Origin: Cepaea nemoralis
Taxonomy: Eukaryota; Mollusca; Gastropoda; Stylommatophora; Helicidae
Length of the DNA: 64,000 bases
NCBI GenBank assembly: GCA_014155875.1
Contig: JACEFZ010028140.1
Span: 205,886-269,885, forward strand
Direction of reading: 5' to 3'
A program made the position numbers and the translations under genes. Positions 1-64,000 of this stretch are shown here, piece after piece; position 1 is the first letter of the stretch, and each line of letters begins with the position of its first letter. Under the pieces are notes generated by a model. The model saw nothing but the letters and a program-made list of their open reading frames with translations, was not told the DNA's origin and made no database searches.

Positions 1-502
1 TTCAGAAAGATGGGGATACCCAGATACTGACAAAAGAGGAGATGAAGTGGAGGACTGGGAAATAGACTCAAATCTCCATCTACTCAACAAAGCGGATGAC
101 ACACCGAGCTTCTACTCCAGAAGATGGATTACCACTTCTACTCCAGACTTAGCTTTCTGCACAGGAGACATCCTCCACAAAATCGATCGCCATGTGCTTG
201 ACCAATTAGCAGGTAGTGACCACAGACCAATCAAGCTTGTAATAAATATGGAGTATGTTCCACAGGAGCAAAAGCCCTTGCCCCGCTGGAATTACAAACG
301 AGCAGATTGGGACAGATTTGCCATACTAACAGACAAATATTGTGAAAACATAAATACACGATATGGCAACATGAAGCAAATGGTGGAAAGTCTAAACAGA
401 GCAATAATACAGGCGGCCACTGAGTCTATTCCAAGAGGAGCGAGGAAAAATTACAAACCATACTGGACTGAAGGAACTACAAATTTTGGAGGACAAAGTT
501 GA
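1..502 (+). pseudogene. LINE endonuclease (EEP) C-terminal part
   Basis: The frame open over about 47-502 encodes the last part of an exonuclease/endonuclease/phosphatase domain, the enzyme that nicks target DNA for target-primed reverse transcription. The key sign is the SDHRP motif (about residue 57 of the open frame), which holds the family's C-terminal catalytic Asp-His pair, preceded by a TPDLAF stretch usual for this position. The N-terminal catalytic half is outside the window. The frame then runs into a linker and ends at 502, while the RT frame starts at 486 in another phase, so the original single ORF2 is broken here. Confidence 0.8.
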
Positions 503-2147
503 AGATGCTAGGAAGACCGCAGAGAGAGAACAAACAACTGAAGCGAACATCTCTCTCAAAGCCATCTCAGCAAAATATAAAAGAACAGTAAATCAAACAA
601 CAAGAGATTGTTGGAGGAAAAAAACAGAAAACCTGAATTTTGACAGGGATGGAAACAAACTATGGAAACTAGTGAAAGCCATGAACAATGAAGGACCTAG
701 AAACAAACAAATAACAATTAAACAAGGAAATGCCTTGCTTACAGGAAAAAAGGCTGCAAATGCACTAATGGAACACTATGCCAGTGCAAACCACATTGAT
801 ATTACAGCCGAACAGAAGAAAGCAATCAAAGATAAACAGATACATCATAGATATACAGAGACAGCAGCAGAATATATGATGGCAAATCTAACAATGGAAG
901 AAATGGAACAGGCAATGAATACCCTAAAAAAGAAGAAATCACCAGGAAAGGATGGAATCACAAATGAAATGCTAATAGGACTAGGCACTAAGGCAAAAAA
1001 GAAACTACTAGCAGTCCTAAATTACAGCTGGAAGAGGGGAATAGTCCCACAGGCATGGAAGGAAGCTATACTAATACCAGTCCCAAAGAAAGGAAAAGAC
1101 CTGGAAGAACCAAATGGCTATCGACCTATCAGTCTTCTTAGCTGTGTAGGAAAATTAATGGAACGCATTATCAATGGCAGGCTAACATGGCATCTGGAAG
1201 AAAACCAACTCTTAACACCTCACCAAGCAGGATTCAGAAAGTACAGATCCACTGAAGATCAAATAACCTATATAGCTCAGGAAATAGAGGATGCCTTCCA
1301 AGAGAAAAAGCACACACTAGCGGTCTGGATAGATTTAGAAAAAGCATTTGATAAAGTATGGAAGGAAGGACTGAAAGTAAAACTGCAAAAAATGCATGTT
1401 TGTGGGAAAATGTACAAATGGATCAGCCACTACCTTGAGAACAGAACTGCCAGGACAAAAGTACAAGGACAAACCAGCAAAATGATGCTGTTGGAGCAAG
1501 GTGTCCCCCAAGGAGGAGTTCTTTCACCAACATTATTCCTAGCATATATAAACGACATCACGGAAAATTTTCCAGCCAGAGTACACACATCATCCTTTGC
1601 AGATGACCTAGCCATATGGACATCTGAAGAATATATTAGTACAGCTAACAGCAGAATACAGCAAGCCCTATTAGCGCTAGAGGACTGGTCAAAATCATGG
1701 CTAGTGAAGATAAGTGAGGAGAAAACAACATGCACAGTGTTCTCCCTCTCAACTAAAACTCAGCAACCTAAGCTGGTATTGAATGGAAAAATATTGCGCC
1801 ATGAAGAAAATCCAAACTATCTAGGAGTCACCTTTGATCGTCGCCTGACATGGAAGACACAGGTTGAGAAAAATCGAACAAGAGCAAGGCAAAGAATGGC
1901 AATCATGAAAAAGCTTGCTGGTACAACGTGGGGAGCAGATGAGAAAGTTCTCAAGAAGTTATATACTGGACGGGTGAGGCCAGTACTGGAATATGGCATT
2001 GCAGCTTGGGCAACAGCAGCTAAGTCAAACTTTAACAAAATAAGTAGAGTCCAAAATCAAGGAATGCGAATCATAACTGGAAGCCTGAAGACAACGCCTA
2101 TTAATGAACTTAGAAAAGATCACTTGTTTACAACCAATGCAGGATAG
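486..2147 (+). pseudogene. LINE reverse transcriptase, copy 1
   Basis: A 553-codon open stretch carrying the non-LTR RT domain. Visible motifs in order are YRPISLL (about residue 215), the LTPHQAGFR region, the IDLEKAFDKVW catalytic block (first Asp, about residue 283), GVPQGGVLSP, and the FADD catalytic box (about residue 372, nucleotides near 1,597). The thumb follows, with YLGVTFD and the LEYGIAAW element. The protein would copy LINE RNA at the nicked target. It ends by frameshift near 2,100-2,147, where the same polypeptide continues in another frame. The RT core itself looks uninterrupted, so this copy is fairly young. Confidence 0.88.
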
Positions 2148-2940
2148 AAGAGATAGCAGAGCCCAGCAACAAGCAGAAAAATTTAGAAGATTGACAGACC
2201 ACCCTATGTATAAAAGGTTTAGTGGTTTTGGAAAGGGAAGACTGAAGCGTAGCAACTTTGTAGAAACTGCAAAACGAAAGATTAGGGCAGATCCCATACT
2301 TAACATATCAACAGTCAAACCCATTTACAATGCAGACAAGTTCCCAGCTTGGAGACAGCAGCAACTGCCTGAGATGATAGAAAACATTCCTGGTATTGAG
2401 AAAAAGAACACTCAGCATGAAACCGAAAGAAGAGAAATAACCCTAAACTACATAAAAGAACATTACCCAAGCAGCAATTGGACCCATGCATATACAGATG
2501 GATCAGCCAAAAATTCAATAGAGAATGGAGGAGGAGGAATTCTCCTAAATTTAAAAAATGGAGTGAAAAAAACACATTCAGTGGCAACTGGAAAGTTTTC
2601 AAGTAACTTCAAAGCGGAGGTAGAGGCTCTGAAAACTGCAGCAGAAATGCTCTTGATGGAGGAAAATAAAGAGAAGCAAATAGCTATCTTCACAGATGCA
2701 AAGTCAGCTGTCTCAATACTGAAGAGCAATAACAGCACAGAAATAGCTGACCTAAGAGCAGCACTCCATGGTCTATGCCAGAAATCCAAAAAAGTTGTAA
2801 TACAGTGGATCCCATCACATTGCAGTATACCTGGAAATGAAGAGGCTGACAGACTGGCAAAAGAGGGCGGACGACTACCACAGCCTGACATAGACATAAC
2901 CTATAATGAGGCAAAGAGGTTGATAAAAAGCACCTTATAG
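2104..2940 (+). pseudogene. LINE RNase H domain, copy 1
   Basis: Continuation of the LINE ORF2 in a new frame. RNase H removes the RNA strand during second-strand synthesis. All four blocks can be seen: AYTDGSAKN (first Asp), a KAEVEALKTA helix (Glu), AIFTDAKSAV (Asp), and the WIPSHCSIPGNEEADRLA block (His and final Asp). It ends at a stop at 2,938-2,940 created by a frameshift: copy 2 reads on through the same place into the C-terminal region. The linker before RNase H is rich in charged residues. Confidence 0.88.
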
Positions 2941-3277
2941 AACCAAATGGGAATCAGAGCATCCAGGCCACCAGAAGGATGATGCATATTACAAACTCGA
3001 CCGAAGAGAACAAGTAGCAATCTTCAGACTCCGCACAGGACATAACAGGCTGAAATACCACTTGTTCAATAAACTAAAGATAGGAGATACCGATGAATGT
3101 AATTGTCGAACTGGAAAAATGACAGCAAAACATTTGCTTCAGGATTGCCCAATATATGCAGAACAGAGAAAGATAGTTTGGCCCACACCTGCTTCATTTG
3201 AGGACAAGCTCTATGGAGATATCAACAAGCTCAAGTTGACCGTAGCTTACTTTAACTACATACAGGTTGACATTTAA
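2941..3277 (+). pseudogene. LINE C-terminal zinc knuckle region, copy 1
   Basis: The end of ORF2 after the RNase H frameshift. The frame over about 3,062-3,277 holds CNCRTGKMTAKHLLQDCP, a Cys-x-Cys...His-x4-Cys knuckle usual at the C-terminus of I and Jockey type LINEs, then the closing segment ending in QVDI and a stop. Such knuckles are thought to bind nucleic acid. The same ending recurs in copy 2 at about 6,530-6,733 and, degenerate, near 11,900-12,090 and 12,560-12,727, so this is the authentic ORF2 end. Confidence 0.8.
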
Positions 3278-4080
3278 AGGTGTATGAAGAAGTATTCAGA
3301 CTGCCACACTTCATACCACAGGTATGTCGGTTACAAAGCCTCCCAGAGGCATGAAATGGAATATTGCTGGATAGGAGATCCATTACGTGGAAAGTCCGAA
3401 TCAAAAGCTCACTGTGTGGGCTTTCAAAAAAGGTGGAAAAAAGTGTCCTAGTGGCACGAAATGGAATATTGCTTGGATAGCAAATCCATTACGTGGAAAG
3501 TCCGAATCAAAAGCTCACTGTGTGGGCTTTCAAAAAAGGTGGAAAAAGTGTCCTAGTGGCACGAAATGGAATATTGCTCGGATAGCAAATCCATTATGCG
3601 GAAAGTCCGAATCGAAAGCTCACTGTGTGGATGTCATCTGCACACTGCATTCTTCTGGTTTCCGGAAGAACAGCCTATGGTGAACGGAAGGCCCAATATA
3701 CGGAAGTGAGGCTAAGCAGCCATGTGCAGGACGTGACGATTCCTTGGGTGAGCCCAGTACCAGAGCGCTGTGTGTTGGCTCTGCAAGTATGGAAGCCTCC
3801 TTGGATGGCGGGGAATGCCCATGGTCTGCCCCTGCCTTCCCTTGAGGGCTGACCAGGATGTCTTTGGCTGTTCTATATGGGCCAGCTAGGATGGGAGATA
3901 ACACCACAACAGTGAGAGTCAAACGTCCTAAGAAACCCCCGGGAAGGTTAACCCGGTCAACAAATGCCCGCAGAAGTCGGATGTGTCGGCCTAACGGCGC
4001 AAGAACGCAGCTCTGCTGTAAACAGGCACAACGCAATCACATCCGAAAAAAAAACTCCGGATGAACGAAGAAGAAGAAGA
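3278..4080 (+). repeat. LINE copy 1 3' UTR with 105-bp tandem units and GAA tail
   Basis: Noncoding 3' part. A unit beginning GAAATGGAATATTGC starts at 3,353, 3,458 and 3,563, a 105-bp period with three units, the last leading into the unique 3' UTR. Copy 2 has only one such unit (near 6,810). The conserved 3' end contains AAGTCGGATGTGTCGG and closes with GAACGAAGAAGAAG. Confidence 0.8.
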
Positions 4081-5221
4081 AGAAACAACAAGAGATTGTT
4101 GGAGGAAAAAAACAGAAAACCTGAATTTTGACAGGGATGGAAACAAACTATGGAAACTAGTGAAAGCCATGAACAATGAAGGACCTAGAAACAAACAAAT
4201 AACAATTACAGGAAAAAAGGCTGCAAATGCACTAATGGAACACTATGCCAGTGCAAACCACATTGACATTACAGCCGAACAGAAGAAAGCAATCAAAGAT
4301 AAACAGATACATCATAGATATACAGAGACAGCAGCAGAATATATGATGGCAAATCTAACAATGGAAGAAATGGAACAGGCAATGAATACCCTAAAAAAGA
4401 AGAAATCACCAGGAAAGGATGGAATCACAAATGAAATGCTAATAGGACTAGGCACTAAGGCAAAAAAGAAACTACTAGCAGTCCTAAATTACAGCTGGAA
4501 GAGGGGAATAGTCCCACAGGCATGGAAGGAAGCTATACTAATACCAGTCCCAAAGAAAGGAAAAGACCTGGAAGAACCAAATGGATATCGACCTATCAGT
4601 CTTCTTAGCTGTGTAGGAAAATTAATGGAACGCATTATCAATGGCAGGCTAACATGGCATCTGGAAGAAAACCAACTCTTAACACCTCACCAAGCAGGAT
4701 TCAGAAAGTACAGATCCACTGAAGATCAAATAACCTATATAGCTCAGGAAATAGAGGATGCCTTCCAAGAGAAAAAGCACACACTAGCGGTCTGGATAGA
4801 TTTAGAAAAAGCATTTGATAAAGTATGGAAGGAAGGACTGAAAGTAAAACTGCAAAAAATGCATGTTTGTGGGAAAATGTACAAATGGATCAGCCACTAC
4901 CTTGAGAACAGAACTGCCAGGACGAAAGTACAAGGACAAACCAGCAAAATGATGCTGTTGGAGCAAGGTGTCCCCCAAGGAGGAGTTCTTTCACCAACAT
5001 TATTCCTAGCATATATAAACGACATCACGGAAAATTTTCCAGCCAGAGTACACACATCATCCTTTGCAGATGACCTAGCCATATGGACATCTGAAGAATA
5101 TATTAGTACAGCTAACAGCAGAATACAGCAAGCCCTATTAGTGCTAGAGGACTGGTCAAAATCATGGCTAGTGAAAATAAGTGAGGAGAAAACAACATGC
5201 AGTGTTCTCCCTCTCAACTAA
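4061..5221 (+). pseudogene. LINE reverse transcriptase, copy 2
   Basis: An open stretch of 386 codons, the first few from the GAA tail of copy 1. It carries the same RT blocks as copy 1: YRPISLLSC, the IDLEKAFDKVW catalytic block, GVPQGGVLSP, and FADD near 5,065-5,080. It ends after ...TTCSVLPLN because two bases are missing relative to copy 1 near 5,200. The downstream part (thumb, YLGVTFD, LEYGIAAW) continues in another frame over 5,181-5,561. A fusion with no proper start and a frameshift: nonfunctional. Confidence 0.85.
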
Positions 5222-7318
5222 AACTCAGCAACCTAAGCTGGTATTGAATGGAAAAATATTGCGCCATGAAGAAAATCCAAACTATCTAGGAGTCACCTTT
5301 GATCGTCGCCTGACATGGAAGACACAGGTTGAGAAAAATCGAACAAGAGCAAGGCAAAGAATGGCAATCATGAAAAAGCTTGCTGGTACAACGTGGGGAG
5401 CAGATGAGAAAGTTCTCAAGAAGTTATATACTGGACGGGTGAGGCCAGTACTGGAATATGGCATTGCAGCTTGGGCAACAGCAGCTAAGTCAAACTTTAA
5501 AAAAATAAGTAGAGTCCAAAATCAAGGAATGCGAATCATAACTGGAGACAACGCCTATTAATGAATTAGAAAAGATCACTTGTTTACAACCAATGCAGGA
5601 TAGAAGAGATAGCAGAGCCCAGCAACAAGCTGAAAAATTTAGAAGATTGACAGACCACCCTATGTATAAAAGGTTTAGTGGTTTTAGAAAGGGAAGACTG
5701 AAGCGTAGCAACTTTGTAGAAACTGCAAAACGAAAGATTAGGGCAGATCCCATACTTAACATATCAACAGTCAAATCCATTTACAATACAGACAAGTTCC
5801 CAGCTTGGAGACAGCAGCAACTGCCTGAGATGATAGAAAACATTCCTGGTATTGAGAAAAAGAACACTCAGCATGAAACCGAAAGAAGAGAAATAACCCT
5901 AAACTACATAAAAGAACATTACCCAAGCAGCAATTGGACCCATGCATATACAGATGGATCAGCCAAAAATTCAGTAGAGAATGGAGGAGGAGGAATTCTC
6001 CTAAATTTAAAAAATGGAGTGAAAAAAACACATTCAGTGGCAACTGGAAAGTTTTCAAGTAACTTCAAAGCGGAGGTAGAGGCACTGAAAACTGCAGCAG
6101 AAATGCTCTTGATGGAGGAAAATAAAGAGACGCAAATAGCTATCTTTACAGATGCAAAGTCAGCTGTCTCAATACTGAAGAGCAATAACAGCACAGAAAT
6201 AGCTGACCTAAGAGCAGCACTCCATGGTCTATGCCAGAAATCCAAAAAAGTTGTAATACAGTGGATCCCATCACATTGCAGTATACCTGGAAATGAAGAG
6301 GCTGACAGACTGGCAAAAGAGGGCGGACGACTACCACAGCCTGACATAGACATAACCTATAATGAGGCAAAGAGGTTGATAAAAAGCACTTATAGAACCA
6401 AATGGGAATCAGAGCATCCAGGCCACCAGAAGGATGATGCATATTACAAACTCGACCGAAGAGAACAAGTAGCAAACTTCAGACTCCGCACAGGACACAA
6501 CAGGTTGAAATACCACTTGTTCAACTAAACTAAAGATAGGAGATACAGATGAATGTAATTGTGGAACTGGTAAAATGACAGCTAAACATTTGCTGCAAGA
6601 GTGCCCAATATATGCAGAACAGAGAAAGATATTTTGGCCCACACCTGCTTCATTCGAGGACAAGCTCTATGGAGATATCAACAAGCTCAAGTCGACTGCA
6701 GCTTACTTTAACTGTATTCAGGTTGACATTTAAATGTACATGAAGAAGTATTTAGACTGCCACACTTCATACCACAGGCATGTCGGTTACACAAGCCTCC
6801 CAGAGGCATGAAATGGAATATTGCTTGGATAGCAAATCCATTACGTGGAAAGTCCGAATCGAAAGCTCACTGTGTGGATGTCATCTGCAAACTGCATTCT
6901 TCTGGCTTCTGGAAGAACAGCCTATGGTGAACGGAAGGCCCAATATACGGAAGTGAGGCTAAGCAGCCATGTGCAGGACGTGACGATTCCTTGGGTGAGC
7001 CCAGTACCAGAGCGGTGTGTGATGGCTCTGCAATTATGGAAGCCTCCTTGGATGGCGGGGAATGCCCATGGTCTGCCCCTGCCTTCCCTTGAGGGCCGAC
7101 CAGGATGCCTTTGGCTGTTCTATATGGGCCAGCTGGGATTGGAGATAACACCACAACAGTGAGAGTCTAACGTCCTAAGAAACCCCCGGGAAGGTTAACC
7201 CGGTCAACAAATGCCCGCAGAAGTCGGATGTGTCGGCCTAACGGCGCAAGAACGCAGCTCTGCTGTAAACAGGCACAACGCAATCACGTCCGAAAAAAAA
7301 CTCTGGATGAACAAAGAA
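4081..7318 (+). mobile_element. I-like LINE copy 2, 5'-truncated, head-to-tail with copy 1
   Basis: Nearly identical to copy 1 from the position equivalent to about 598 onward, starting inside the GAA tail of copy 1. Differences seen: a 21-bp in-frame deletion near 4,208, a 2-bp deletion near 5,200 and an 8-bp deletion near 5,548 (both break the frame), and a premature stop near 6,528. Its 3' UTR ends in a short GAA tail at about 7,308-7,318. A tandem of a long and a truncated copy fits insertion of one LINE into the tail of another, or unequal exchange between copies. Confidence 0.82.
5593..6528 (+). pseudogene. LINE RNase H domain, copy 2
   Basis: Same product as 2,104-2,940 and longer, because the frameshift after RSRIKSTL in copy 1 is absent. 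It reads from the linker through AYTDGSAKN, KAEVEALKT, IFTDAKSAV and the WIPSHCSIPGNEEADRLA block into the region before the zinc knuckle, and stops at 6,526-6,528. The knuckle (Cys-Asn-Cys ... His ... Cys) lies just downstream in another frame at about 6,550-6,610. Confidence 0.87.
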
Positions 7319-7475
7319 GAAACATCCCGTGTGATGATGCTGAGGTAGCGGGTTCAACTCCTACACGGGTCAGTTTAATTAAAATGTTGACTTCTCGTCC
7401 TTGACTTGGGGACATCAATTACAAGTATCTCTGAAGTCGGAGTATGTTTGAGTTTAAAGCGAGCGAGCGACGAAA
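7319..7475 (+). mobile_element. tRNA-derived SINE family 1, partial copy
   Basis: Begins in the tRNA-like region with a box-B-like GGGTTCAACTCCTACAC, then the family body: TTGACTTGGGGACATCAATTAC, a GTATCTCTGAAGTCGGAGT block and the closing GAGTTTAAAGCGAGCGAGCG. The middle GGTTCGCCTGATGGCGAGG block is missing. It abuts the 3' tail of LINE copy 2. Confidence 0.65.
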
Positions 7476-8011
7476 TAAACATTAAGACAGCGTCTGCTGC
7501 TTCATACACACACAATGATTCAAATTGCAAGTACGGCATACAAATAAAAACAACTAATAATGAAGTAAGACATAAGCGTACTGCTATGCTATATTCACAA
7601 AACCTGACTGAATTATTAAATACGTGTCAGCCGAATCCACCGACAAATAATTCAGTCAAATATCCAATCAATAATCATTTTCACACAAGATTGTTTGCTT
7701 AACAAATTCAATGCCTAACAAAAGCTAGGCACGGACCAAACAAAAATGGATGGCGGAAAATGAGAAGAATACGTGTGTCACAGTTATGACCTAAAAGTTG
7801 TGAATATGGTAGCAGGCATGTGGTATTTTATATCAAATTAAAGGCTGTTGTTTAGGAAACACCACTGTATTGTTATTTTAATTGAGACATCATTTTGTAA
7901 TGACATTTCCGCGATATATAAGTCTATGGCAGATATGGGAAGTCGTTAAAGACGATAAATCACCCCATGACAATTAATCAGTTCATTCAACTCATATTTC
8001 GATAAGTAGGT
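7476..8011. other. unassigned AT-rich stretch
   Basis: AT-rich sequence with no protein family, tRNA or repeat that I can recognise. The longest open frames are short and have no motif. Confidence 0.5.
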
Positions 8012-8305
8012 CAAAATGGCCGAATAGATAAGAACGCGTGTTCTTAAATATCCGGTGTGCTGATGCCGAGGTAAGGGGTTCAACCCTTACACCAGACAGA
8101 CAGCTGGACTAAAATGTTGAACTATTGTCCTTGACTTAGGGACGTAAATTACAAGTATCTTTGAAGTCGGAGTGGGTTCGCCTGATGGCGAGGACCACTG
8201 TTAATAGGGAAAGCTAATCCACACGCAAAATTCAGTCCATCACTTCTAGAAGTAGTGTGTATGGACTACGCTTGAGTTCAAAGCGAGCGAGCGCAAAAAA
8301 GTATT
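8012..8305 (+). mobile_element. tRNA-derived SINE family 1, near full-length
   Basis: The tRNA head has a box-A-like ATGGCCGAATAGATAAGAA and a box-B-like GGGTTCAACCCTTACACC about 45 bases later, resembling a Leu or Ser tRNA. The body follows: CCTTGACTTAGGGACGTAAA, AAGTCGGAGTGGGTTCGCC, TGATGGCGAGG, AATAGGGAAAGCTAATC, GTATGGACTACGCTTGAGTT, ending in GCGAGCGAGCGC. About 290 bp. This is the best copy for defining the family in the window. Confidence 0.78.
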
Positions 8306-8577
8306 TCGGTAACATCCATAGACAATGATTGAGACAACACAAATCAGGCATTTGAGCAGACAACAATAAAAACTATTATTACCACTTCTCTTTATTTTTC
8401 TTCGTCTCTGTAGCTTTGGGTTAGTGAACGCAGTTCAAGAATTCTGAGATAATGGGTTCGAAGTCAGCCACAACCGATAAGGGAACAGATCGCTTTGCGT
8501 TGATTTTCACAATAGTATGAGCGTCTGCCGTTTATAAAACAATGGTAAACCACTGAACGAAAAATTGCTTAGGATGT
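8306..8577. other. unassigned spacer
   Basis: No recognisable gene. GGGTTCGAAGTC near 8,455 looks like an isolated box B, but no matching box A is convincing. Confidence 0.4.
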
Positions 8578-8690
8578 CATCATCATCATGTGTCATGCCG
8601 ATAAGCCTGGACAGTCATGATTCGCTGTCTAACAAGATCACCATTCTTAGATCATGTCTGTGTTATTGTTCCAATAGTTCAACGATGGTT
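8578..8690 (-). mobile_element. RTE-like LINE 3' end fragment
   Basis: Reverse-strand fragment starting from a CATCATCATCATG tail, then TGTCATGCCGATAAGC, the same 3' end seen reversed at 35,165 and, in variant form, at 37,650 and 46,020. It is only about 110 bp and abuts a different LINE fragment. Confidence 0.55.
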
Positions 8691-9573
8691 CAAAATCCCA
8701 GTCATTCACCATCAGCAGTGGAGTAAAGCAGGGCTGCGTGCTTGCTCCTACTCTTTTTGGTATCTTCTTAGCCGTTCTCTTAAGGCATTCATTTGGGACT
8801 GACATGGAAAACATATACCTCAATACACCATCTGATGGCAAACTTTTTAACCCATAAAGACTCAAGGAAATAACCAAAGTAAGATCAAATGCATAAAATA
8901 ATTACTTTTTGCAGGCGATGCAGCACTGACAACTCATGCAGCAGAAGATCTCCAATGGCTCATAGATCGTTTTGCAATCGCCTGCAAAGACTTTGAGCTC
9001 ACCATCAGCCTAAATAAAACCCAGGTGATGGAACAATATGCTGGTGCGCCTCCATCAATCAAAATTTCTAATTACGAACTAACTGAAGGTTGTCCACGAG
9101 TTTGCGTATTTGGGGTCGACAATATCTGATAATCTTTCATTAGAGACAGAAACCGACAGACGCATTGGAAAGGCAGCCACAACACCTTCCAGGCTAACTA
9201 AAAGATTAGAAATATAGCTACAGGAAAAAGGCCATCTGGAAGACCCCCAAATCAAATACAAGGATGTATGTAAACAAGATATGAAAACCCTTGGCATAGA
9301 TTCAAACACGTGGGAAAGAGTTGCAGTAGACAGATGTTCCTGGAGAAGAGGTGTACGAAATGGACTGGTGCTCTTTGAGCGAAATCTGATCCAACAAACT
9401 GAAGATAGGCGGCACAGGCTAAAAACGCAGTCACTTACTGCGGGACCTGCCTCATCTTACAGATGCGAAAACTGTGACAGAGATTGTCACTCTCGCACTG
9501 AACTATACAGTCACCAGCGGTGCTGATGGGTACCTCCCCAGCGGCACGACTCTATAGTCCTTCAGGACTTAAA
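8691..9573 (+). pseudogene. RTE-like LINE remnant (RT motif to C-terminal zinc motif)
   Basis: A decayed LINE in several frames. Near 8,717-8,780 one frame reads SGVKQGCVLAPTLFGIFL, the RT block before the catalytic loop. Near 9,090-9,150 another reads EFAYLGSTISDN. Over 9,281-9,526 an 81-codon stretch ends YRCENCDRDCHSRTELYSH, the Cys2His2-like C-terminus common in this LINE group. The 3' UTR then runs straight into the ACT array at 9,574. Multiple stops, so inactive. Confidence 0.75.
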
Positions 9574-10310
<737 letters not shown>

Positions 10311-10385
10311 TCCCGACCATGCCATATGATCAAGCCACCCAGGTATTGATCACGCTGCCTTCCACTTGCTTGAGTCTGTAATGTC
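10311..10385 (-). mobile_element. RTE-like LINE fragment, outer piece
   Basis: Reads CCCGACCATGCC...CACCCAGGTATTGATC, matching on the reverse strand the LINE segment at 46,410-46,450 (CTCGACCATGCCACAAGG, CATCCAGGTATTTGC). The match resumes at about 11,066 after an inserted CR1-like piece. Confidence 0.5.
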
Positions 10386-11065
<680 letters not shown>

Positions 11066-11605
11066 TTTTCCTTTCAAGTTTGCCAGTTGTTACCATGTTT
11101 TAGTTTTAGTGTATTTCTCCTCATAACATGCCCAAAATATCTAAACTGTCCACGTCTAATGTCTCTATTCTATTTACGGTTTCCATTTGTTTCTTGTAGG
11201 ACGTGCTCATTGATTTGTCTGCCTGTCCACAGCATCAGATGGTTTTTAGCTTGACTGCCCATTGTCCACGCTTCACATCCATACAAAAGTACAGGTTCCG
11301 TGTATCACCTCAACACTCTTTTTCTCGTTGCAATTGACATCTTTTTATTGGTCAGTATGTTTTCCATCTTGCAAAAGTCTACCTTTGCCATGGAGATTCT
11401 TGTTCTAATCTATTCAAGGCACCCCCGAGTAAATGTTATGGCTGTTCTAAGATGTTTGTGCGATTCACTTGTTTAAGAATATCAAAATTTATCTGTATAT
11501 CACATTGTGGTATTTCTTTTTTCTCATTAGAAACGATCACAATCTCTGTTTTCTTACAATGTAATTCTAACCTTAGCTGTTCACTGTGTACAATAAGCGA
11601 ATAAA
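11066..11605 (-). pseudogene. RTE-like LINE C-terminal region
   Basis: On the reverse strand this aligns with the better copy at 45,482-46,040. It contains the reverse complements of NILTNKKMSI, of the IEPVLLYGCEAWT element and of the GHVMR region, and CATAACATGCCCAAAATAT is shared with 46,520 and 35,370. Many indels and stops. The product would have been the end of an endonuclease-RT polyprotein. Confidence 0.7.
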
Positions 11606-11621
11606 TCACAAGCAGCCAATT

Positions 11622-12105
11622 CCTTCACATTGCAACATACCAGGGAATGAAGAAGCTGACAAATTAGCAAAGGAAGGTGGAAGACTACCCCAGCCTGATA
11701 CAGCCATAACCTATGATAAGGCCAAGTGATTTATAAGAAGCAGTTATAGAACGATGTGGAAATCAGAGCATCCAGGTCACCGATGATGCATATTACCAAC
11801 TCAACCGAAAATAACAAGTGACAATCTTCAGATTTCGCACAGGCCATAACAGACTGAACTATCACATGTTCAATAAACTAAAGATAGGAGATACTGTTGA
11901 ATGTAACTGTGAAACTGGTAAAATGACAACTAAACATTTGTTGCAGGAGTGACCAACATATGCAGAACAGAGATTATTATTATTTGTTTTTACTACACCT
12001 GCTCCATTTGTGGACAACTTGATAGAGGTGTCAACAAGCTTACGTTGACTTCAGCATTCTTTGCATTTATTCCTATCGACGTCTGAAGGTGAATGAAGAA
12101 GAAGT
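11622..12105 (+). pseudogene. I-like LINE RNase H/zinc-knuckle fragment
   Basis: Degenerate copy of the family at 1-7,318. It starts inside the RNase H block (frames give IPGNEEADKLAKEGGRLPQP), passes through a knuckle-like CNCETGKMTTKHLL near 11,900, where the following cysteine codon is preceded by a stop, and ends with DNLIEVSTSL-type remains near 12,080. 5'-truncated and older than the 1-7 kb copies. Confidence 0.75.
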
Positions 12106-12204
12106 ATGCTCCATCTTTTAATTCTAGGTCTACATTTCCATTCCACAGATCAGGATTGACTTTACCTCATAGAATAGGTATCAGATCTTTTATGGGAGGT
12201 GTCT

Positions 12205-12425
12205 TTGTTTGTTTGTTCGCACGCGTTGAACTCAAACGTAGTCCATACACGTGCTGTAACTTCTAGTGCATTGGACTTATGATTGCGTGTGAATCAGCTT
12301 TCCCTATTACCAGTGTCCCTCGCCATCAGGCGACCCCACTCAACTTCTGAGGTACTTGTCATTTACGTCCCAAAGTCTAGGACGAGAAGTCAACATTTCA
12401 GTCCAACTGTACATCATTAGACACC
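12205..12425 (-). mobile_element. tRNA-derived SINE family 1, reverse copy
   Basis: Reverse complement of the SINE body: GAACTCAAACGTAGTCCATACACG, CCCTATTACCAGTGTCCCTCGCCATCAGGCGA in shorter pieces, GTCTAGGACGAGAAGTCAAC. The tRNA head is mostly missing. Confidence 0.7.
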
Positions 12426-12559
12426 AAAGGTTCTTGTAAACATGACCAGCGCTGTGGTGAGATTAGCATCTGGTAACTTGTATGCCACCGCTACCTCTCA
12501 TCTCTAATTACAGACACACGCTAAATGAAATTGAAAGTCACTGAATTATAGCACAATAT

Positions 12560-12727
12560 TAGTTGCAGGAGAGTTCAAGATATGCAAATCAGTGACAACT
12601 AATCTGGCCTACACATGCTCCATATGAGGACAAACCAAACTCTGTGGAGATGTCAACAAGCTTAAGTCGACTGCTGCTTCTTTGGATGTATTCATGTTGA
12701 CATCTGAAGTTGATGAAGACAATTTCA
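12560..12727 (+). pseudogene. I-like LINE ORF2-end fragment
   Basis: Matches 3,140-3,275: TTGCAGGAG..., GGACAAACC, TCTGTGGAGATGTCAACAAG, then AGTCGACTGCTGCTTC and a GTTGACATCTGAAG ending. It lies downstream of the SINE and may be the displaced continuation of a LINE copy. Confidence 0.65.
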
Positions 12728-13079
12728 CGTCATAAATTACAGAGTATTTGTCTTGTGAACTATGTCAGCTACTGTGACCAACCTTTCACCCCGCCTCCGC
12801 ATCACTTAGACACTCTAAGAGAGCACTCCAGCTCATTATGCAAACGCTGAAGCGCCCTCGCAGTTTGTTCCGGTGTAAAATATTTTCTAGTTGTCATCTT
12901 CAGTACACGGAGCCCCATTTGGCCACTACTCTTTTAAGACATCATTAGCCGCTCCTTCAGGACGTATTTACCTTAAATAAGCAAGATGTTGTCACATATG
13001 GGTTCCGATAATTCATTGAATCATTCTGTAACAAGCATACATTTCATCACGTATCAGTGTTAAACTTGGACATTTACTG
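12728..13079. other. unassigned spacer
   Basis: No family recognised. Short open frames only. Confidence 0.4.
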
Positions 13080-13394
13080 TAACTAATGGGCGTAAAATCA
13101 TAACAAAGGAGATGAGATACCTTAGAAAAGCCGCGGGAGTAACCGTGAGAGATATAATTAGGAATGAGAAAATTCCAAAAAACGACTAGGTCTGAAAACA
13201 TTCATGCACTTCATGAAAGAACAATTGATTAAATGGTTTCCACAGCCCCAAAAATGCGTTGGTACCATCTACCATAAAGAGCCACACTGAAGAAATATAA
13301 TGGATAGCGGGAAAGCGGAAGACCAGTAAAAGATGGAAATGAATACCAAATTATAAAGAGATTAGAAACAGCTCATAAAAAGTTTCTTTTGTGT
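13080..13394 (+). pseudogene. RTE-like LINE C-terminal fragment
   Basis: In frame pieces read EMRYLRKAAGVTVRDIIRNEKI and ALHERTIDYMV...KMRWYHLP-like text, the pattern of the LRR...G.T..D.IRN / LRWFGH C-terminal stretch of RTE-type LINEs. Interrupted by stops. Followed directly by a reverse SINE. Confidence 0.55.
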
Positions 13395-13680
13395 TTTTTT
13401 TTGGCGTTCGCTGGCTTTAAACTCAAGCGTAGACCATACACAGCTATTACTTCTAATTACACTGGACTGGTTTGTATTTGTGGATTAGCTATACCTATTA
13501 CCAGTATCAATTGCCATTAGGCGAACCCACTCCGACTTCCGAGGTACTTATAATTGATGTCCCCAAGTCAAGGACGAGATGTCAACTGAACGGCATAGGG
13601 GTTCTATCCCCTACCTTGGCATCAACACACAGACAGTTTAAGAGCGAGCGGTCTTGTCCATTCGGCAATGCTGACCTCCT
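13395..13680 (-). mobile_element. tRNA-derived SINE family 1, reverse copy with tRNA head
   Basis: Reads in reverse: GCGTAGACCATACAC, TACCTATTACCAGTATCAATTGCC, TCCGACTTCCGAGGTACTT, CAAGTCAAGGACGAGATGTC, then the reverse box B (GGGGTTCTATCCCCTACC) and the reverse box A near 13,655-13,670 (CCATTCGGCAATGCTGAC). About 285 bp, close to full length. Confidence 0.75.
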
Positions 13681-13804
13681 CACACAGTCTCTAATAAGTA
13701 CCAGGTCCTGGAACAATTAGTAGAGGGAGAGAGTACAGAAGATTACTGCCAACTAGCTAATGACATTTGGAGCAAACGACGTATGCAGTTACAGAAATTT
13801 ATAG

Positions 13805-15262
13805 CTAAAGACATGAGAAGCTAAAGACATGTGAAGCTAAAGACACGTGGAGCTAAAGACATATTGAGCTAAAGACATGTGAAGCTATAGACATGTGGAG
13901 CTAAAGATATCTGAAGCTAAAGACATGGGAAGCTAAAGACATGTGGAGCTAAAGACATGTGGAGCTAAAGACATGTGAAGCTAAAGACATGTGGAGCTAA
14001 AGACATGTGGAGCTAAAGACACGTGAAGCTAAAGACATGTGAAGCTAAAGACACGTGGAGCTAAAGACATGTGAAGCTAAAGACATGTGGAGCTAAAGAC
14101 ATGTGCAGCTAAATACATGTGGAGCTAAAGACATGTGGAGCTAAAGACATGTGAAGCTAAAGACATGTGAAGCTAAAAACATTTGGAGTTAAAGACATGT
14201 GAAGCTAAAGACATGTGACGCTAAAGACATGTGAAGCTAAAGACATGTGAAGCTAAAGACATGTGAAGGTAAAGACATGTGAAGCTAAAGACATGTGAAG
14301 CTAAAGACATTTGGAGTTAAAGACATGTGAAGCTAAAGACATGTGAAGCTAAAGACATGTGAAGCTAAAGACACGTGGAGCTAAAGACATGTGAAGCTAA
14401 AGACATGTGAAGCTAAAGACATGTGAAGCTAAAGACATGTGAAGCTAAAGACATGTGGAACTAAAGACACGTGGAGCTAAATACATATGGAGCTAAAGAC
14501 ATGTGAAGCTAAAGACATGTGGAGCTAAAGGCATGTGGAGCTAAAGACATGTGGAGCTAAAGACATGTGGAGCTAAAGACATGTGAAGCTAAAGACATGT
14601 GGAGCTAAAGACATTTGGAGTTAAAGACATGTGAAGCTAAAGACATGTGATGCTAAAGACATGTGAAGCTAAAGACATGTGAAGCTAAAAACATTTGGAG
14701 TTAAAGACACGTGAAGCTAAAGACATGTGACGCTAAAGACATGTGAAGCTAAAGACATGTGAAGCTAAAGACATGTGAAGCTAAAGACATGTGAAGCTAA
14801 AGACATTTGGAGTTAAAGACATGTGAAGCTAAAGACATGTGAAGCTAAAGACATGTGAAGCTAAAGACATGTGAAGCTAAAGACATTTGGAGTTAAAGAC
14901 ATGTGAAGCTAAAGGCATGTGAAGCTAAAGACATGTGAAGCTAAAGACATGTGAAGCTAAAGACATTTGGAGTTAAAGACATGTGAAGCTAAAGGCATGT
15001 GAAGCTAAAGACATGTGAAGCTAAAGACATGTGAAGCTAAAGACATTTGGAGTTAAAGACATGTGAAGCTAAAGACATGTGAAGCTAAAGATATGTGAAG
15101 CTAAAGACATGTGAAGCTAAAGACATGTGAAGCTAAAGACATTTGGAGTTAAAGACATGTGAAGCTAAAGGCATGTGAAGCTAAAGACATGTGAAGCTAA
15201 AGACATGTGGAGCTAAAGACATGTGGAACTAAAGACACGTGGAGCTAAAGACACGTGGAGCG
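13805..15262 (+). repeat. 16-bp satellite, about 90 copies, with 80-bp higher order
   Basis: Tandem array of AGCTAAAGACATGTGR. A variant unit (ACATTTGGAGTTAAAG) recurs at 14,180, 14,308, 14,612, 14,692, 14,804, 14,884, 14,964, 15,044 and 15,140. All spacings are multiples of 16, four of them exactly 80 bp. No coding potential. No RNA gene signs. Confidence 0.95.
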
Positions 15263-15735
15263 AAGCATGTTTAGAAGTGCTTGACAAAAGGAAACATCAA
15301 CAAAAGCAAAACCATAACTAGAAAAGGCAGAGTCCAAGAAAAATACTGATACTGGCACCTTGCCGCCTTGACAGATGATAGTTTGTTACACTGGGCTTCA
15401 GAAAAAGGTATACTAACTACAACCCATGGTGGATACAGGGGTGGATTTATACCTCCTCATATTACACAGCTTGGGCTGACTTGTAGAGAACATATGTTGT
15501 CCATGTAGCATGATCCCTCTCTCAGCCTGCCTATTTAACTCAAGAGGAAAGGCAACACCAATACAGCTGGAACAAGACAAGCCACAGAAGCTGCCGGATC
15601 GGCAAAGCAAAGCTCTAATTGTTCACCTGTCGAAGCTTCGATCCCAGATCAGTTGCTGACCAAAGCTTAGGGCCTGGTCTGCCCTGCCATGACATTTAGT
15701 CTTTATGTTGCATTTCCTCACACTAGGATCAGGTG
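15263..15735. other. unassigned spacer after satellite
   Basis: Nothing recognisable. CGAAGCTTCGATCCCAG near 15,630 is a weak box-B-like word without a partner. Confidence 0.4.
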
Positions 15736-15875
15736 TATACCCTTCCAATTGTGCCCTTCCACACGAAGCCATTGGCACAATGTGGTGTGTCGGATTTGGT
15801 GAGCGCTGCCCGACATTCGACGCTAACAGAAAGCAGGCATTACAGTCTACTATTATATAGTAGCTCAGTCAAAAA
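15736..15875 (-). mobile_element. fragment related to element C
   Basis: Matches the inner left part of element C in reverse orientation (compare 32,690-32,830, or 59,500-59,630 on the + strand): CGAAGCC(A/G)TTGGCACAATGTG, GCGCTAACATAAAGCAGG-like text and TAGCTCAGTC. The element ends are not present. Confidence 0.6.
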
Positions 15876-16635
15876 AAATATGCAGACGCTAATAAAGGCA
15901 AGAGGGCAAGAGGTAGACAAAAGGTAGACAAGTTAGAAGACAGCATCAAGAGATAGATGAACGGTAAGCAGCATGTTAACGTGTACAAAGAAAACAAAGA
16001 TAGAAAGTGCAGAAGCTCCACTGCAGCCAACCTTCACTTTGAAGACGGCACTTGATTTACTGAGGCAAGGGTTCAAATATAACAGACAAAACCCGAACAT
16101 TGTTCTAATTTCCGTACATTCACATCACTAACCCAGAACCATCAACTACATTACATATCCCGCAGCTTCGTTCTGGCAAGTCACTATTTGCGGTTAGCAA
16201 GCCCATCTGTACTCTGGAATTTCACAAAGGTTGTATCAACAAGAAAAGGCGCGCTGAGCTGTTTCTTTGCGCCCTTGTTGACTTTGTTCTGTAGCATTAT
16301 CTGGGGCGTGCCAGGGATCTCTGATGACATGGCTAACTAGATGGTCGAGTATTGAAGTATGCTTGGTTAACCATCGAGGCGGAGGCGTCTAATCAATAGC
16401 TATTGAGCATTCACAGGTCGTATTACAAAAGTGCGCGTTGTGTTCAACGGGCATAAAGCTGAATACATGGATAAATGAGAAAACATAATAGTGGTAAACA
16501 GCTTTACAATAATACAATCACAAGTTAGAGAATAGACATTGCGATTAGAAAGTATTTCATCGGGAAATACAAACATAAGACAATAAGACACTAATTATCA
16601 TTATCATCATGTGCTATGTCAATTTCTTGTTCTTC
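15876..16635. other. unassigned region
   Basis: No recognisable gene or repeat family; AT-rich with short frames. Confidence 0.4.
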
Positions 16636-17310
16636 TTTCGTTCACTTGAAATGTGTCTATAACTTCAATGTTGTCTCTTGTATGAATTTAACTGTCTTCT
16701 TTAGTTCACTCAGCGGTCCATAGAGTTTATCTTCCACGGTCGTCTCTCTAGACCAGATGGTTTGTGTAGATATGTTGTAGTTTGGGCAGTCTTAGAGTAT
16801 GGAGTATCTGCTGTCTGCGACGCCAATCCACATGTGCACATGGCTGATTCACCAATCTTGAATTTTGTATACATGTGGTTGCGTAATTTATTGCGTCCTG
16901 TTCTGAGGCGTAGAATAATGATTTGTTCTGGTCTGTCCATAACGTGGTAGTCGTCTTGAGTAGGTTTTGGTGGCTTTCTGACTGATTTGATCATTCTTTT
17001 CTTTTGGTGGTATGTAACGGGCACATCAGGCTGTTGTTCTTCTTTTGCTCCTGCCTTAGCCAATTGATCAACTCTCTTGTTTCCGAGTACTCCACGGTGG
17101 GATGGTATCCACTGTATGGTGACCTTATGCTGACTGCTAAGTTCAGAAAGTAGTGTCCTTAGTACTGGCAATTTCCCAGACAGGAGGTCCTCGAGTACTG
17201 ATTTTGCACCTGTGAAAAGCAACATAGGTTTTGTACAATGGCTGGTATTTAGTAATGTTATGTCCATAAAGGTGAGCGGTCGTCGTTCGCCATTTGACAT
17301 GATCATCAGG
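16636..17310 (-). pseudogene. I-like LINE family 2, RNase H fragment
   Basis: The reverse strand encodes, in a 198-codon stretch (16,710-17,306), the second half of an RNase H domain: ...LLTGAKSVLEDLL, VTIQWIPSHRGVLGNKRVDQLAKAG, then a linker and a CTCG knuckle. The 3' end bears GAA-type text near 16,636. It resembles the copy at 35,740-37,345 and differs from the family at 1-7 kb. The normal Glu-Ala-Asp after GN is Lys-Arg-Val-Asp here, so the acidic GNE residue is lost. Confidence 0.75.
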
Positions 17311-17333
17311 CTTGAATCAAATCTATGTTATTG

Positions 17334-17800
17334 TCTCGGCCATGCCACGTGACCAAGTCATCCATGTATTTATCTCATTGCTTTCCCCTTGCTCTATTCC
17401 CTTCACGTTTGTCAGTTATCACCAAGTTTTTCAAGTTTATTTCTCCACATAATATGCCCAAACTATCTTGACTGTCTGCGTCTAGTTTCTCTGATCAATT
17501 TGCGGTTTTCATTTATTTCTTTTAGGACTTTCTCATTGGTTTTTCTGTCTGTCCATGGCATTCTCTGCATTTTCCACAGAAACCACATTTCCACTGACAT
17601 AAGATGTTTCTCAGCTTGTCTGTGCTTACTGTTCATATTTCACACGCATACATCAATATAAGATCTCTATAACACTTCAAATAACTTTTTCTCATTGCAC
17701 TTGGCAGCTCTTTGTTGGTCAGTAAGTTTTCCATCTTGCAAAAGGCTACCTTTGTTATAGCGATTCTTATTATAATCTCTACAAGGCAACTCCGATCTAA
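17334..17800 (-). pseudogene. RTE-like LINE C-terminal region
   Basis: Reverse-strand relative of 45,482-46,040. Shared landmarks are the reverse complements of GRDN (CTCGGCCATGCC), of the GHIM region (ATAATATGCCC), of MQR(I/M)PWTDRK (GTCTGTCCATGGCATTC) and of KMENLLTNKEL (17,700-17,740). Broken by stops. Confidence 0.7.
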
Positions 17801-17982
17801 TGAGACACTAAAACCATTATATAAAATGTTAAAGTACAAATCTTAAGATATTTATAAATAGTTAAAGTAAGCTCAGGATAAAGATACAAGTTTAGTGAGT
17901 GAAATAACAACAGAGAATGAACGAATGTTTGGCACGAAAGCACTAAAAGCAGAAATACATACAGTGTGTTTGGTTGGATGAG
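17801..17982. other. left flank of element A
   Basis: Unassigned, ending in TGGT/TTGG-rich sequence (17,967-17,988) that joins the TTGG array on the other side of element A. Confidence 0.5.
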
Positions 17983-17988
17983 TGGGTG
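17983..17988 (+). repeat. target-site duplication, left (TGGGTG)
   Basis: TGGGTG immediately before the inverted-repeat end AGTAGTAAGGG. The same six bases follow the other end at 28,329-28,334. The surrounding TTGG-type repeat makes a chance match more likely than in random DNA. Confidence 0.6.
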
Positions 17989-18110
17989 AGTAGTAAGGGA
18001 TGCGACTTACACACGTATTTTGACATCCATTATGGCGGCTGATGGCGGGTAATGGCGGGTAATAGTTTTTTTTTGGGGCCGGGTGATTTTTGGCGGGTAA
18101 AATCCCGGGT
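17989..18110 (+). repeat. GC-rich end of element A with GGCGGGTAA words
   Basis: Repeated (G)GCGGGTAA-type words at 18,030-18,110 with homopolymer T runs, just inside the terminus. The mirror at 28,200-28,328 is about 98% the same by eye, with differences mainly in T and G run lengths. It could be a transposase or integrase recognition region. Confidence 0.6.
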
Positions 18111-18419
18111 CTATTTTTTTGGGGAAAATCTGTGAAAGTAATTAAGGTTGGTCTATTTTTTTGGTGGGAACGGTGTGAAATATTTTTGGCTGGTAAGTGT
18201 GAAAGTAAATAGTGGGAAAGTGTATGAAGGGCTGAAGGGAAAGTTATTTTGGTTACGTAGGGTATATTAGTATGTGTGGCGGCGTGATGTATAAACTGGC
18301 AAGGATGTGACGGGTCGGTACCAAGTGTGTTAAGTGTGGGGTGATAGTAGTGTCTTAGTGAAATTAAAGGGTGGCTTCTTCACCGAAATAAAGTTGTAAT
18401 GGATTTGATGGTAAGGGGT

Positions 18420-18770
18420 ATTAGTGGTCAAGTAGTAGTGGTCGATATAGGGGTGGTCATAAATGTAATAAGAGGTGTTATGTTCACAGTTACACACTGG
18501 TCAACCAGTGGTCAAGCAATGGTCAAGTGGTCAAGTAAGGAAATTTTAAGGAAAAATGATTGTAACGATATGGTGATGCTTAAAGGGTGGTAAATTAGTG
18601 GTCAAGCAGTGGTCAAGTGGTGGTCAAGTAGTGGTCAAGTGGTCGAGTGACCACTTAAATTGTAGAGGACGATGTGCCTAAGATTATGGTAGTGGTTAAA
18701 GTGATCGATGACGTGGTCAAGCAGTGGTCAAGCAGTGGTCAAGTAGTCGAGTGACCACTTAAATTGTAGG
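18420..18770 (+). repeat. GTGGTCAAG iteron-like array with hairpin
   Basis: More than a dozen imperfect copies of GTGGTCAAG(T/C)A, including a perfect hairpin at 18,637-18,656 (AAGTGGTC, loop GAGT, GACCACTT). A second run at 18,710-18,765 repeats the GAGTGACCACTTAAATTGTAG segment. Confidence 0.75.
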
Positions 18771-18899
18771 GGAAAGTACGTATAGTGCAATGGTGATGGG
18801 TAAAGTGAGGAGGAATCACTAGTAGTGATAATAGTACTACCAATATTAGCGATAAGAATATTAGCTGGTGCGTTGTTAGAGATACAAGTCTCTTTTTTA

Positions 18900-19650
18900 T
18901 GGGGTGTGTAAAAATCATACAAAGAGGGTCATACAACCATAAAGACAGCCAAGTACACACGCACACACAACCACAAAGACAGACAAGTACAAGTACAGAC
19001 AAGTATACAAGTACACACATACAGACACAGAAGTACAAACAACCCATACCATTACTACTGTCACAACAACAGCTATACACAAGTACACACCCATAATCAA
19101 ATACACAAAGAGGGTCACACAAACACACATACAAACACAAAGACAACCATACACAGACAACCCATACCATTACTACTGTCATCACAACTATACACACATA
19201 CAGACACGTGTACACACATACAAACACAAAGTCAACCACACACAGCCATAAACAACCACTCAAGTACAGACCCATAATCAATTACACAAATACACACCTA
19301 CTACAAACTCAAAGACACACCCAAACCATTACCACTGTCATCACAAGTACACACAAGTACTCACCCATAATCAATTACACAAATACACATACAAACTCAA
19401 AGACACACACCCATCTCCTACCATTACTACTGTCATCACAAGTACACACAAGTACACACCCATAATCAATTACACAAATACACACCTACTACAAAAACAC
19501 ACCCATACCATTACTACTGTCAGCACAAGTACACACAGACACACCCGTACACACTTGATACACTTGTACATACAGACCTACAAGCACACAAAAACACACC
19601 CATACCATTACTACTGGTACCACAACCAGTACAGATACACTCACCCATAA
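18900..19650 (+). repeat. CA-rich minisatellite
   Basis: Imperfect long repeats: CATACCATTACTACTGTCA recurs six times (about 19,046 to 19,610), with CCCATAATCAATTACACAAA between. The peptide-like open frames here (poly-Thr/His or, reversed, poly-Val/Cys) are repeat shadows. Confidence 0.8.
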
Positions 19651-19714
19651 ACAAATCGTGTCCCTACAAGAATATCACAAACCATAAATTTTTGGTAAAG
19701 AACGCGGATGTCCG

Positions 19715-19860
19715 AGACAGCCCCTACGTCATCAACGCCATATGCAAAAGTAATTAAGTATGAGTCATCGGTGTGTAGGGAAGCAGGCGGGCGGCGTGAG
19801 AATAACTTGTCTAACTGCCACGTCAGCTACGTCGTGTGCAGAACCAGTGTATAAAATAGA
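19715..19860 (+). promoter_or_regulatory. TATA promoter of the left zinc-finger gene
   Basis: A TATAAAATA box at 19,850-19,858, preceded by TGAGTCAT (19,761-19,768, AP-1/TRE type), ATGCAAAAG (19,742-19,750) and several ACGTCA/ACGTCG words (19,726, 19,822 and 19,830 regions; CRE-like). Transcription would start near 19,880. The same cluster lies reversed in the other arm. Sites are matched by eye. Confidence 0.6.
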
Positions 19861-19886
19861 CAGCGTCTCTTGTGAGCTCAGTACCA

Positions 19887-20190
19887 GTTCACGGGCTGAC
19901 TTGGCTAGCTACAGCAGTGAAACAGGTTGATGTGAGCAGTGTTAGTGTAGTAACCAGATATTGTTCACGTAGTGACTTGGCTAGCTACAGAGGTGAAACA
20001 GGTTGATGTGAGCAGTGTTCGTGTAGTAACCAGATATTGTTCACGTAGTGACTTGGCTAGCTACAGAGGTGCTTCAGGCTGGTGTGAGCATTGTTCGTGT
20101 AGTAACCAGATATTGTTCACGTACTGACTTGGGTAGCTACAGCGGTGAAACTTGGTTTGAGCCTTATTCGTGTCGTTGGCATTTGATAAA
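19887..20190 (+). repeat. four 76-bp direct repeats in the 5' leader
   Basis: TGACTTGGCTAGCTACAG starts at 19,897, 19,973, 20,049 and 20,125, exactly 76 bp apart, each followed by ...GTGAGCA(G/T)TGTT and GTAGTAACCAGATATTG. They lie between the TATA box and the ORF, so they would be in the 5' UTR or an intron. Confidence 0.88.
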
Positions 20191-20257
20191 ACAGTGAAAC
20201 ATATATTGTAAGAAAGAAAAAACAACTGAAAGTGTGACTTGTGACCAGTTTATCGAT

Positions 20258-20593
20258 ATGACCACCAGATCTACTTTCACGTGTTCAGTGTGCTACAAAG
20301 CCTATTGTGATAAGTATACCCTTAATCGTCACATTCGGACCATTCACGAGGGGAAAGACCAAATATATCTCTGTCAGTTATGTGATAAGGTGTATAATAC
20401 GAACGATGGCCTACAAAAACACAAACGAATACGTCATCAGCCACGTATGAATACACCAAACACTACAATACCAGAGACGACAGCACCACCTGTCTATTTA
20501 CACCAGCCTCGTAGTCTAACGCAAGTACCAGACTGCCACCACTGTATCTTCAATGATAACCTTACCCGCCATAATAGGGAACATTCACAATGA
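20258..20593 (+). CDS. C2H2 zinc-finger protein, left copy (111 aa)
   Basis: From the first ATG (20,258) this reads a small protein with two good Cys2His2 fingers: FTCSVCYKAYCDKYTLNRHIRTIH, split as C-x2-C...H-x4-H (residues about 7-30), and CQLCDKVYNTNDGLQKHKRIRH (about 37-58). A Thr/Pro-rich spacer follows, then a shortened third finger (CHHCIFNDNLTRHNREH, near the C-terminus). It probably binds DNA in the nucleus, perhaps the element's own repeats; that is inference. It lies behind a TATA promoter and four 76-bp repeats. The same protein is encoded unchanged in the right arm. An alternative is that it is the first exon of a longer protein joining the ORF just downstream. Confidence 0.75.
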   Translation: MTTRSTFTCSVCYKAYCDKYTLNRHIRTIHEGKDQIYLCQLCDKVYNTNDGLQKHKRIRHQPRMNTPNTTIPETTAPPVYLHQPRSLTQVPDCHHCIFNDNLTRHNREHSQ

Positions 20594-20857
20594 TTATCCC
20601 TGTCAGATTACGTGACCAATCTATACAATTCGAACCTACAACGGTACTTACATCACCAGACATCACGAGAAAGGATGACACCCTTAGACACCCTGGCAAC
20701 ACCTCCACTCATAGTAGCAGAGGATATCCAACCAAATGATAGAGACAGCTTGGCAGCCCTTAAGGCGTACTGCAAGGACCTATCGCTTATGCTACCCAAT
20801 CAAGTGGTAGTATTAGAAAAAAGTGTCGACCACCGCTATCGGGTGGTTTTGGTATGA
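20553..20857 (+). pseudogene. unrecognised downstream ORF, left copy (frame-broken)
   Basis: The right arm has an intact 100-codon ORF here (25,340-25,642) whose ATG overlaps the zinc-finger ORF end by about 40 bases in another frame. In the left arm two extra bases near 20,608-20,615 bring a TGA stop after 20 codons, and the rest is open only from 20,612 to 20,857. The common part reads ...RDSLAALKAYCKDLSLMLPN..., helical, no family recognised. It may be a second protein or the C-terminal exon of the zinc-finger protein. Confidence 0.4.
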
Positions 20858-21019
20858 TAAAAAGAAGTATTCAGATATCTTGTATGATATCTCATACATG
20901 TCTTTATTCTGGATCCGAAACAAATAAGGTATGTGTGATGACTTCGACAACAACAGTGTTTTTGATAGTCAACCAGCAGAGCCCAGAAGAATGAAGATCA
21001 CTAATCCAGAACTTTTTGG

Positions 21020-21372
21020 TTTTTCACTAAGCATGTATGTCATTGATTTTTTCTTATATCATTAAAGTGCTTTTCACTACTCATCTATGTCATTGATTTT
21101 TTCTTATATCACTAAAGTGTTTTTTCACTAAGCATGTATGTCATTGATTTTTTCTTATATCATTAAAGTGCTTTTCACTACTCATGTATGTCATTGATTG
21201 TTTCTTATATCACTAAAGTGTTTTTCACTAACCATCTATGTCATTGATTTTTTCTTATATCATTAAAGTGTTTTTCACTACTCATCTATGTCATTGATTT
21301 TTTCTTATATCTCTAAACTGTTTTTCACTACTCATGTATGTCATTGATTTTTTCTTATATCACTAAAGTGTT
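21020..21372 (+). repeat. seven 50-51-bp tandem repeats
   Basis: Unit CACTAAGCATGTATGTCATT + GATTTTTTCTTATATCATTA + AAGTGTTTTT repeated about seven times with small changes (CTACTCAT for CTAAGCAT). The mirror array at 24,820-25,170 has different unit variants, two with an extra TATATCATA, so the arrays have turned over independently. Confidence 0.88.
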
Positions 21373-21824
21373 TTGATGAATAACACACATATTTTGGTGA
21401 TAAAAATATTGAAATCAAGTTTTTTGTTGATTTTCTTTATTGGTTTTGTTTTCATGACGTTGTCTTGTCGGCTCAGAGCTTACATTACCAGACATGAACA
21501 AAGTCTTAGAAGAAGTTATGGCAAATACAGAACAGTCAAATGTATAAAAAAAACCTAGGAAAAAATAACCAAAGGCGAAAAGGCCAAAATACGAAATGTC
21601 TCGACCAAGCTTATAAATATTACAACTAAAAGGTTGATCAAAAATTATAAATTCAAACATTATAAAAATAACCAAATATGAAAAACATCGTCCAAAGACA
21701 GAAATATTTCAACTAAACTTATAAATAAGTCACCAAAAGGGAAAAGGTCAAGTACAGAAATAGCTATGGAAAAAGTAAGTCCACAAAACTAAGAAAGAAA
21801 AAAATGTAACTTCTGTAGTCAAAT

Positions 21825-22166
21825 GTGTCTTATCTGAAAAGACGCTATCAATGTCACCCCTTTCCTTGTTTTACTTTACCAAAGACCTTCACCGTATCTG
21901 GTACAGAAACCCTTATACAGCACTCATCTCTCCACACTCTTGGTATCTTTCTAATACAAAGTGGTTACATCACCAAGAACTTCAAACCTCAATTGTACAC
22001 GTGCTCCATTGAAACACCCATGACAGTTAACAACATGTATGGCCATGTAATCTGTGAGTCCATCGGGGATAGTTCATCCGAGTATTCGTCACCAAAGATC
22101 CATTTCCCATGGCTGACATCTTCAACTCGCTATACCACAACTTATTCTAATATACACTTTACATGA
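21825..22166 (+). CDS. hypothetical 113-codon ORF, left copy
   Basis: Open frame found almost unchanged in both arms (two residue differences). It has no good start (GTG at the 5' end, no early in-frame ATG) and no family I know. It contains Cys-Phe-Thr and Ser-rich segments and a GDSSSEYSSPK stretch. Arm homogenisation alone could explain the conservation, so coding status is doubtful. Confidence 0.25.
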   Translation: MSYLKRRYQCHPFPCFTLPKTFTVSGTETLIQHSSLHTLGIFLIQSGYITKNFKPQLYTCSIETPMTVNNMYGHVICESIGDSSSEYSSPKIHFPWLTSSTRYTTTYSNIHFT

Positions 22167-22326
22167 AATTTCCCAAATTTGGGATCTATTAAAGAATACG
22201 TAATGAGATACACAAAGACACCAAGAACATATCAGACAAAACAACTCACAAACTAAAAACGAATACCATATCAGATGAACCAGCCAACAACTACTACTAG
22301 AACACAAACATATAATAAGGAAACAC

Positions 22327-22611
22327 ATGACACACAGAGCTTACAGACAAATCACTTGGACTCAAACAAATTTTGCTTCTTGTACTGTAGAATTCTACCA
22401 ACACTTCTTTCCTATCACCAAAACTAAACATCTACCACACAACCACTGGTCATTTGTCCAACATAATACTCATACCTTCGCCAACGACATTAAGGAAACG
22501 AATACTTACACATTGTCAGACATTGGATTTAAATCCCATACTACTAACATATCACCGGTGTCGAATTCCCCTGTTTCACAAAAACACCCTCTTGTCAGTT
22601 GTTACTGCTGA
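22327..22611 (+). CDS. hypothetical 94-codon ORF across the left arm/loop junction
   Basis: ATG at 22,327. The first about 58 codons lie in the inverted repeat and match the ORF at 23,624-23,860 on the other strand (HNHWSFVQHNTHT); the C-terminal part differs because it enters the loop. No family recognised. It may be part of the 5' exon or leader of the loop gene. Confidence 0.25.
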   Translation: MTHRAYRQITWTQTNFASCTVEFYQHFFPITKTKHLPHNHWSFVQHNTHTFANDIKETNTYTLSDIGFKSHTTNISPVSNSPVSQKHPLVSCYC

Positions 22612-22768
22612 AAACCATTACACCAGTCCATAATTGTTACTCCTGGAACCAACACTCACACTGTCGTATCTGTAGTATGAGTATGCGATCAGAGATTCTT
22701 CTATAGAATCACATTGTAATCCTAACGTTGACACTTGTTTTAAAGACGTTTTAACCTACTTGTTTAAA

Positions 22769-22793
22769 ACTTTTTTCACCTTCCATTCATCAG
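22769..22793 (+). promoter_or_regulatory. possible 3' splice acceptor before the loop gene
   Basis: Pyrimidine-rich CTTTTTTCACCTTCC followed by ATTCATCAG and then GTACAATG. It would allow a noncoding or short first exon from the left arm to join just 5' of the ATG at 22,799. Alternative: the frame simply reads through. Confidence 0.4.
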
Positions 22794-22798
22794 GTACA

Positions 22799-23627
22799 AT
22801 GACAGCTTTAATTGATAGACGGACATCGTGGTCAGAAGATGAGGATTGTTGTGAAGATGACAGTGTTTTGAAGGAGGATGATTCTGGCTTCTTCACACCA
22901 GCTTTATCATTAGACATTTTGTTCTGCCAGAAACCTACTCGTGGCACCCAGCCAGCTTTAGATGTACCAGAGACAACCTTTGCTTGGGGTGATGATTCGT
23001 CTTCTGATGAAGATATTGACCTTTTGGCTAGTAGTCATGCCCCAGAGTCTCTCAAGAAAATTAATGTATTGTGGAACGAAAAATATCCTACTGATGGTGT
23101 CGGAAGGTGTTCCTCTTCAACGAATAAGGTGTGTATGGGTAGTAATGAGCATAATTCACATGTGTATTTTTGTAAACATAACCAATATCAAAGACCTAGG
23201 TGCTATACATGTTTTCTATGTACATCTCTCTATACCACAAACCATCAGTGACTATACCTTTACCCTTTCTCAAGGCGTGACCAAAAGAATGTCGACAGTC
23301 TGTTTTTATGCCTTTTACCACTTCTCATTGTGAATTTTTTACTGTTTATTTCTTTACTGAAGTAGTAGGTATTGCAGTCTTGTAAGTTTCAATGTGTTTT
23401 ATTTACCTCCACAGGTTAATTTTGCACCAGAACCTCATTTCTTGACAGTCCATACTGTTGGCAACGAAGAACGCAATGGTAACTGGCATCATGTAATCAG
23501 AGAACGTGAGAATTTTGAAAGCCGTATACTAGACTTGGAAAAAATTTTGAACCCAGTCCTGAAGGACAACCACAGAAGAAAAGTCATCGAACAAAGGACA
23601 GCAGTGAAGAAGGCAGCTGTAGTCTAA
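22799..23627 (+). CDS. PPP1R15/GADD34-like PP1-targeting protein (two exons)
   Basis: Exon 1 is 22,799-23,128 (110 codons) and exon 2 is 23,415-23,627 (70 codons and stop). The intron of 286 nt is phase 0, with donor AAG|GTGTGT and acceptor TTTACCTCCACAG. Exon 1 is acidic, with WSEDEDCCEDDS and FAWGDDSSSDEDIDLL, resembling the acidic Trp-containing repeats of PPP1R15. The splice places Lys before Val-Asn-Phe, completing a KVxF PP1-docking motif that neither exon has alone. Exon 2 continues with the family's pattern: HFLTVHTV, then Trp, RER, Phe, RI and ILNPVL in the spacing of GADD34, CReP, ICP34.5 and DP71L. Such proteins bring PP1 to phosphorylated eIF2-alpha and restore translation. At 180 residues it is much shorter than vertebrate PPP1R15 and closer to viral forms. 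A captured host gene and a host locus trapped between repeats are both possible. Confidence 0.7.
23129..23414 (+). other. intron of the PPP1R15-like gene
   Basis: GTGTGTATG donor, TTTATTTACCTCCACAG acceptor, AT-rich body. Reading through is open for a while (to 23,251), then stops. Removing it gives the correct phase and completes the docking motif, which is the best evidence for splicing. Confidence 0.65.
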
Positions 23628-23860
23628 TTAGCATGTATATCTCTCTGCCCTATTAAAAGAGTTATAACCAGAAATAAACTAGTATGCGTTTCCTTAATGT
23701 CGTTGGCGAGGGTATGAGTATTATGTTGGACAAATGACCAGTGGTTGTGTGGTAGATGTTTAGTTTTGTTGATAGGAAAGAAGTGTTGGTAGAAGTCTAC
23801 AGTACAAGAAGCAAAATTTGTTTGAGTCCAAGTGATTTGTCTGTAAGCTCTGTGTGTCAT
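23624..23860 (-). CDS. hypothetical 78-codon ORF across the right arm/loop junction
   Basis: Mirror of 22,327-22,611 for the arm part, with a different end in the loop. ATG start. Same doubts as its left partner. It runs toward the end of the PPP1R15-like gene and overlaps its last bases on the opposite strand. Confidence 0.2.
   Translation of the reverse strand: MTHRAYRQITWTQTNFASCTVDFYQHFFPINKTKHLPHNHWSFVQHNTHTLANDIKETHTSLFLVITLLIGQRDIHAN
23673..23678 (+). terminator. poly(A) signal AATAAA of the loop gene
   Basis: AATAAA 46 bases after the stop of exon 2 and only nine bases before the right inverted repeat begins. The transcript would end at the loop edge. Confidence 0.6.
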
Positions 23861-24020
23861 GTGTTTCCTTATTATATGTTTGTGTTCTAGTAGTAGTTGT
23901 TGGGTGGTTCATCTGATATGGTATTAGTTTTTAGTTTGTGAGTTGTTTTGTCTGATATGTTCTTGGTGTCTTTGTGTATCTCATTACGTATTCTTTAATA
24001 GAGCCCAAATTTGGGAAATT

Positions 24021-24362
24021 TCATGTAAAGTGTATATTAGAATAAGTTGTGGTATAGCAAGTTGAAGATGTCAGCCATGGGAAATGGATCTTTGGTGACG
24101 AATACTCGGATGAACTATCCCCGATGGACTCACAGATTACATGGCCATACATGTTGTTAACTGTCATGGGTGTTTCAATGGAGCACGTGTACAATTGAGG
24201 TTTGAAGTTCTTGGTGATGTAACCACTTTGTATTAGAAAGATACCAAGAGTGTGGAGAGATGAGTGATGTATAAGGGTTTCTGTACCAGATACGGTGAAG
24301 GTCTTTGGTAAAGTAAAACAAGGAAAGGGGTGACATTGATAGCGTCTTTTCAGATAAGACAC
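24021..24362 (-). CDS. hypothetical 113-codon ORF, right copy
   Basis: Mirror of 21,825-22,166 with two residue changes. No in-frame ATG near the start and no recognised family. Confidence 0.25.
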   Translation of the reverse strand: MSYLKRRYQCHPFPCFTLPKTFTVSGTETLIHHSSLHTLGIFLIQSGYITKNFKPQLYTCSIETPMTVNNMYGHVICESIGDSSSEYSSPKIHFPWLTSSTCYTTTYSNIHFT

Positions 24363-24511
24363 ATTTGACTACAGAAGTTACATTTTTTTCTTTCTTAGTT
24401 TTGTGGACTTACTTTTTCCATAGCTATTTCTGTACTTGACCTTTTCCCTTTTGATGACTTATTTATAAGTTTAGTTGAAATATTTCTGTCTTTGGACGAT
24501 GTTTTTCATAT

Positions 24512-24847
24512 TTGGTTATTTTTATAATGTTTGAATTTATAATTTTTGATCAACCTTTTAGTTGTAATATTTATAAGCTTGGTCGAGACATTTCGTATTT
24601 TGGCCTTTTCGCCTTTGGTTATTTTTTCCTAGGTTTTTTTTATACATTTGACTGTTCTGTATTTGCCATAACTTCTTCTAAGACTTTGTTCATGTCTGGT
24701 AATGTAAGCTCTGAGCCGACAAGACAACGTCATGAAAACAAAACCAATAAAGAAAATCAACAAAAAAACTTGGTTTCAATATTTTTATCACCAAAATATG
24801 TGTGTTATTTATCAAAACACTTTAATGATATAAGAAAAAATCAATGA
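24512..24847 (+). other. hydrophobic open frame, probably not coding
   Basis: An AT-rich stretch open for 111 codons (mirror on the minus strand at 21,415-21,675 is 86 codons). Phe/Ile/Tyr-rich at first, then a polar SGNVSSEPTRQRHENK segment. No ATG at the frame start. The hydrophobic run could be a membrane segment, but base composition explains it equally well. Confidence 0.2.
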
Positions 24848-25170
24848 CATACATGAGTAGTGAAAAACAGTTTAGAGATATAAGAAAAAATCAATGACAT
24901 ACATGAGTAGTGAAAAACAGTTTAGAGATATAAGAAAAAATCAATGACATACATGATTAGTGAAAAACAGTTTAGTGATATAAGAAACAATCAATGACAT
25001 AGATGCTTAGTGAAAAACACTTTAGTGATATAAGAAACAATCAATGACATAGATGCTTAGTGAAAAACACTTTAGTGGTATATCATAAGAAAAAATCAAT
25101 GACATTCATGATTAGTGAAAAACAGTTTAGTGATATATCATAAGAAACAATCAATGACATAGATGATTAG
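24820..25170 (-). repeat. 50-bp tandem repeats, right copy
   Basis: Mirror of 21,020-21,372, about seven units. Two units have an added TATATCATA. Unit variants are not in the same order as on the left. Confidence 0.88.
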
Positions 25171-25339
25171 TGAAAAACCAAAAAGTTCTGGATTAGTGAT
25201 CTTCATTCTTCTGGGCTCTGCTGGTTGACTATCAAAAACACTGTTGTTGTCGAAGTCATCACACATACCTTATTTGTTTCGGATCCAGAATAAAGACATG
25301 TATGAGATATCATACAAGATATCTGAATACTTCTTTTTA

Positions 25340-25642
25340 TCATACCAAAACCACCCGATAGCGGTGGTCGACACTTTTTTCTAATACTACCACTTGATTG
25401 GGTAGCATAAGCGATAGGTCCTTGCAGTACGCCTTAAGGGCTGCCAAGCTGTCTCTATCATTTGGTTGGATATCCTCTGCTACTATGAGTGGAGGTGTTG
25501 CCAGGGTGTCTAAGGGTGTCATCCTTTCTCGTGATGTCTGGTGATGTAAGTACCGTTGTAGGTTCGAATTGTATAGATTGGTACGTATCTGACAGGGATA
25601 ATCATTGTGAATGTTCCCTATTATGGCGGGTAAGGTTATCAT
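25340..25642 (-). CDS. unrecognised 100-aa ORF overlapping the zinc-finger gene, right copy
   Basis: Intact here, ATG at 25,642 inside the last 41 bases of the zinc-finger ORF but in another frame. It reads MITLPAIIGNIHNDYPCQ, then ...RDSLAALKAYCKDLSLMLPN and ends RYRVVLV. No known domain. The overlap allows either coupled translation of a second protein or a spliced extension. The left copy is broken by two bases. Confidence 0.4.
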   Translation of the reverse strand: MITLPAIIGNIHNDYPCQIRTNLYNSNLQRYLHHQTSRERMTPLDTLATPPLIVAEDIQPNDRDSLAALKAYCKDLSLMLPNQVVVLEKSVDHRYRVVLV

Positions 25643-25937
25643 TGAAGATACAGTGGTGGCAGTCTGGTACTTGCGTTAGACTACGAGGCTGGTGTAAATA
25701 GACAGGTGGTGCTGTCGTCTCTGGTATTGTAGTGTTTGGTGTATTCATACGTGGCTGATGACGTATTCGTTTGTGTTTTTGTAGGCCATCGTTCGTATTA
25801 TACACCTTATCACATAACTGACAGAGATATATTTGGTCTTTCCCCTCGTGAATGGTCCGAATGTGACGATTAAGGGTATACTTATCACAATAGGCTTTGT
25901 AGCACACTGAACACGTGAAAGTAGATCTGGTGGTCAT
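25602..25937 (-). CDS. C2H2 zinc-finger protein, right copy (111 aa)
   Basis: Same protein as 20,258-20,593: two full Cys2His2 fingers, a Thr/Pro-rich linker and a short third finger. The predicted sequence is identical in both arms although flanking noncoding DNA differs, so either the copies were recently homogenised or the protein is under selection. It reads outward from the loop toward 23.7 kb, convergent with the left copy. Function unknown; DNA binding is inferred from the fingers. Confidence 0.75.
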   Translation of the reverse strand: MTTRSTFTCSVCYKAYCDKYTLNRHIRTIHEGKDQIYLCQLCDKVYNTNDGLQKHKRIRHQPRMNTPNTTIPETTAPPVYLHQPRSLTQVPDCHHCIFNDNLTRHNREHSQ

Positions 25938-26009
25938 ATCGATAAACTGGTCACAAGTCACACTTTCAGTTGTTTTTTCTTTCTTACAATATATGTTTCA
26001 CTGTTTTAT

Positions 26010-26325
26010 CAAATGCCAACGACACGAATAAGGCTCAAACCAAGTTTCACCGCTGTAGCTACCCAAGTCAGTACGTGAACAATATCTGGTTACTACACGA
26101 ACAATGCTCACACCAGCCTGAAGCACCTCTGTAGCTAGCCAAGTCACTACGTGAACAATATCTGGTTACTACACGAACACTCCTCACATCAACCTGTTTC
26201 ACCGATGTAGCTAGCCAAGTCACTACGTGAACAATATCTGGTTACTACACGAACACTGCTCACATCAACCTGTTTCACTGCTGTAGCTACCCAAGTCAGC
26301 CCGTGAACTGGTACTGAGCTCACAA
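26010..26325 (-). repeat. 76-bp leader repeats, right copy
   Basis: Mirror of 19,887-20,190, four units with CTGTAGCTA(G/C)CCAAGTCA at 76-bp spacing. Minor unit differences from the left. Confidence 0.85.
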
Positions 26326-26337
26326 GAGACGCCGTCT

Positions 26338-26480
26338 ATTTTATACACTGGTTCTGCACACGACGTAGCTGACGTGGCAGTTAGACAAGCTATTCTCACG
26401 CCTGCTTCCCTACACACCGATGACTCATACTTAATGACTTTTGCATATGGCGTTGATGACGTAGGGGCTTCTCGGACATC
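26338..26480 (-). promoter_or_regulatory. TATA promoter of the right zinc-finger gene
   Basis: Reverse TATA box at 26,339-26,347 (TATTTTATAC on the + strand), then reverse ACGTC words, the AP-1-like ATGACTCA at 26,420-26,427 and TTTTGCAT at 26,440. The mirror of 19,715-19,860 is almost unchanged. Confidence 0.6.
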
Positions 26481-26539
26481 CGCGTTCTTTACCAAAAATT
26501 TATGGTTTGTGATATTCTTGTAGGGACACGATTTGTTTA

Positions 26540-27290
26540 TGGGTGAGTGTATCTGTACTGGTTGTGGTACCAGTAGTAATGGTATGGGTGTGTTTTTGTG
26601 TGCTTGTAGGTCTGTATGTACAAGTGTATCAAGTGTGTATGGGTGTCTACTTGTGCTGACAGTAGTAATGGTATGGGTTGTCTTTGAGTTTGTAGTAGGT
26701 GTGTATTTGTGTAATTGATTATGGTGAGTGTGTACTGTGTATGTTGTCTTGTAGTTGATGACAGTAGTAATAATACGAGTGGTGTGTCTTTGAGTTTGTA
26801 GTAGGTGTGTATTTGTGTAATTGATTATGGGTGATGTACTTGTGTATAGTTGTGATGACAGTACTAATGCTAGGCGATGGGTGTGTGTCTTTGAGTTTGT
26901 AGTAGGTGTGTATTTGTGTAATTGATTATGGGTCTGTACTTGAGTGGTTGTTTATGGCTGTGTGTGGTTGACTTTGTGTTTGTATGTGTGTACACGTGTC
27001 TGTATGTGTGTATAGTTGTGATGACAGTAGTAATGGTATGGGTTGTCTGTGTATGGTTGTCTTTGTGTTTGTATGTGTGTTTGTGTGACCCTCTTTGTGT
27101 ATTTGATTATGGGTGTGTACTTGTGTATAGCTGTTGTTGTGACAGTAGTAATGGTATGGGTTGTTTGTACTTCTGTGTCTGTATGTGTGTACTTGTATAC
27201 TTGTCTGTACTTGTACTTGTCTGTCTTTGTGGTTGTGTGTGCGTGTGTACTTGGCTGTCTTTATGGTTGTATGACCCTCTTTGTATGATT
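26540..27290 (-). repeat. GT-rich minisatellite, right copy
   Basis: Mirror of 18,900-19,650. TGACAGTAGTAATGGTATGGG recurs (GTCACAGTAATGG-type variants) with local rearrangements against the left. The long open frame of Val/Cys/Leu is a repeat shadow. Confidence 0.8.
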
Positions 27291-27429
27291 TTTACACACC
27301 CCACAAAAAAAGAGACTTGTATCTCTAACAACGCACCAGCTAATATTCTTATCGCTAATAATGGTAGTACTATTATCACTACTAGTGATTCCTCCTCACT
27401 TTACCCATCACCATTGCACTATACGTACT

Positions 27430-27900
27430 TTCCCCTACAATTTAAGTGGTCACTCGACTACTTGACCACTGCTTGACCACTGCTTGACCACGTCATCGAT
27501 CACTTTAACCACTACCATAATCTTAGGCACATCGTCCTCTACAATTTAAGTGGTCACTCGACCACTTGACCACTAATTGACCACCACTTGACCACTGCTT
27601 GACCACTAATTTACCACCCTTTAAGCATCACCATATCGTTACAATCACTTTTCCCTAAAAATTCCTTACTTGACCACTTGACCATTGCTTGACCACTGCT
27701 TGACCAATAATTTACCACCCTTTAATCACCACCATATCATTACAATCACTTTTCCCTAAAATTTCCTTACTTGACTACTTGACCCTTACTTGACCATTGC
27801 TTGACCACTGGTTGACCAGTGTGTAACTGTGAACATAACACCTCTTATTACATTTATGACCACCCCTATATCGACCACTCTTACTTGACCACTAATACCC
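27430..27900 (-). repeat. CTTGACCAC iteron-like array, right copy
   Basis: Mirror of 18,420-18,770. Somewhat longer, with an additional unit (27,700-27,790) repeating TTTACCACCCTTTAA...TTTTCCCTAAAA. Confidence 0.75.
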
Positions 27901-28328
27901 CTTACCATCAAATCCATTACAACTTTATTTCGGTGAAGAAGCCACCCTTTAATTTCACTAAGACACTACTATCACCCCACACTTAACACACTTGGTACCG
28001 ACCCGTCACACCCTTGCCAGTTTATACATCACGCCGCCACACATACTAATATACCCTACGTAACCAAAATAACTTTCCCTTCAGCCCTTCATACACTTTC
28101 CCACTATTTACTTTCACACTTACCCGCCAAAAATATTTCACACCGTTCCCACCAAAAAAATAGACCAACCTTAATTACTTTCACAGATTTTCCCAAAAAA
28201 AATAGACCCGGGATTTTACCCGCCAAAAATCACCCGGCCCCCCCAAAAAAACTATTACCCGCCATTACCCGCCATCAGCCGCCATAATGGATGTCAAAAT
28301 ACGTGTGTAAGTCGCATCCCTTACTACT

Positions 28329-28334
28329 TGGGTG
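28329..28334 (+). repeat. target-site duplication, right (TGGGTG)
   Basis: Follows CCCTTACTACT directly and matches 17,983-17,988. Confidence 0.6.
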
Positions 28335-28905
28335 CTTAGGTGGTTGGTTGATTGGTTGGGTAGGTGGTTGATTTCGTGGTTGGTTGGTTGATTAATTGGT
28401 TGTTAGGTTGGTTAGTTGATTGGTTGGTTGGCTGGTTGGTTGATTGGTTGGAAGGGTGGGTGGTTGGTTGGTTGCTTGATTGATTAGTTGGTTGGTTGGA
28501 TGGATGGGTGGGTGGTTGGTTGGTTGGTTGGGTGGTTGACTGGTTGGTTGGTTGATTAATTGGTTGGTTGGGTGGGTGTTTAGATGGTTAGTTGATTGGT
28601 TGGTTGGTTGGATGGGTGGTTAGGTGGTTGATTGTTTGAGTGGGTGGGTGGTTGGTTTGTTGGTTGGTGTGTTGCTTGGTTATTTGGGTGATTAGTTGTC
28701 TAGTTGGTTGTCTGATTGGTTTGTTTCTTAGTTTATTGGTTGGCTGGTTGGTTGGCTGGCTGGTTGGTTGGTTGGTTAGTTAGTTGGTTAACTGGCTGGC
28801 TGGCTGGTTGGCTGACTGGCTGGCAGGTTGGTTGGTTGGTTAGTTGGTTGGCTGGCTGGCTGGTTGGTGGCGGACTGGTTGGTTGGCTGGTTGGTTCTGT
28901 AATGA
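28335..28905 (+). repeat. (TTGG)n-type tetranucleotide array
   Basis: Imperfect GGTTGGTTG/GCTGG repeats, the DNA into which element A appears to have inserted. Open frames of Trp/Leu/Gly are repeat shadows. Confidence 0.9.
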
Positions 28906-29208
28906 ACATTTGATCGCTAGCGTTCTTTACTGTGACTTGAACTGTCCTTATCCTGGGGAGAAAACCTACATCTTAATGGTCCGTAATTTCCTCTCTCTTC
29001 CTTGTGTTCAATGTCCACAATTCACAGAACAGTGAGCCAATAAAGGATGCCATGAGGCCTAGTTGGCAACATAAAAACTATCCTTTTAAACCAATATAAA
29101 AACCATCCTTTTAAACCTATATAAAAACCATTCTTTTAAACTAATCGACAATCAATATGGTCAGTATCACTCGCCCACCTTCACTTCCTAGAAAATTTCG
29201 CGGTACTC

Positions 29209-29480
29209 TCTATTAGGCTGGACGTTGCGGTAGTGGAAAGGCTAGACTCCTCGCCTGCATGTCTGGTGGTCACGGGTTCGATCCGAATAGAGGTAGATGT
29301 TTGTTGAAAATTGACCCGGCTCCTAGATCGGCCCATTCCAACGTGATTTATCAGAAAATGTCGAGGGAAGTCAATCGGAACGGCTTGGTACTGACCATAT
29401 AACGCACCAAGTCCTACTGTCTATAAAAAGATGAGCCTTTACGCGTTTTAAAGGGCCTTTTATTGACATTATTAAGCTGG
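29209..29480 (+). mobile_element. tRNA-derived SINE family 2
   Basis: Box-A-like TTGCGGTAGTGGAAAGGC and box-B-like GGGTTCGATCCG 45 bases later, then a body with ACCCGGCTCCTAGATCGG, TCAGAAAATGTCGAGGGAAG, CTATAAAAAGATGAGCC and AAAGGGCCTTTTATTGACAT. Mirrored at about 62,890-63,165. Confidence 0.65.
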
Positions 29481-29527
29481 TCAGCTTGGGCACCAAGGTG
29501 AATGTTTAAAAATTTTAAAAAAGGCAT

Positions 29528-29536
29528 AGTCACCTT
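29528..29536 (+). repeat. target-site duplication AGTCACCTT (left)
   Basis: Repeated exactly at 29,907-29,915 on the other side of the LINE end and its GAA tail: a 9-bp duplication as made by target-primed reverse transcription. Confidence 0.75.
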
Positions 29537-29835
29537 ATCGTAACCCGGCTAACAAATGCCTGAAGAAGTCGGATGTATCGGCAGAAAGGTTCAAATATCG
29601 CAGCTTGTGCTGTAAACAGGCTACAGCACAATTACGTCTAAAACAACATTTCTGACAAACGCAGCAGAAGAAGAAGAAGAAGAAGAAGAAGAAGAAGAAG
29701 AAGAAGAAGAAGAAGAAGAAGAAGAAGAAGAAGAAGAAGAAGAAGAAGAAGAAGAAGAAGAAGATGATGAAGAAGAAGAAGAAGAAGAAGAAGAAGAATG
29801 AAGATGAAGAAGAAGAAGAAGAAGAAGAAGAAGAA

Positions 29836-29866
<31 letters not shown>

Positions 29867-29906
29867 AAGAAGAAGAAGATGATGATGAAGAAGAAGAAGA
29901 AAAAGA
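29537..29906 (+). mobile_element. 5'-truncated LINE 3' end with 240-bp (GAA)n tail
   Basis: 29,537-29,665 resembles the 3' end of the LINE at 3,950-4,070 (AACCCGGCTAACAAATGCC, GAAGTCGGATGTATCGG, GCTGTAAACAGGC), and the tail is a (GAA)n run with a few GAT units. It is bounded by AGTCACCTT on both sides, so the GAA array was inserted as the LINE tail and then expanded. Poly-Phe, poly-Ser and poly-Glu/Lys frames are shadows. Confidence 0.85.
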
Positions 29907-29915
29907 AGTCACCTT

Positions 29916-30339
29916 CTGTGATGGTATCAGGCCGTCACGTTTTGTGTGGGCCTGAATGCACACAGGAATAGGTGGCCAATTGTTCCCTCACTTAGTGAGA
30001 CAAAGTCCTTCAGAATTCCCCCATGACATGCGCAGCTGCATATCGACAAGCTAAGGCGCTGCTGAACTTCGATCCCGCGGTTCTCCAGTCATGTACAATA
30101 ACACATTCATTGTCACCATTCGTCAGTTGCCCTGTTTCGTCAAGATCTTGGCTCAGTGCATCCGACTTCGATAAGTATTGTTTCGAGATGACCTCCCCTA
30201 GCCTTTGATTGTTCCCCCCCCCCCCACTTCCCGCTATCTTCCCGATTCCTATCCCTTGACCTGTCCGACATGGAAGATGCTGCCAGTAGCTGCTCTTCCT
30301 GAGACATAGCTTTTGGAGTCACTGTAACACCCAAACCCC
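29916..30339. other. unassigned stretch with a poly-C run
   Basis: No gene recognised. A C13 run lies at about 30,213-30,226. Confidence 0.4.
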
Positions 30340-31040
30340 CTCTACCACTTCAAGGTGGAGATATATCACATACATTATGATTATACAACATCTAAAGACA
30401 CATTTTCCCATTCCAATAATATGAATCTATTTAAGGTGGAAAATTTTGAATATCTTAGGTCATTGATTACCAACAACGGTGACACAATGAAAGAAATTAA
30501 ACGGCGACTATCAATTGCTCTTCAAAGACTAAAACAGCTGAATAAATTATGGAGTGGGACAGACAGAACTACAACAATTAGATTTTTAAGAGCATGCATC
30601 TTTCCCATTGCAACATACGCCTGTGAGACATGGACACTTACTAAACAAGCTGAACAGCGTATAAATGCCTTTGAATATAAATGTTATAGACGAGTTCTAA
30701 GAATATCTTGGGTAAAGAAAAGAACAAATGCATCCATACTTCAAGAGTTGAATATTGAAGAAGGTTGGCTATTAAAGACGATAAAACAAAGAAAATTGAA
30801 ATATTTTGGTCACTTGAAACGTCACGAAAGTTTGGAGAAAACAATAATGGAAGGGTATATGCCTGGGAAGAGAGGAAGAGGAAGGCCAAAGAGAAGATGG
30901 GTGCAGGATGTGGCGGATGATCTCCAGATGGGTGTATCAGATGCGGGACATCTTGCTTATGATCGAGAGGTTTTCCGGAAGGTTGTTATGGGAGCGAGGT
31001 TCTGCAAAGGACATGCTACTGAATGAATGAATTTAAGAAC
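30340..31040 (+). pseudogene. RTE-like LINE ORF2 C-terminal domain
   Basis: A 223-codon stretch (30,355-31,026), 5'-truncated, holding the region after the RT fingers and palm: FEYLRSLITNNGDTMKEI, IFPIATYACETWTLTKQ, FEYKCYRRVLRISWVKK, KLKYFGHLKRHESLEKTIMEG and the basic GKRGRGRPKRRWVQDV tract. This is the usual C-terminus of RTE-type endonuclease-reverse transcriptases. It ends with a GAATGAATGAAT tail. No RT catalytic residues remain. It is the best preserved RTE-like frame in the left arm; the mirror copy at 61,265-62,020 is broken by many indels. Confidence 0.85.
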
Positions 31041-31427
31041 ATGGTCTATTGAATTCTGTTTTTGCTGGAATATTTATGCTGGTTTAAATTTGGTGTGAAG
31101 CCTGGTTTATCCTAAACATGTGGGACACACTGGGTCGTATTTCTTAGTATTTGCTTTGTATAGGAATGGACGATCAATAAATGCACTATAGCATCAAACG
31201 GGTATCCCCGGTACTTGCAAGACAAAGTTATCGATTCAGATTATCGCCAACAGCTCGTTGCCATGGTATTTCACTGTTTGTGCTACACATCACAATTTTA
31301 ATTATTACTAGAATATTAACTCTTCGTATATGCAAGCTTTTCTCTTCTATGTCGCTGTGAAACCTGGTCAACTTACTCACACCAATGGAAACGTGTAAAC
31401 AGCTTTAATCTTCAGTGCCTGTGAAGA
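31041..31427. other. unassigned spacer
   Basis: Nothing recognised. Confidence 0.4.
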
Positions 31428-31705
31428 ATCATCATCATCAAGTGCCCTGCCAGCTGGTGTAGGCGTTCATGGCTTTCCTCAGATCTCGGTCTTTGGTGTT
31501 CTGGACCAACTATGCTGATGATATTCCTCCATGCCACCGTCTGTCCATCTAGCATAATTTCTCTTGGTCTTCCTCTGCCTCTCTTCCCCTTGATCTTTTC
31601 AGTTGTCAAGATCTTCTCAAATGTCTCTATTCTCATAACATGACCACAGAAAGCTATTTGTCCCTTTCTTATAGTTGTATATAATGTACTAGTTTCATTA
31701 GCATA

Positions 31706-32485
31706 TGTAACAGAATAGAGGACGGGGAAGAGTTAATATGGGGAAAAGGGGGTTGCAAAAGTATAATTAGTTAAAGTAAAGTACAAGACAAAAATGAGCA
31801 CGAGAACGCACCAAGAGGATACTACGTAACATGGTTTGGGGTAGCAACAAGAGGCGAACAAAAAAAAAAACGTCAACAGTGGAGACGATACAAGAACTGC
31901 ACCGGGAACGGTCGTGTGAATTGGCTCCGATACAAAGTCAACCAGTCTGTTTAACTGATTCCTGATGGACGGGCGAAAGAGGTTAAGTATGCTGATTAGC
32001 AGCGACATTATTGTGGTGTAGGAATTGAAAATAGTTAACGGATAGCATGTTGAATCCTTTGTTGGTTCCTTCGGAAATAGCATCGTGCCATACCCTCAAA
32101 GGTTGTCAAGGGGCTTGCCATTCTGAATTTATGAGAGTTTGTTGATTATTGTCATGAATCTTGCAATGATTCGAAGTAATTTGGCGACTTCTGAATGAAA
32201 TAAAAGATACCCAAATATCATCATCGTCATAGTTGGAGTCCTTTGATAGTTTCCGAATGAGAATGGAAAACAGGAGAGAAGGGAATATTCAACACTCACT
32301 CTGACCAAGGAGGAGTACTTTACAACACTATACGATCAAGCTGTACGGCCTGAGACAGAGAAGATGAAATTGACGCGGAGAGAATTTTAAACCTGGGATG
32401 AATAGAAAGACCTTGAACTGTAGAGGACGTCGGCCCATAACGACGTGGTAACCAGCGAAGGCCCCTGGAAGAGCGCACTGTCACA
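31706..32485. mobile_element. candidate solo LTR, 780 bp
   Basis: Begins TGTAACAG and ends CTGTCACA, an 8-base inverted pair with one mismatch and TG...CA ends usual for LTRs. It precisely interrupts the LINE between TTTCATTAGC and CCTCTTTCAGAC. Contains an AATAAA near 32,200. No TSD is clear. A 116-codon frame on the minus strand (31,733-32,083) has no recognised domain. Confidence 0.55.
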
Positions 32486-32629
32486 CCTCTTTCAGACAAT
32501 CGTTGTTAGTTAGTCCGACAGTCCAAGGAATTCGCAATATTGCCTCAGGAACCAATCTCCGTTGCTTAAGAGGCCCTTCCTTATTTGTCCATTCACGTTC
32601 TATGACTTACTGCCATACTGCAAAATATG

Positions 32630-34594
32630 AGTAGTAGGAGATGCGGTATTTGATTATATTTTGAGGTCCGCTATGAGGTGTCAGGTCTTAGTCAGATATG
32701 ACTGAGCTACCATTTGAAATTAGTACCTGCTTTATGTTAGCGCCGAATGTTGGGCGGCGCTTACCAAACCCTACACCCCCACATTGTGCCAACGGCTTCG
32801 GGTGGAAGAGCGCAGTTGGGTGGGTATATGCAGCACCACCACGTAGTCCGATTTAGCCATTAGCCACGTGTCCCGTGTTAATACCTTAGAGATGTAACCA
32901 TTTGACTGGCTGTACATCGTCACACATACCGAGGACAAGGATTATATCTCTAACACACCACCAATGGTATGATTACAGTGTTTACGGCCCATACACTACA
33001 GACAGTAATAACCGACTTTATAATAAATATCGGTCACTTGTCATTAGATATATAGCGTAAAAACCCATGGCCTTCTGACGATCGGATTCACAAATATGAA
33101 TCGAAGTTGTTTATGGTAGACATCCTAACCCGTGACACCATCTGCACTTTTGTCACTTTACATATCAAACATACTATTTTTACAATTACCTCGTATATAA
33201 TATTTCTTTTAGTACTTAAAGTTTATCTTTTTAGATACACAAAACCGGAAAGCAATCAAGTTTCGTCAATCACGAGATTTGAAAATTCAACTTTTTAAGG
33301 CTTGGTGTTACGAAACATAAGAATCTAAGAAAGTATTCTGAGACATCCGCTCTGCCACGGCGATTGCTGTGTCATACCCTCTGCACACGCCGACCACTGG
33401 GTCATACACTCAACCAGGTGACAACCGTGTCACACCCTCTGCCTCACCGACCATCGGAAGCAGTTATGTAGCCTTTCCTCTACGCATCCACCCCTTAACA
33501 ACGAATGGAAACATTTATTTAACCACTCCGTCACTCGACAATCCCATGTCTTAAAAAGGATCTGAGTATTTATCTAGCCACCCCGCCACTCGCCCACCCC
33601 TAACAACGACCGATAAACTTTATCTAGCAACTTCACTGTCTCTTAATAAGGACCGGACGTATTTATCTAGCCACTCCATCAGTCGTCCACCCTTTAATAA
33701 CGATCAGAAGCACTTATTTAGCATGTCCTCCACTCATCCATGCCTTAACAACGAATGGAAACATTTATTTAACCACTTCGCTTCTCGATCACCCCATCCC
33801 ATAACAAGGAACAGACGCATTTATCTAGCCACTCTACCGACCCCTTAACAATGATCGGAAGCATTTATCTAGCCTTTCATCCACTCATTCACCCTTTAAC
33901 AGCGACCGGTAGCATTTATCTAGAAACTCCTCCGTCTCTTAATAAGGACCAGACGTATTTGTCTAGCCACTCCACCAGTAGTCCACCCTCAATAACGGTC
34001 GGAATAACTTATCTAGCTACCCCTCCGTTCACAACTTCTTAACAACGAATGACACTAAGCCATAACAATTACAACCAGTAATGCCGGCCATCTTTACTTT
34101 TTTAAGGTTTTCATTAAAAGATATGTAACTCGCATGATGATAGTGTTCGGAAGCACTTATCTAGCTACCCCTCCACTTACCACTCCTTAACAACGAATGA
34201 CAATACGCCATAACCACTACAACTAGTAATACCGGCTATCTTTACGTTATTAAGGTTTTCATTTAATGATCTAAAGCCGTATGATGATAGTATGTAAATC
34301 CCGTAAAGACCACTAATAACCGCTAAATTTTATTTTCAATTAAAAAATAAAAGATAAAAGAAATAATTTTTAAAATAATTATCTCGTACATAATTTAACT
34401 TTTAGTTATTAAAGTTTAACTTTTTAAACAACCAAAACCGGAAGTAGTTAAGTACCAAGGCGCACGAGATTTGAAAATGGGGTCCGTTTTTCATGAGGTC
34501 CGCTTCTGTCGACCCTCAAATATAGAAGGAGTTTATTAGCTGCGGACCTCAATGCGGACCTCAAAATATAATAAAATACCTCACCCCTTCTACT
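32630..34594 (+). mobile_element. element C: 1.97-kb inverted-repeat element
   Basis: The ends AGTAGTAGGAGATGCG... and, reversed, AGTAGAAGGGGTGAGG... form an inverted repeat of about 42 bp (37 matches) including TTATATTTTGAGGTCCGC on both sides. It sits inside an RTE-like LINE. Flanking hexamers are AATATG (32,624-32,629) and AACAGG (34,595-34,600), equal at 4 of 6. The first 16 bases agree with element A at 14. It contains a 60-bp-type minisatellite and a direct repeat (33,205-33,295 and 34,395-34,480). No coding capacity. I take it as a MITE-like relative of element A. Confidence 0.65.
33370..34035 (+). repeat. minisatellite inside element C
   Basis: Imperfect repeats of ACCCCTTAACAACGA(A/C)(T/C)GGAA and CATTTATCTAGCCACTCC at roughly 60-bp spacing. 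Short Thr/Ser/Pro frames are shadows. Confidence 0.75.
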
Positions 34595-34660
34595 AACAGG
34601 TTCTTTGTAACATTTCAGTACTCTCTTTTATGGAGAAGAGAATTAGAAAATTAGATGACT

Positions 34661-35160
34661 AATATGCGAAGGACAACGACTACGCTGCAGTGCATTGCAA
34701 AAGACAAGAAAGCCTGGCGTGAGTTGGCCGAAGTGCTCCACTTTGGGTTAAAAGACAGAATAAGATTATAATATACTCCTTAGAAGTTGGTCAGTCTGAC
34801 CTTAAGCACATTAAACACAGCCTTATTGTACTTACATCCCCAGATACCACGTCACTGCGGGGTTAGTGTCAACAACGATTATTTGAACTCTATAGACAGA
34901 ATTGGACTTAACACGGCGTGTCAGTATCTACCATATTTGTGCCCCATTCATGCAGACCTCACATCTTGGTCGGGAGGTTATATTTGCCAGTATCAAAATA
35001 AAACCACACAGAAGGTTTTATTAGATCATTTAGCAGCTTTCGTTTGTTTGGTAACCAGATCGGCGCAGATGTTTAGTGTTAATTCTGCTAGAGTGTGTGG
35101 TCAGGCCCGATTACTTACAATGCGCGACAAATTCCGAAGTAAAGTTACAATCTTTTCAAT
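34661..35160 (+). other. possible LINE C-terminal end, then unassigned
   Basis: 34,661-34,772 can be read as RRTTTTLQCIAKDKKAWRELAEVL, similar to the WREL.. end of some LINE ORF2 proteins. The rest holds no known family; the 166-codon open stretch from 34,787 has no motif and is disrupted in the mirror copy. Confidence 0.35.
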
Positions 35161-35164
35161 TTTC

Positions 35165-35440
35165 TCATCATCATCATGTGTCATACCGATAGACTGTTAT
35201 TGCATGCCATCTTATTCGATTGCCAGAGTATTGGATCGGGTCTGTGTTCTTATTCCAATTGTGCACGTGAACAAATTATCTAGATAGTTATCGTTGCCTT
35301 CCTCTTGCTCTACTCCTATAAATTTTGCTAGTTGTCATTAAGCTTTCGAGTTTATTTCGCTTCATAATGTGCCCAAAATATTGAATGTCTACGTCTGATT
35401 TCTCTAAGCAATTTTCTACTTAGACGATTCATCATCTTAA
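35165..35440 (-). pseudogene. RTE-like LINE 3' end
   Basis: Starts (reversed) with the CATCATCATCATG tail and TGTCATACCGATAGACTG, then the GHIMKR region (TTCATAATGTGCCCAAAATA). Mirrored at 56,930-57,190. Confidence 0.65.
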
Positions 35441-35668
35441 AGTTAGTCGACAGATCAACCTCCCTGCACATCGAGCTAGGCTAACGACCGAAAAGAAAAG
35501 ATCGAACATGGTCTCCGCTATGATGAAGCCTGCTGAGAACTGCAAATTTTACAGGCTACGAGACTGCAAGAGAGACATAGTAATTCTTACAATAATGATA
35601 GACATTCAGCACCCAAGTCTTGCATTCCATGAAGACAGAGCTCACGTGCATCCGAGGAATGAGTGCGC

Positions 35669-35669
<1 letters not shown>

Positions 35670-35711
<42 letters not shown>
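35670..35711 (+). repeat. (GTTA)n microsatellite
   Basis: About ten GTTA units; the mirror at 56,645-56,690 has different unit breaks. Confidence 0.9.
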
Positions 35712-35712
<1 letters not shown>

Positions 35713-35739
35713 CGCGGTTCCAACTTCACAGCAACGGGC

Positions 35740-37345
35740 CGTCCCCATTATGCTCCTTAGCAAAGTTTTTCAACAGGGCATACGACCACACTTGGAATAC
35801 GGTTCAACTGCTTGATGTTGAGAATAAAAAAACCACACTACAGGAGCTGCACAAGGTGCAAAATCAAGCTTTTAAAGTCACCACAGAAGGGATGAGATCA
35901 ACCCATATAGTGGAGATGGAGAAGATTGGGAGGACACAAGCACCGAGAGAGAGCAAAGATACGAAAACGCTAATACAAGCAGAAAAGTTCCTCAGCATGC
36001 CAGGCCATTCTGTGAAGAACATATGTGAAAACTGAGCTGTGGGGCGGCTGAAAAGAAGCAGTTCTATCATCCATCAGGCCAAATGACTCTGTAGAGGAAC
36101 CACCGATCTGCCCACAGTTGGTATCAACCTGAAAACCATTTCTGAAGTCGCTTTAAAGTCGACCGGGTCGACTTCATTGCACCGGGTTTTATCCCATTTG
36201 GCTCGTGGCTCGGTCTCTTTCCGCAGCATGGAAAGCGTCGCACAAAGCACGAACTCCATAGCTCTAGCGACGACTCACAGGAGTCTCCGAAAAATGTCAC
36301 TCGTGAACCGAAGGACGCGGCCCAAATTCGAACCACAACCTTCGGAGCCCGAGTGAAACAGCTTGCCCACTTCACCACGGAGATGTCTGTATTCCAGAAG
36401 GAACTTCATGGACAGAGGAACATAGACTATCACTACAAATCAAAACAAAAGTGAGAGGATTATTTGACAAGGAAGAACAGAACGGTGTACGGCGCAGAAC
36501 AGCCACTCTCAGCTTTCTTGATGAAGAATACCCACGGGACCTCTGGATACGAGTCTACACAGATGGGTCAGCACAAAATGCTGTTCGAAATGGTAGAGCG
36601 GGAGTGTACATAAAATACCCAAATAATACTAGGGACACGGCCAGAGTACCTACAGGAAAGTACTGCCATAACTATGATGCTGAAATTGAGGCAATACAGA
36701 TAGCAAGAGAGAAATTACAAAATGCCAGCCGTGGTACACAACCTGTGGTGATGTTGGCAGATGCAAAATCAGTAATAGAGGCACTCCTGTCTGGGAAATT
36801 ACCAGTTCTAAGGACACTACTTTCTGAACTTAGCAGTCAGCATTAGGTCACCATACAGTGGAAACCATCCCACTGTGGAGTACCCGGAAACGACAGAGCT
36901 GATCGATTGGCTAAGGAAGGAGCAAAAGAAGAACAGCCTGATGTGCCCATTACATACCACCAAAAGAAAAGAATGATCAAATCAGTCAGAAGACCACCAA
37001 ACCCTACTCAAGACGACTACCACATTATGGGCAGACCAGAACAAGTCATTATTATGCTCCTCAGAACAGGACACAATAGATTACGCAACCACATGTATAT
37101 AAAATTCAAGATTGGTGATTCAGCCATGTGCACATGTGGTTTGGCGTCGCAGAGAGCAGAGCACATACTCCAGGATTGCCCAAACTACATTTCCAGGCGA
37201 ACCTTCTGGCCTAGAGAGACAACAGTGGAAGATAAACTCTATGGACCGCTGAATGAACTAAGAAAAGACTGTTAGATTCATACAAGAGACAACATTGCAG
37301 TTATAGGCATATTTCAAGCGAACGAAAGAAGAAGGAGAAGAAGAA
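35740..37345 (+). pseudogene. I-like LINE family 2 with nested SINE and a premature stop
   Basis: The first part (35,740-36,123) gives ELHKVQNQAFKVTTEGMR and LIQAEKFLSMPGH, the linker between RT and RNase H. A reverse SINE lies at 36,124-36,392. RNase H follows in the frame 36,451-36,846: LWIRVYTDGSAQNAVRN (Asp), YDAEIEAIQIA (Glu), VVMLADAKSVIEALL (Asp), then a TAG replacing the Lys of the sister copy (SQHKVTIQW). The rest at 36,847-37,275 holds the PSHCGVPGNDRADRLAKEG block and the CTCG...H...C knuckle, and a GAAGAAGGAGAAGAAG tail. 5'-truncated and dead. Confidence 0.82.
36124..36392 (-). mobile_element. tRNA-derived SINE family 3, nested in a LINE
   Basis: Reverse orientation: box A CCGTGGTGAAGTGGGCAAGC and box B TGTGGTTCGAATTTGG on the minus strand at 36,315-36,385, body with GAGACTCCTGTGAGTCGTCG, CTATGGAGTTCGTGCTTTGTG, AATGGGATAAAACCCGGTGC. 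It shares the body with 44,978-45,195. Confidence 0.72.
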
Positions 37346-37379
37346 TTTCCATTTTCGTCGCATGCCCTCAGTGTTATCA

Positions 37380-37680
37380 CCAATGAACAAGTCCTTCAAG
37401 GAACAAATGAAGATCGTAAACTGATTAGAGACATTAGACGTACACTGTCAACATGTTTTGGGCATGTTATGAGAAGAAATGACTTGGAGAACTTGGTGAC
37501 AACTGGCAAGATCGAAAAGAAGAGACCAAAGGGAAGACCGAGAAGTAAATACCTGGATGGCTTGGCCACGTTGTATGGTCGAGACAGGAACACGGAGTTG
37601 ATTCACGACTCTGGTTATCGAGTGAGATGGCAGAACATGACCGCGCACGCTTATCGGCATGGCACATGATGGATGGATGG
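37380..37680 (+). pseudogene. RTE-like LINE C-terminal fragment
   Basis: Frames give CQHVLGMLWEEMT-equivalent, MRRNDLENLVTTGKIEKKRPKGRPRSKYLDG and VRWQNMTAHAYRHGT, then a GATGGATGG tail. Same family as 45,482-46,040, 5'-truncated. Confidence 0.78.
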
Positions 37681-37790
37681 AATCACGTTACAGTACATAT
37701 GTATTAAGAGATTTCTATTATCCGTCTATTCGGTTATCCGTCACACCCCTAGTCCCGGCGGTGACGGTTAATCGAAGTGTTACACACACA

Positions 37791-37955
<165 letters not shown>

Positions 37956-37984
37956 GGAGAGATAATATATATACAGACCTACAA

Positions 37985-38100
37985 GCACTTGGATTCAACG
38001 ACTGGCAAGAGAAGGTCAACCAGAGAGACGAATGGAGACGCATTGTATCTGCAGCAAAGAACCTCAATGGCTCGGAACGCTGAAGAAGAAGAAGAAGAAA
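37985..38100 (+). mobile_element. RTE-like LINE 3' end with GAA tail
   Basis: ACCTACAAGCACTTGGATTC, GAGAGACGAATGGAGACGC, TGGCTCGGAACGCTGAAGAA: same 3' end as the larger remnant at 42,560-43,404 (reversed), tail (GAA)n. Confidence 0.75.
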
Positions 38101-38224
38101 ATATATATATATTACTTGAAAAACTTGGTGATAACTGACAAACGTGAAGGGAATAGAGCAAGTGGAAAGCAATAGTAGTGATGAGGGTAAATGAGGGACA
38201 TACTATATATATATATAAGATGAA

Positions 38225-38895
38225 GATCATCATCATCATCATCATCATCTTATTCCACTTCTGCCGTCAAGCGACGTGGGGAGGAATAATTTGCGCTCCA
38301 GTGCCCGGTGGGTGGCACAAGGTGTCTGTCTGATAACAGCATTTCTTACTCGGTCTCGGATTGTTAAGTTGGCAACTCTCCTCAGGCATCTCATCTCGCA
38401 GGTGTTGATTTTGCGAAAGTGTGACTTGGAGGAGAAAGTCCAAGTTTGAGATTAGCAGCATAAGGATGGTGTGAATATGCTGTTTATTATGTGTCGTGTT
38501 GCGGACAAGGATATATTTGGATGTTTCAGTAAGGTTGATAGTTGATATGTAAGTGCACTAGCTTTTTAATATCTGAAGTCTATTTCTCTGTCCAATCTGC
38601 CATCTTCTGTGATCATACTTCCAAGATATTCGAATTCTTTAACTTGTTTCAGAGTTCTGCTATTTATCTGTATACGTAGTGGGCCCGGCGATCTGCTAAC
38701 TTGCATTACTTAGGTTTTGGCTGTGTTTATACGCATATTGTATATGCTTGCAGGTTGAACTCAGATTAGTAATATGATTTTATAGTCTGCTCTCATCGCT
38801 GTAAAACAGGCACTGATCGTCTGCAAATAGAAGTTCATTTTATTTCTGAATCTGTTCTGTCAAGACTTGCTTCTATAAATGAAGATACTCATCAA
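38225..38895 (-). pseudogene. RTE-like LINE, RT catalytic end to C-terminus
   Basis: Reverse strand. Near 38,805-38,870 the frame reads ELLFADDQCLFYSDES, the RT catalytic FADD box (clear on the + strand in the mirror at 53,500-53,573). Downstream come EFEYLGSMITEDGR-type text and LRRVANLTIRDRV. A (CAT)n 3' tail lies at 38,228-38,250. Stops throughout. Confidence 0.75.
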
Positions 38896-38997
38896 TTTGT
38901 TTGTTGTGGGCTGGACACGCTTGTGGTGGAATCCGCGCGGTTGATGATAACAAAGGGGTTAAACCGGAAAACGGTAACATATTCTCCTGTGTATACG

Positions 38998-39262
38998 GAA
39001 GTCAGCATGACCAAATGGATAAGAACGCTCGATCTTAAACATCCGGCGAGTTCAACTCCTACACCAGTGTGACTATAACGTTGATGTCTCGTCCTTGACT
39101 TAAGGACGTAAATTACAAGTATCTCTGAAGATGGAGTGGGTTCGCCTGATGGCGAGGGACACTGGTAATAGGGAAAAACTAATACACAAGCAAACATCAA
39201 TGCACGGCACTAGATGTAATAATACGTGTATGGACTACGCTTGAGTTCAAAGCGAGGGGACA
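38998..39262 (+). mobile_element. tRNA-derived SINE family 1
   Basis: Box-A-like GCATGACCAAATGGATAAGA, box-B-like CGAGTTCAACTCCTACACC, then the family body through CTATGGACTACGCTTGAG-type text (39,228-39,250) and AAAGCGAGG. Confidence 0.78.
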
Positions 39263-39489
39263 AAACGCGTGCATTTATCTTTGGAGCTACATACCTACAG
39301 GTAGAGGGGCATTAGGATGAAGAAAAAAAAACAACAAAGACAACACAAGGCAAACAATTAGATGCAGATTAAAATAAAATATGTCCTGTACACACAAGAT
39401 ACGCGATGGCTAGAACTCTCTCCTGATAGCCTGGTGCTAATGTGTTCAAATTACAACGGAACTGGACTTTTTCTTTTTCCTGAGTTCCC

Positions 39490-39975
39490 AGCTCGTCCCA
39501 ATTTCAGATGGGTATTAACAAATCTTGTGCAATAATATCATTGAATGTAAGAAAGAGAGTGCCGAAATGCTATATAGAGCCTGGTTTGCTGTATGGCAGT
39601 GAAGCTTGGAAAATATGTGGACAAATTAGGAAGAAATTGAAACCAACAGAGATGTGGTTATTGAGAAGAATGTTGCGAATTCCTTGGACAGCTAGAGTAA
39701 CTAACAACGACTGCCTGAAACAGGCTAATGAAACTAGAACATGATATACATCAATAAGAAAGAGGAAAACGGCTTTCTTAGAAGAGGGGCATTGAAGAAC
39801 ATTGTGACAACTGGAAAGATCAAGGGGAAGAGAGGCAGAGGCAGACCATGAGAAATAATAATGGGTGGATTCAGTCGGTGGCATGGAGAAATATCATCAG
39901 CAGAGTTAATCCAGAGCCCCTAGCACCAATATCTGTGGAGAGCCATGAAAGCCTACGCCAGCCGGCAGGGCACTT
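39490..39975 (+). pseudogene. RTE-like LINE C-terminal region
   Basis: Frame 39,508-39,744: VRKRVPKCYIEPGLLYGSEAWK...EMWLLRRMLRIPWTARVTNNDCLKQ. Later frames give the RKRKTAF... and GKRGRGRP-like tract and the SRVNPEPLAPI segment. Several stops. Confidence 0.78.
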
Positions 39976-40108
39976 AATGGTGATGATCAACAAATTACCT
40001 AGGAAATAAAGGCCATTGGTGGGATGTTGACCGATTGATCCAAAATGTGGAGCTAACAATATAAACCCAACACACTTATCTGTCGGCCCTGTGATCGTGT
40101 GTTTGAAT

Positions 40109-40125
40109 CTCTCTCTCTCTCTCTC

Positions 40126-40207
<82 letters not shown>
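40109..40207 (+). repeat. (CT)n microsatellite
   Basis: CT run interrupted by a few CCC and CAC. Mirror (GA)n at 52,152-52,255. Confidence 0.95.
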
Positions 40208-40212
<5 letters not shown>

Positions 40213-40560
40213 CCAGTAGGGGATTTTGTAAATATTGATTTGGGTTCCGAGGTTGACCCAGCCTAACATGGGTACCGAGGAATGTTCTGGGATGCAAGCG
40301 GGTCTTTGACTCGGATCACATCACTGATTTAGTGGAGATTGATCTATAACAGCTTATGTCGAGCACCATATACCAAAGAAGCATTGTGATCGAGACAACA
40401 CTCCTTTACTTCCCCGACCACTCCCTGGCACCAATTTCCGGTTGGATTCACCTGGGTGTCCAGGTCAAATAAAAAAAAAATCCGCCCAGATGTGGATTCG
40501 AACTTACGATCATCAAACCGACAAACCAGCGTCTAGCCACTGTCCTCTTGCGAACTCCCC
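40208..40560 (-). mobile_element. tRNA-derived SINE family 4
   Basis: Reverse strand: box A GACAGTGGCTAGACGCTGG and box B GTAAGTTCGAATCCACATC at about 40,490-40,545. The body includes GACACCCAGGTGAATCCAAC and GGTGCCAGGGAGTGGTCGGG in reverse. The body end is uncertain. Mirror at about 51,800-52,150. Confidence 0.6.
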
Positions 40561-41199
40561 ACCAGAAAGCAGCTACACTTAAAATTCTGTCAGCGGCAAC
40601 AGAACAACATTTTCGTTCATGCAGATTATGTCACGTGCCGAAGAGGTCCTGACCTTTCCATGACCTCTGACAAAAATACTTCACAAAACGACCTCTTTCA
40701 AATGTTGGTCGAGGTCTCCTTTTGCCCGGAGCCTACTGTTCTTGCAATGTTGTCTTTGGGGCATTAAGAATTTGAAACATGCACGGCGAGCAAACATTTA
40801 AGCCCGTTTCAAATCTATTCCCAGAATAATGAGAAGGCGAAGCTGCTAAGGTGCTGTTTGCAAAGGAGATTAAAGATTGAAGCAGCTAATGGGTGGTGAC
40901 AAAATTGAGGCAACATATACTTCTGAGCTGGGTCCCATGCGCACGCACATACAGACACATATTCGCGGCGTTTTTTGACCCGGTTTTGCGCCGTCTGCTT
41001 GTAGCCTATTGAAAGAACAAGGTATAGGTAGTCTCATGAAGTCGGAGTCAGTGACCCGGGGGTAAGTGAAACGCAGGAATTTCCCGACATATCGGTTCGA
41101 GGGCTCGACATCAGCCGCGGGTGGTTTGGAGGAAGATCGGTTTGCATTGATTTCGGTGGTATGAGGCGTCGGCCGTTGAGAAAAGAATGGCAAACATGT
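40561..41199. other. unassigned region
   Basis: No family recognised. GGTTCGAGGGCTCGACATC near 41,094 is box-B-like only. Confidence 0.4.
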
Positions 41200-41319
41200 C
41201 TTCTTCTTCATTTACTTCTTCTTCAGTTTCTTCATCTTTTTCTTCTTTCCTCCTCCTCCTCCTTTTCTCCCCCTCCTCCTCCCCGGCCCTCACCGCCGCT
41301 GCCGCTACTACTACTACGG

Positions 41320-41414
<95 letters not shown>

Positions 41415-41570
41415 TCTTCTTCTTCTTTACTTGTTCTTCTTGTGTTTGTTCTTGTTCTTGTTTTCCTTGTTCTCCTTGTTCTTGTTCTTCGTTCTTGTTC
41501 TTCTTCTTCTTCTTCTTCTCTTCTTCTTCTTCTTCTTCTTCTTCTTCTTCGTCTTCTGTCCCTCATCCCC
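41200..41570 (-). repeat. trinucleotide tail (TTC)n-(CTA)n-(TTC)n of a LINE
   Basis: On the minus strand this is a (GAA)n then (GTA)n then GA-rich tail immediately following a LINE ORF end (41,571-41,760). Poly-Leu, poly-Thr and poly-Val frames are shadows. Mirror at 50,840-51,175. Confidence 0.88.
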
Positions 41571-41760
41571 CACTAAGCATAGGCCCTCAACCAACTCACG
41601 CCACTCCATCCTAATCTCTTGCCATGTCCTGCAGCTCCCTTCATGTCCGCCCGATATTAGTCGTCTCTGGGCGTAATTCTCTTCTTCGTGTATTGTTAGA
41701 TCTCCTGCTATCACCGAGCGCCAATAAATGCTGGGGTAGAATGCACGTGGAATGGACCAG
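41571..41760 (-). pseudogene. LINE ORF2 extreme C-terminus
   Basis: Minus-strand frames read NRRSNNTRRELRPETT and TWQEIRMEWRELVEGLCLVGDEGQK, the W...(D/E)W.ELV.GLC end typical of LINE ORF2, then straight into the GAA tail. Confidence 0.65.
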
Positions 41761-41789
41761 CTGGGATGGGGTTTCCAGAGGTGGTAATA

Positions 41790-41818
41790 TATATATATAT
41801 ATATATGTGTGTGTTTGT

Positions 41819-41881
<63 letters not shown>
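41790..41881 (+). repeat. (TA)n(GT)n microsatellite
   Basis: (TA)10 followed by a long GT run. Mirror at 50,490-50,612 shows different lengths. Confidence 0.95.
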
Positions 41882-41883
<2 letters not shown>

Positions 41884-42144
41884 ACATCTATGAAGAGCTT
41901 AGAGCCTCAAAGTGTCCTGATTTCAAGGAACATGAATTGTAGGAAGTGACTATTTTATTGCGTCACTTTTGCAGTAGGGTTTCTGTAATATCCCTTTGTC
42001 GTTTATCCCTTGCCTGTGCATATGACGAGTGTTCTATTAATAGTTTCTCGTCGTCTGAAATATTCTGGGATTGGAGACTGTAATTTGTGGTGTGGCTGTG
42101 AAAATAGATCAGTGATCTGCGTGTAAATACCCGAACCCTTAAAC

Positions 42145-42545
42145 TAATCATCAAAATGTGCCCTGTCAGCTGTCGTAGGCGGTCATGTTTCTTCACAGAT
42201 CTCGGTCCTTGGCGTTCTGGATCAAATCTGCTGATGGTATTGCCACATGCCACCATCTTAGTCCATCCAGCATTAATTCTCTTGGTCTGTCTCTGTCCTT
42301 TTTCAACTGCTCTCTCTAGTTGTCACGATGTTCTCCAATGACTCTCTTCTCATCACATGACGAAAGAAAGCTGTTTGTCTCTTTCTTATAGTTTTACATA
42401 ATGTTCTAGTTTCATTAGCCTCTCCCAGGCAATCGTTGTTAGTTACTCTGGCAATCCTAGGTATTCGCAACATTTGTCTCAGGAACCACATCTCTGTTGC
42501 TTATAACTTCTTCAAAATTTGTCCATTTACATTCCATGATTCCAT
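42145..42545 (-). pseudogene. RTE-like LINE C-terminal region
   Basis: Minus-strand frame 42,303-42,491: EMWFLRQMLRIPRIARVTNNDCLGEANETRTLCKTIRKRQTAFFRHVMRRESLENIVTT. Then the INAGWTKM and DLKNHDRLRQLTGHILM end. Same family as 39,490-39,975. Confidence 0.78.
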
Positions 42546-42559
42546 TTGGAAAGAATAAA

Positions 42560-43430
42560 TATCCTCACACTTCTTCTTCTTCTTCAGCGTTCCGAGCCAT
42601 TGAGGTTCTTTGCTGCAGATACAATCCGTCTCCATTCGTCTCTCTGGTGGACCTTCTCTTGCCAGTCGTTGATTCCAAGTGCTTGTAGGTCTGTATATGT
42701 ATTATCTCTCCATCGCCTTCTTGGTCTACCTCGGGGTCTACGGTCATTTATTTCCTGAGTGTAAGCGAGTTTTGTTTCCTATTATCTTCCATTCTTCCTA
42801 TATGCCCCAGCCATTGTAGTCTATTAGCCTTCATGATACCAGTGATTAGCGGGGACTTAAACAGATCATAAATGTCTTTGTTACTTCTTCTTTTCCACTC
42901 TCCACTTTGTGTATCCCTAATGGGTCCAAAGATGCGTCTTAAAATTTGTAACAAGGCTTCGTCTCCTTTCGTTGTACTCCAGGTTTCAGAGCCATACAGT
43001 ACAACTGGTCTGATCAGTGTTTTGTATATTGTGATTTTGGTGTTACGAGATAGCGCCTTTGATTTTAGTAGATGTTGTAGTGCATAGTATATCTTATTTC
43101 CAGAGTTGATTCTAGTTTGTATTTCCTCCCTTATGATGTTGGAGCAGTTGAAGATTGTACCCAGGTATTTGTATGTTTCCGTTCTTTTAATGGCCATATT
43201 ATCTATTTGTATGTGGCCAGAGTTTTTAGCCATTCCTTCTCTTGAAATTACCATATATTCTGTCTTATCTTGGTTGATAACCAGCCCCATCTGTTGTATC
43301 CTCACACTACTCTCAATAATCGCGCCTGGTTCCTGAATCATGACGTAATGTGCCATGTTACTTTTTTTTAGCATGCACTGACTTTCTGTGGAAGCAGATA
43401 CCATAAAGGGCGGCTCTTCCTAGGCATCGT
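42560..43430 (-). pseudogene. RTE-like LINE ORF2 C-terminal third, 218 codons open
   Basis: The minus strand, 42,748-43,404, is open: LVINQDKTEYMVIS, then YKYLGTIFN, the Y.TLIRPVVLYGSETWS block, ILRRIFGPI and KANRLQWLGHIGRM, ending near QNSLTLRK. A frameshift follows at about 42,748; the 3' end (TGGCTCGGAACGCTGAAGAA) is at 42,580. The segment begins just after the RT catalytic box. Typical RTE order. The mirror at 48,961-49,815 is broken in different places, so the two together mark the true frame. Confidence 0.82.
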
Positions 43431-43799
43431 GCCTGTAGCTACACATTCTTTCAAACAGTTAAAGCGGAGATGATATAAATGTGTCCCGAAGTAATTTCCT
43501 CTTATGGGTCTGTAATGTCATAGCGCCATCACATTGTGAAGGGGATGAGATCAAGGGGGATAGGTAGATCAGTATTATCCCTCACTTTGGCAAGTGACAA
43601 GCCAGGCTGTAGAATCTGCGTTCGCCCGTGATCATGACATTACTAGTGCAGTTCACTGTCAACTTCGCTAGCGAGCTAGCCGGAGACTATACAAGAGGAA
43701 TGTTAATCCGAGACCAGGAACGAAGATTGATTGATTTGATTGATTGATTAAGGAACCGACATCACCAGCATTCGGTGTATTCCCATAAGCGCCCCCGTC
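43431..43799. other. unassigned spacer
   Basis: Includes short (GATT)n at 43,728-43,748. Nothing else recognised. Confidence 0.4.
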
Positions 43800-44150
43800 C
43801 CCATCCTCAGCAGCCAGCGAAGAATTCCAACACCAATAGTACAGTAGCAGTCTGATTATATGTCCGTCTCACCTTTCCTCTGAGCGTCGAGCATCGGCCA
43901 GATCCCCTCGTCACCCCACGCTGTCTCATTCTTGCCAGACCTTGGTGATCCATTTGCTCCTCCGAGGTGTACACGTGCTCCCACAAGGCCGCAAACCACG
44001 TTTGCCTTGTCATGTATCAATAATCCACCAAGTTTTGCAGAGCCAGCCAATCTGTCCACCTGTTCATTTCCCAGCACACCGGCATGCCCCGAAGAAAAGA
44101 TCCAGGCGATGCTTGCCACCCGTGACCTCCGAAGTGAAGCAAGCACACTG
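43800..44150 (-). pseudogene. RNase H end of an unidentified LINE
   Basis: The minus strand reads SIAWIFSSGHAGVLGNEQVDRLAGSA, an RNase H His-...-Asp block, then LLIHDKANVV and, in a second frame, ALWEHVYTSEEQMDHQGLARMRQRGV. Different from both I-like families here. Frameshifted. Mirror 48,214-48,516 (+). Confidence 0.65.
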
Positions 44151-44179
44151 CCCGAAGCTTGCCTGTCCTCACCTCCTCA

Positions 44180-44825
44180 GCATGCTTTCTCAGTGTCAGT
44201 ACCTGTTACTGATCTTCAGGAACGAAGAAATCCTACCAACCATCAAATCAGAGAGAAAACCGAAAGGGAACAATTCCAAAACAAACAAGCAGAATCCATA
44301 CAAAAGACCACAGAGAAGGCGCAAGCTGGAGCCGAGCCAAAGACCAGTGAAAAACCTCAAGATGAAGCCAGCAGCCTATTCTCATTGACTCATAAATTAA
44401 AAGGGAAACCAGTCTTCAACCGGAAAATATGACGCAAGCCTAGTCAGCTTAGACGCGAAAATCGATAATCTTGTCGAAGAACGCAAAATACCTGACAAGA
44501 TGATAAACTGGACCGAGGAAGATATTGAGAAGGTAGCCAACTTGTTCACGGGTCGAACACAGAACAAGCCAACAAAAGCAAGCAAACCAAAAGATGAGTC
44601 CTGATAATGACTGCATCCTATTAAATCAGACGAGCCAGAAGCCAACACTGAACAAAGAAACCGCCAGAGGAGACGGTCACAAAGGAGAAACTAGCTGGCC
44701 AATCCTCCAGCCGACGTCACAGGCATAAACTCTTCAAAACCGTAAGCCAGCTAAGACTGGGCCCAGAAACCGAGAGAAACTTAACCCGCACCACGAACCA
44801 CCACAAATATAACTAACGCCACAGA
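44180..44825 (+). other. unrecognised polar ORF pieces
   Basis: Open pieces on the + strand rich in Lys, Glu and Gln (EKTEREQFQNKQAES, then SLDAKIDNLVEERKIPDKMINWTEEDIEKVANLF in the next frame). The second piece has a coiled-coil look. They could be a LINE ORF1 or a host exon; I cannot place them. Mirror 47,560-48,185 (-). Confidence 0.3.
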
Positions 44826-44977
44826 GGCTAGTTGAACGTTGGTGAAAGTATTTTTCTTTCTTTTATCTTATTTTTTTTCTACAACTGGAACTGCGAACTG
44901 GAGACCAGTCGGCCGTGACTGTACGTAACCCTGATAGGGGATAAGCGGGTTATTTGAGAGTATGTTTTTAGCCATCG

Positions 44978-45195
44978 AGGGAGTCTCCTTGGCCAAGTGA
45001 ATGCGCCGCATGTCGGGCTCGTCATTTGGTTTACGAATGCAATCTCTCTTGGAGACTCCTCAGAGTCGTCGCTGGAGCTATGGAGTCATGCTTTGTGCGA
45101 AGCTTTCGGCAGGCACTCTGTGAAAATAGATCGAGCCATATGGGATAAAACACGGTGCAATGAAGTGGATCTTCTTGCCTTTTAAATCTTTTAAA
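44978..45195 (+). mobile_element. tRNA-derived SINE family 3
   Basis: GGAGACTCCTCAGAGTCGTCG, CTATGGAGTCATGCTTTGTG, ATGGGATAAAACACGGTGC, CAATGAAGTGGATC: body as in 36,124-36,392. The tRNA head is decayed (GGTTTACGAATGC in place of box B). Confidence 0.65.
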
Positions 45196-45406
45196 CCATT
45201 CTTAAGCTAGCGAGCAACAGAAAGCTCGTAACTGTAGTGAGATAATAGTTGTTCTTCTGTCTAATCATGACTCGCCGAGACGTTTCTTGATCCTTCGCCA
45301 ATTCTACTATCTTATCACGGCCCGCAGAGAAGTTTCTTGATCCTTCGCCAATTCTTCCGCCTTATGCCCAAGGTGTCAGCAATGTCATGCGTACATCTTC
45401 GTGCCT

Positions 45407-45410
<4 letters not shown>

Positions 45411-45481
<71 letters not shown>
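45411..45481 (+). repeat. (CT)n(AT)n microsatellite
   Basis: CT run then AT run. Mirror at 46,880-46,960. Confidence 0.95.
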
Positions 45482-45482
<1 letters not shown>

Positions 45483-46045
45483 ATTATCTCGGAACAGTAA
45501 TAACATCTGATGGGAGAAACCTGGAGAGATTAGAACAAGAATCGCCATGGCAAAAGTAGCCTTTAGCAAGATGAAAAACATACTGACCAATAAAAAGATG
45601 TCAATTGAAACTAGAAAAAGAGTGTTGAGATGCTACATAGAACCTGTACTTTTATATGGATGTGAAGCTTGGACAATGAGCAGTCAGGCTGAAAAACATC
45701 TGATGGCTGTAGAAATGTGGTTTCTGAGGAAAATGCAAAGAATACCATGGACAGCCAGAAAGACCAATGAACAAGTCCTTCAAGAAACAAATGAAGATCG
45801 TAAACTGATTAGAGACATTAGACGTAGACAGTCACAATATTTTGGGCATGTTATGAGAACTTGGTGACAACTGGTAAGATCGAGGGGAACAGACCAAGGG
45901 AAGACCTAGAAGCAAGTACCTGGATGGCTTGGCCTTGTGTCATGGTCGAGACAGAAACACGGAGCTGATCCACGACTCTGGTGATAGAGTGAGATGGCAG
46001 AACATGACCGCCCACGCTTACCGGCATGGCACATGATGGATGGAT
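45482..46045 (+). pseudogene. RTE-like LINE C-terminal domain (left of axis)
   Basis: Frame 45,547-45,867: VAFSKMKNILTNKKMSIETRK, VLRCYIEPVLLYGCEAWTM, EMWFLRKMQRIPWTARKTNEQ, RRRQSQYFGHVMR. A 14-bp deletion near 45,860 (against the mirror and 37,470) breaks the frame. The 3' end runs through TAYRHGT-type sequence to GATGGATGGATG, then GATA units and the palindrome axis. Confidence 0.82.
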
Positions 46046-46075
46046 GGATATATATGCGTGTGCATGTGTAGAGAC

Positions 46076-46079
46076 AGAC

Positions 46080-46113
<34 letters not shown>

Positions 46114-46116
46114 TGA
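46076..46116 (+). repeat. (GATA)n microsatellite
   Basis: GATA units; mirrored as TATC at 46,247-46,283. Confidence 0.95.
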
Positions 46117-46156
46117 GAGGGAGGTAGGGATGGAGAGAGGGGAAAGAGGGAGAGAA

Positions 46157-46158
<2 letters not shown>

Positions 46159-46200
<42 letters not shown>
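46159..46200. repeat. (AT)21 at the exact axis of the palindrome
   Basis: Flanked by GGGGAAAGAGGGAGAGAAAG and its exact reverse complement. The axis lies between 46,179 and 46,180. Confidence 0.97.
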
Positions 46201-46202
<2 letters not shown>

Positions 46203-46245
46203 TTCTCTCCCTCTTTCCCCTCTCTCCATCCCTACCTCCCTCTCA

Positions 46246-46279
<34 letters not shown>

Positions 46280-46314
46280 GTCTGTCTCTACACATGCACA
46301 CGCATATATATCCA

Positions 46315-46885
46315 TCCATCCATCATGTGCCATGCCGGTAAGCGTGGGCGGTCATGTTCTGCCATCTCACTCGATCACCAGAGTCGTGGATCAGCTCCGT
46401 GTTTCTGTCTCGACCATGCCACAAGGCCAAGCCATCCAGGTATTTGCTTCTAGGTCTTCCCTTGGTCTGTTCCCCTCTATCTTACCAGTTGTCACCAAGT
46501 TCTCCAAATCATTTCTTCTCATAACATGCCCAAAATATTGTGACTGTCTACGTCTAATGTCTCTAATTAGTTTACGATCTTCATTTGTTTCTTGAAGGAC
46601 TTGTTCATTGGTCTTTCTGGCTGTCCATGGTATTCTTTGCATTTTCCTCAGAAACCACATTTCTACAGCCATCAGATGTTTTTCAGCCTGACTGCTCATT
46701 GTCCAAGCTTCACACCCATATAAAAGTACAGGTTCTATGTAGTATCTCAACACTCTTTTTCTAGTTTCAATTGACATCTTTTTATTGGTCAGTATGTTTT
46801 TCATCTTGCTAAGGCTACTTTTGCCATGCGATTCTTGTTCTAATCTCTCCAAGGTTTCTCCATCAGATGTTATTACTGTTCCGAG
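46315..46885 (-). pseudogene. RTE-like LINE C-terminal domain (right of axis)
   Basis: Mirror of 45,482-46,045, and more complete: the minus-strand frame 46,391-46,987 keeps the 14 bases missing on the left, reading ...YFGHVMRRNDLENLVTTGKIEG. It then shifts frame. Confidence 0.82.
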
Positions 46886-46886
46886 A

Positions 46887-46967
<81 letters not shown>

Positions 46968-47164
46968 AGGCACGAAGATGTACGCATGACATTGCTGACA
47001 CCTTGGGCATAAGGCGGAGAATTGGCGAAGGATCAAGAACTTCTCGCGGGCCGTGATAAGATAGTAGAATTGGCGAAGGATCAAGAAACGTCTCGGCGAG
47101 TCATGATTAGACAGAAGAACAACTATTATCTCACTACAGTTACGAGCTTTCTGTTGCTCGCTAG

Positions 47165-47385
47165 CTTAAGAATGGTTTAAAAGATTTAAAGGCAAGAAGA
47201 TTCCACTTCATTGCACCGTGTTTTATCCCATATGGCTCGATCTATTTTCACAGAGTGCCTGCCGAAAGCTTCGCACAAAGCATGAACTCCATAGCTCCAG
47301 CGACGACTCTGAGGAGTCTCCAAGAGAGATTGCATTCGTAAACCAAATGACGAGCCCGACATGCGGCGCATTCACTTGGCCAAGG
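47165..47385 (-). mobile_element. SINE family 3, mirror copy
   Basis: Inverted copy of 44,978-45,195. Confidence 0.65.
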
Positions 47386-47559
47386 AGACTCCCTCGATGG
47401 CTAAAAACATACTCTCAAATAACCCGCTTATCCCCTATCAGGGTTACGTACAGTCACGGCCGACTGGTCTCCAGTTCCAGTTCCAGTTGTAGAAAAAAAA
47501 TAAGATAAAAAGAAAGAAAAATACTTTCCACCAACGTTCAACTAGCCTCTGTGGCGTTA

Positions 47560-48185
47560 GTTATATTTGTGGTGGTTCGTGGTGCGGGTTAAGTTTCTCT
47601 CGGTTTCTGGGCCAGTCTTAGCTGGCTTATCGGTTTTGAAGAGTTTATGCCTGTGACGTCGGCTGGAGGATTGGCCAGCTAGTTCTCCTTTGTGACCGTC
47701 TCCTCTGGCGGTTTCTTTGTTCAGTGTTGGCTTCTGGCTCGTCTGATTTAATAGGATGCAAGTCATTATCAGGACTCATCTTTTGGTTTGCTTGCTTTTG
47801 TTGGCTTGTTCTGTGTTCGACCCGTGAACAAGTTGGCTACCTTCTCAATATCTTCCTCGGTCCAGTTTATCATCTTGTCAGGTATTTTGCGTTCTTCGAC
47901 AAGATTATCGATTTCGCGTCTAAGCTGACTAGGCTTGCGTCATATTTCCGGTTGAAGACTGGTTTCCCTTTAATTTATGAGTCAATGAGAATAGGCTGCT
48001 GGCTTCATCTTGAGGTTTTTCACTGGTCCTTTGGCTCGGCTCCAGCTTGCGCCTTCTCTGTGGTCTTTTGTATGGATTCTGCTTGTTTGTTTTGGAATTG
48101 TTCCCTTTCGGTTTTCTCTCTGATTTGATGGTTGGTAGGATTTCTTCGTTCCTGAAGATCAGTAACAGGTACTGACACTGAGAAA
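47560..48185 (-). other. unrecognised polar ORF pieces, mirror
   Basis: Inverted copy of 44,180-44,825, with indels. Confidence 0.3.
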
Positions 48186-48213
48186 GCATGCTGAGGAAGG
48201 TGAGGACAGGCAA

Positions 48214-48520
48214 GCTTCGGGCAGTGTGGCTTGCTTCACTTCGGAGGTCACGGGTGGCAAGCATCGCCTGGATCTTTTCTTCGGGGCATGCCGGTGTGCT
48301 GGGAATGAACAGGTGGACAGATTGGCTGGCTCTGCAAAACTTGGTGGATTATTGATACATGACAAGGCAAACGTGGTTGCGGCCTTGTGGGAGCACGTGT
48401 ACACCTCGGAGGAGCAAATGGATCACCAAGGTCTGGCAAGAATGAGACAGCGAGGAGTGACGAGGGGATCTGGCCGACTGCTCGACGCTCAGAGGAAAGG
48501 TGAGACGGACATATAATCAG
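48214..48520 (+). pseudogene. RNase H end of an unidentified LINE, mirror
   Basis: Inverted copy of 43,800-44,150. Here the frame runs further: GNEQVDRLAGSAKLGGLLI, then AALWEHVYTSEEQMDHQG in one frame. Confidence 0.65.
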
Positions 48521-48939
48521 ACTGCTACTGGTACTATTGGTGTTGGAATTCTTCGCTGGCTGCTGAGGATGGGGACGGGCGCTTATGGGAATACACCGAA
48601 TGCTGTGATGTCGGTTCCTTAATCAATCAATCAATCAATCAATCTTCGTTCCTGGTCTCGGATTAACATTCCTCTTGTATAGTCTCCGGCTAGCTCGCTA
48701 GCGAAGTTGACAGTGAACTGCACTAGTAATTCATGATCACGGGCGAACGCAGATTCTACGCCTGGGATTGTCACTTGCCAAAGTGAGGGAAATACTGACT
48801 ACCTATCCCCCTTGATCTCATCCCTGCACAATGTGATGGCGCTATGACATTACAGACCCATAAGAGGAAATTACTTCGGGACACATTTATATCATCTCCG
48901 CTTTAACTGTTTGAAAGAATGTGTAGCTACAGGCACGAT

Positions 48940-49815
48940 GCCTAGGAAGAGCCGCCCTTTATGGTATCTGCTTCCACAGAAAGTCAGTGCATGCTAAAAA
49001 AAAGTAACATGGCACATTACGTCATGATTCAGGAACCAGGCGCGATTATTGAGAGTAGTGTGAGGATACAACAGATGGGGCTGGTTATCAACCAAGATAA
49101 GACAGAATATATGGTAATTTCAAGAGAAGGAATGGCTAAAAACTCTGGCCACATACAAATAGATAATATGGCCATTAAAAGAACGGAAACATACAAATAC
49201 CTGGGTACAATCTTCAAACTGCTCCAACATCATAAGGGAGGAAATACAAACTAGAATCAACTCTGGAAATAAGATATACTATGCACTACAACATCTACTA
49301 AAATCAAAGGCGCTATCTCGTAACACCAAAATCACAATATACAAAACACTGATCAGACCAGTTGTACTGTATGGCTCTGAAACCTGGAGTACAACGAAAG
49401 GAGACGAAGCCTTGTTACAAACCTTTGAGAACAAAATTTTAAGACGCATCTTTGGACCCATTAGGGATACACAAAGTGGAGAGTGGAAAAGAAGAAGTAA
49501 CAAGACATTTATGATCTGTTTAAGTCCCCGCTAATCACTGTATCATGAAGGCTAATAGACTACAATGGCTGGGGCATATAGGAAGAATGGAAGATAATAA
49601 GGAAACAAAACTCGCTTACACTCAGGAAATAAATGACCGTAGACCCCGAGGTAGACCAAGAAGGCGATGAGAGATAATACATATACAGACCTACAAGCAC
49701 TTGGAATCAACGACTGGCAAGAGAAGGTCCACCAGAGAGACGAATGGAGACGGATTGTATCTGCAGCAAAGAACCTCAATGGCTCGGAACGCTGAAGAGG
49801 AAGAAGAAGTGTGAG
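48940..49815 (+). pseudogene. RTE-like LINE ORF2 C-terminal third, mirror
   Basis: Inverted copy of 42,560-43,430. Open only 48,961-49,254 before a frameshift (IFKLLQHH), then continuing in other frames through VVLYGSETWS to the TGGCTCGGAACGCTGAAGA end. It has extra bases where the left copy has lost them (near 49,425). Confidence 0.78.
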
Positions 49816-49829
49816 GATATTTTTTTCTT

Positions 49830-50230
49830 TCCAAATGGAATCATGGAACGTAAATGGACAAATTTTGAAGAAGTTATAAGCAACAGAGATGTGGTTCCTG
49901 AGACAAATGTTGCGAATACCTAGGATTGCCAGAGTAACTAACAACGATTGCCTGGGAGAGGCTATGAAACTAGAACATTATGTAAAACTATAAGAAAGAG
50001 ATAAAGAGCTTTCTTTCGTCATGTAATGAGAAGAGAGTCATTGGAGAACACCGTGACAACTAGAGAGATCAGTTGAAAAAGGACAGAGACAGACCAAGAG
50101 AATTAATGCTGGATGGACTAAGATGGTGCATGTGGCAATACCATCAGCAGATTTGATCCAGAACGCCAAGGACCGAGATCTGTGAAGAAACATGACCGCC
50201 TACGACAGCTGACAGGGCACATTTTGATGA
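49830..50230 (+). pseudogene. RTE-like LINE C-terminal region, mirror
   Basis: Inverted copy of 42,145-42,545 with more indels. Confidence 0.72.
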
Positions 50231-50489
50231 TTAGTTTAAGGGTTCGGGTATTTACACGCAGATCACTGATCTATTTTCACAGCCACACCACAAATTACAG
50301 TCTCCAATCCCAGAATATTTCAGACGACGAGAAACTATTAATAGAACACTCGTCATATGCACAGGCAAGGGATAAACGACAAAGGGATATTACAGAAACC
50401 CTACTGCAAAAGTGACGCAATAAATAGTCACTTCCTACAATTCGTTTAAATCAGGACACTTTGAGGCTCTAAGCTCTTCATAGATGTTA

Positions 50490-50511
50490 ACACACACACA
50501 CACACACACAC

Positions 50512-50555
<44 letters not shown>

Positions 50556-50612
50556 ACAAACACACACACACACACATATATATATAATATATATATAGAT
50601 ATATATATATAT
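50490..50612 (-). repeat. (CA)n(TA)n microsatellite, mirror
   Basis: Mirror of 41,790-41,881; longer, and interrupted by ACAACAC and CACCACAAACAC. Confidence 0.95.
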
Positions 50613-50619
50613 TACCACC

Positions 50620-50966
50620 TCTGGAAACCCCATCCCAGTTGGTCCATTCTACGTGCATTCTACCCCAGCATTATTGGCGCTCGGTGATAGCAGGAGATCT
50701 AACAACACACGAAGAAGAGAATTACGCCCAGAGACGACTAATATCGGGCGGACATGGCGGGAGGTGCAGGAGATGGCAGAGATAGGATGGAGTGGGCGTG
50801 AGTTGTTGAGGGCCTATGCTTTAGTGGGGGATGAGGGACAGAAGACGAAGAAGAAGAAGAAGAAGAAGAAGAAGAAGAAGAAGAGAAGAAGAACAAGAAC
50901 AAGAACAAGAACAAGGAGAACAAGAACAAGAACAAACACAAGAAGAACAAGTAAAGAAGAAGAAGA

Positions 50967-51055
<89 letters not shown>

Positions 51056-51175
51056 CAGCCGTAGTAGTAGTAGCGGCAGCGGCGGTGAGGGCCGGGGAGG
51101 AGGAGGGGGAGAAAAGGAGGAGGAGGAAAGAAGAAAAAGATGAAGAAACGAAGAAGAAGTAAATGAAGAAGAAGA
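50620..51175 (+). pseudogene. LINE ORF2 C-terminus with GAA/GTA tail, mirror
   Basis: Inverted copy of 41,200-41,760: TWREVQEMAEIGW, GDEGQKTKK, then (GAA)n, (GTA)n. Confidence 0.65.
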
Positions 51176-51799
51176 CATGTTTGCCATTCTTTTCTCAACG
51201 GCCGACGCCTCATACCACCGAAATCAATGCAAACCGATCTTCCTCCAACCACCCGCGGCTGATGTCGAGCCCTCGAACCGATATGTCGGGAAATTCCTGC
51301 GTTTCACTTACCCCCGGGTCACTGACTCCGACTTCATGAGACTACCTATACCTTGTTCTTTCAATAGCTACAAGCAGACGGCGCAAAAACCGGGTCAAAA
51401 ACGCCGCGAATATGTGTCTGTATGTGCGTGCGCATGGACCCAGCTCAGAAGTATATGTTGCCTCAATTTTGTCACCACCCATTAGCTGCTTCAATCTTTA
51501 ATCTCCTTTGCAAACAGCACCTTAGCAGCTTCGCCTTCTCATATTCTGGGAATAGATTTGAAACGGGCTTAAATGTTTGCTCGCCGTGCATGTTTCAAAT
51601 TCTTAATGCCCCAAAGACACATTGCAAGAACAGTAGGCTCCGGGCAAAGGAGACCTCGACCAACATTTGAAAGAGGTCGTTTGTGAAGTATTTTGTCAGA
51701 GGTCATGGAAAGGTCAGGACCTCTTCGGCACGTGACATAATCTGCATGAACGAAATGTGTTCTGTTGCCGCTGACAGAATTTTAAGTGTAGCTGCTTTC

Positions 51800-52148
51800 T
51801 GGTGGGGAGTTCGCAAGAGGACAGTGGCTAGACGCTGGTTTGTCGGTTTGATGATCGTAAGTTCGAATCCACATCTGGGCGGATTTTTTTTATTTGACCT
51901 GGACAACCCAGGTGAATCCAACGGAAATTGGTGCCAGGGAGTGGTCGGGGAAGTAAAGGAGTGTTGTCTCGATCACAATGCTTCTTTGGTATATGGTGCT
52001 CGACATAAGCTGTTATAGATCAATCTCCACTAAATCAGTGATGTGATCCGAGTCAAAGACCCGCTTGCATCCAGAACATTCCTCGGTACCCATGTTAGGC
52101 TGGGTCAACCTCGGAACCCAAATCAATATTTACAAAATCCCCTACTGG

Positions 52149-52150
<2 letters not shown>
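51800..52150 (+). mobile_element. SINE family 4, mirror
   Basis: Inverted copy of 40,208-40,560. Box A and box B words are clear on the + strand (GACAGTGGCTAGACGCTGG at 51,820; GTAAGTTCGAATCC at 51,858). Confidence 0.6.
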
Positions 52151-52151
<1 letters not shown>

Positions 52152-52195
<44 letters not shown>

Positions 52196-52197
52196 GG

Positions 52198-52229
<32 letters not shown>

Positions 52230-52255
52230 TGAGAGAGGAGAGGAGAGAGAGAGAG
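52152..52255 (-). repeat. (GA)n microsatellite, mirror
   Basis: Mirror of 40,109-40,207 with different interruptions. Confidence 0.95.
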
Positions 52256-52379
52256 ATTCAAACACACGATCACAGGGCCGACAGATAAGTGTGTTGGGTT
52301 TATATTGTTAGCTCCACATTTTGGATCAATCGGTCAACATCCCACCAATGGCCTTTATTTCCTAGGTAATTTGTTGATC

Positions 52380-52865
52380 ATCACCATTAGTGCCCTGCCG
52401 GCTGGCGTAGGCTTTCATGGCTCGCCACAGATATTGGTGCTAGGGGCTCTGGATTAACTCTGGCTGATGATATTTCTCCATGCCACCGACTGAATCCACC
52501 CATTATTATTTCTCATGGTCTGCCTCTGCCTCTCTTCCCCTTGATCTTTCAGTTGTCACAATGTTCTTCAATGCCCCTCTTCTAAGAAAGCCGTTTTCCT
52601 CTTTCTTATTGATGTATATCATGTTCTAGTTTCATTAGCCTGTTTCAGGCAGTCGTTGTTAGTTACTCTAGCTGTCCAAGGAATTCGCAACATTCTTCTC
52701 AATAACCACATCTCTGTTGGTTTCAATTCTTCCTAATTTGTCCACATATTTCCAAGCTTCACTGCCATACAGCAAACCAGGCTCTATATAGCATTTCGGC
52801 ACTCTCTTTCTTACATTCAATGATATTATTGCACAAGATTTGTTAATACCCATCTGAAATTGGAC
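52380..52865 (-). pseudogene. RTE-like LINE C-terminal region, mirror
   Basis: Inverted copy of 39,490-39,975. Confidence 0.76.
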
Positions 52866-53096
52866 GAGCTGGGAACTCAGGAAAAAGAAAAGTCCAGTTC
52901 CGTTGTAATTTGAACACATTAGCACCAGGCTATCAGGAGAGAGTTCTAGCCATCGCGTATCTTGTGTGTACAGGACATATTTTTATTTAATCTGCATCTA
53001 ATTGTTTGCCTTGTGTTGTCTTTGTTGTTTTTTTTTCTTCATCCTAATGCCCCTCTACCTGTAGGTATGTAGCTCCAAAGATAAATGCACGCGTTT

Positions 53097-53362
53097 TGTC
53101 CCTCGCTTTGAACTCAAGCGTAGTCCATACACGTATTATTACATCTTAGTGCCGTGCATTGATGTTTGCTTGTGTATTAGTTTTCCCTATTACCAGTGTC
53201 CCTCGCCATCAGGCGACCCACTCCATCTTCAGAGATACTTGTAATTTACGTCCTTAAGTCAAGGACGAGACATCAACGTTATAGTCACACTGGTGTAGGA
53301 GTTGAACTCGCGGATGTTTAAGATCGAGCGTTCTTATCCATTTGGTCATGCTGACTTCCGTA
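53097..53362 (-). mobile_element. SINE family 1, mirror
   Basis: Inverted copy of 38,998-39,262, differing at about three one-base homopolymer positions. Confidence 0.76.
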
Positions 53363-53464
53363 TACACAGGAGAATATGTTACCGTTTTCCGGTTTAACCC
53401 CTTTGTTATCATCAACCGCGCGGATTCCACCACAAGCGTGTCCAGCCCACAACAAACAAATTGA

Positions 53465-54125
53465 TGAGTACTTCATTTATAGAGCAAGTCTTGACAGAAC
53501 AGATTCAGAAATAAATGAACTTCTATTTGCAGACGATCAGTGCCTGTTTTACAGCGATGAGAGCAGACTATAAAATCATATTACTAATCTGAGTTCAACC
53601 TGCAAGCATATACAATATGCGTATAAACACAGCCAAAACCTAAGTAATGCAAGTTAGCAGATCGCCGGGCCCACTACGTATACAGATAAATAGCAGAACT
53701 CTGAAACAAGTTAAAGAATTCGAATATCTTGGAAGTATGATCACAGAAGATGGCAGATTGGACAGAGAATAGACTTCAGATATAAAAAGCTAGTGCACTT
53801 ACATATCAACTATCAACCTTACTGCAACATCCAAATATATCCTTGTCCGCAACACGACACATAATAAACAGCATATTCACACCATCCCTTATGCTGCTAA
53901 TCTCAAACTTGGACTTTCTCCTCCAAGTCACACTTTCGCAAAATCAACACCTGCGAGATGAGATGCCTGAGGAGAGTTGCCAACTTAACAATCCGAGGAC
54001 CGAGTAAGAAATGCTGTTATCAGACAGACACCTTGTGCCACCCACCGGGCACTGGAGCGCAAATTATTCCTCCCCACGTCGCTTGACGGCAGAAGTGGAA
54101 TAAGATGATGATGATGATGATGATG
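53465..54125 (+). pseudogene. RTE-like LINE RT end, mirror
   Basis: Inverted copy of 38,225-38,895. The FADD catalytic box is readable in frame at 53,505-53,560 (EINELLFADDQCLFYSDES). Confidence 0.76.
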
Positions 54126-54249
54126 ATCTTCATCTTATATATATATTAGTATGTCCTCATTTACCTCATCACTACTATTGCTTTCCACTTGCTCTATTCC
54201 TTCACGTTTGTCAGTTATCACCAAGTTTTTCAAGTAATATATATATATT

Positions 54250-54380
54250 TTCTTCTTCTTCTTCTTCAGCGTTCCGAGCCATTGAGGTTCTTTGCTGCAG
54301 ATACAATGCGTCTCCATTCGTCTCTCTGGTTGACCTTCTCTTGCCAGTCGTTGAATCCAAGTGCTTGTAGGTCTGTATAT
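54250..54380 (-). mobile_element. RTE-like LINE 3' end, mirror
   Basis: Inverted copy of 37,985-38,100. Confidence 0.72.
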
Positions 54381-54412
54381 ATATATCTCTCCACTATGAT
54401 CTATCTATCTCT

Positions 54413-54414
<2 letters not shown>

Positions 54415-54481
<67 letters not shown>

Positions 54482-54506
54482 GTGTGTGTGTGTGTAGAAG
54501 AGAGAG

Positions 54507-54555
<49 letters not shown>

Positions 54556-54570
54556 AAAAGTGTGTGTGTA
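54415..54570 (-). repeat. composite microsatellite, mirror
   Basis: Inverted copy of 37,795-37,955 with altered run lengths. Confidence 0.95.
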
Positions 54571-54679
54571 ACACTTCGATTAACCGTCACCGCCGGGACT
54601 AGGGGTGTGACGGATAACCGAATAGACGGATATAGAAATCTCTTAATACATATGTACTGTAACGTGATTCCATCCATCC

Positions 54680-54980
54680 ATCATGTGCCATGCCGATAAG
54701 CGTGCGCGGTCATGTTCTGCCATCTCACTCGATAAACCAGAGTCGTGAATCAACTCCGTGTTCCTGTCTCGACCATACAACGTGGCCAAGCCATCCAGGT
54801 ATTTACTTCTCGGTCTTCCCTTTGGTCTCTTCTTTTCGATCTTGCCAGTTGTCACAAGTTCTCAAGTCATTTCTTCTCATAACATGCCCAAAAACATGTT
54901 GACAGTGTACGTCCTAATGTCTCTAATCAGTTTACGATCTTCATTTGTTCCTTGAAGGACTTGTTCATTGGTGATAACAC
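54680..54980 (-). pseudogene. RTE-like LINE C-terminal fragment, mirror
   Basis: Inverted copy of 37,380-37,680 with small deletions. Confidence 0.75.
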
Positions 54981-55014
54981 TGAGGGCATGCGACGAAAAT
55001 GGAAATTCTTCTCT

Positions 55015-56620
55015 CCTTCTTCTTTCGTTCGCTTGAAATATGCCTATAACTGCAATGTTGTCTCTTGTATGAATCTAACAGTCTTTTCTTAGTTCATTCA
55101 GCGGTCCATAGAGTTTATCTTCCACTGTTGTCTCTCTAGGCCAGAAGGTTCGCCTGGAATGTTTAGTTTGGGCAATCCTGGAGTATGTGCTCTGCTCTCT
55201 GCGACGCCAAACCACATGTGCACATGGCTGAATCACCAATCTTGAATTTTATATACAATGTGGTTGCGTAATCTATTGTGTCCTGTTCTGAGGAGCATAA
55301 TAATGACTTGTTCTGGTCTGCCCATAATGTGGTAGTCGTCTTGAGTAGGGTTTGGTGGTCTTCTGACTGATTTGATCATTCTTTTCTTTTGGTGGTATGT
55401 AATGGGCACATCAGGCTGTTCTTCTTTTGCTCCTTCCTTAGCCATCGATCAGCTCTGTCGTTTCCGGGTACTCCACAGTGGGATGGTATCCACTGTATGG
55501 TGACCTTAATGCTGACTGCTAAGTTCAGAAAGTAGTGTCCTTAGAACTGGTAATTTCCCAGACAGGAGTGCCTCTATTACTGATTTTGCATCTGCCAACA
55601 TCACCACAGGGTTGTGTACCACGGCTGGCTATTTTGTAATTTCTCTCTTGCTATCTGTATTGCCTCAATTTCAGCATCATAGTTATGGCAGTACTTTCCT
55701 GTAGGGTAACTCTGGCCGTGTCCCTAGTATTATTTGGGTATTTTATGTACACTCCCGCTCTACCATTTCGAACAGCATTTTGTGCTGACCCATCTGTGTA
55801 GACTCGTATCCAGAGGTCCCTGTGGTATTCTTCATCAAGGAAGCTGAGAGTGGCTGTTCTGCGCCGTACACCGTTCTGTTCTTCCTTGTCAAATAATCCT
55901 CTCACTTTTGTTTTGATTTGTAGTGATAGTCTATGTTCCTCTGTCCATGAAGTTCCTTCTGGAATACAGACATCTCCGTGGTGAAGTGGGCAAGCTGTTT
56001 CACTCGGGCTCCGAAGGTTGTGGTTCGAATTTGGGCCGCGTCCTTCGGTTCACGAGTGACATTTTTCGGAGACTCCTGTAAGTCGTCGCTAGAGCTATGG
56101 AGTTCGTGCTTTGTGCGACGCTTTCCATGCTGCGGAAAGAGACCGAGCCACGAGCCAAATGGGATAAAACCCGGTGCAATGAAGTCGACCCGGTCGACTT
56201 TTAAGCGACTTCAGAAATGGTTTTCAGGTTGATACCAACTGTGGGCAGATCGGTGGTTCCTCTACAGAGTCATTTGCCTGATGGATGATAGAACTGCTTC
56301 TTTTCAGCCGCCCCACAGCTCAGTTTTCACATATGTTCTTCACAGAATGGCCTGGCATGCTGAGGAACTTTTCTGCTTGTATTAGCGTTTCGTATCTTTG
56401 CTCTCTCTCGGTGCTTGTGTCCTCCCAATCTTCTCCATCTCCACTATATGGGTTGATCTCATCCCTTCTGTGGTGACTTTAAAAGCTTGATTTTGCACCT
56501 TGTGCAGCTCCTGTAGTGTGGTTTTTTTATTCTCAACATCAAGCAGTTGAACCGTATTCCAAGTGTGGTCGTATGCCCTGTTGAAAAACTTTGCTAAGGA
56601 GCATAATGGGGACGGCCCGT
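55015..56620 (-). pseudogene. I-like LINE family 2 with nested SINE, mirror
   Basis: Inverted copy of 35,740-37,345. RNase H start (LWIRVYTDGSAQNAVRN) at 55,651-55,905, end pieces at 55,233-55,445. The SINE sits at 55,970-56,235. The equivalent of the premature TAG has an extra base beside it. Confidence 0.8.
55970..56235 (+). mobile_element. SINE family 3, nested, mirror
   Basis: Inverted copy of 36,124-36,392. Box A at about 55,978 (TGGTGAAGTGGGCAAGC) and box B at about 56,022 (GTGGTTCGAATTTGG). Confidence 0.7.
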
Positions 56621-56644
56621 TGCTGTGAAGTTGGAACCGCGACT

Positions 56645-56690
56645 ACTACTAACTAACTAACACTAACTAACTAACTAACTAACTAGCGCA
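56645..56690 (-). repeat. (TAAC)n microsatellite, mirror
   Basis: Mirror of 35,670-35,711 with two breaks (CTACTAC and CAC). Confidence 0.88.
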
Positions 56691-56929
56691 CTCATTCCTC
56701 GGATGCACGTGAGCTCTGTCTTCATGAATGCAAGACTTGGGTGCTGAATGTCTATCATTATTGTAAGAATTACTATGTCTCTCTTGCAGTCTCGTAGCCT
56801 GTAAAATTGCAGTTCTCAGCAGGCTTCATCATAGCGGAGACCATGTTCGATCTTTTCTTTTCGGTCGTTAGCCTAGCTCGATGTGCAGGGAGGTTGATCT
56901 GTCGACTAACTTTAGATGATGAATCGTCT

Positions 56930-57195
56930 AAGTAGAAAATTGCTTAGAGAAATCAGACGTAGACATTCAATATTTTGGGCACATTATGAAGCGAAATAAA
57001 CTCGAAAGCTTAATGACAACTAGCAAAATTTATAGGAGTAGAGCAAGAGGAAGGCAACGATAACTATCTAGATAATTTGTTCACGTGCACAATTGGAATA
57101 AGAACACAGACCCGATCAATACTCTGGCAATCGAATAAGATGGCAGCAATAACAGTCTATCGGTATGACACATGATGATGATGAGGAAAATTGAA
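56930..57195 (+). pseudogene. RTE-like LINE 3' end, mirror
   Basis: Inverted copy of 35,165-35,440; tail ATGATGATGATG at 57,172-57,183. Confidence 0.65.
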
Positions 57196-57748
57196 AAGAT
57201 TGTAACTTACTTCGGAATTTGTCGCGCATTGTAAGTAATCGGGCTGACCACACACTCTAGCAGAATTAACACTAAACATCTGCGCCGATCTGGTTACCAA
57301 ACAAACGAAGCTGCTAAATGATCTAATAAAACCTTCTGTGTGGGTTTATTTTGATACTGGCAATATACCTCCCGACAAGATGTGAGGTCTGCATGAATGG
57401 GGGCACAAATATGGTAGATACTGACACGCCGTGTTAAGTCCAATTCTGTCTATAGAGTTCAAATAATCGTTGTTGACACTAACCCCGCAGTGACGTGGTA
57501 TCTGGGGATGTAAGTACAATAAGGCTGTGTTTAATGTGCTTAAGGTCAGACTGACCAACTTCTAAGGAGTATATTATAATCTTATTCTGTCTTTTAACCA
57601 AAGTGGAGCACTTCGGCCAACTCACGCCAGGCTTTCTTGTCTTTTGCAATGCACTGCAGCGTAGTCGTTGTCCTTCGCATATAGTCATCTAATTTTCTAA
57701 TTCTCTTCTCCATAAAAGAGAGTACTGAAATGTTACAAAGAACCTGTT

Positions 57749-59694
57749 AGTAGAAGGGGTGAGGTATTTTATTATATTTTAAGGTCCGCATTGAGTCAGC
57801 AGCTAATAAACTCCTTCTATATTTGAGGGTCGACAGAAGCGGACCTCATGAAAAACGGACCCCATTTTCAAATCTCGTGCGCCTTGGTACTTAACTACTT
57901 CCGGTTTTGGTTGTTTAAAAGTTAAACTTTAATAACTAAAAGTTAAATTATGTACGAGATAATTATTTTAAAAATTATTCTTTTATCTTTTATTTTTAAT
58001 TGAAAATAAAATTTAGCGGTTATTAGTGGTCTTTACGGGATTTACATACTATCATCATACGGCTTTAGATCATTAAATGAAAACCTTAATAACGTAAAGA
58101 TAGCCGGTATTACTAGTTGTAGTGGTTATGGCGTATTGTCATTCGTTGTAGGAGTGGTAAGTGGAGGGGTAGCTAGATAAGTGCTTCCGAACACTATCAT
58201 CATGCGAGTTACATATCTTTAATGAAAACCTTAAAAAAGTAAAGATGGCCGGCATTACTGGTTGTAATTGTTATGGCTTAGTGTCATTCGTTGTTTAAGA
58301 AGTTGTGAACGGAGGGGTAGCTAGATAAGTTATTCCGACCGTTATTGAGGGTGGACTACTGGTGGAGTGGCTAGACAATACGTCTGGTCCTTATTAAGAG
58401 ACGGAGGAGTTTCTAGATAAATGCTACCGGTCGCTGTTAAAGGGTGAATGAGTGGATGAAAGGCTAGATAAATGCTTCCGATCATTGTTAAGGGGTCGGT
58501 AGAGTGCTAGATAAATGCGTCTGTTCCTTGTTATGGGATGGGGTGATCGAGAAGCGAAGTGGTTAAATAAATGTTTCCATTCGTTGTTAAGGCATGGATG
58601 AGTGGAGGACATGCTAAATAAGTGCTTCTGATCGTTATTAAAGGGTGGACGACTGATGGAGTGGCTAGATAAATACGTCCGGTCCTATAAGAGACAGTGA
58701 AGTTGCTAGATAAAGTTTATCGGTCGTTGTTAGGGGTGGGCGAGTGGCGGTGTGGCTAGATAAATACTCAGATCCTTTTTAAGACATGGGATTGTCGAGT
58801 GACGGAGTGGTTAAATAAATGTTTCCATTCGTTGTTAAGGGGTGGATGCGTAGAGGAAAGGCTACATAACTGCTTCCGATGGTCGGTGAGGCAGAGGGTG
58901 TGACACGGTTGTCACCTGGTTGAGTGTATGACCAGTGGTCGGCGTGTGCAGAGGGTATGACACAGCAATCGCCGTGGCAGAGCGGATGTCTCAGAATACT
59001 TTCTTAGATTCTTATGTTTCGTAACACCAAGCCTTAAAAGTTGAATTTTCAATCTCGTGATTGACGAAACTTGATTGCTTTCCGGTTTTGTGTATCTAAA
59101 AAGATAAACTTTAAGTACTAAAAGAATATTATATACGAGGTAATTGTAAAAATAGTATGTTTGATATGTAAAGTGACAAAAGTGCAGATGGTGTCACGGG
59201 TTAGGATGTCTACCATAAACAACTTCGATTCATATTTGTGAATCCGATCGTCAGAAGGCCATGGGTTTTTACGCTATATATCTAATGACAAGTGACCGAT
59301 ATTATTATAAAGTCGGTTATTACTGTCTGTAGTGTATGGGCCGTAAACACTGTAATCATACCATTGGTGGTGTGTTAGAGATATAATCCTTGTCCTCGGT
59401 ATGTGTGACGATGTACAGCAGTCAAATGGTTACATCTCTAAGGTATTAACACGGGACACGTGGCTAATGGCTAAATCGGACTACGTGTGGTGCTGCATAT
59501 ACCCACCCAACTGCGCTCTTCCACCCGAAGCCGTTGGCACAATGTGGGTGTGTAGGGTTTGGTAAGCGCGCTTAACATTCGGCGCTAACATAAAGCAGGT
59601 ACTAATTTCAAATGGTAGCTCAGTCATATCTGACTAAGACCTGACACCTCATAGCGGACCTCAAATATAATCAAATACCGCATCTCCTGCTACT
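57749..59694 (-). mobile_element. element C, mirror copy
   Basis: Inverted copy of 32,630-34,594, 1,946 bp, with the same ends (AGTAGAAGGGGTGAGG; reversed AGTAGCAGGAGATGCG) and the same flanking hexamers. Confidence 0.65.
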
Positions 59695-59837
59695 CATATT
59701 TTGCAGTATGGCAGTAAGTCATGAGAACGTGAATGGACAAATAAGGAAGGGCCTCTTAAGCAACGGAGATTGGTTCCTGAGGCAATATTGCGAATTCCTT
59801 GGACTGTCGGATTAACTACACGATTGTCTGAAAGAGG

Positions 59838-60604
59838 TGTGACAGTGCGCTCTTCCAGGGGCCTTCGCTGGTTACCACGTCGTTATGGGCGACGTCCTCT
59901 ACAGTTCAAGGTCTTTCTATTCATCCCAGGTTTAAAATTCTCTCCGCGTCAATTTCATCTTCTCTGTCTCAGGCCGTACAGCTCGATCGTATAGTGTTGT
60001 AAAGTACTCCTCCTTGGTCAGAGTGAGTGTTGAATATTCCCTCTCTCCTGTTTTCCATTCTCATTCGGAAACTATCAAAGGACTCCAACTATGACGATGA
60101 TGATATTTTGGGTATCTTTTATTCATTCAGAAGTCGCCAAATTACTTCGATCATTGCAAGATTCATGACAATAATCAACAAACTCTCATAAATTCAGAAT
60201 GGCAAGCCCCTTGACAACTTTGAGGTTATGGCACGATGCTATTTCCGAAGGAACCAACAAAGGATTCAACATGCTATCCGTTAACTATTTTCAATTCCTA
60301 CACCACAATAATGTCGCTGCTAATCAGCATACTTAACCTCTTTCGCCCGTCCATCAGGAATCAGTTAAACAGACTGGTTGACTTTGTATCGGAGCCAATT
60401 CACACGACCGTTCCCGCGTGCAGTTCTTGTATCGTCTCCACTGTTGACGTGTTCGCCTCTTGTTGCTACCCCAAACCATGTTACGTAGTATCCTCTTGGT
60501 GCGTTCTCGTGCTCATTTTTGTCTTGTACTTTACTTTAACTAATTATACTTTTGCAACCCCCTTTTCCCCATATTAACTCTTCCCCGTCCTCTATTCTGT
60601 TACA
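59838..60604. mobile_element. candidate solo LTR, mirror copy
   Basis: TGTGACAG at the start and CTGTTACA at the end; inverted copy of 31,706-32,485. Confidence 0.55.
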
Positions 60605-61264
60605 TATGCTAATGAAACTAGTACATTATATACAACTATAAGAAAGGGACAAATAGCTTTCTGTGGTCATGTTATGAGAATAGAGACATTTGAGAAGATC
60701 TTGACAACTGAAAGATCAAGGGGAAGAGAGGCAGAGGAAGTACCAAGAGAATTATGCTAGATGGACAGACGGTGGCATGGAGGAATATCATCAGCATAGT
60801 TGGTCCAGAACACGCAAAGACCGAGATCTGAGGAAAGCCATGACGCCTACACCATCTGGCAGGGCACTTGATGATGATGAGTCTTCACAGGCAAATGGAA
60901 GATTACAGCCGTTTACACGTTTCCATTGGTGTAGTAAGTTGACCAGGTTTCACTGCGACATAGAAGAGAGTTTAAGCTTGCATATACGAAAGTTACTATT
61001 CTTAGTAATATTAAAATTGTGATGTGTAGCCAAACAGTGAAATACCATGGCAACGAGCTGTTGGCGTATAATCTGAATCGATAACTTGTCTGCAGTACCC
61101 GGATACCCGTTTTGATGCTTAGAGTGGCTTTATTGATCGTCCATTCCTATACAAAGCAAATACTAAGAAATACGACCCGTGTGTCCGACATGTTTAGGAT
61201 AAACCAGCTTCACTACCAAATTTAAACCAGCAATATTTCGCAGCAAAACAGAATTCATAGCCAT

Positions 61265-62020
61265 TTCTTAATTCATTCATTCAGTAGCGATGTCCCTTTG
61301 TAGAACCCGCTCATACACCTTCCGGAAAAACCTCTCGGTCATAACGAAGATTCCCGCATCTGATACACCCATCTAGAGGGGGGGGGGGATGGGGGAATGG
61401 GAGGGAAGGGGGGGGGAAAGGGGGGAGGGAGTATCATCCGCCACATCCTGCACCCATCTTCTCTTTGGCCTTCCTCTTCCTCTCTTCCCGCATATACCCT
61501 CCATTATTGTTTCTCCAAACTTTCGTGACGTTTCAAGTGACCAAAATATTTCATTGTCTTTGTTTTATCGTCTTTAATAGCCAACCTTCTTCAATATTCA
61601 CTCTTGAAGTATGGATGCATTTGTTCTTTTCTTTACCCAAGATATTCTTAGAACTCGTCTATAACATTTATATTCGAAAGGCAGTTTATGCGCTGTTCAG
61701 CTTGTTTAGTAAGTGTCCAGTCTCACAGGCGTATGTTGCAATGGGAAAGATGCATGCTCTTAAAAATCTAATTTTGTAGTTCTGTCTGTCCCACTTCCAT
61801 AATTTATTCAGCTGTTGTAGTCTTGAAGAGCAATTGATAGTCGCCGTTTATTTCTTTCATTGTGTCACCGTTGTTTGGTATCAATGACCTAAGATATTCA
61901 AAATTTTCCACCTTAAATAGGATTCATATTATTGGAATGGGAAAATTTGTCCTTTAGATGTTGTATAATCTATGTGTGATATATCTCCACCTTGAAGTGG
62001 TAGAGGGGGTTGGGGTGTTA
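61265..62020 (-). pseudogene. RTE-like LINE C-terminal domain, mirror, heavily broken
   Basis: Inverted copy of 30,340-31,040 with many one-base indels and a G-rich insert at 61,378-61,427. No long frame survives. Confidence 0.75.
61378..61427 (+). repeat. G-rich insert present only in the right arm
   Basis: About 50 bases of G runs with a few A/T, inside a region otherwise mirroring 30,340-31,040. The left arm has no counterpart (GATGATCTCCAGATGGGTG is continuous at 30,915-30,935). Confidence 0.8.
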
Positions 62021-62449
62021 CGAGGTGACTCCAAAAGCTATGTCTCAGGAAGAGCAAGCTTACTGGCAGCATCTTCCATGTCGGACAGGTCAAGGGATAG
62101 TAATCGTGAGAGATACGGGAATTGGGGGGGGGGGGAACAATCAAGGCTAGGGGGTCAAAAGGATCTCGAACAATACTTATCAAAGTCTGATGCACTGAGC
62201 CAAGATCTTGACGAAAACAGGGCACTGACGAATGTGTGACAATGAATTTGTTATTGTACATGACTGTAGGACCGCGGGATCGACAAGTCCAGCAGCGCCT
62301 TAGCTTGTCGAGTAGTGCAGCTGCGCATGTGCGATGGGGAATCTGAAGGACTTTTTTTCTTCACTAGTGATGGAAAATTGTCCACTATTCATGTGTGCCA
62401 TTCACAGGCCCACACAAAAGCGGTGACGGCCTGAATACTCACAGCATGG

Positions 62450-62835
62450 TGACTTCGGTTTTTTTCTTCTTCTTCATCATCATCTTCTTCTTCTTCTTTT
62501 CTTTTCTTCTTCTTCTTCTTACTTATTCTTCTTCTTCTTCTTCTTCTTCTTCTTCATCATCATCTCTTCTTCTTCTCTTCCTTCATTTCTTTCTTCTTCT
62601 TTCTCTTCTTCTTCTTCTTCTTCTTCTTCTTCTTCTTCTTCTTTCTTCTTCTTCTCTTTTTCTTCTTCTTCTTCCTTCTCTTCTTCTTCTTCTTGCTGCT
62701 GTGCGTTTGTCAGAAATGTTTTTTTAGACGTAATTGTGCTGAGACTGTTTACAGCACAACTGCGATCTTTGACCTTTCTTCCTGCGATACCATCCGACTT
62801 CTTCAGGCATTTGTTAGCCGGGTTCGATTAAGGTG
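62450..62835 (-). mobile_element. LINE 3' end with (TTC)n tail, mirror
   Basis: Inverted copy of 29,528-29,915. The flanking duplication is still visible (AAGGTGACT at about 62,829; GGTGACTT near 62,448). Confidence 0.8.
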
Positions 62836-62889
62836 ACTATGTGCCTTTTTAAAAATTTTTAAACATTCACCTTGGTGCCCCAACTGACC

Positions 62890-63170
62890 AGTTAGTAATG
62901 TCAATAAAAGGCCCTTTCAAAACGCCCGTAAAGCTCATCTTTTTATAGACAGTAGACTTGGTGCGTTATATTGGTCAGTACCAAGCCGTTCCGATTGACT
63001 TCTTCCCCTCGACATTTTCTGATAACCCGTTGAATGGCCCGATCCTAAGGAGCCGGTCATTTTCAACAAACATCTACCGTCTATTTCGGATCGAACCCAT
63101 GACCACCATACATGCAGGCGAGGTAGTCTAGCCTTTTCCACTACCGCAACGCGCCTGACTAATAGAGAGT
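62890..63170 (-). mobile_element. SINE family 2, mirror
   Basis: Inverted copy of 29,209-29,480 with about 10% differences. Confidence 0.62.
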
Positions 63171-63474
63171 ACCGCGAAATTTTTCTAGGAATTAAGGTGG
63201 GCGATTGATACTGACCTTATTGATGTCGATTAGTTTTAAAGAATGGTTTTTTATATAGGTTTAAAAGGATGGTTTTTCTATTGTTTTAAAATTATATGTT
63301 TTTATGTTGCCAACTAGGCCTCAGGGCATTCCTTTATTGGCTCACTGTCTTGTGAATTGTGGAAATGTGAACACAAGGAAGAGAGAGGGAAATTACGGAC
63401 CATTTAGATGTAGGTTTTTTCCTCCCGGATAGGACAGTTCAAGTCACAGTAAAACGATAGCGCTCATATGATTC

Positions 63475-64000
63475 ATTACATGAACAACCAGTCCAACCAA
63501 CCAGTCCGCCCCAACCACCAGCCAGCCACCAGCTAACCAACCAACCAACGCTGGCCAGCAGTCAGCCAAAAAAAAACCCCCAGCCAGCCAGCCAGTTAAC
63601 CAACTAACTAACCAACCACCGACCAGCCGGCCAACCACCCAAGCCTACCAATAAACTAAGAAACAAACCCATCAGGCAACAACTAGACAACTAATCACCC
63701 AAATAACCAGGCAACACACCAACCACAAACCAACCACCCACCCACTAAACAATCACCAACTAACCACCCATCCAACCACCAATCAACTAACCGGTCTAAA
63801 CACCACCCCAACCAACAATTAATCACCCAACCTACCCAGTCCACCACCACCACCAACCAACCACCCACCTCCATCCAACCACCAACTAATCATCAAGCAA
63901 CACCACCACCACCCACCCGTCCAACCAATCAACCAACCAGCCAACAACCCAAGTTCAACTAACGCAACTTAACAACCACTTATCAACCAACCAACCACGA
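63475..64000 (-). repeat. (CCAA)n-type array, mirror
   Basis: Inverted counterpart of 28,374-28,905, diverged by indels, running to the window end. Confidence 0.88.

What the first reader, a model, noticed from the sequence alone, without database searches (positions are those of the whole stretch)
22799..23627. PPP1R15/GADD34-like PP1-targeting gene as the sole cargo of the loop
The second exon matches the PP1/eIF2-alpha phosphatase-recruiting domain pattern (PP1 docking Val-x-Phe, then Trp...RER..F..RI). Removing the 286-nt intron supplies the missing Lys. Proteins of this domain are used by herpes-, asfar- and poxviruses to undo host translation arrest. Finding it as the unique gene between mobile-element arms suggests an element-borne or viral-type stress-evasion cargo, captured as DNA because it keeps an intron.
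Basis: partly seen in the sequence, partly recalled or inferred. Interest (0 to 1): 0.88.

Follow-up and report, generated by a model that had tools for sequence, protein, structure and literature searches.

The report
Virus-like transposon carrying stress-override gene
A large animal genome holds hundreds of copies of a gene descended from one that animals use to restart protein synthesis after stress, and where examined these copies ride in a virus-like mobile element, which may use the gene to keep the cell working for it.

Summary
Exon 1 is 22799-23128, followed by a 286-nt GT..AG intron and exon 2 at 23415-23627. Exon 2 encodes the ~70-residue PPP1R15 core; the PP1- and actin-contact residues checked are kept.

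The gene fills the loop of one 10.3-kb element (17989-28328) with ~4.5-kb inverted arms, AGTAGT//ACTACT ends and a 6-bp target duplication, the published Maverick/Polinton end signature. Five other elements with such ends carry virus-like genes instead (integrase, protease, BCL-2 homologue); none of the five holds the PPP1R15-type gene.

The genome has 286 further exon-2-like places (capped lists, allelic duplicates possible) besides one separate host gene with the same intron position. So this is not the host's only PPP1R15. Between element subfamilies dN/dS is mostly 0.23-0.34; close copies and exon 1 show weaker or no constraint.

Most likely it is a non-autonomous Maverick relative spreading an intron-bearing PP1-recruiting gene. 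Suppression of translation arrest is inferred: two of three eIF2alpha-contact arginines are replaced, so retargeting stays open.

The parts
22799..23128 (+). exon 1 of the PPP1R15-type gene (110 codons)
   Evidence: open end to end together with exon 2 in 20 of the 30 best-ranked loci
23129..23414 (+). intron, GT..AG, 286 nt, phase 0
   Evidence: full or nearly full length in 28 of 30 loci, partial in one, absent in one
23415..23627 (+). exon 2, PPP1R15 core domain (70 codons and stop)
23673..23678 (+). AATAAA, possible polyadenylation signal
22507..23680 (+). loop between the arms (1,174 bases)
17989..22506 (+). left inverted arm (terminal inverted repeat with tandem repeats inside)
   Evidence: 96.8-100% identical to the right arm by block outside tandem repeats
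23681..28328 (-). right inverted arm
17989..17994 (+). left end AGTAGT
28323..28328 (+). right end ACTACT
17983..17988 (+). target-site duplication TGGGTG, left copy
28329..28334 (+). target-site duplication TGGGTG, right copy
20207..20854 (+). C2H2 zinc-finger frame in the left arm, interrupted
25343..25988 (-). C2H2 zinc-finger frame in the right arm, interrupted
21819..22166 (+). 115-residue open frame beside the loop, left arm (no Pfam match)
24021..24368 (-). 115-residue open frame beside the loop, right arm

Best explanation
The locus is one copy of a high-copy, non-autonomous element related to Mavericks/Polintons. It looks like a fold-back derivative: sequence from the end of an integrase-bearing element is present as two long inverted arms around a small loop, and the loop carries an intact two-exon gene descended from an animal PPP1R15 gene. 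Shown: ends, target duplication, copy number of the gene, core-domain homology, a separate host gene with the same intron position, constraint on exon 2 between subfamilies, and same-ended elements with virus-like genes and a BCL-2 homologue. Inferred: the protein docks PP1 through K-V-N-F and Arg20 and recruits G-actin through Phe34, Arg37 and Arg54, and so reverses eIF2alpha phosphorylation, so that translation goes on while the element family replicates; the BCL-2 gene of the integrase-bearing elements would hold back apoptosis at the same time. The element itself would be moved in trans by those relatives.
For: Homology. Ends and 6-bp duplication at 9 distinct sites as published for vertebrate Mavericks (PMC8097293: passages, section 7). 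Virus-like genes in same-ended elements. Main arm blocks ~75-95% identical to ends of those elements. Gene copies. dN/dS 0.23-0.34 in 7 of 8 inter-subfamily pairs without L095/L093 against the window, Fisher p 0.0002-0.0005 in the 4 tested. Separate host gene. In a paper seen as passages, the C-terminal core alone dampens the stress response in cells (PMC4394352).
Against: Pfam score below cut-off. Of three eIF2alpha-contact arginines of PPP1R15A, R591 and R594 are replaced in the window type, 55 of 55 rows each, while R587 is kept in 54 of 55; the host gene has R591 and R594. Exon 1 has pN/pS 0.63, and a wrong frame gives 0.47, so it shows no constraint. 20 lower-ranked exon-2 copies: 0.41, with 15 of 200 random placements as low. 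Close pairs give 0.41-1.02 and L088-L094 0.51. No expression data. No element read carries both the PPP1R15-type gene and virus-like genes, and no polymerase frame was found in those read.
Confidence: 0.6

Rival explanations
1. Passenger: the gene was swept into an element and is carried without function. It looks intact because the copies are young.
For: Close copies and exon 1 show weak or no constraint. Only 20 of the 30 best-ranked loci keep both exons open.
Against: dN/dS 0.23-0.34 between subfamilies at dS 0.28-0.57, p 0.0002-0.0005 in four pairs that share branches. PP1 and actin residues invariant in 55 of 55 rows.
Confidence: 0.17
2. Retargeted or decoy PP1 subunit: the protein keeps PP1 and actin but has lost eIF2alpha preference. 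It sends PP1 to another substrate or competes with the host PPP1R15.
For: R591 and R594 equivalents replaced while the PP1 and actin contacts never vary in the window type; R591 is also replaced in 13 of 13 other element rows.
Against: R587 is kept in the element genes although the host lacks it, and R594 is kept in 13 of 13 rows of the other element genes, so eIF2alpha contact may be rebuilt rather than lost.
Confidence: 0.18
3. Host gene or segmental palindrome: this is the animal's ordinary PPP1R15 locus, or the arms are a fold-back assembly artefact.
For: The window also holds a 36-kb palindrome that ends at the contig end, so artefacts are conceivable in this assembly.
Against: The same arms, loop and gene recur on other contigs with different 6-bp duplications. 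A separate, single-scoring host gene exists.
Confidence: 0.02

Closest known systems
PPP1R15 family (GADD34/CReP; single PPP1R15 in invertebrates)
   Same: ~70-residue core on its own exon, K-V-x-F, the Arg/Trp of the PP1 contact, Phe/Arg/Arg of the actin contact
   Different: Borne by a mobile element in many copies; exon 1 unlike anything known; two eIF2alpha-contact arginines replaced
Viral PPP1R15 homologues (herpesvirus, asfarvirus DP71L, granulovirus)
   Same: Small proteins reduced to the core; DP71L is the second PDB hit
   Different: Here an intron is kept and the carrier is a genome-resident element
Maverick/Polinton elements (polintoviruses, adintoviruses)
   Same: (AGT)2//(ACT)2-type ends, 6-bp duplications, inverted repeats; same-ended relatives with rve integrase, adenovirus-type protease and an ATPase
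   Different: Arms of 4.0-5.5 kb instead of the published 46-1,447 bp, loop with one host-type gene, no integrase or polymerase in the element itself; no polymerase in the relatives read
Foldback/Galileo-type elements (recalled)
   Same: Very long inverted repeats with internal tandem repeats and a small loop
   Different: Ends and 6-bp duplication are of Maverick type; the 9-bp duplication of FB elements is recalled, from no call

Membership tests
PPP1R15 | ~70-residue core encoded by its own last exon | tested here: met
   Exon 2 has 70 codons; feature from PMC4394352 passages
PPP1R15 | PP1 contacts: RVxF (V641, F643), R658, W662 | tested here: met
   Invariant in 55 of 55 rows
PPP1R15 | PP1 phi-phi positions (Y650, I652) | tested here: inconclusive
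   V in 55 of 55 and T in 53, I in 2 of 55; the linker is two residues longer than in PPP1R15B, in the host gene too (alignment by eye)
PPP1R15 | Actin contacts F592, R595, R612 (PPP1R15A) | tested here: met
   Invariant in 55 of 55 rows
PPP1R15 | eIF2alpha contacts R587, R591, R594 (PPP1R15A) | tested here: not met
   R587 kept in 54 of 55; R591 replaced in 55 of 55; R594 replaced in 55 of 55. The host gene lacks R587. So I call it a homologue by descent, not a proven eIF2alpha phosphatase subunit
PPP1R15 | Pfam PF10488 over its curated cut-off | tested here: not met
   16 bits against 26.1; no place in the whole genome passes it, the host gene included
PPP1R15 | Damps the integrated stress response | not testable with these tools
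   needs an experiment
Maverick/Polinton | Conserved ends (AGT)2//(ACT)2 | tested here: met
   Window and nine further elements; one of ten left ends has a changed first base
Maverick/Polinton | 6-bp target-site duplication | tested here: met
   Exact at 8 of 9 distinct sites, 5 of 6 bases at the ninth
Maverick/Polinton | Integrase, packaging ATPase and protease genes | tested here: inconclusive
   Absent from the window element. In same-ended relatives: integrase in 4 of 5, protease in the 2 whose frame was scanned, ATPase by weak hits below cut-off in the one scanned
Maverick/Polinton | Protein-primed DNA polymerase B in the element | tested here: not met
   No frame over 450 residues in the five relatives read; PolB places exist elsewhere in the genome but their link to these ends is unknown
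Maverick/Polinton | Double jelly-roll capsid protein | tested here: inconclusive
   A 450-residue frame has no Pfam match and no significant PDB or IMG/VR match

The most novel reading that the evidence does not exclude
A divided, virus-like system: elements sharing one set of ends carry different modules in separate units, namely integrase, protease, packaging and BCL-2 genes in one, a PP1-recruiting stress suppressor in another and the DNA polymerase in a third. They spread together like the segments of a multipartite virus, with the genes that control the host split over the units.
Probability: 0.2. Interest if true: 0.93.

Novelty: new variant of a known kind. Interest (0 to 1): 0.82.

Why it matters
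PPP1R15 homologues are known as tools of free viruses. Here one sits in a genome-resident, Maverick-ended element, with hundreds of gene copies in the genome, and elements with the same ends carry a BCL-2 homologue. If active, it shows that mobile elements also take host genes to override stress arrest and cell death, with the host's own gene in the same genome for comparison, and that an intron-bearing gene spread as DNA. In the literature searches made (listings; passages; a term search without hits) I saw no report of PPP1R15 in a transposon or Polinton; that is a narrow check of open-licence papers.

Tried and rejected
Host's own gene: rejected by the separate C23742 gene. Retroposed copy: rejected, the intron is kept. 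Assembly fold-back as the source of the arms: rejected by recurrence with different target duplications. Relatives in public proteins: exon 1 none, exon 2 none, host exon 2 one protein at 86%. IMG/VR: none for exon 2 or the 450-residue frame. PF10488 over the whole genome at E 0.001 was silent, but so were the 14 control genomes; at E 10 it gave 35 weak places, best E 0.8, which led to the host gene and other subfamilies. The 2 kb read beyond PolB at C25635 showed no arm homology, so the link of PolB elements to these ends is open. dN/dS of the 32 exon-2 copies (0.069) is biased, since 30 of them are the best-ranked by protein similarity, and is not used.

Rows dropped: the 55 rows for residue counts hold 52 distinct places (three elements are in twice, as a small and a large locus). 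Of the 16 loci, L083 (host), L084 and L091 (no acceptor at the expected place) were left out of subfamily counts, leaving 13; L087, L093 and L095 are counted among the 13 though they group with the window type in the tree. Exon-1 dN/dS used 22 ungapped copies only. Of 96 PolB rows I used 90; six are further fragments of listed frames.

Full report
WHAT IS THERE. The window is eukaryotic nuclear DNA: non-LTR-type reverse transcriptase and RNase H frames and long simple repeats; ARAGORN found no tRNA and Rfam gave no match at gathering scores. At 22799-23627 there is a complete two-exon gene: 110 codons, a 286-nt phase-0 GT..AG intron, 70 codons and a stop, with AATAAA beginning 46 bases past the stop. 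Splicing is predicted, not shown.

THE PROTEIN. Exon 1 has no Pfam match and no relative found. Exon 2 alone matches the last 45 positions of Pfam PF10488 at E 0.01, below the curated cut-off. Its top two hits among 177,635 distinct PDB sequences are PPP1R15B and DP71L. 13 of 51 ungapped positions are identical to PPP1R15B, not reached in 20,000 shuffles. Papers, all seen as passages only (PMC4394352, PMC8500838, PMC7615683), say that conservation in this family is confined to a ~70-residue C-terminal core on its own exon, that the core is enough to dampen the stress response in cells, and which residues touch PP1, actin and eIF2alpha. The PP1 and actin residues checked do not vary in 55 rows (52 places), apart from the phi-phi position, T in 53 and I in 2. 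Of three eIF2alpha-contact arginines, R587 is kept in 54 of 55, R591 is Asn in 54 and His in one, R594 is Ser in 55; the host gene has R591 and R594 but not R587; 13 rows of other element genes keep R587 and R594 and have lost R591. The PPP1R15A numbering was transferred by aligning the conserved Trp; that mapping is mine.

THE ELEMENT. The gene sits in a 1,174-base loop between inverted arms 17989-22506 and 23681-28328, 96.8-100% identical by block outside tandem repeats. The ends read AGTAGTAAGGGATGCG and CGCATCCCTTACTACT, flanked by TGGGTG on both sides. The flanks are rich in TGGT, so I checked chance: equal 6-mers occur at 14 of 3,025 offset pairs between the flanks. The commonest vertebrate Maverick ends are (AGT)2//(ACT)2, with 6-bp duplications (PMC8097293, section 7 read, passages). 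A search with the first 500 bases gave 1,661 first-look candidates, of which 40 were scored. I read nine further elements. Two (C3466, C26317) share one insertion site, so with the window there are 9 distinct sites. The 6-bp duplication is exact at 8 and 5 of 6 at one (C3370); ACTACT is at all ten right ends and AGTAGT at nine of ten left ends.

TWO CLASSES WITH ONE KIND OF END. Five complete elements including the window (also C9879, C26207, C3370, C4821) have arms of 4.0-5.5 kb and the PPP1R15-type gene in the loop; the gene is damaged in C4821, and in C26207 exon 1 is missing and retrotransposon-type frames lie in the loop. The other five (C3466, C26317, C15861, C21231, C25273) have inverted ends of about 0.9-2.4 kb. 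I scanned 18 of their frames, from four of them, with Pfam: an rve integrase with chromodomain (E 7e-12), an ATPase-like protein (weak hits, best E 2e-4, below cut-off), an adenovirus-type protease (E 3.6e-6, in both frames scanned), a C2H2 zinc-finger protein and a BCL-2 homologue (E 3e-12; PDB Bcl-2 E 7e-7). The integrase is at 4 of the 5 places by the whole-genome list (C21231 is not in that capped list). The BCL-2 frame is found in all five, 97.8-100% alike (C15861 in two pieces). None of the five has a match to either exon at E 1e-3, and the longest frame is 450 residues, so no polymerase of the size seen elsewhere (up to 1,409). The main blocks of the first ~2.5 kb of the window arm are about 75-95% identical to ends of these elements, and arm bases 2683-3244 match C25273 at 94%. 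The zinc-finger N-terminus is shared at 55-73% in 8 of 10 pairings and 40% in two. I infer that the window class is a fold-back derivative of, or a sister to, the other class.

COPY NUMBER AND HOST GENE. Exon 2 gave 1,058 first-look candidates; the 150 scored are 90-100% identical and 147 have no stop. The exon at C23742 scores 132.8 bits against itself and the next place 82.4 (66% identity), so it is alone of its kind among the 150 scored of 877 candidates. It matches PDB PPP1R15B at E 4.5e-5 and one public protein at 86%. Its acceptor lies at the same codon boundary as in the element gene and no exon 1 is recognisable in the 2 kb upstream, so its intron is probably longer than that. I take it as the host gene; its exon 1 was not found. 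The union is 287 places on 254 contigs, of which one is this host gene. The other 286 are exon-2-like places: element structure was read for a few only, the lists are capped, and allelic contigs may count twice.

SELECTION. Between subfamilies seven pairs (window-L081, window-L087, window-L094, L081-L088, L081-L094, L087-L094, L095-L087) have dS 0.28-0.57 and dN/dS 0.23-0.34; L088-L094 gives 0.51. Fisher tests on four pairs give p 0.0002-0.0005 (site counts taken from the window exon, and the pairs share branches). Against that: close pairs with the window give 0.41-1.02; 20 lower-ranked copies give 0.41, with 15 of 200 random placements as low; exon 1 gives 0.63, and a wrong reading frame 0.47, so exon 1 shows no constraint. 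I read this as constraint on the core over the history of the element lineages and decay of recent copies. dS to the host gene is 1.8 or more, or saturated, so the capture is old or the donor was another lineage; the tree of 25 short rows does not settle it.

HOW IT MAY WORK. Shown: structure, mobility signature, copy number, homology, constraint between subfamilies. Inferred: transcription from the loop, splicing, PP1 and actin recruitment, and dephosphorylation of eIF2alpha so that translation goes on while the element family replicates, with the BCL-2 gene of same-ended elements acting on cell death. The changed eIF2alpha contacts leave open another target. Movement would be in trans, by the integrase of the relatives (18,201 first-look candidates; 114 scored, all at 96% identity or more).

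UNRESOLVED. Whether polymerase-bearing elements (90 places on 87 contigs) share these ends; whether any single element carries both the PPP1R15-type gene and virus-like genes (0 of 287 places within 15 kb of a listed integrase or PolB place, one within 40 kb, lists capped); and the species. Repeated tries at an end-pattern search did not complete.

Noticed in passing
window 28374-64000: A ~36-kb palindrome with arms mostly 97-99% identical (about 90% at the outer end), centred on a (TA)n run at 46159-46200 and ending at the contig end. It may be real or a fold-back assembly artefact.
   Followed up: partly
L041, L043, L045/L046, L047, L057: A BCL-2 homologue of 189 residues in Maverick-ended elements, 97.8-100% alike in five elements.
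   Followed up: partly
own genome, PolB places such as C9089 and C19005: 90 PolB places, with frames up to 1,409 residues; two convergent pairs 4-6 kb apart; none within 30 kb of the 114 listed integrase places (lists capped).
   Followed up: partly
window 408-7160: Two tandem, 97% identical copies of a non-LTR-type retroelement with reverse transcriptase and RNase H frames.
   Followed up: no
window 9578-10309 and 13803-15253: Long simple arrays: a 732-base ACT-type array and a 1.45-kb array of a 16-base unit.
   Followed up: no
L093 (C25762:418401-418930): A diverged PPP1R15-type copy whose open frame of 180 residues runs into the exon-2 part, so the stretch before it differs from the other copies.
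   Followed up: no
L041/L042 and L043/L044 (C3466, C26317): Two contigs hold an element at the same insertion site with the same flanks, so the assembly probably keeps both haplotypes and copy counts may be inflated.
   Followed up: no
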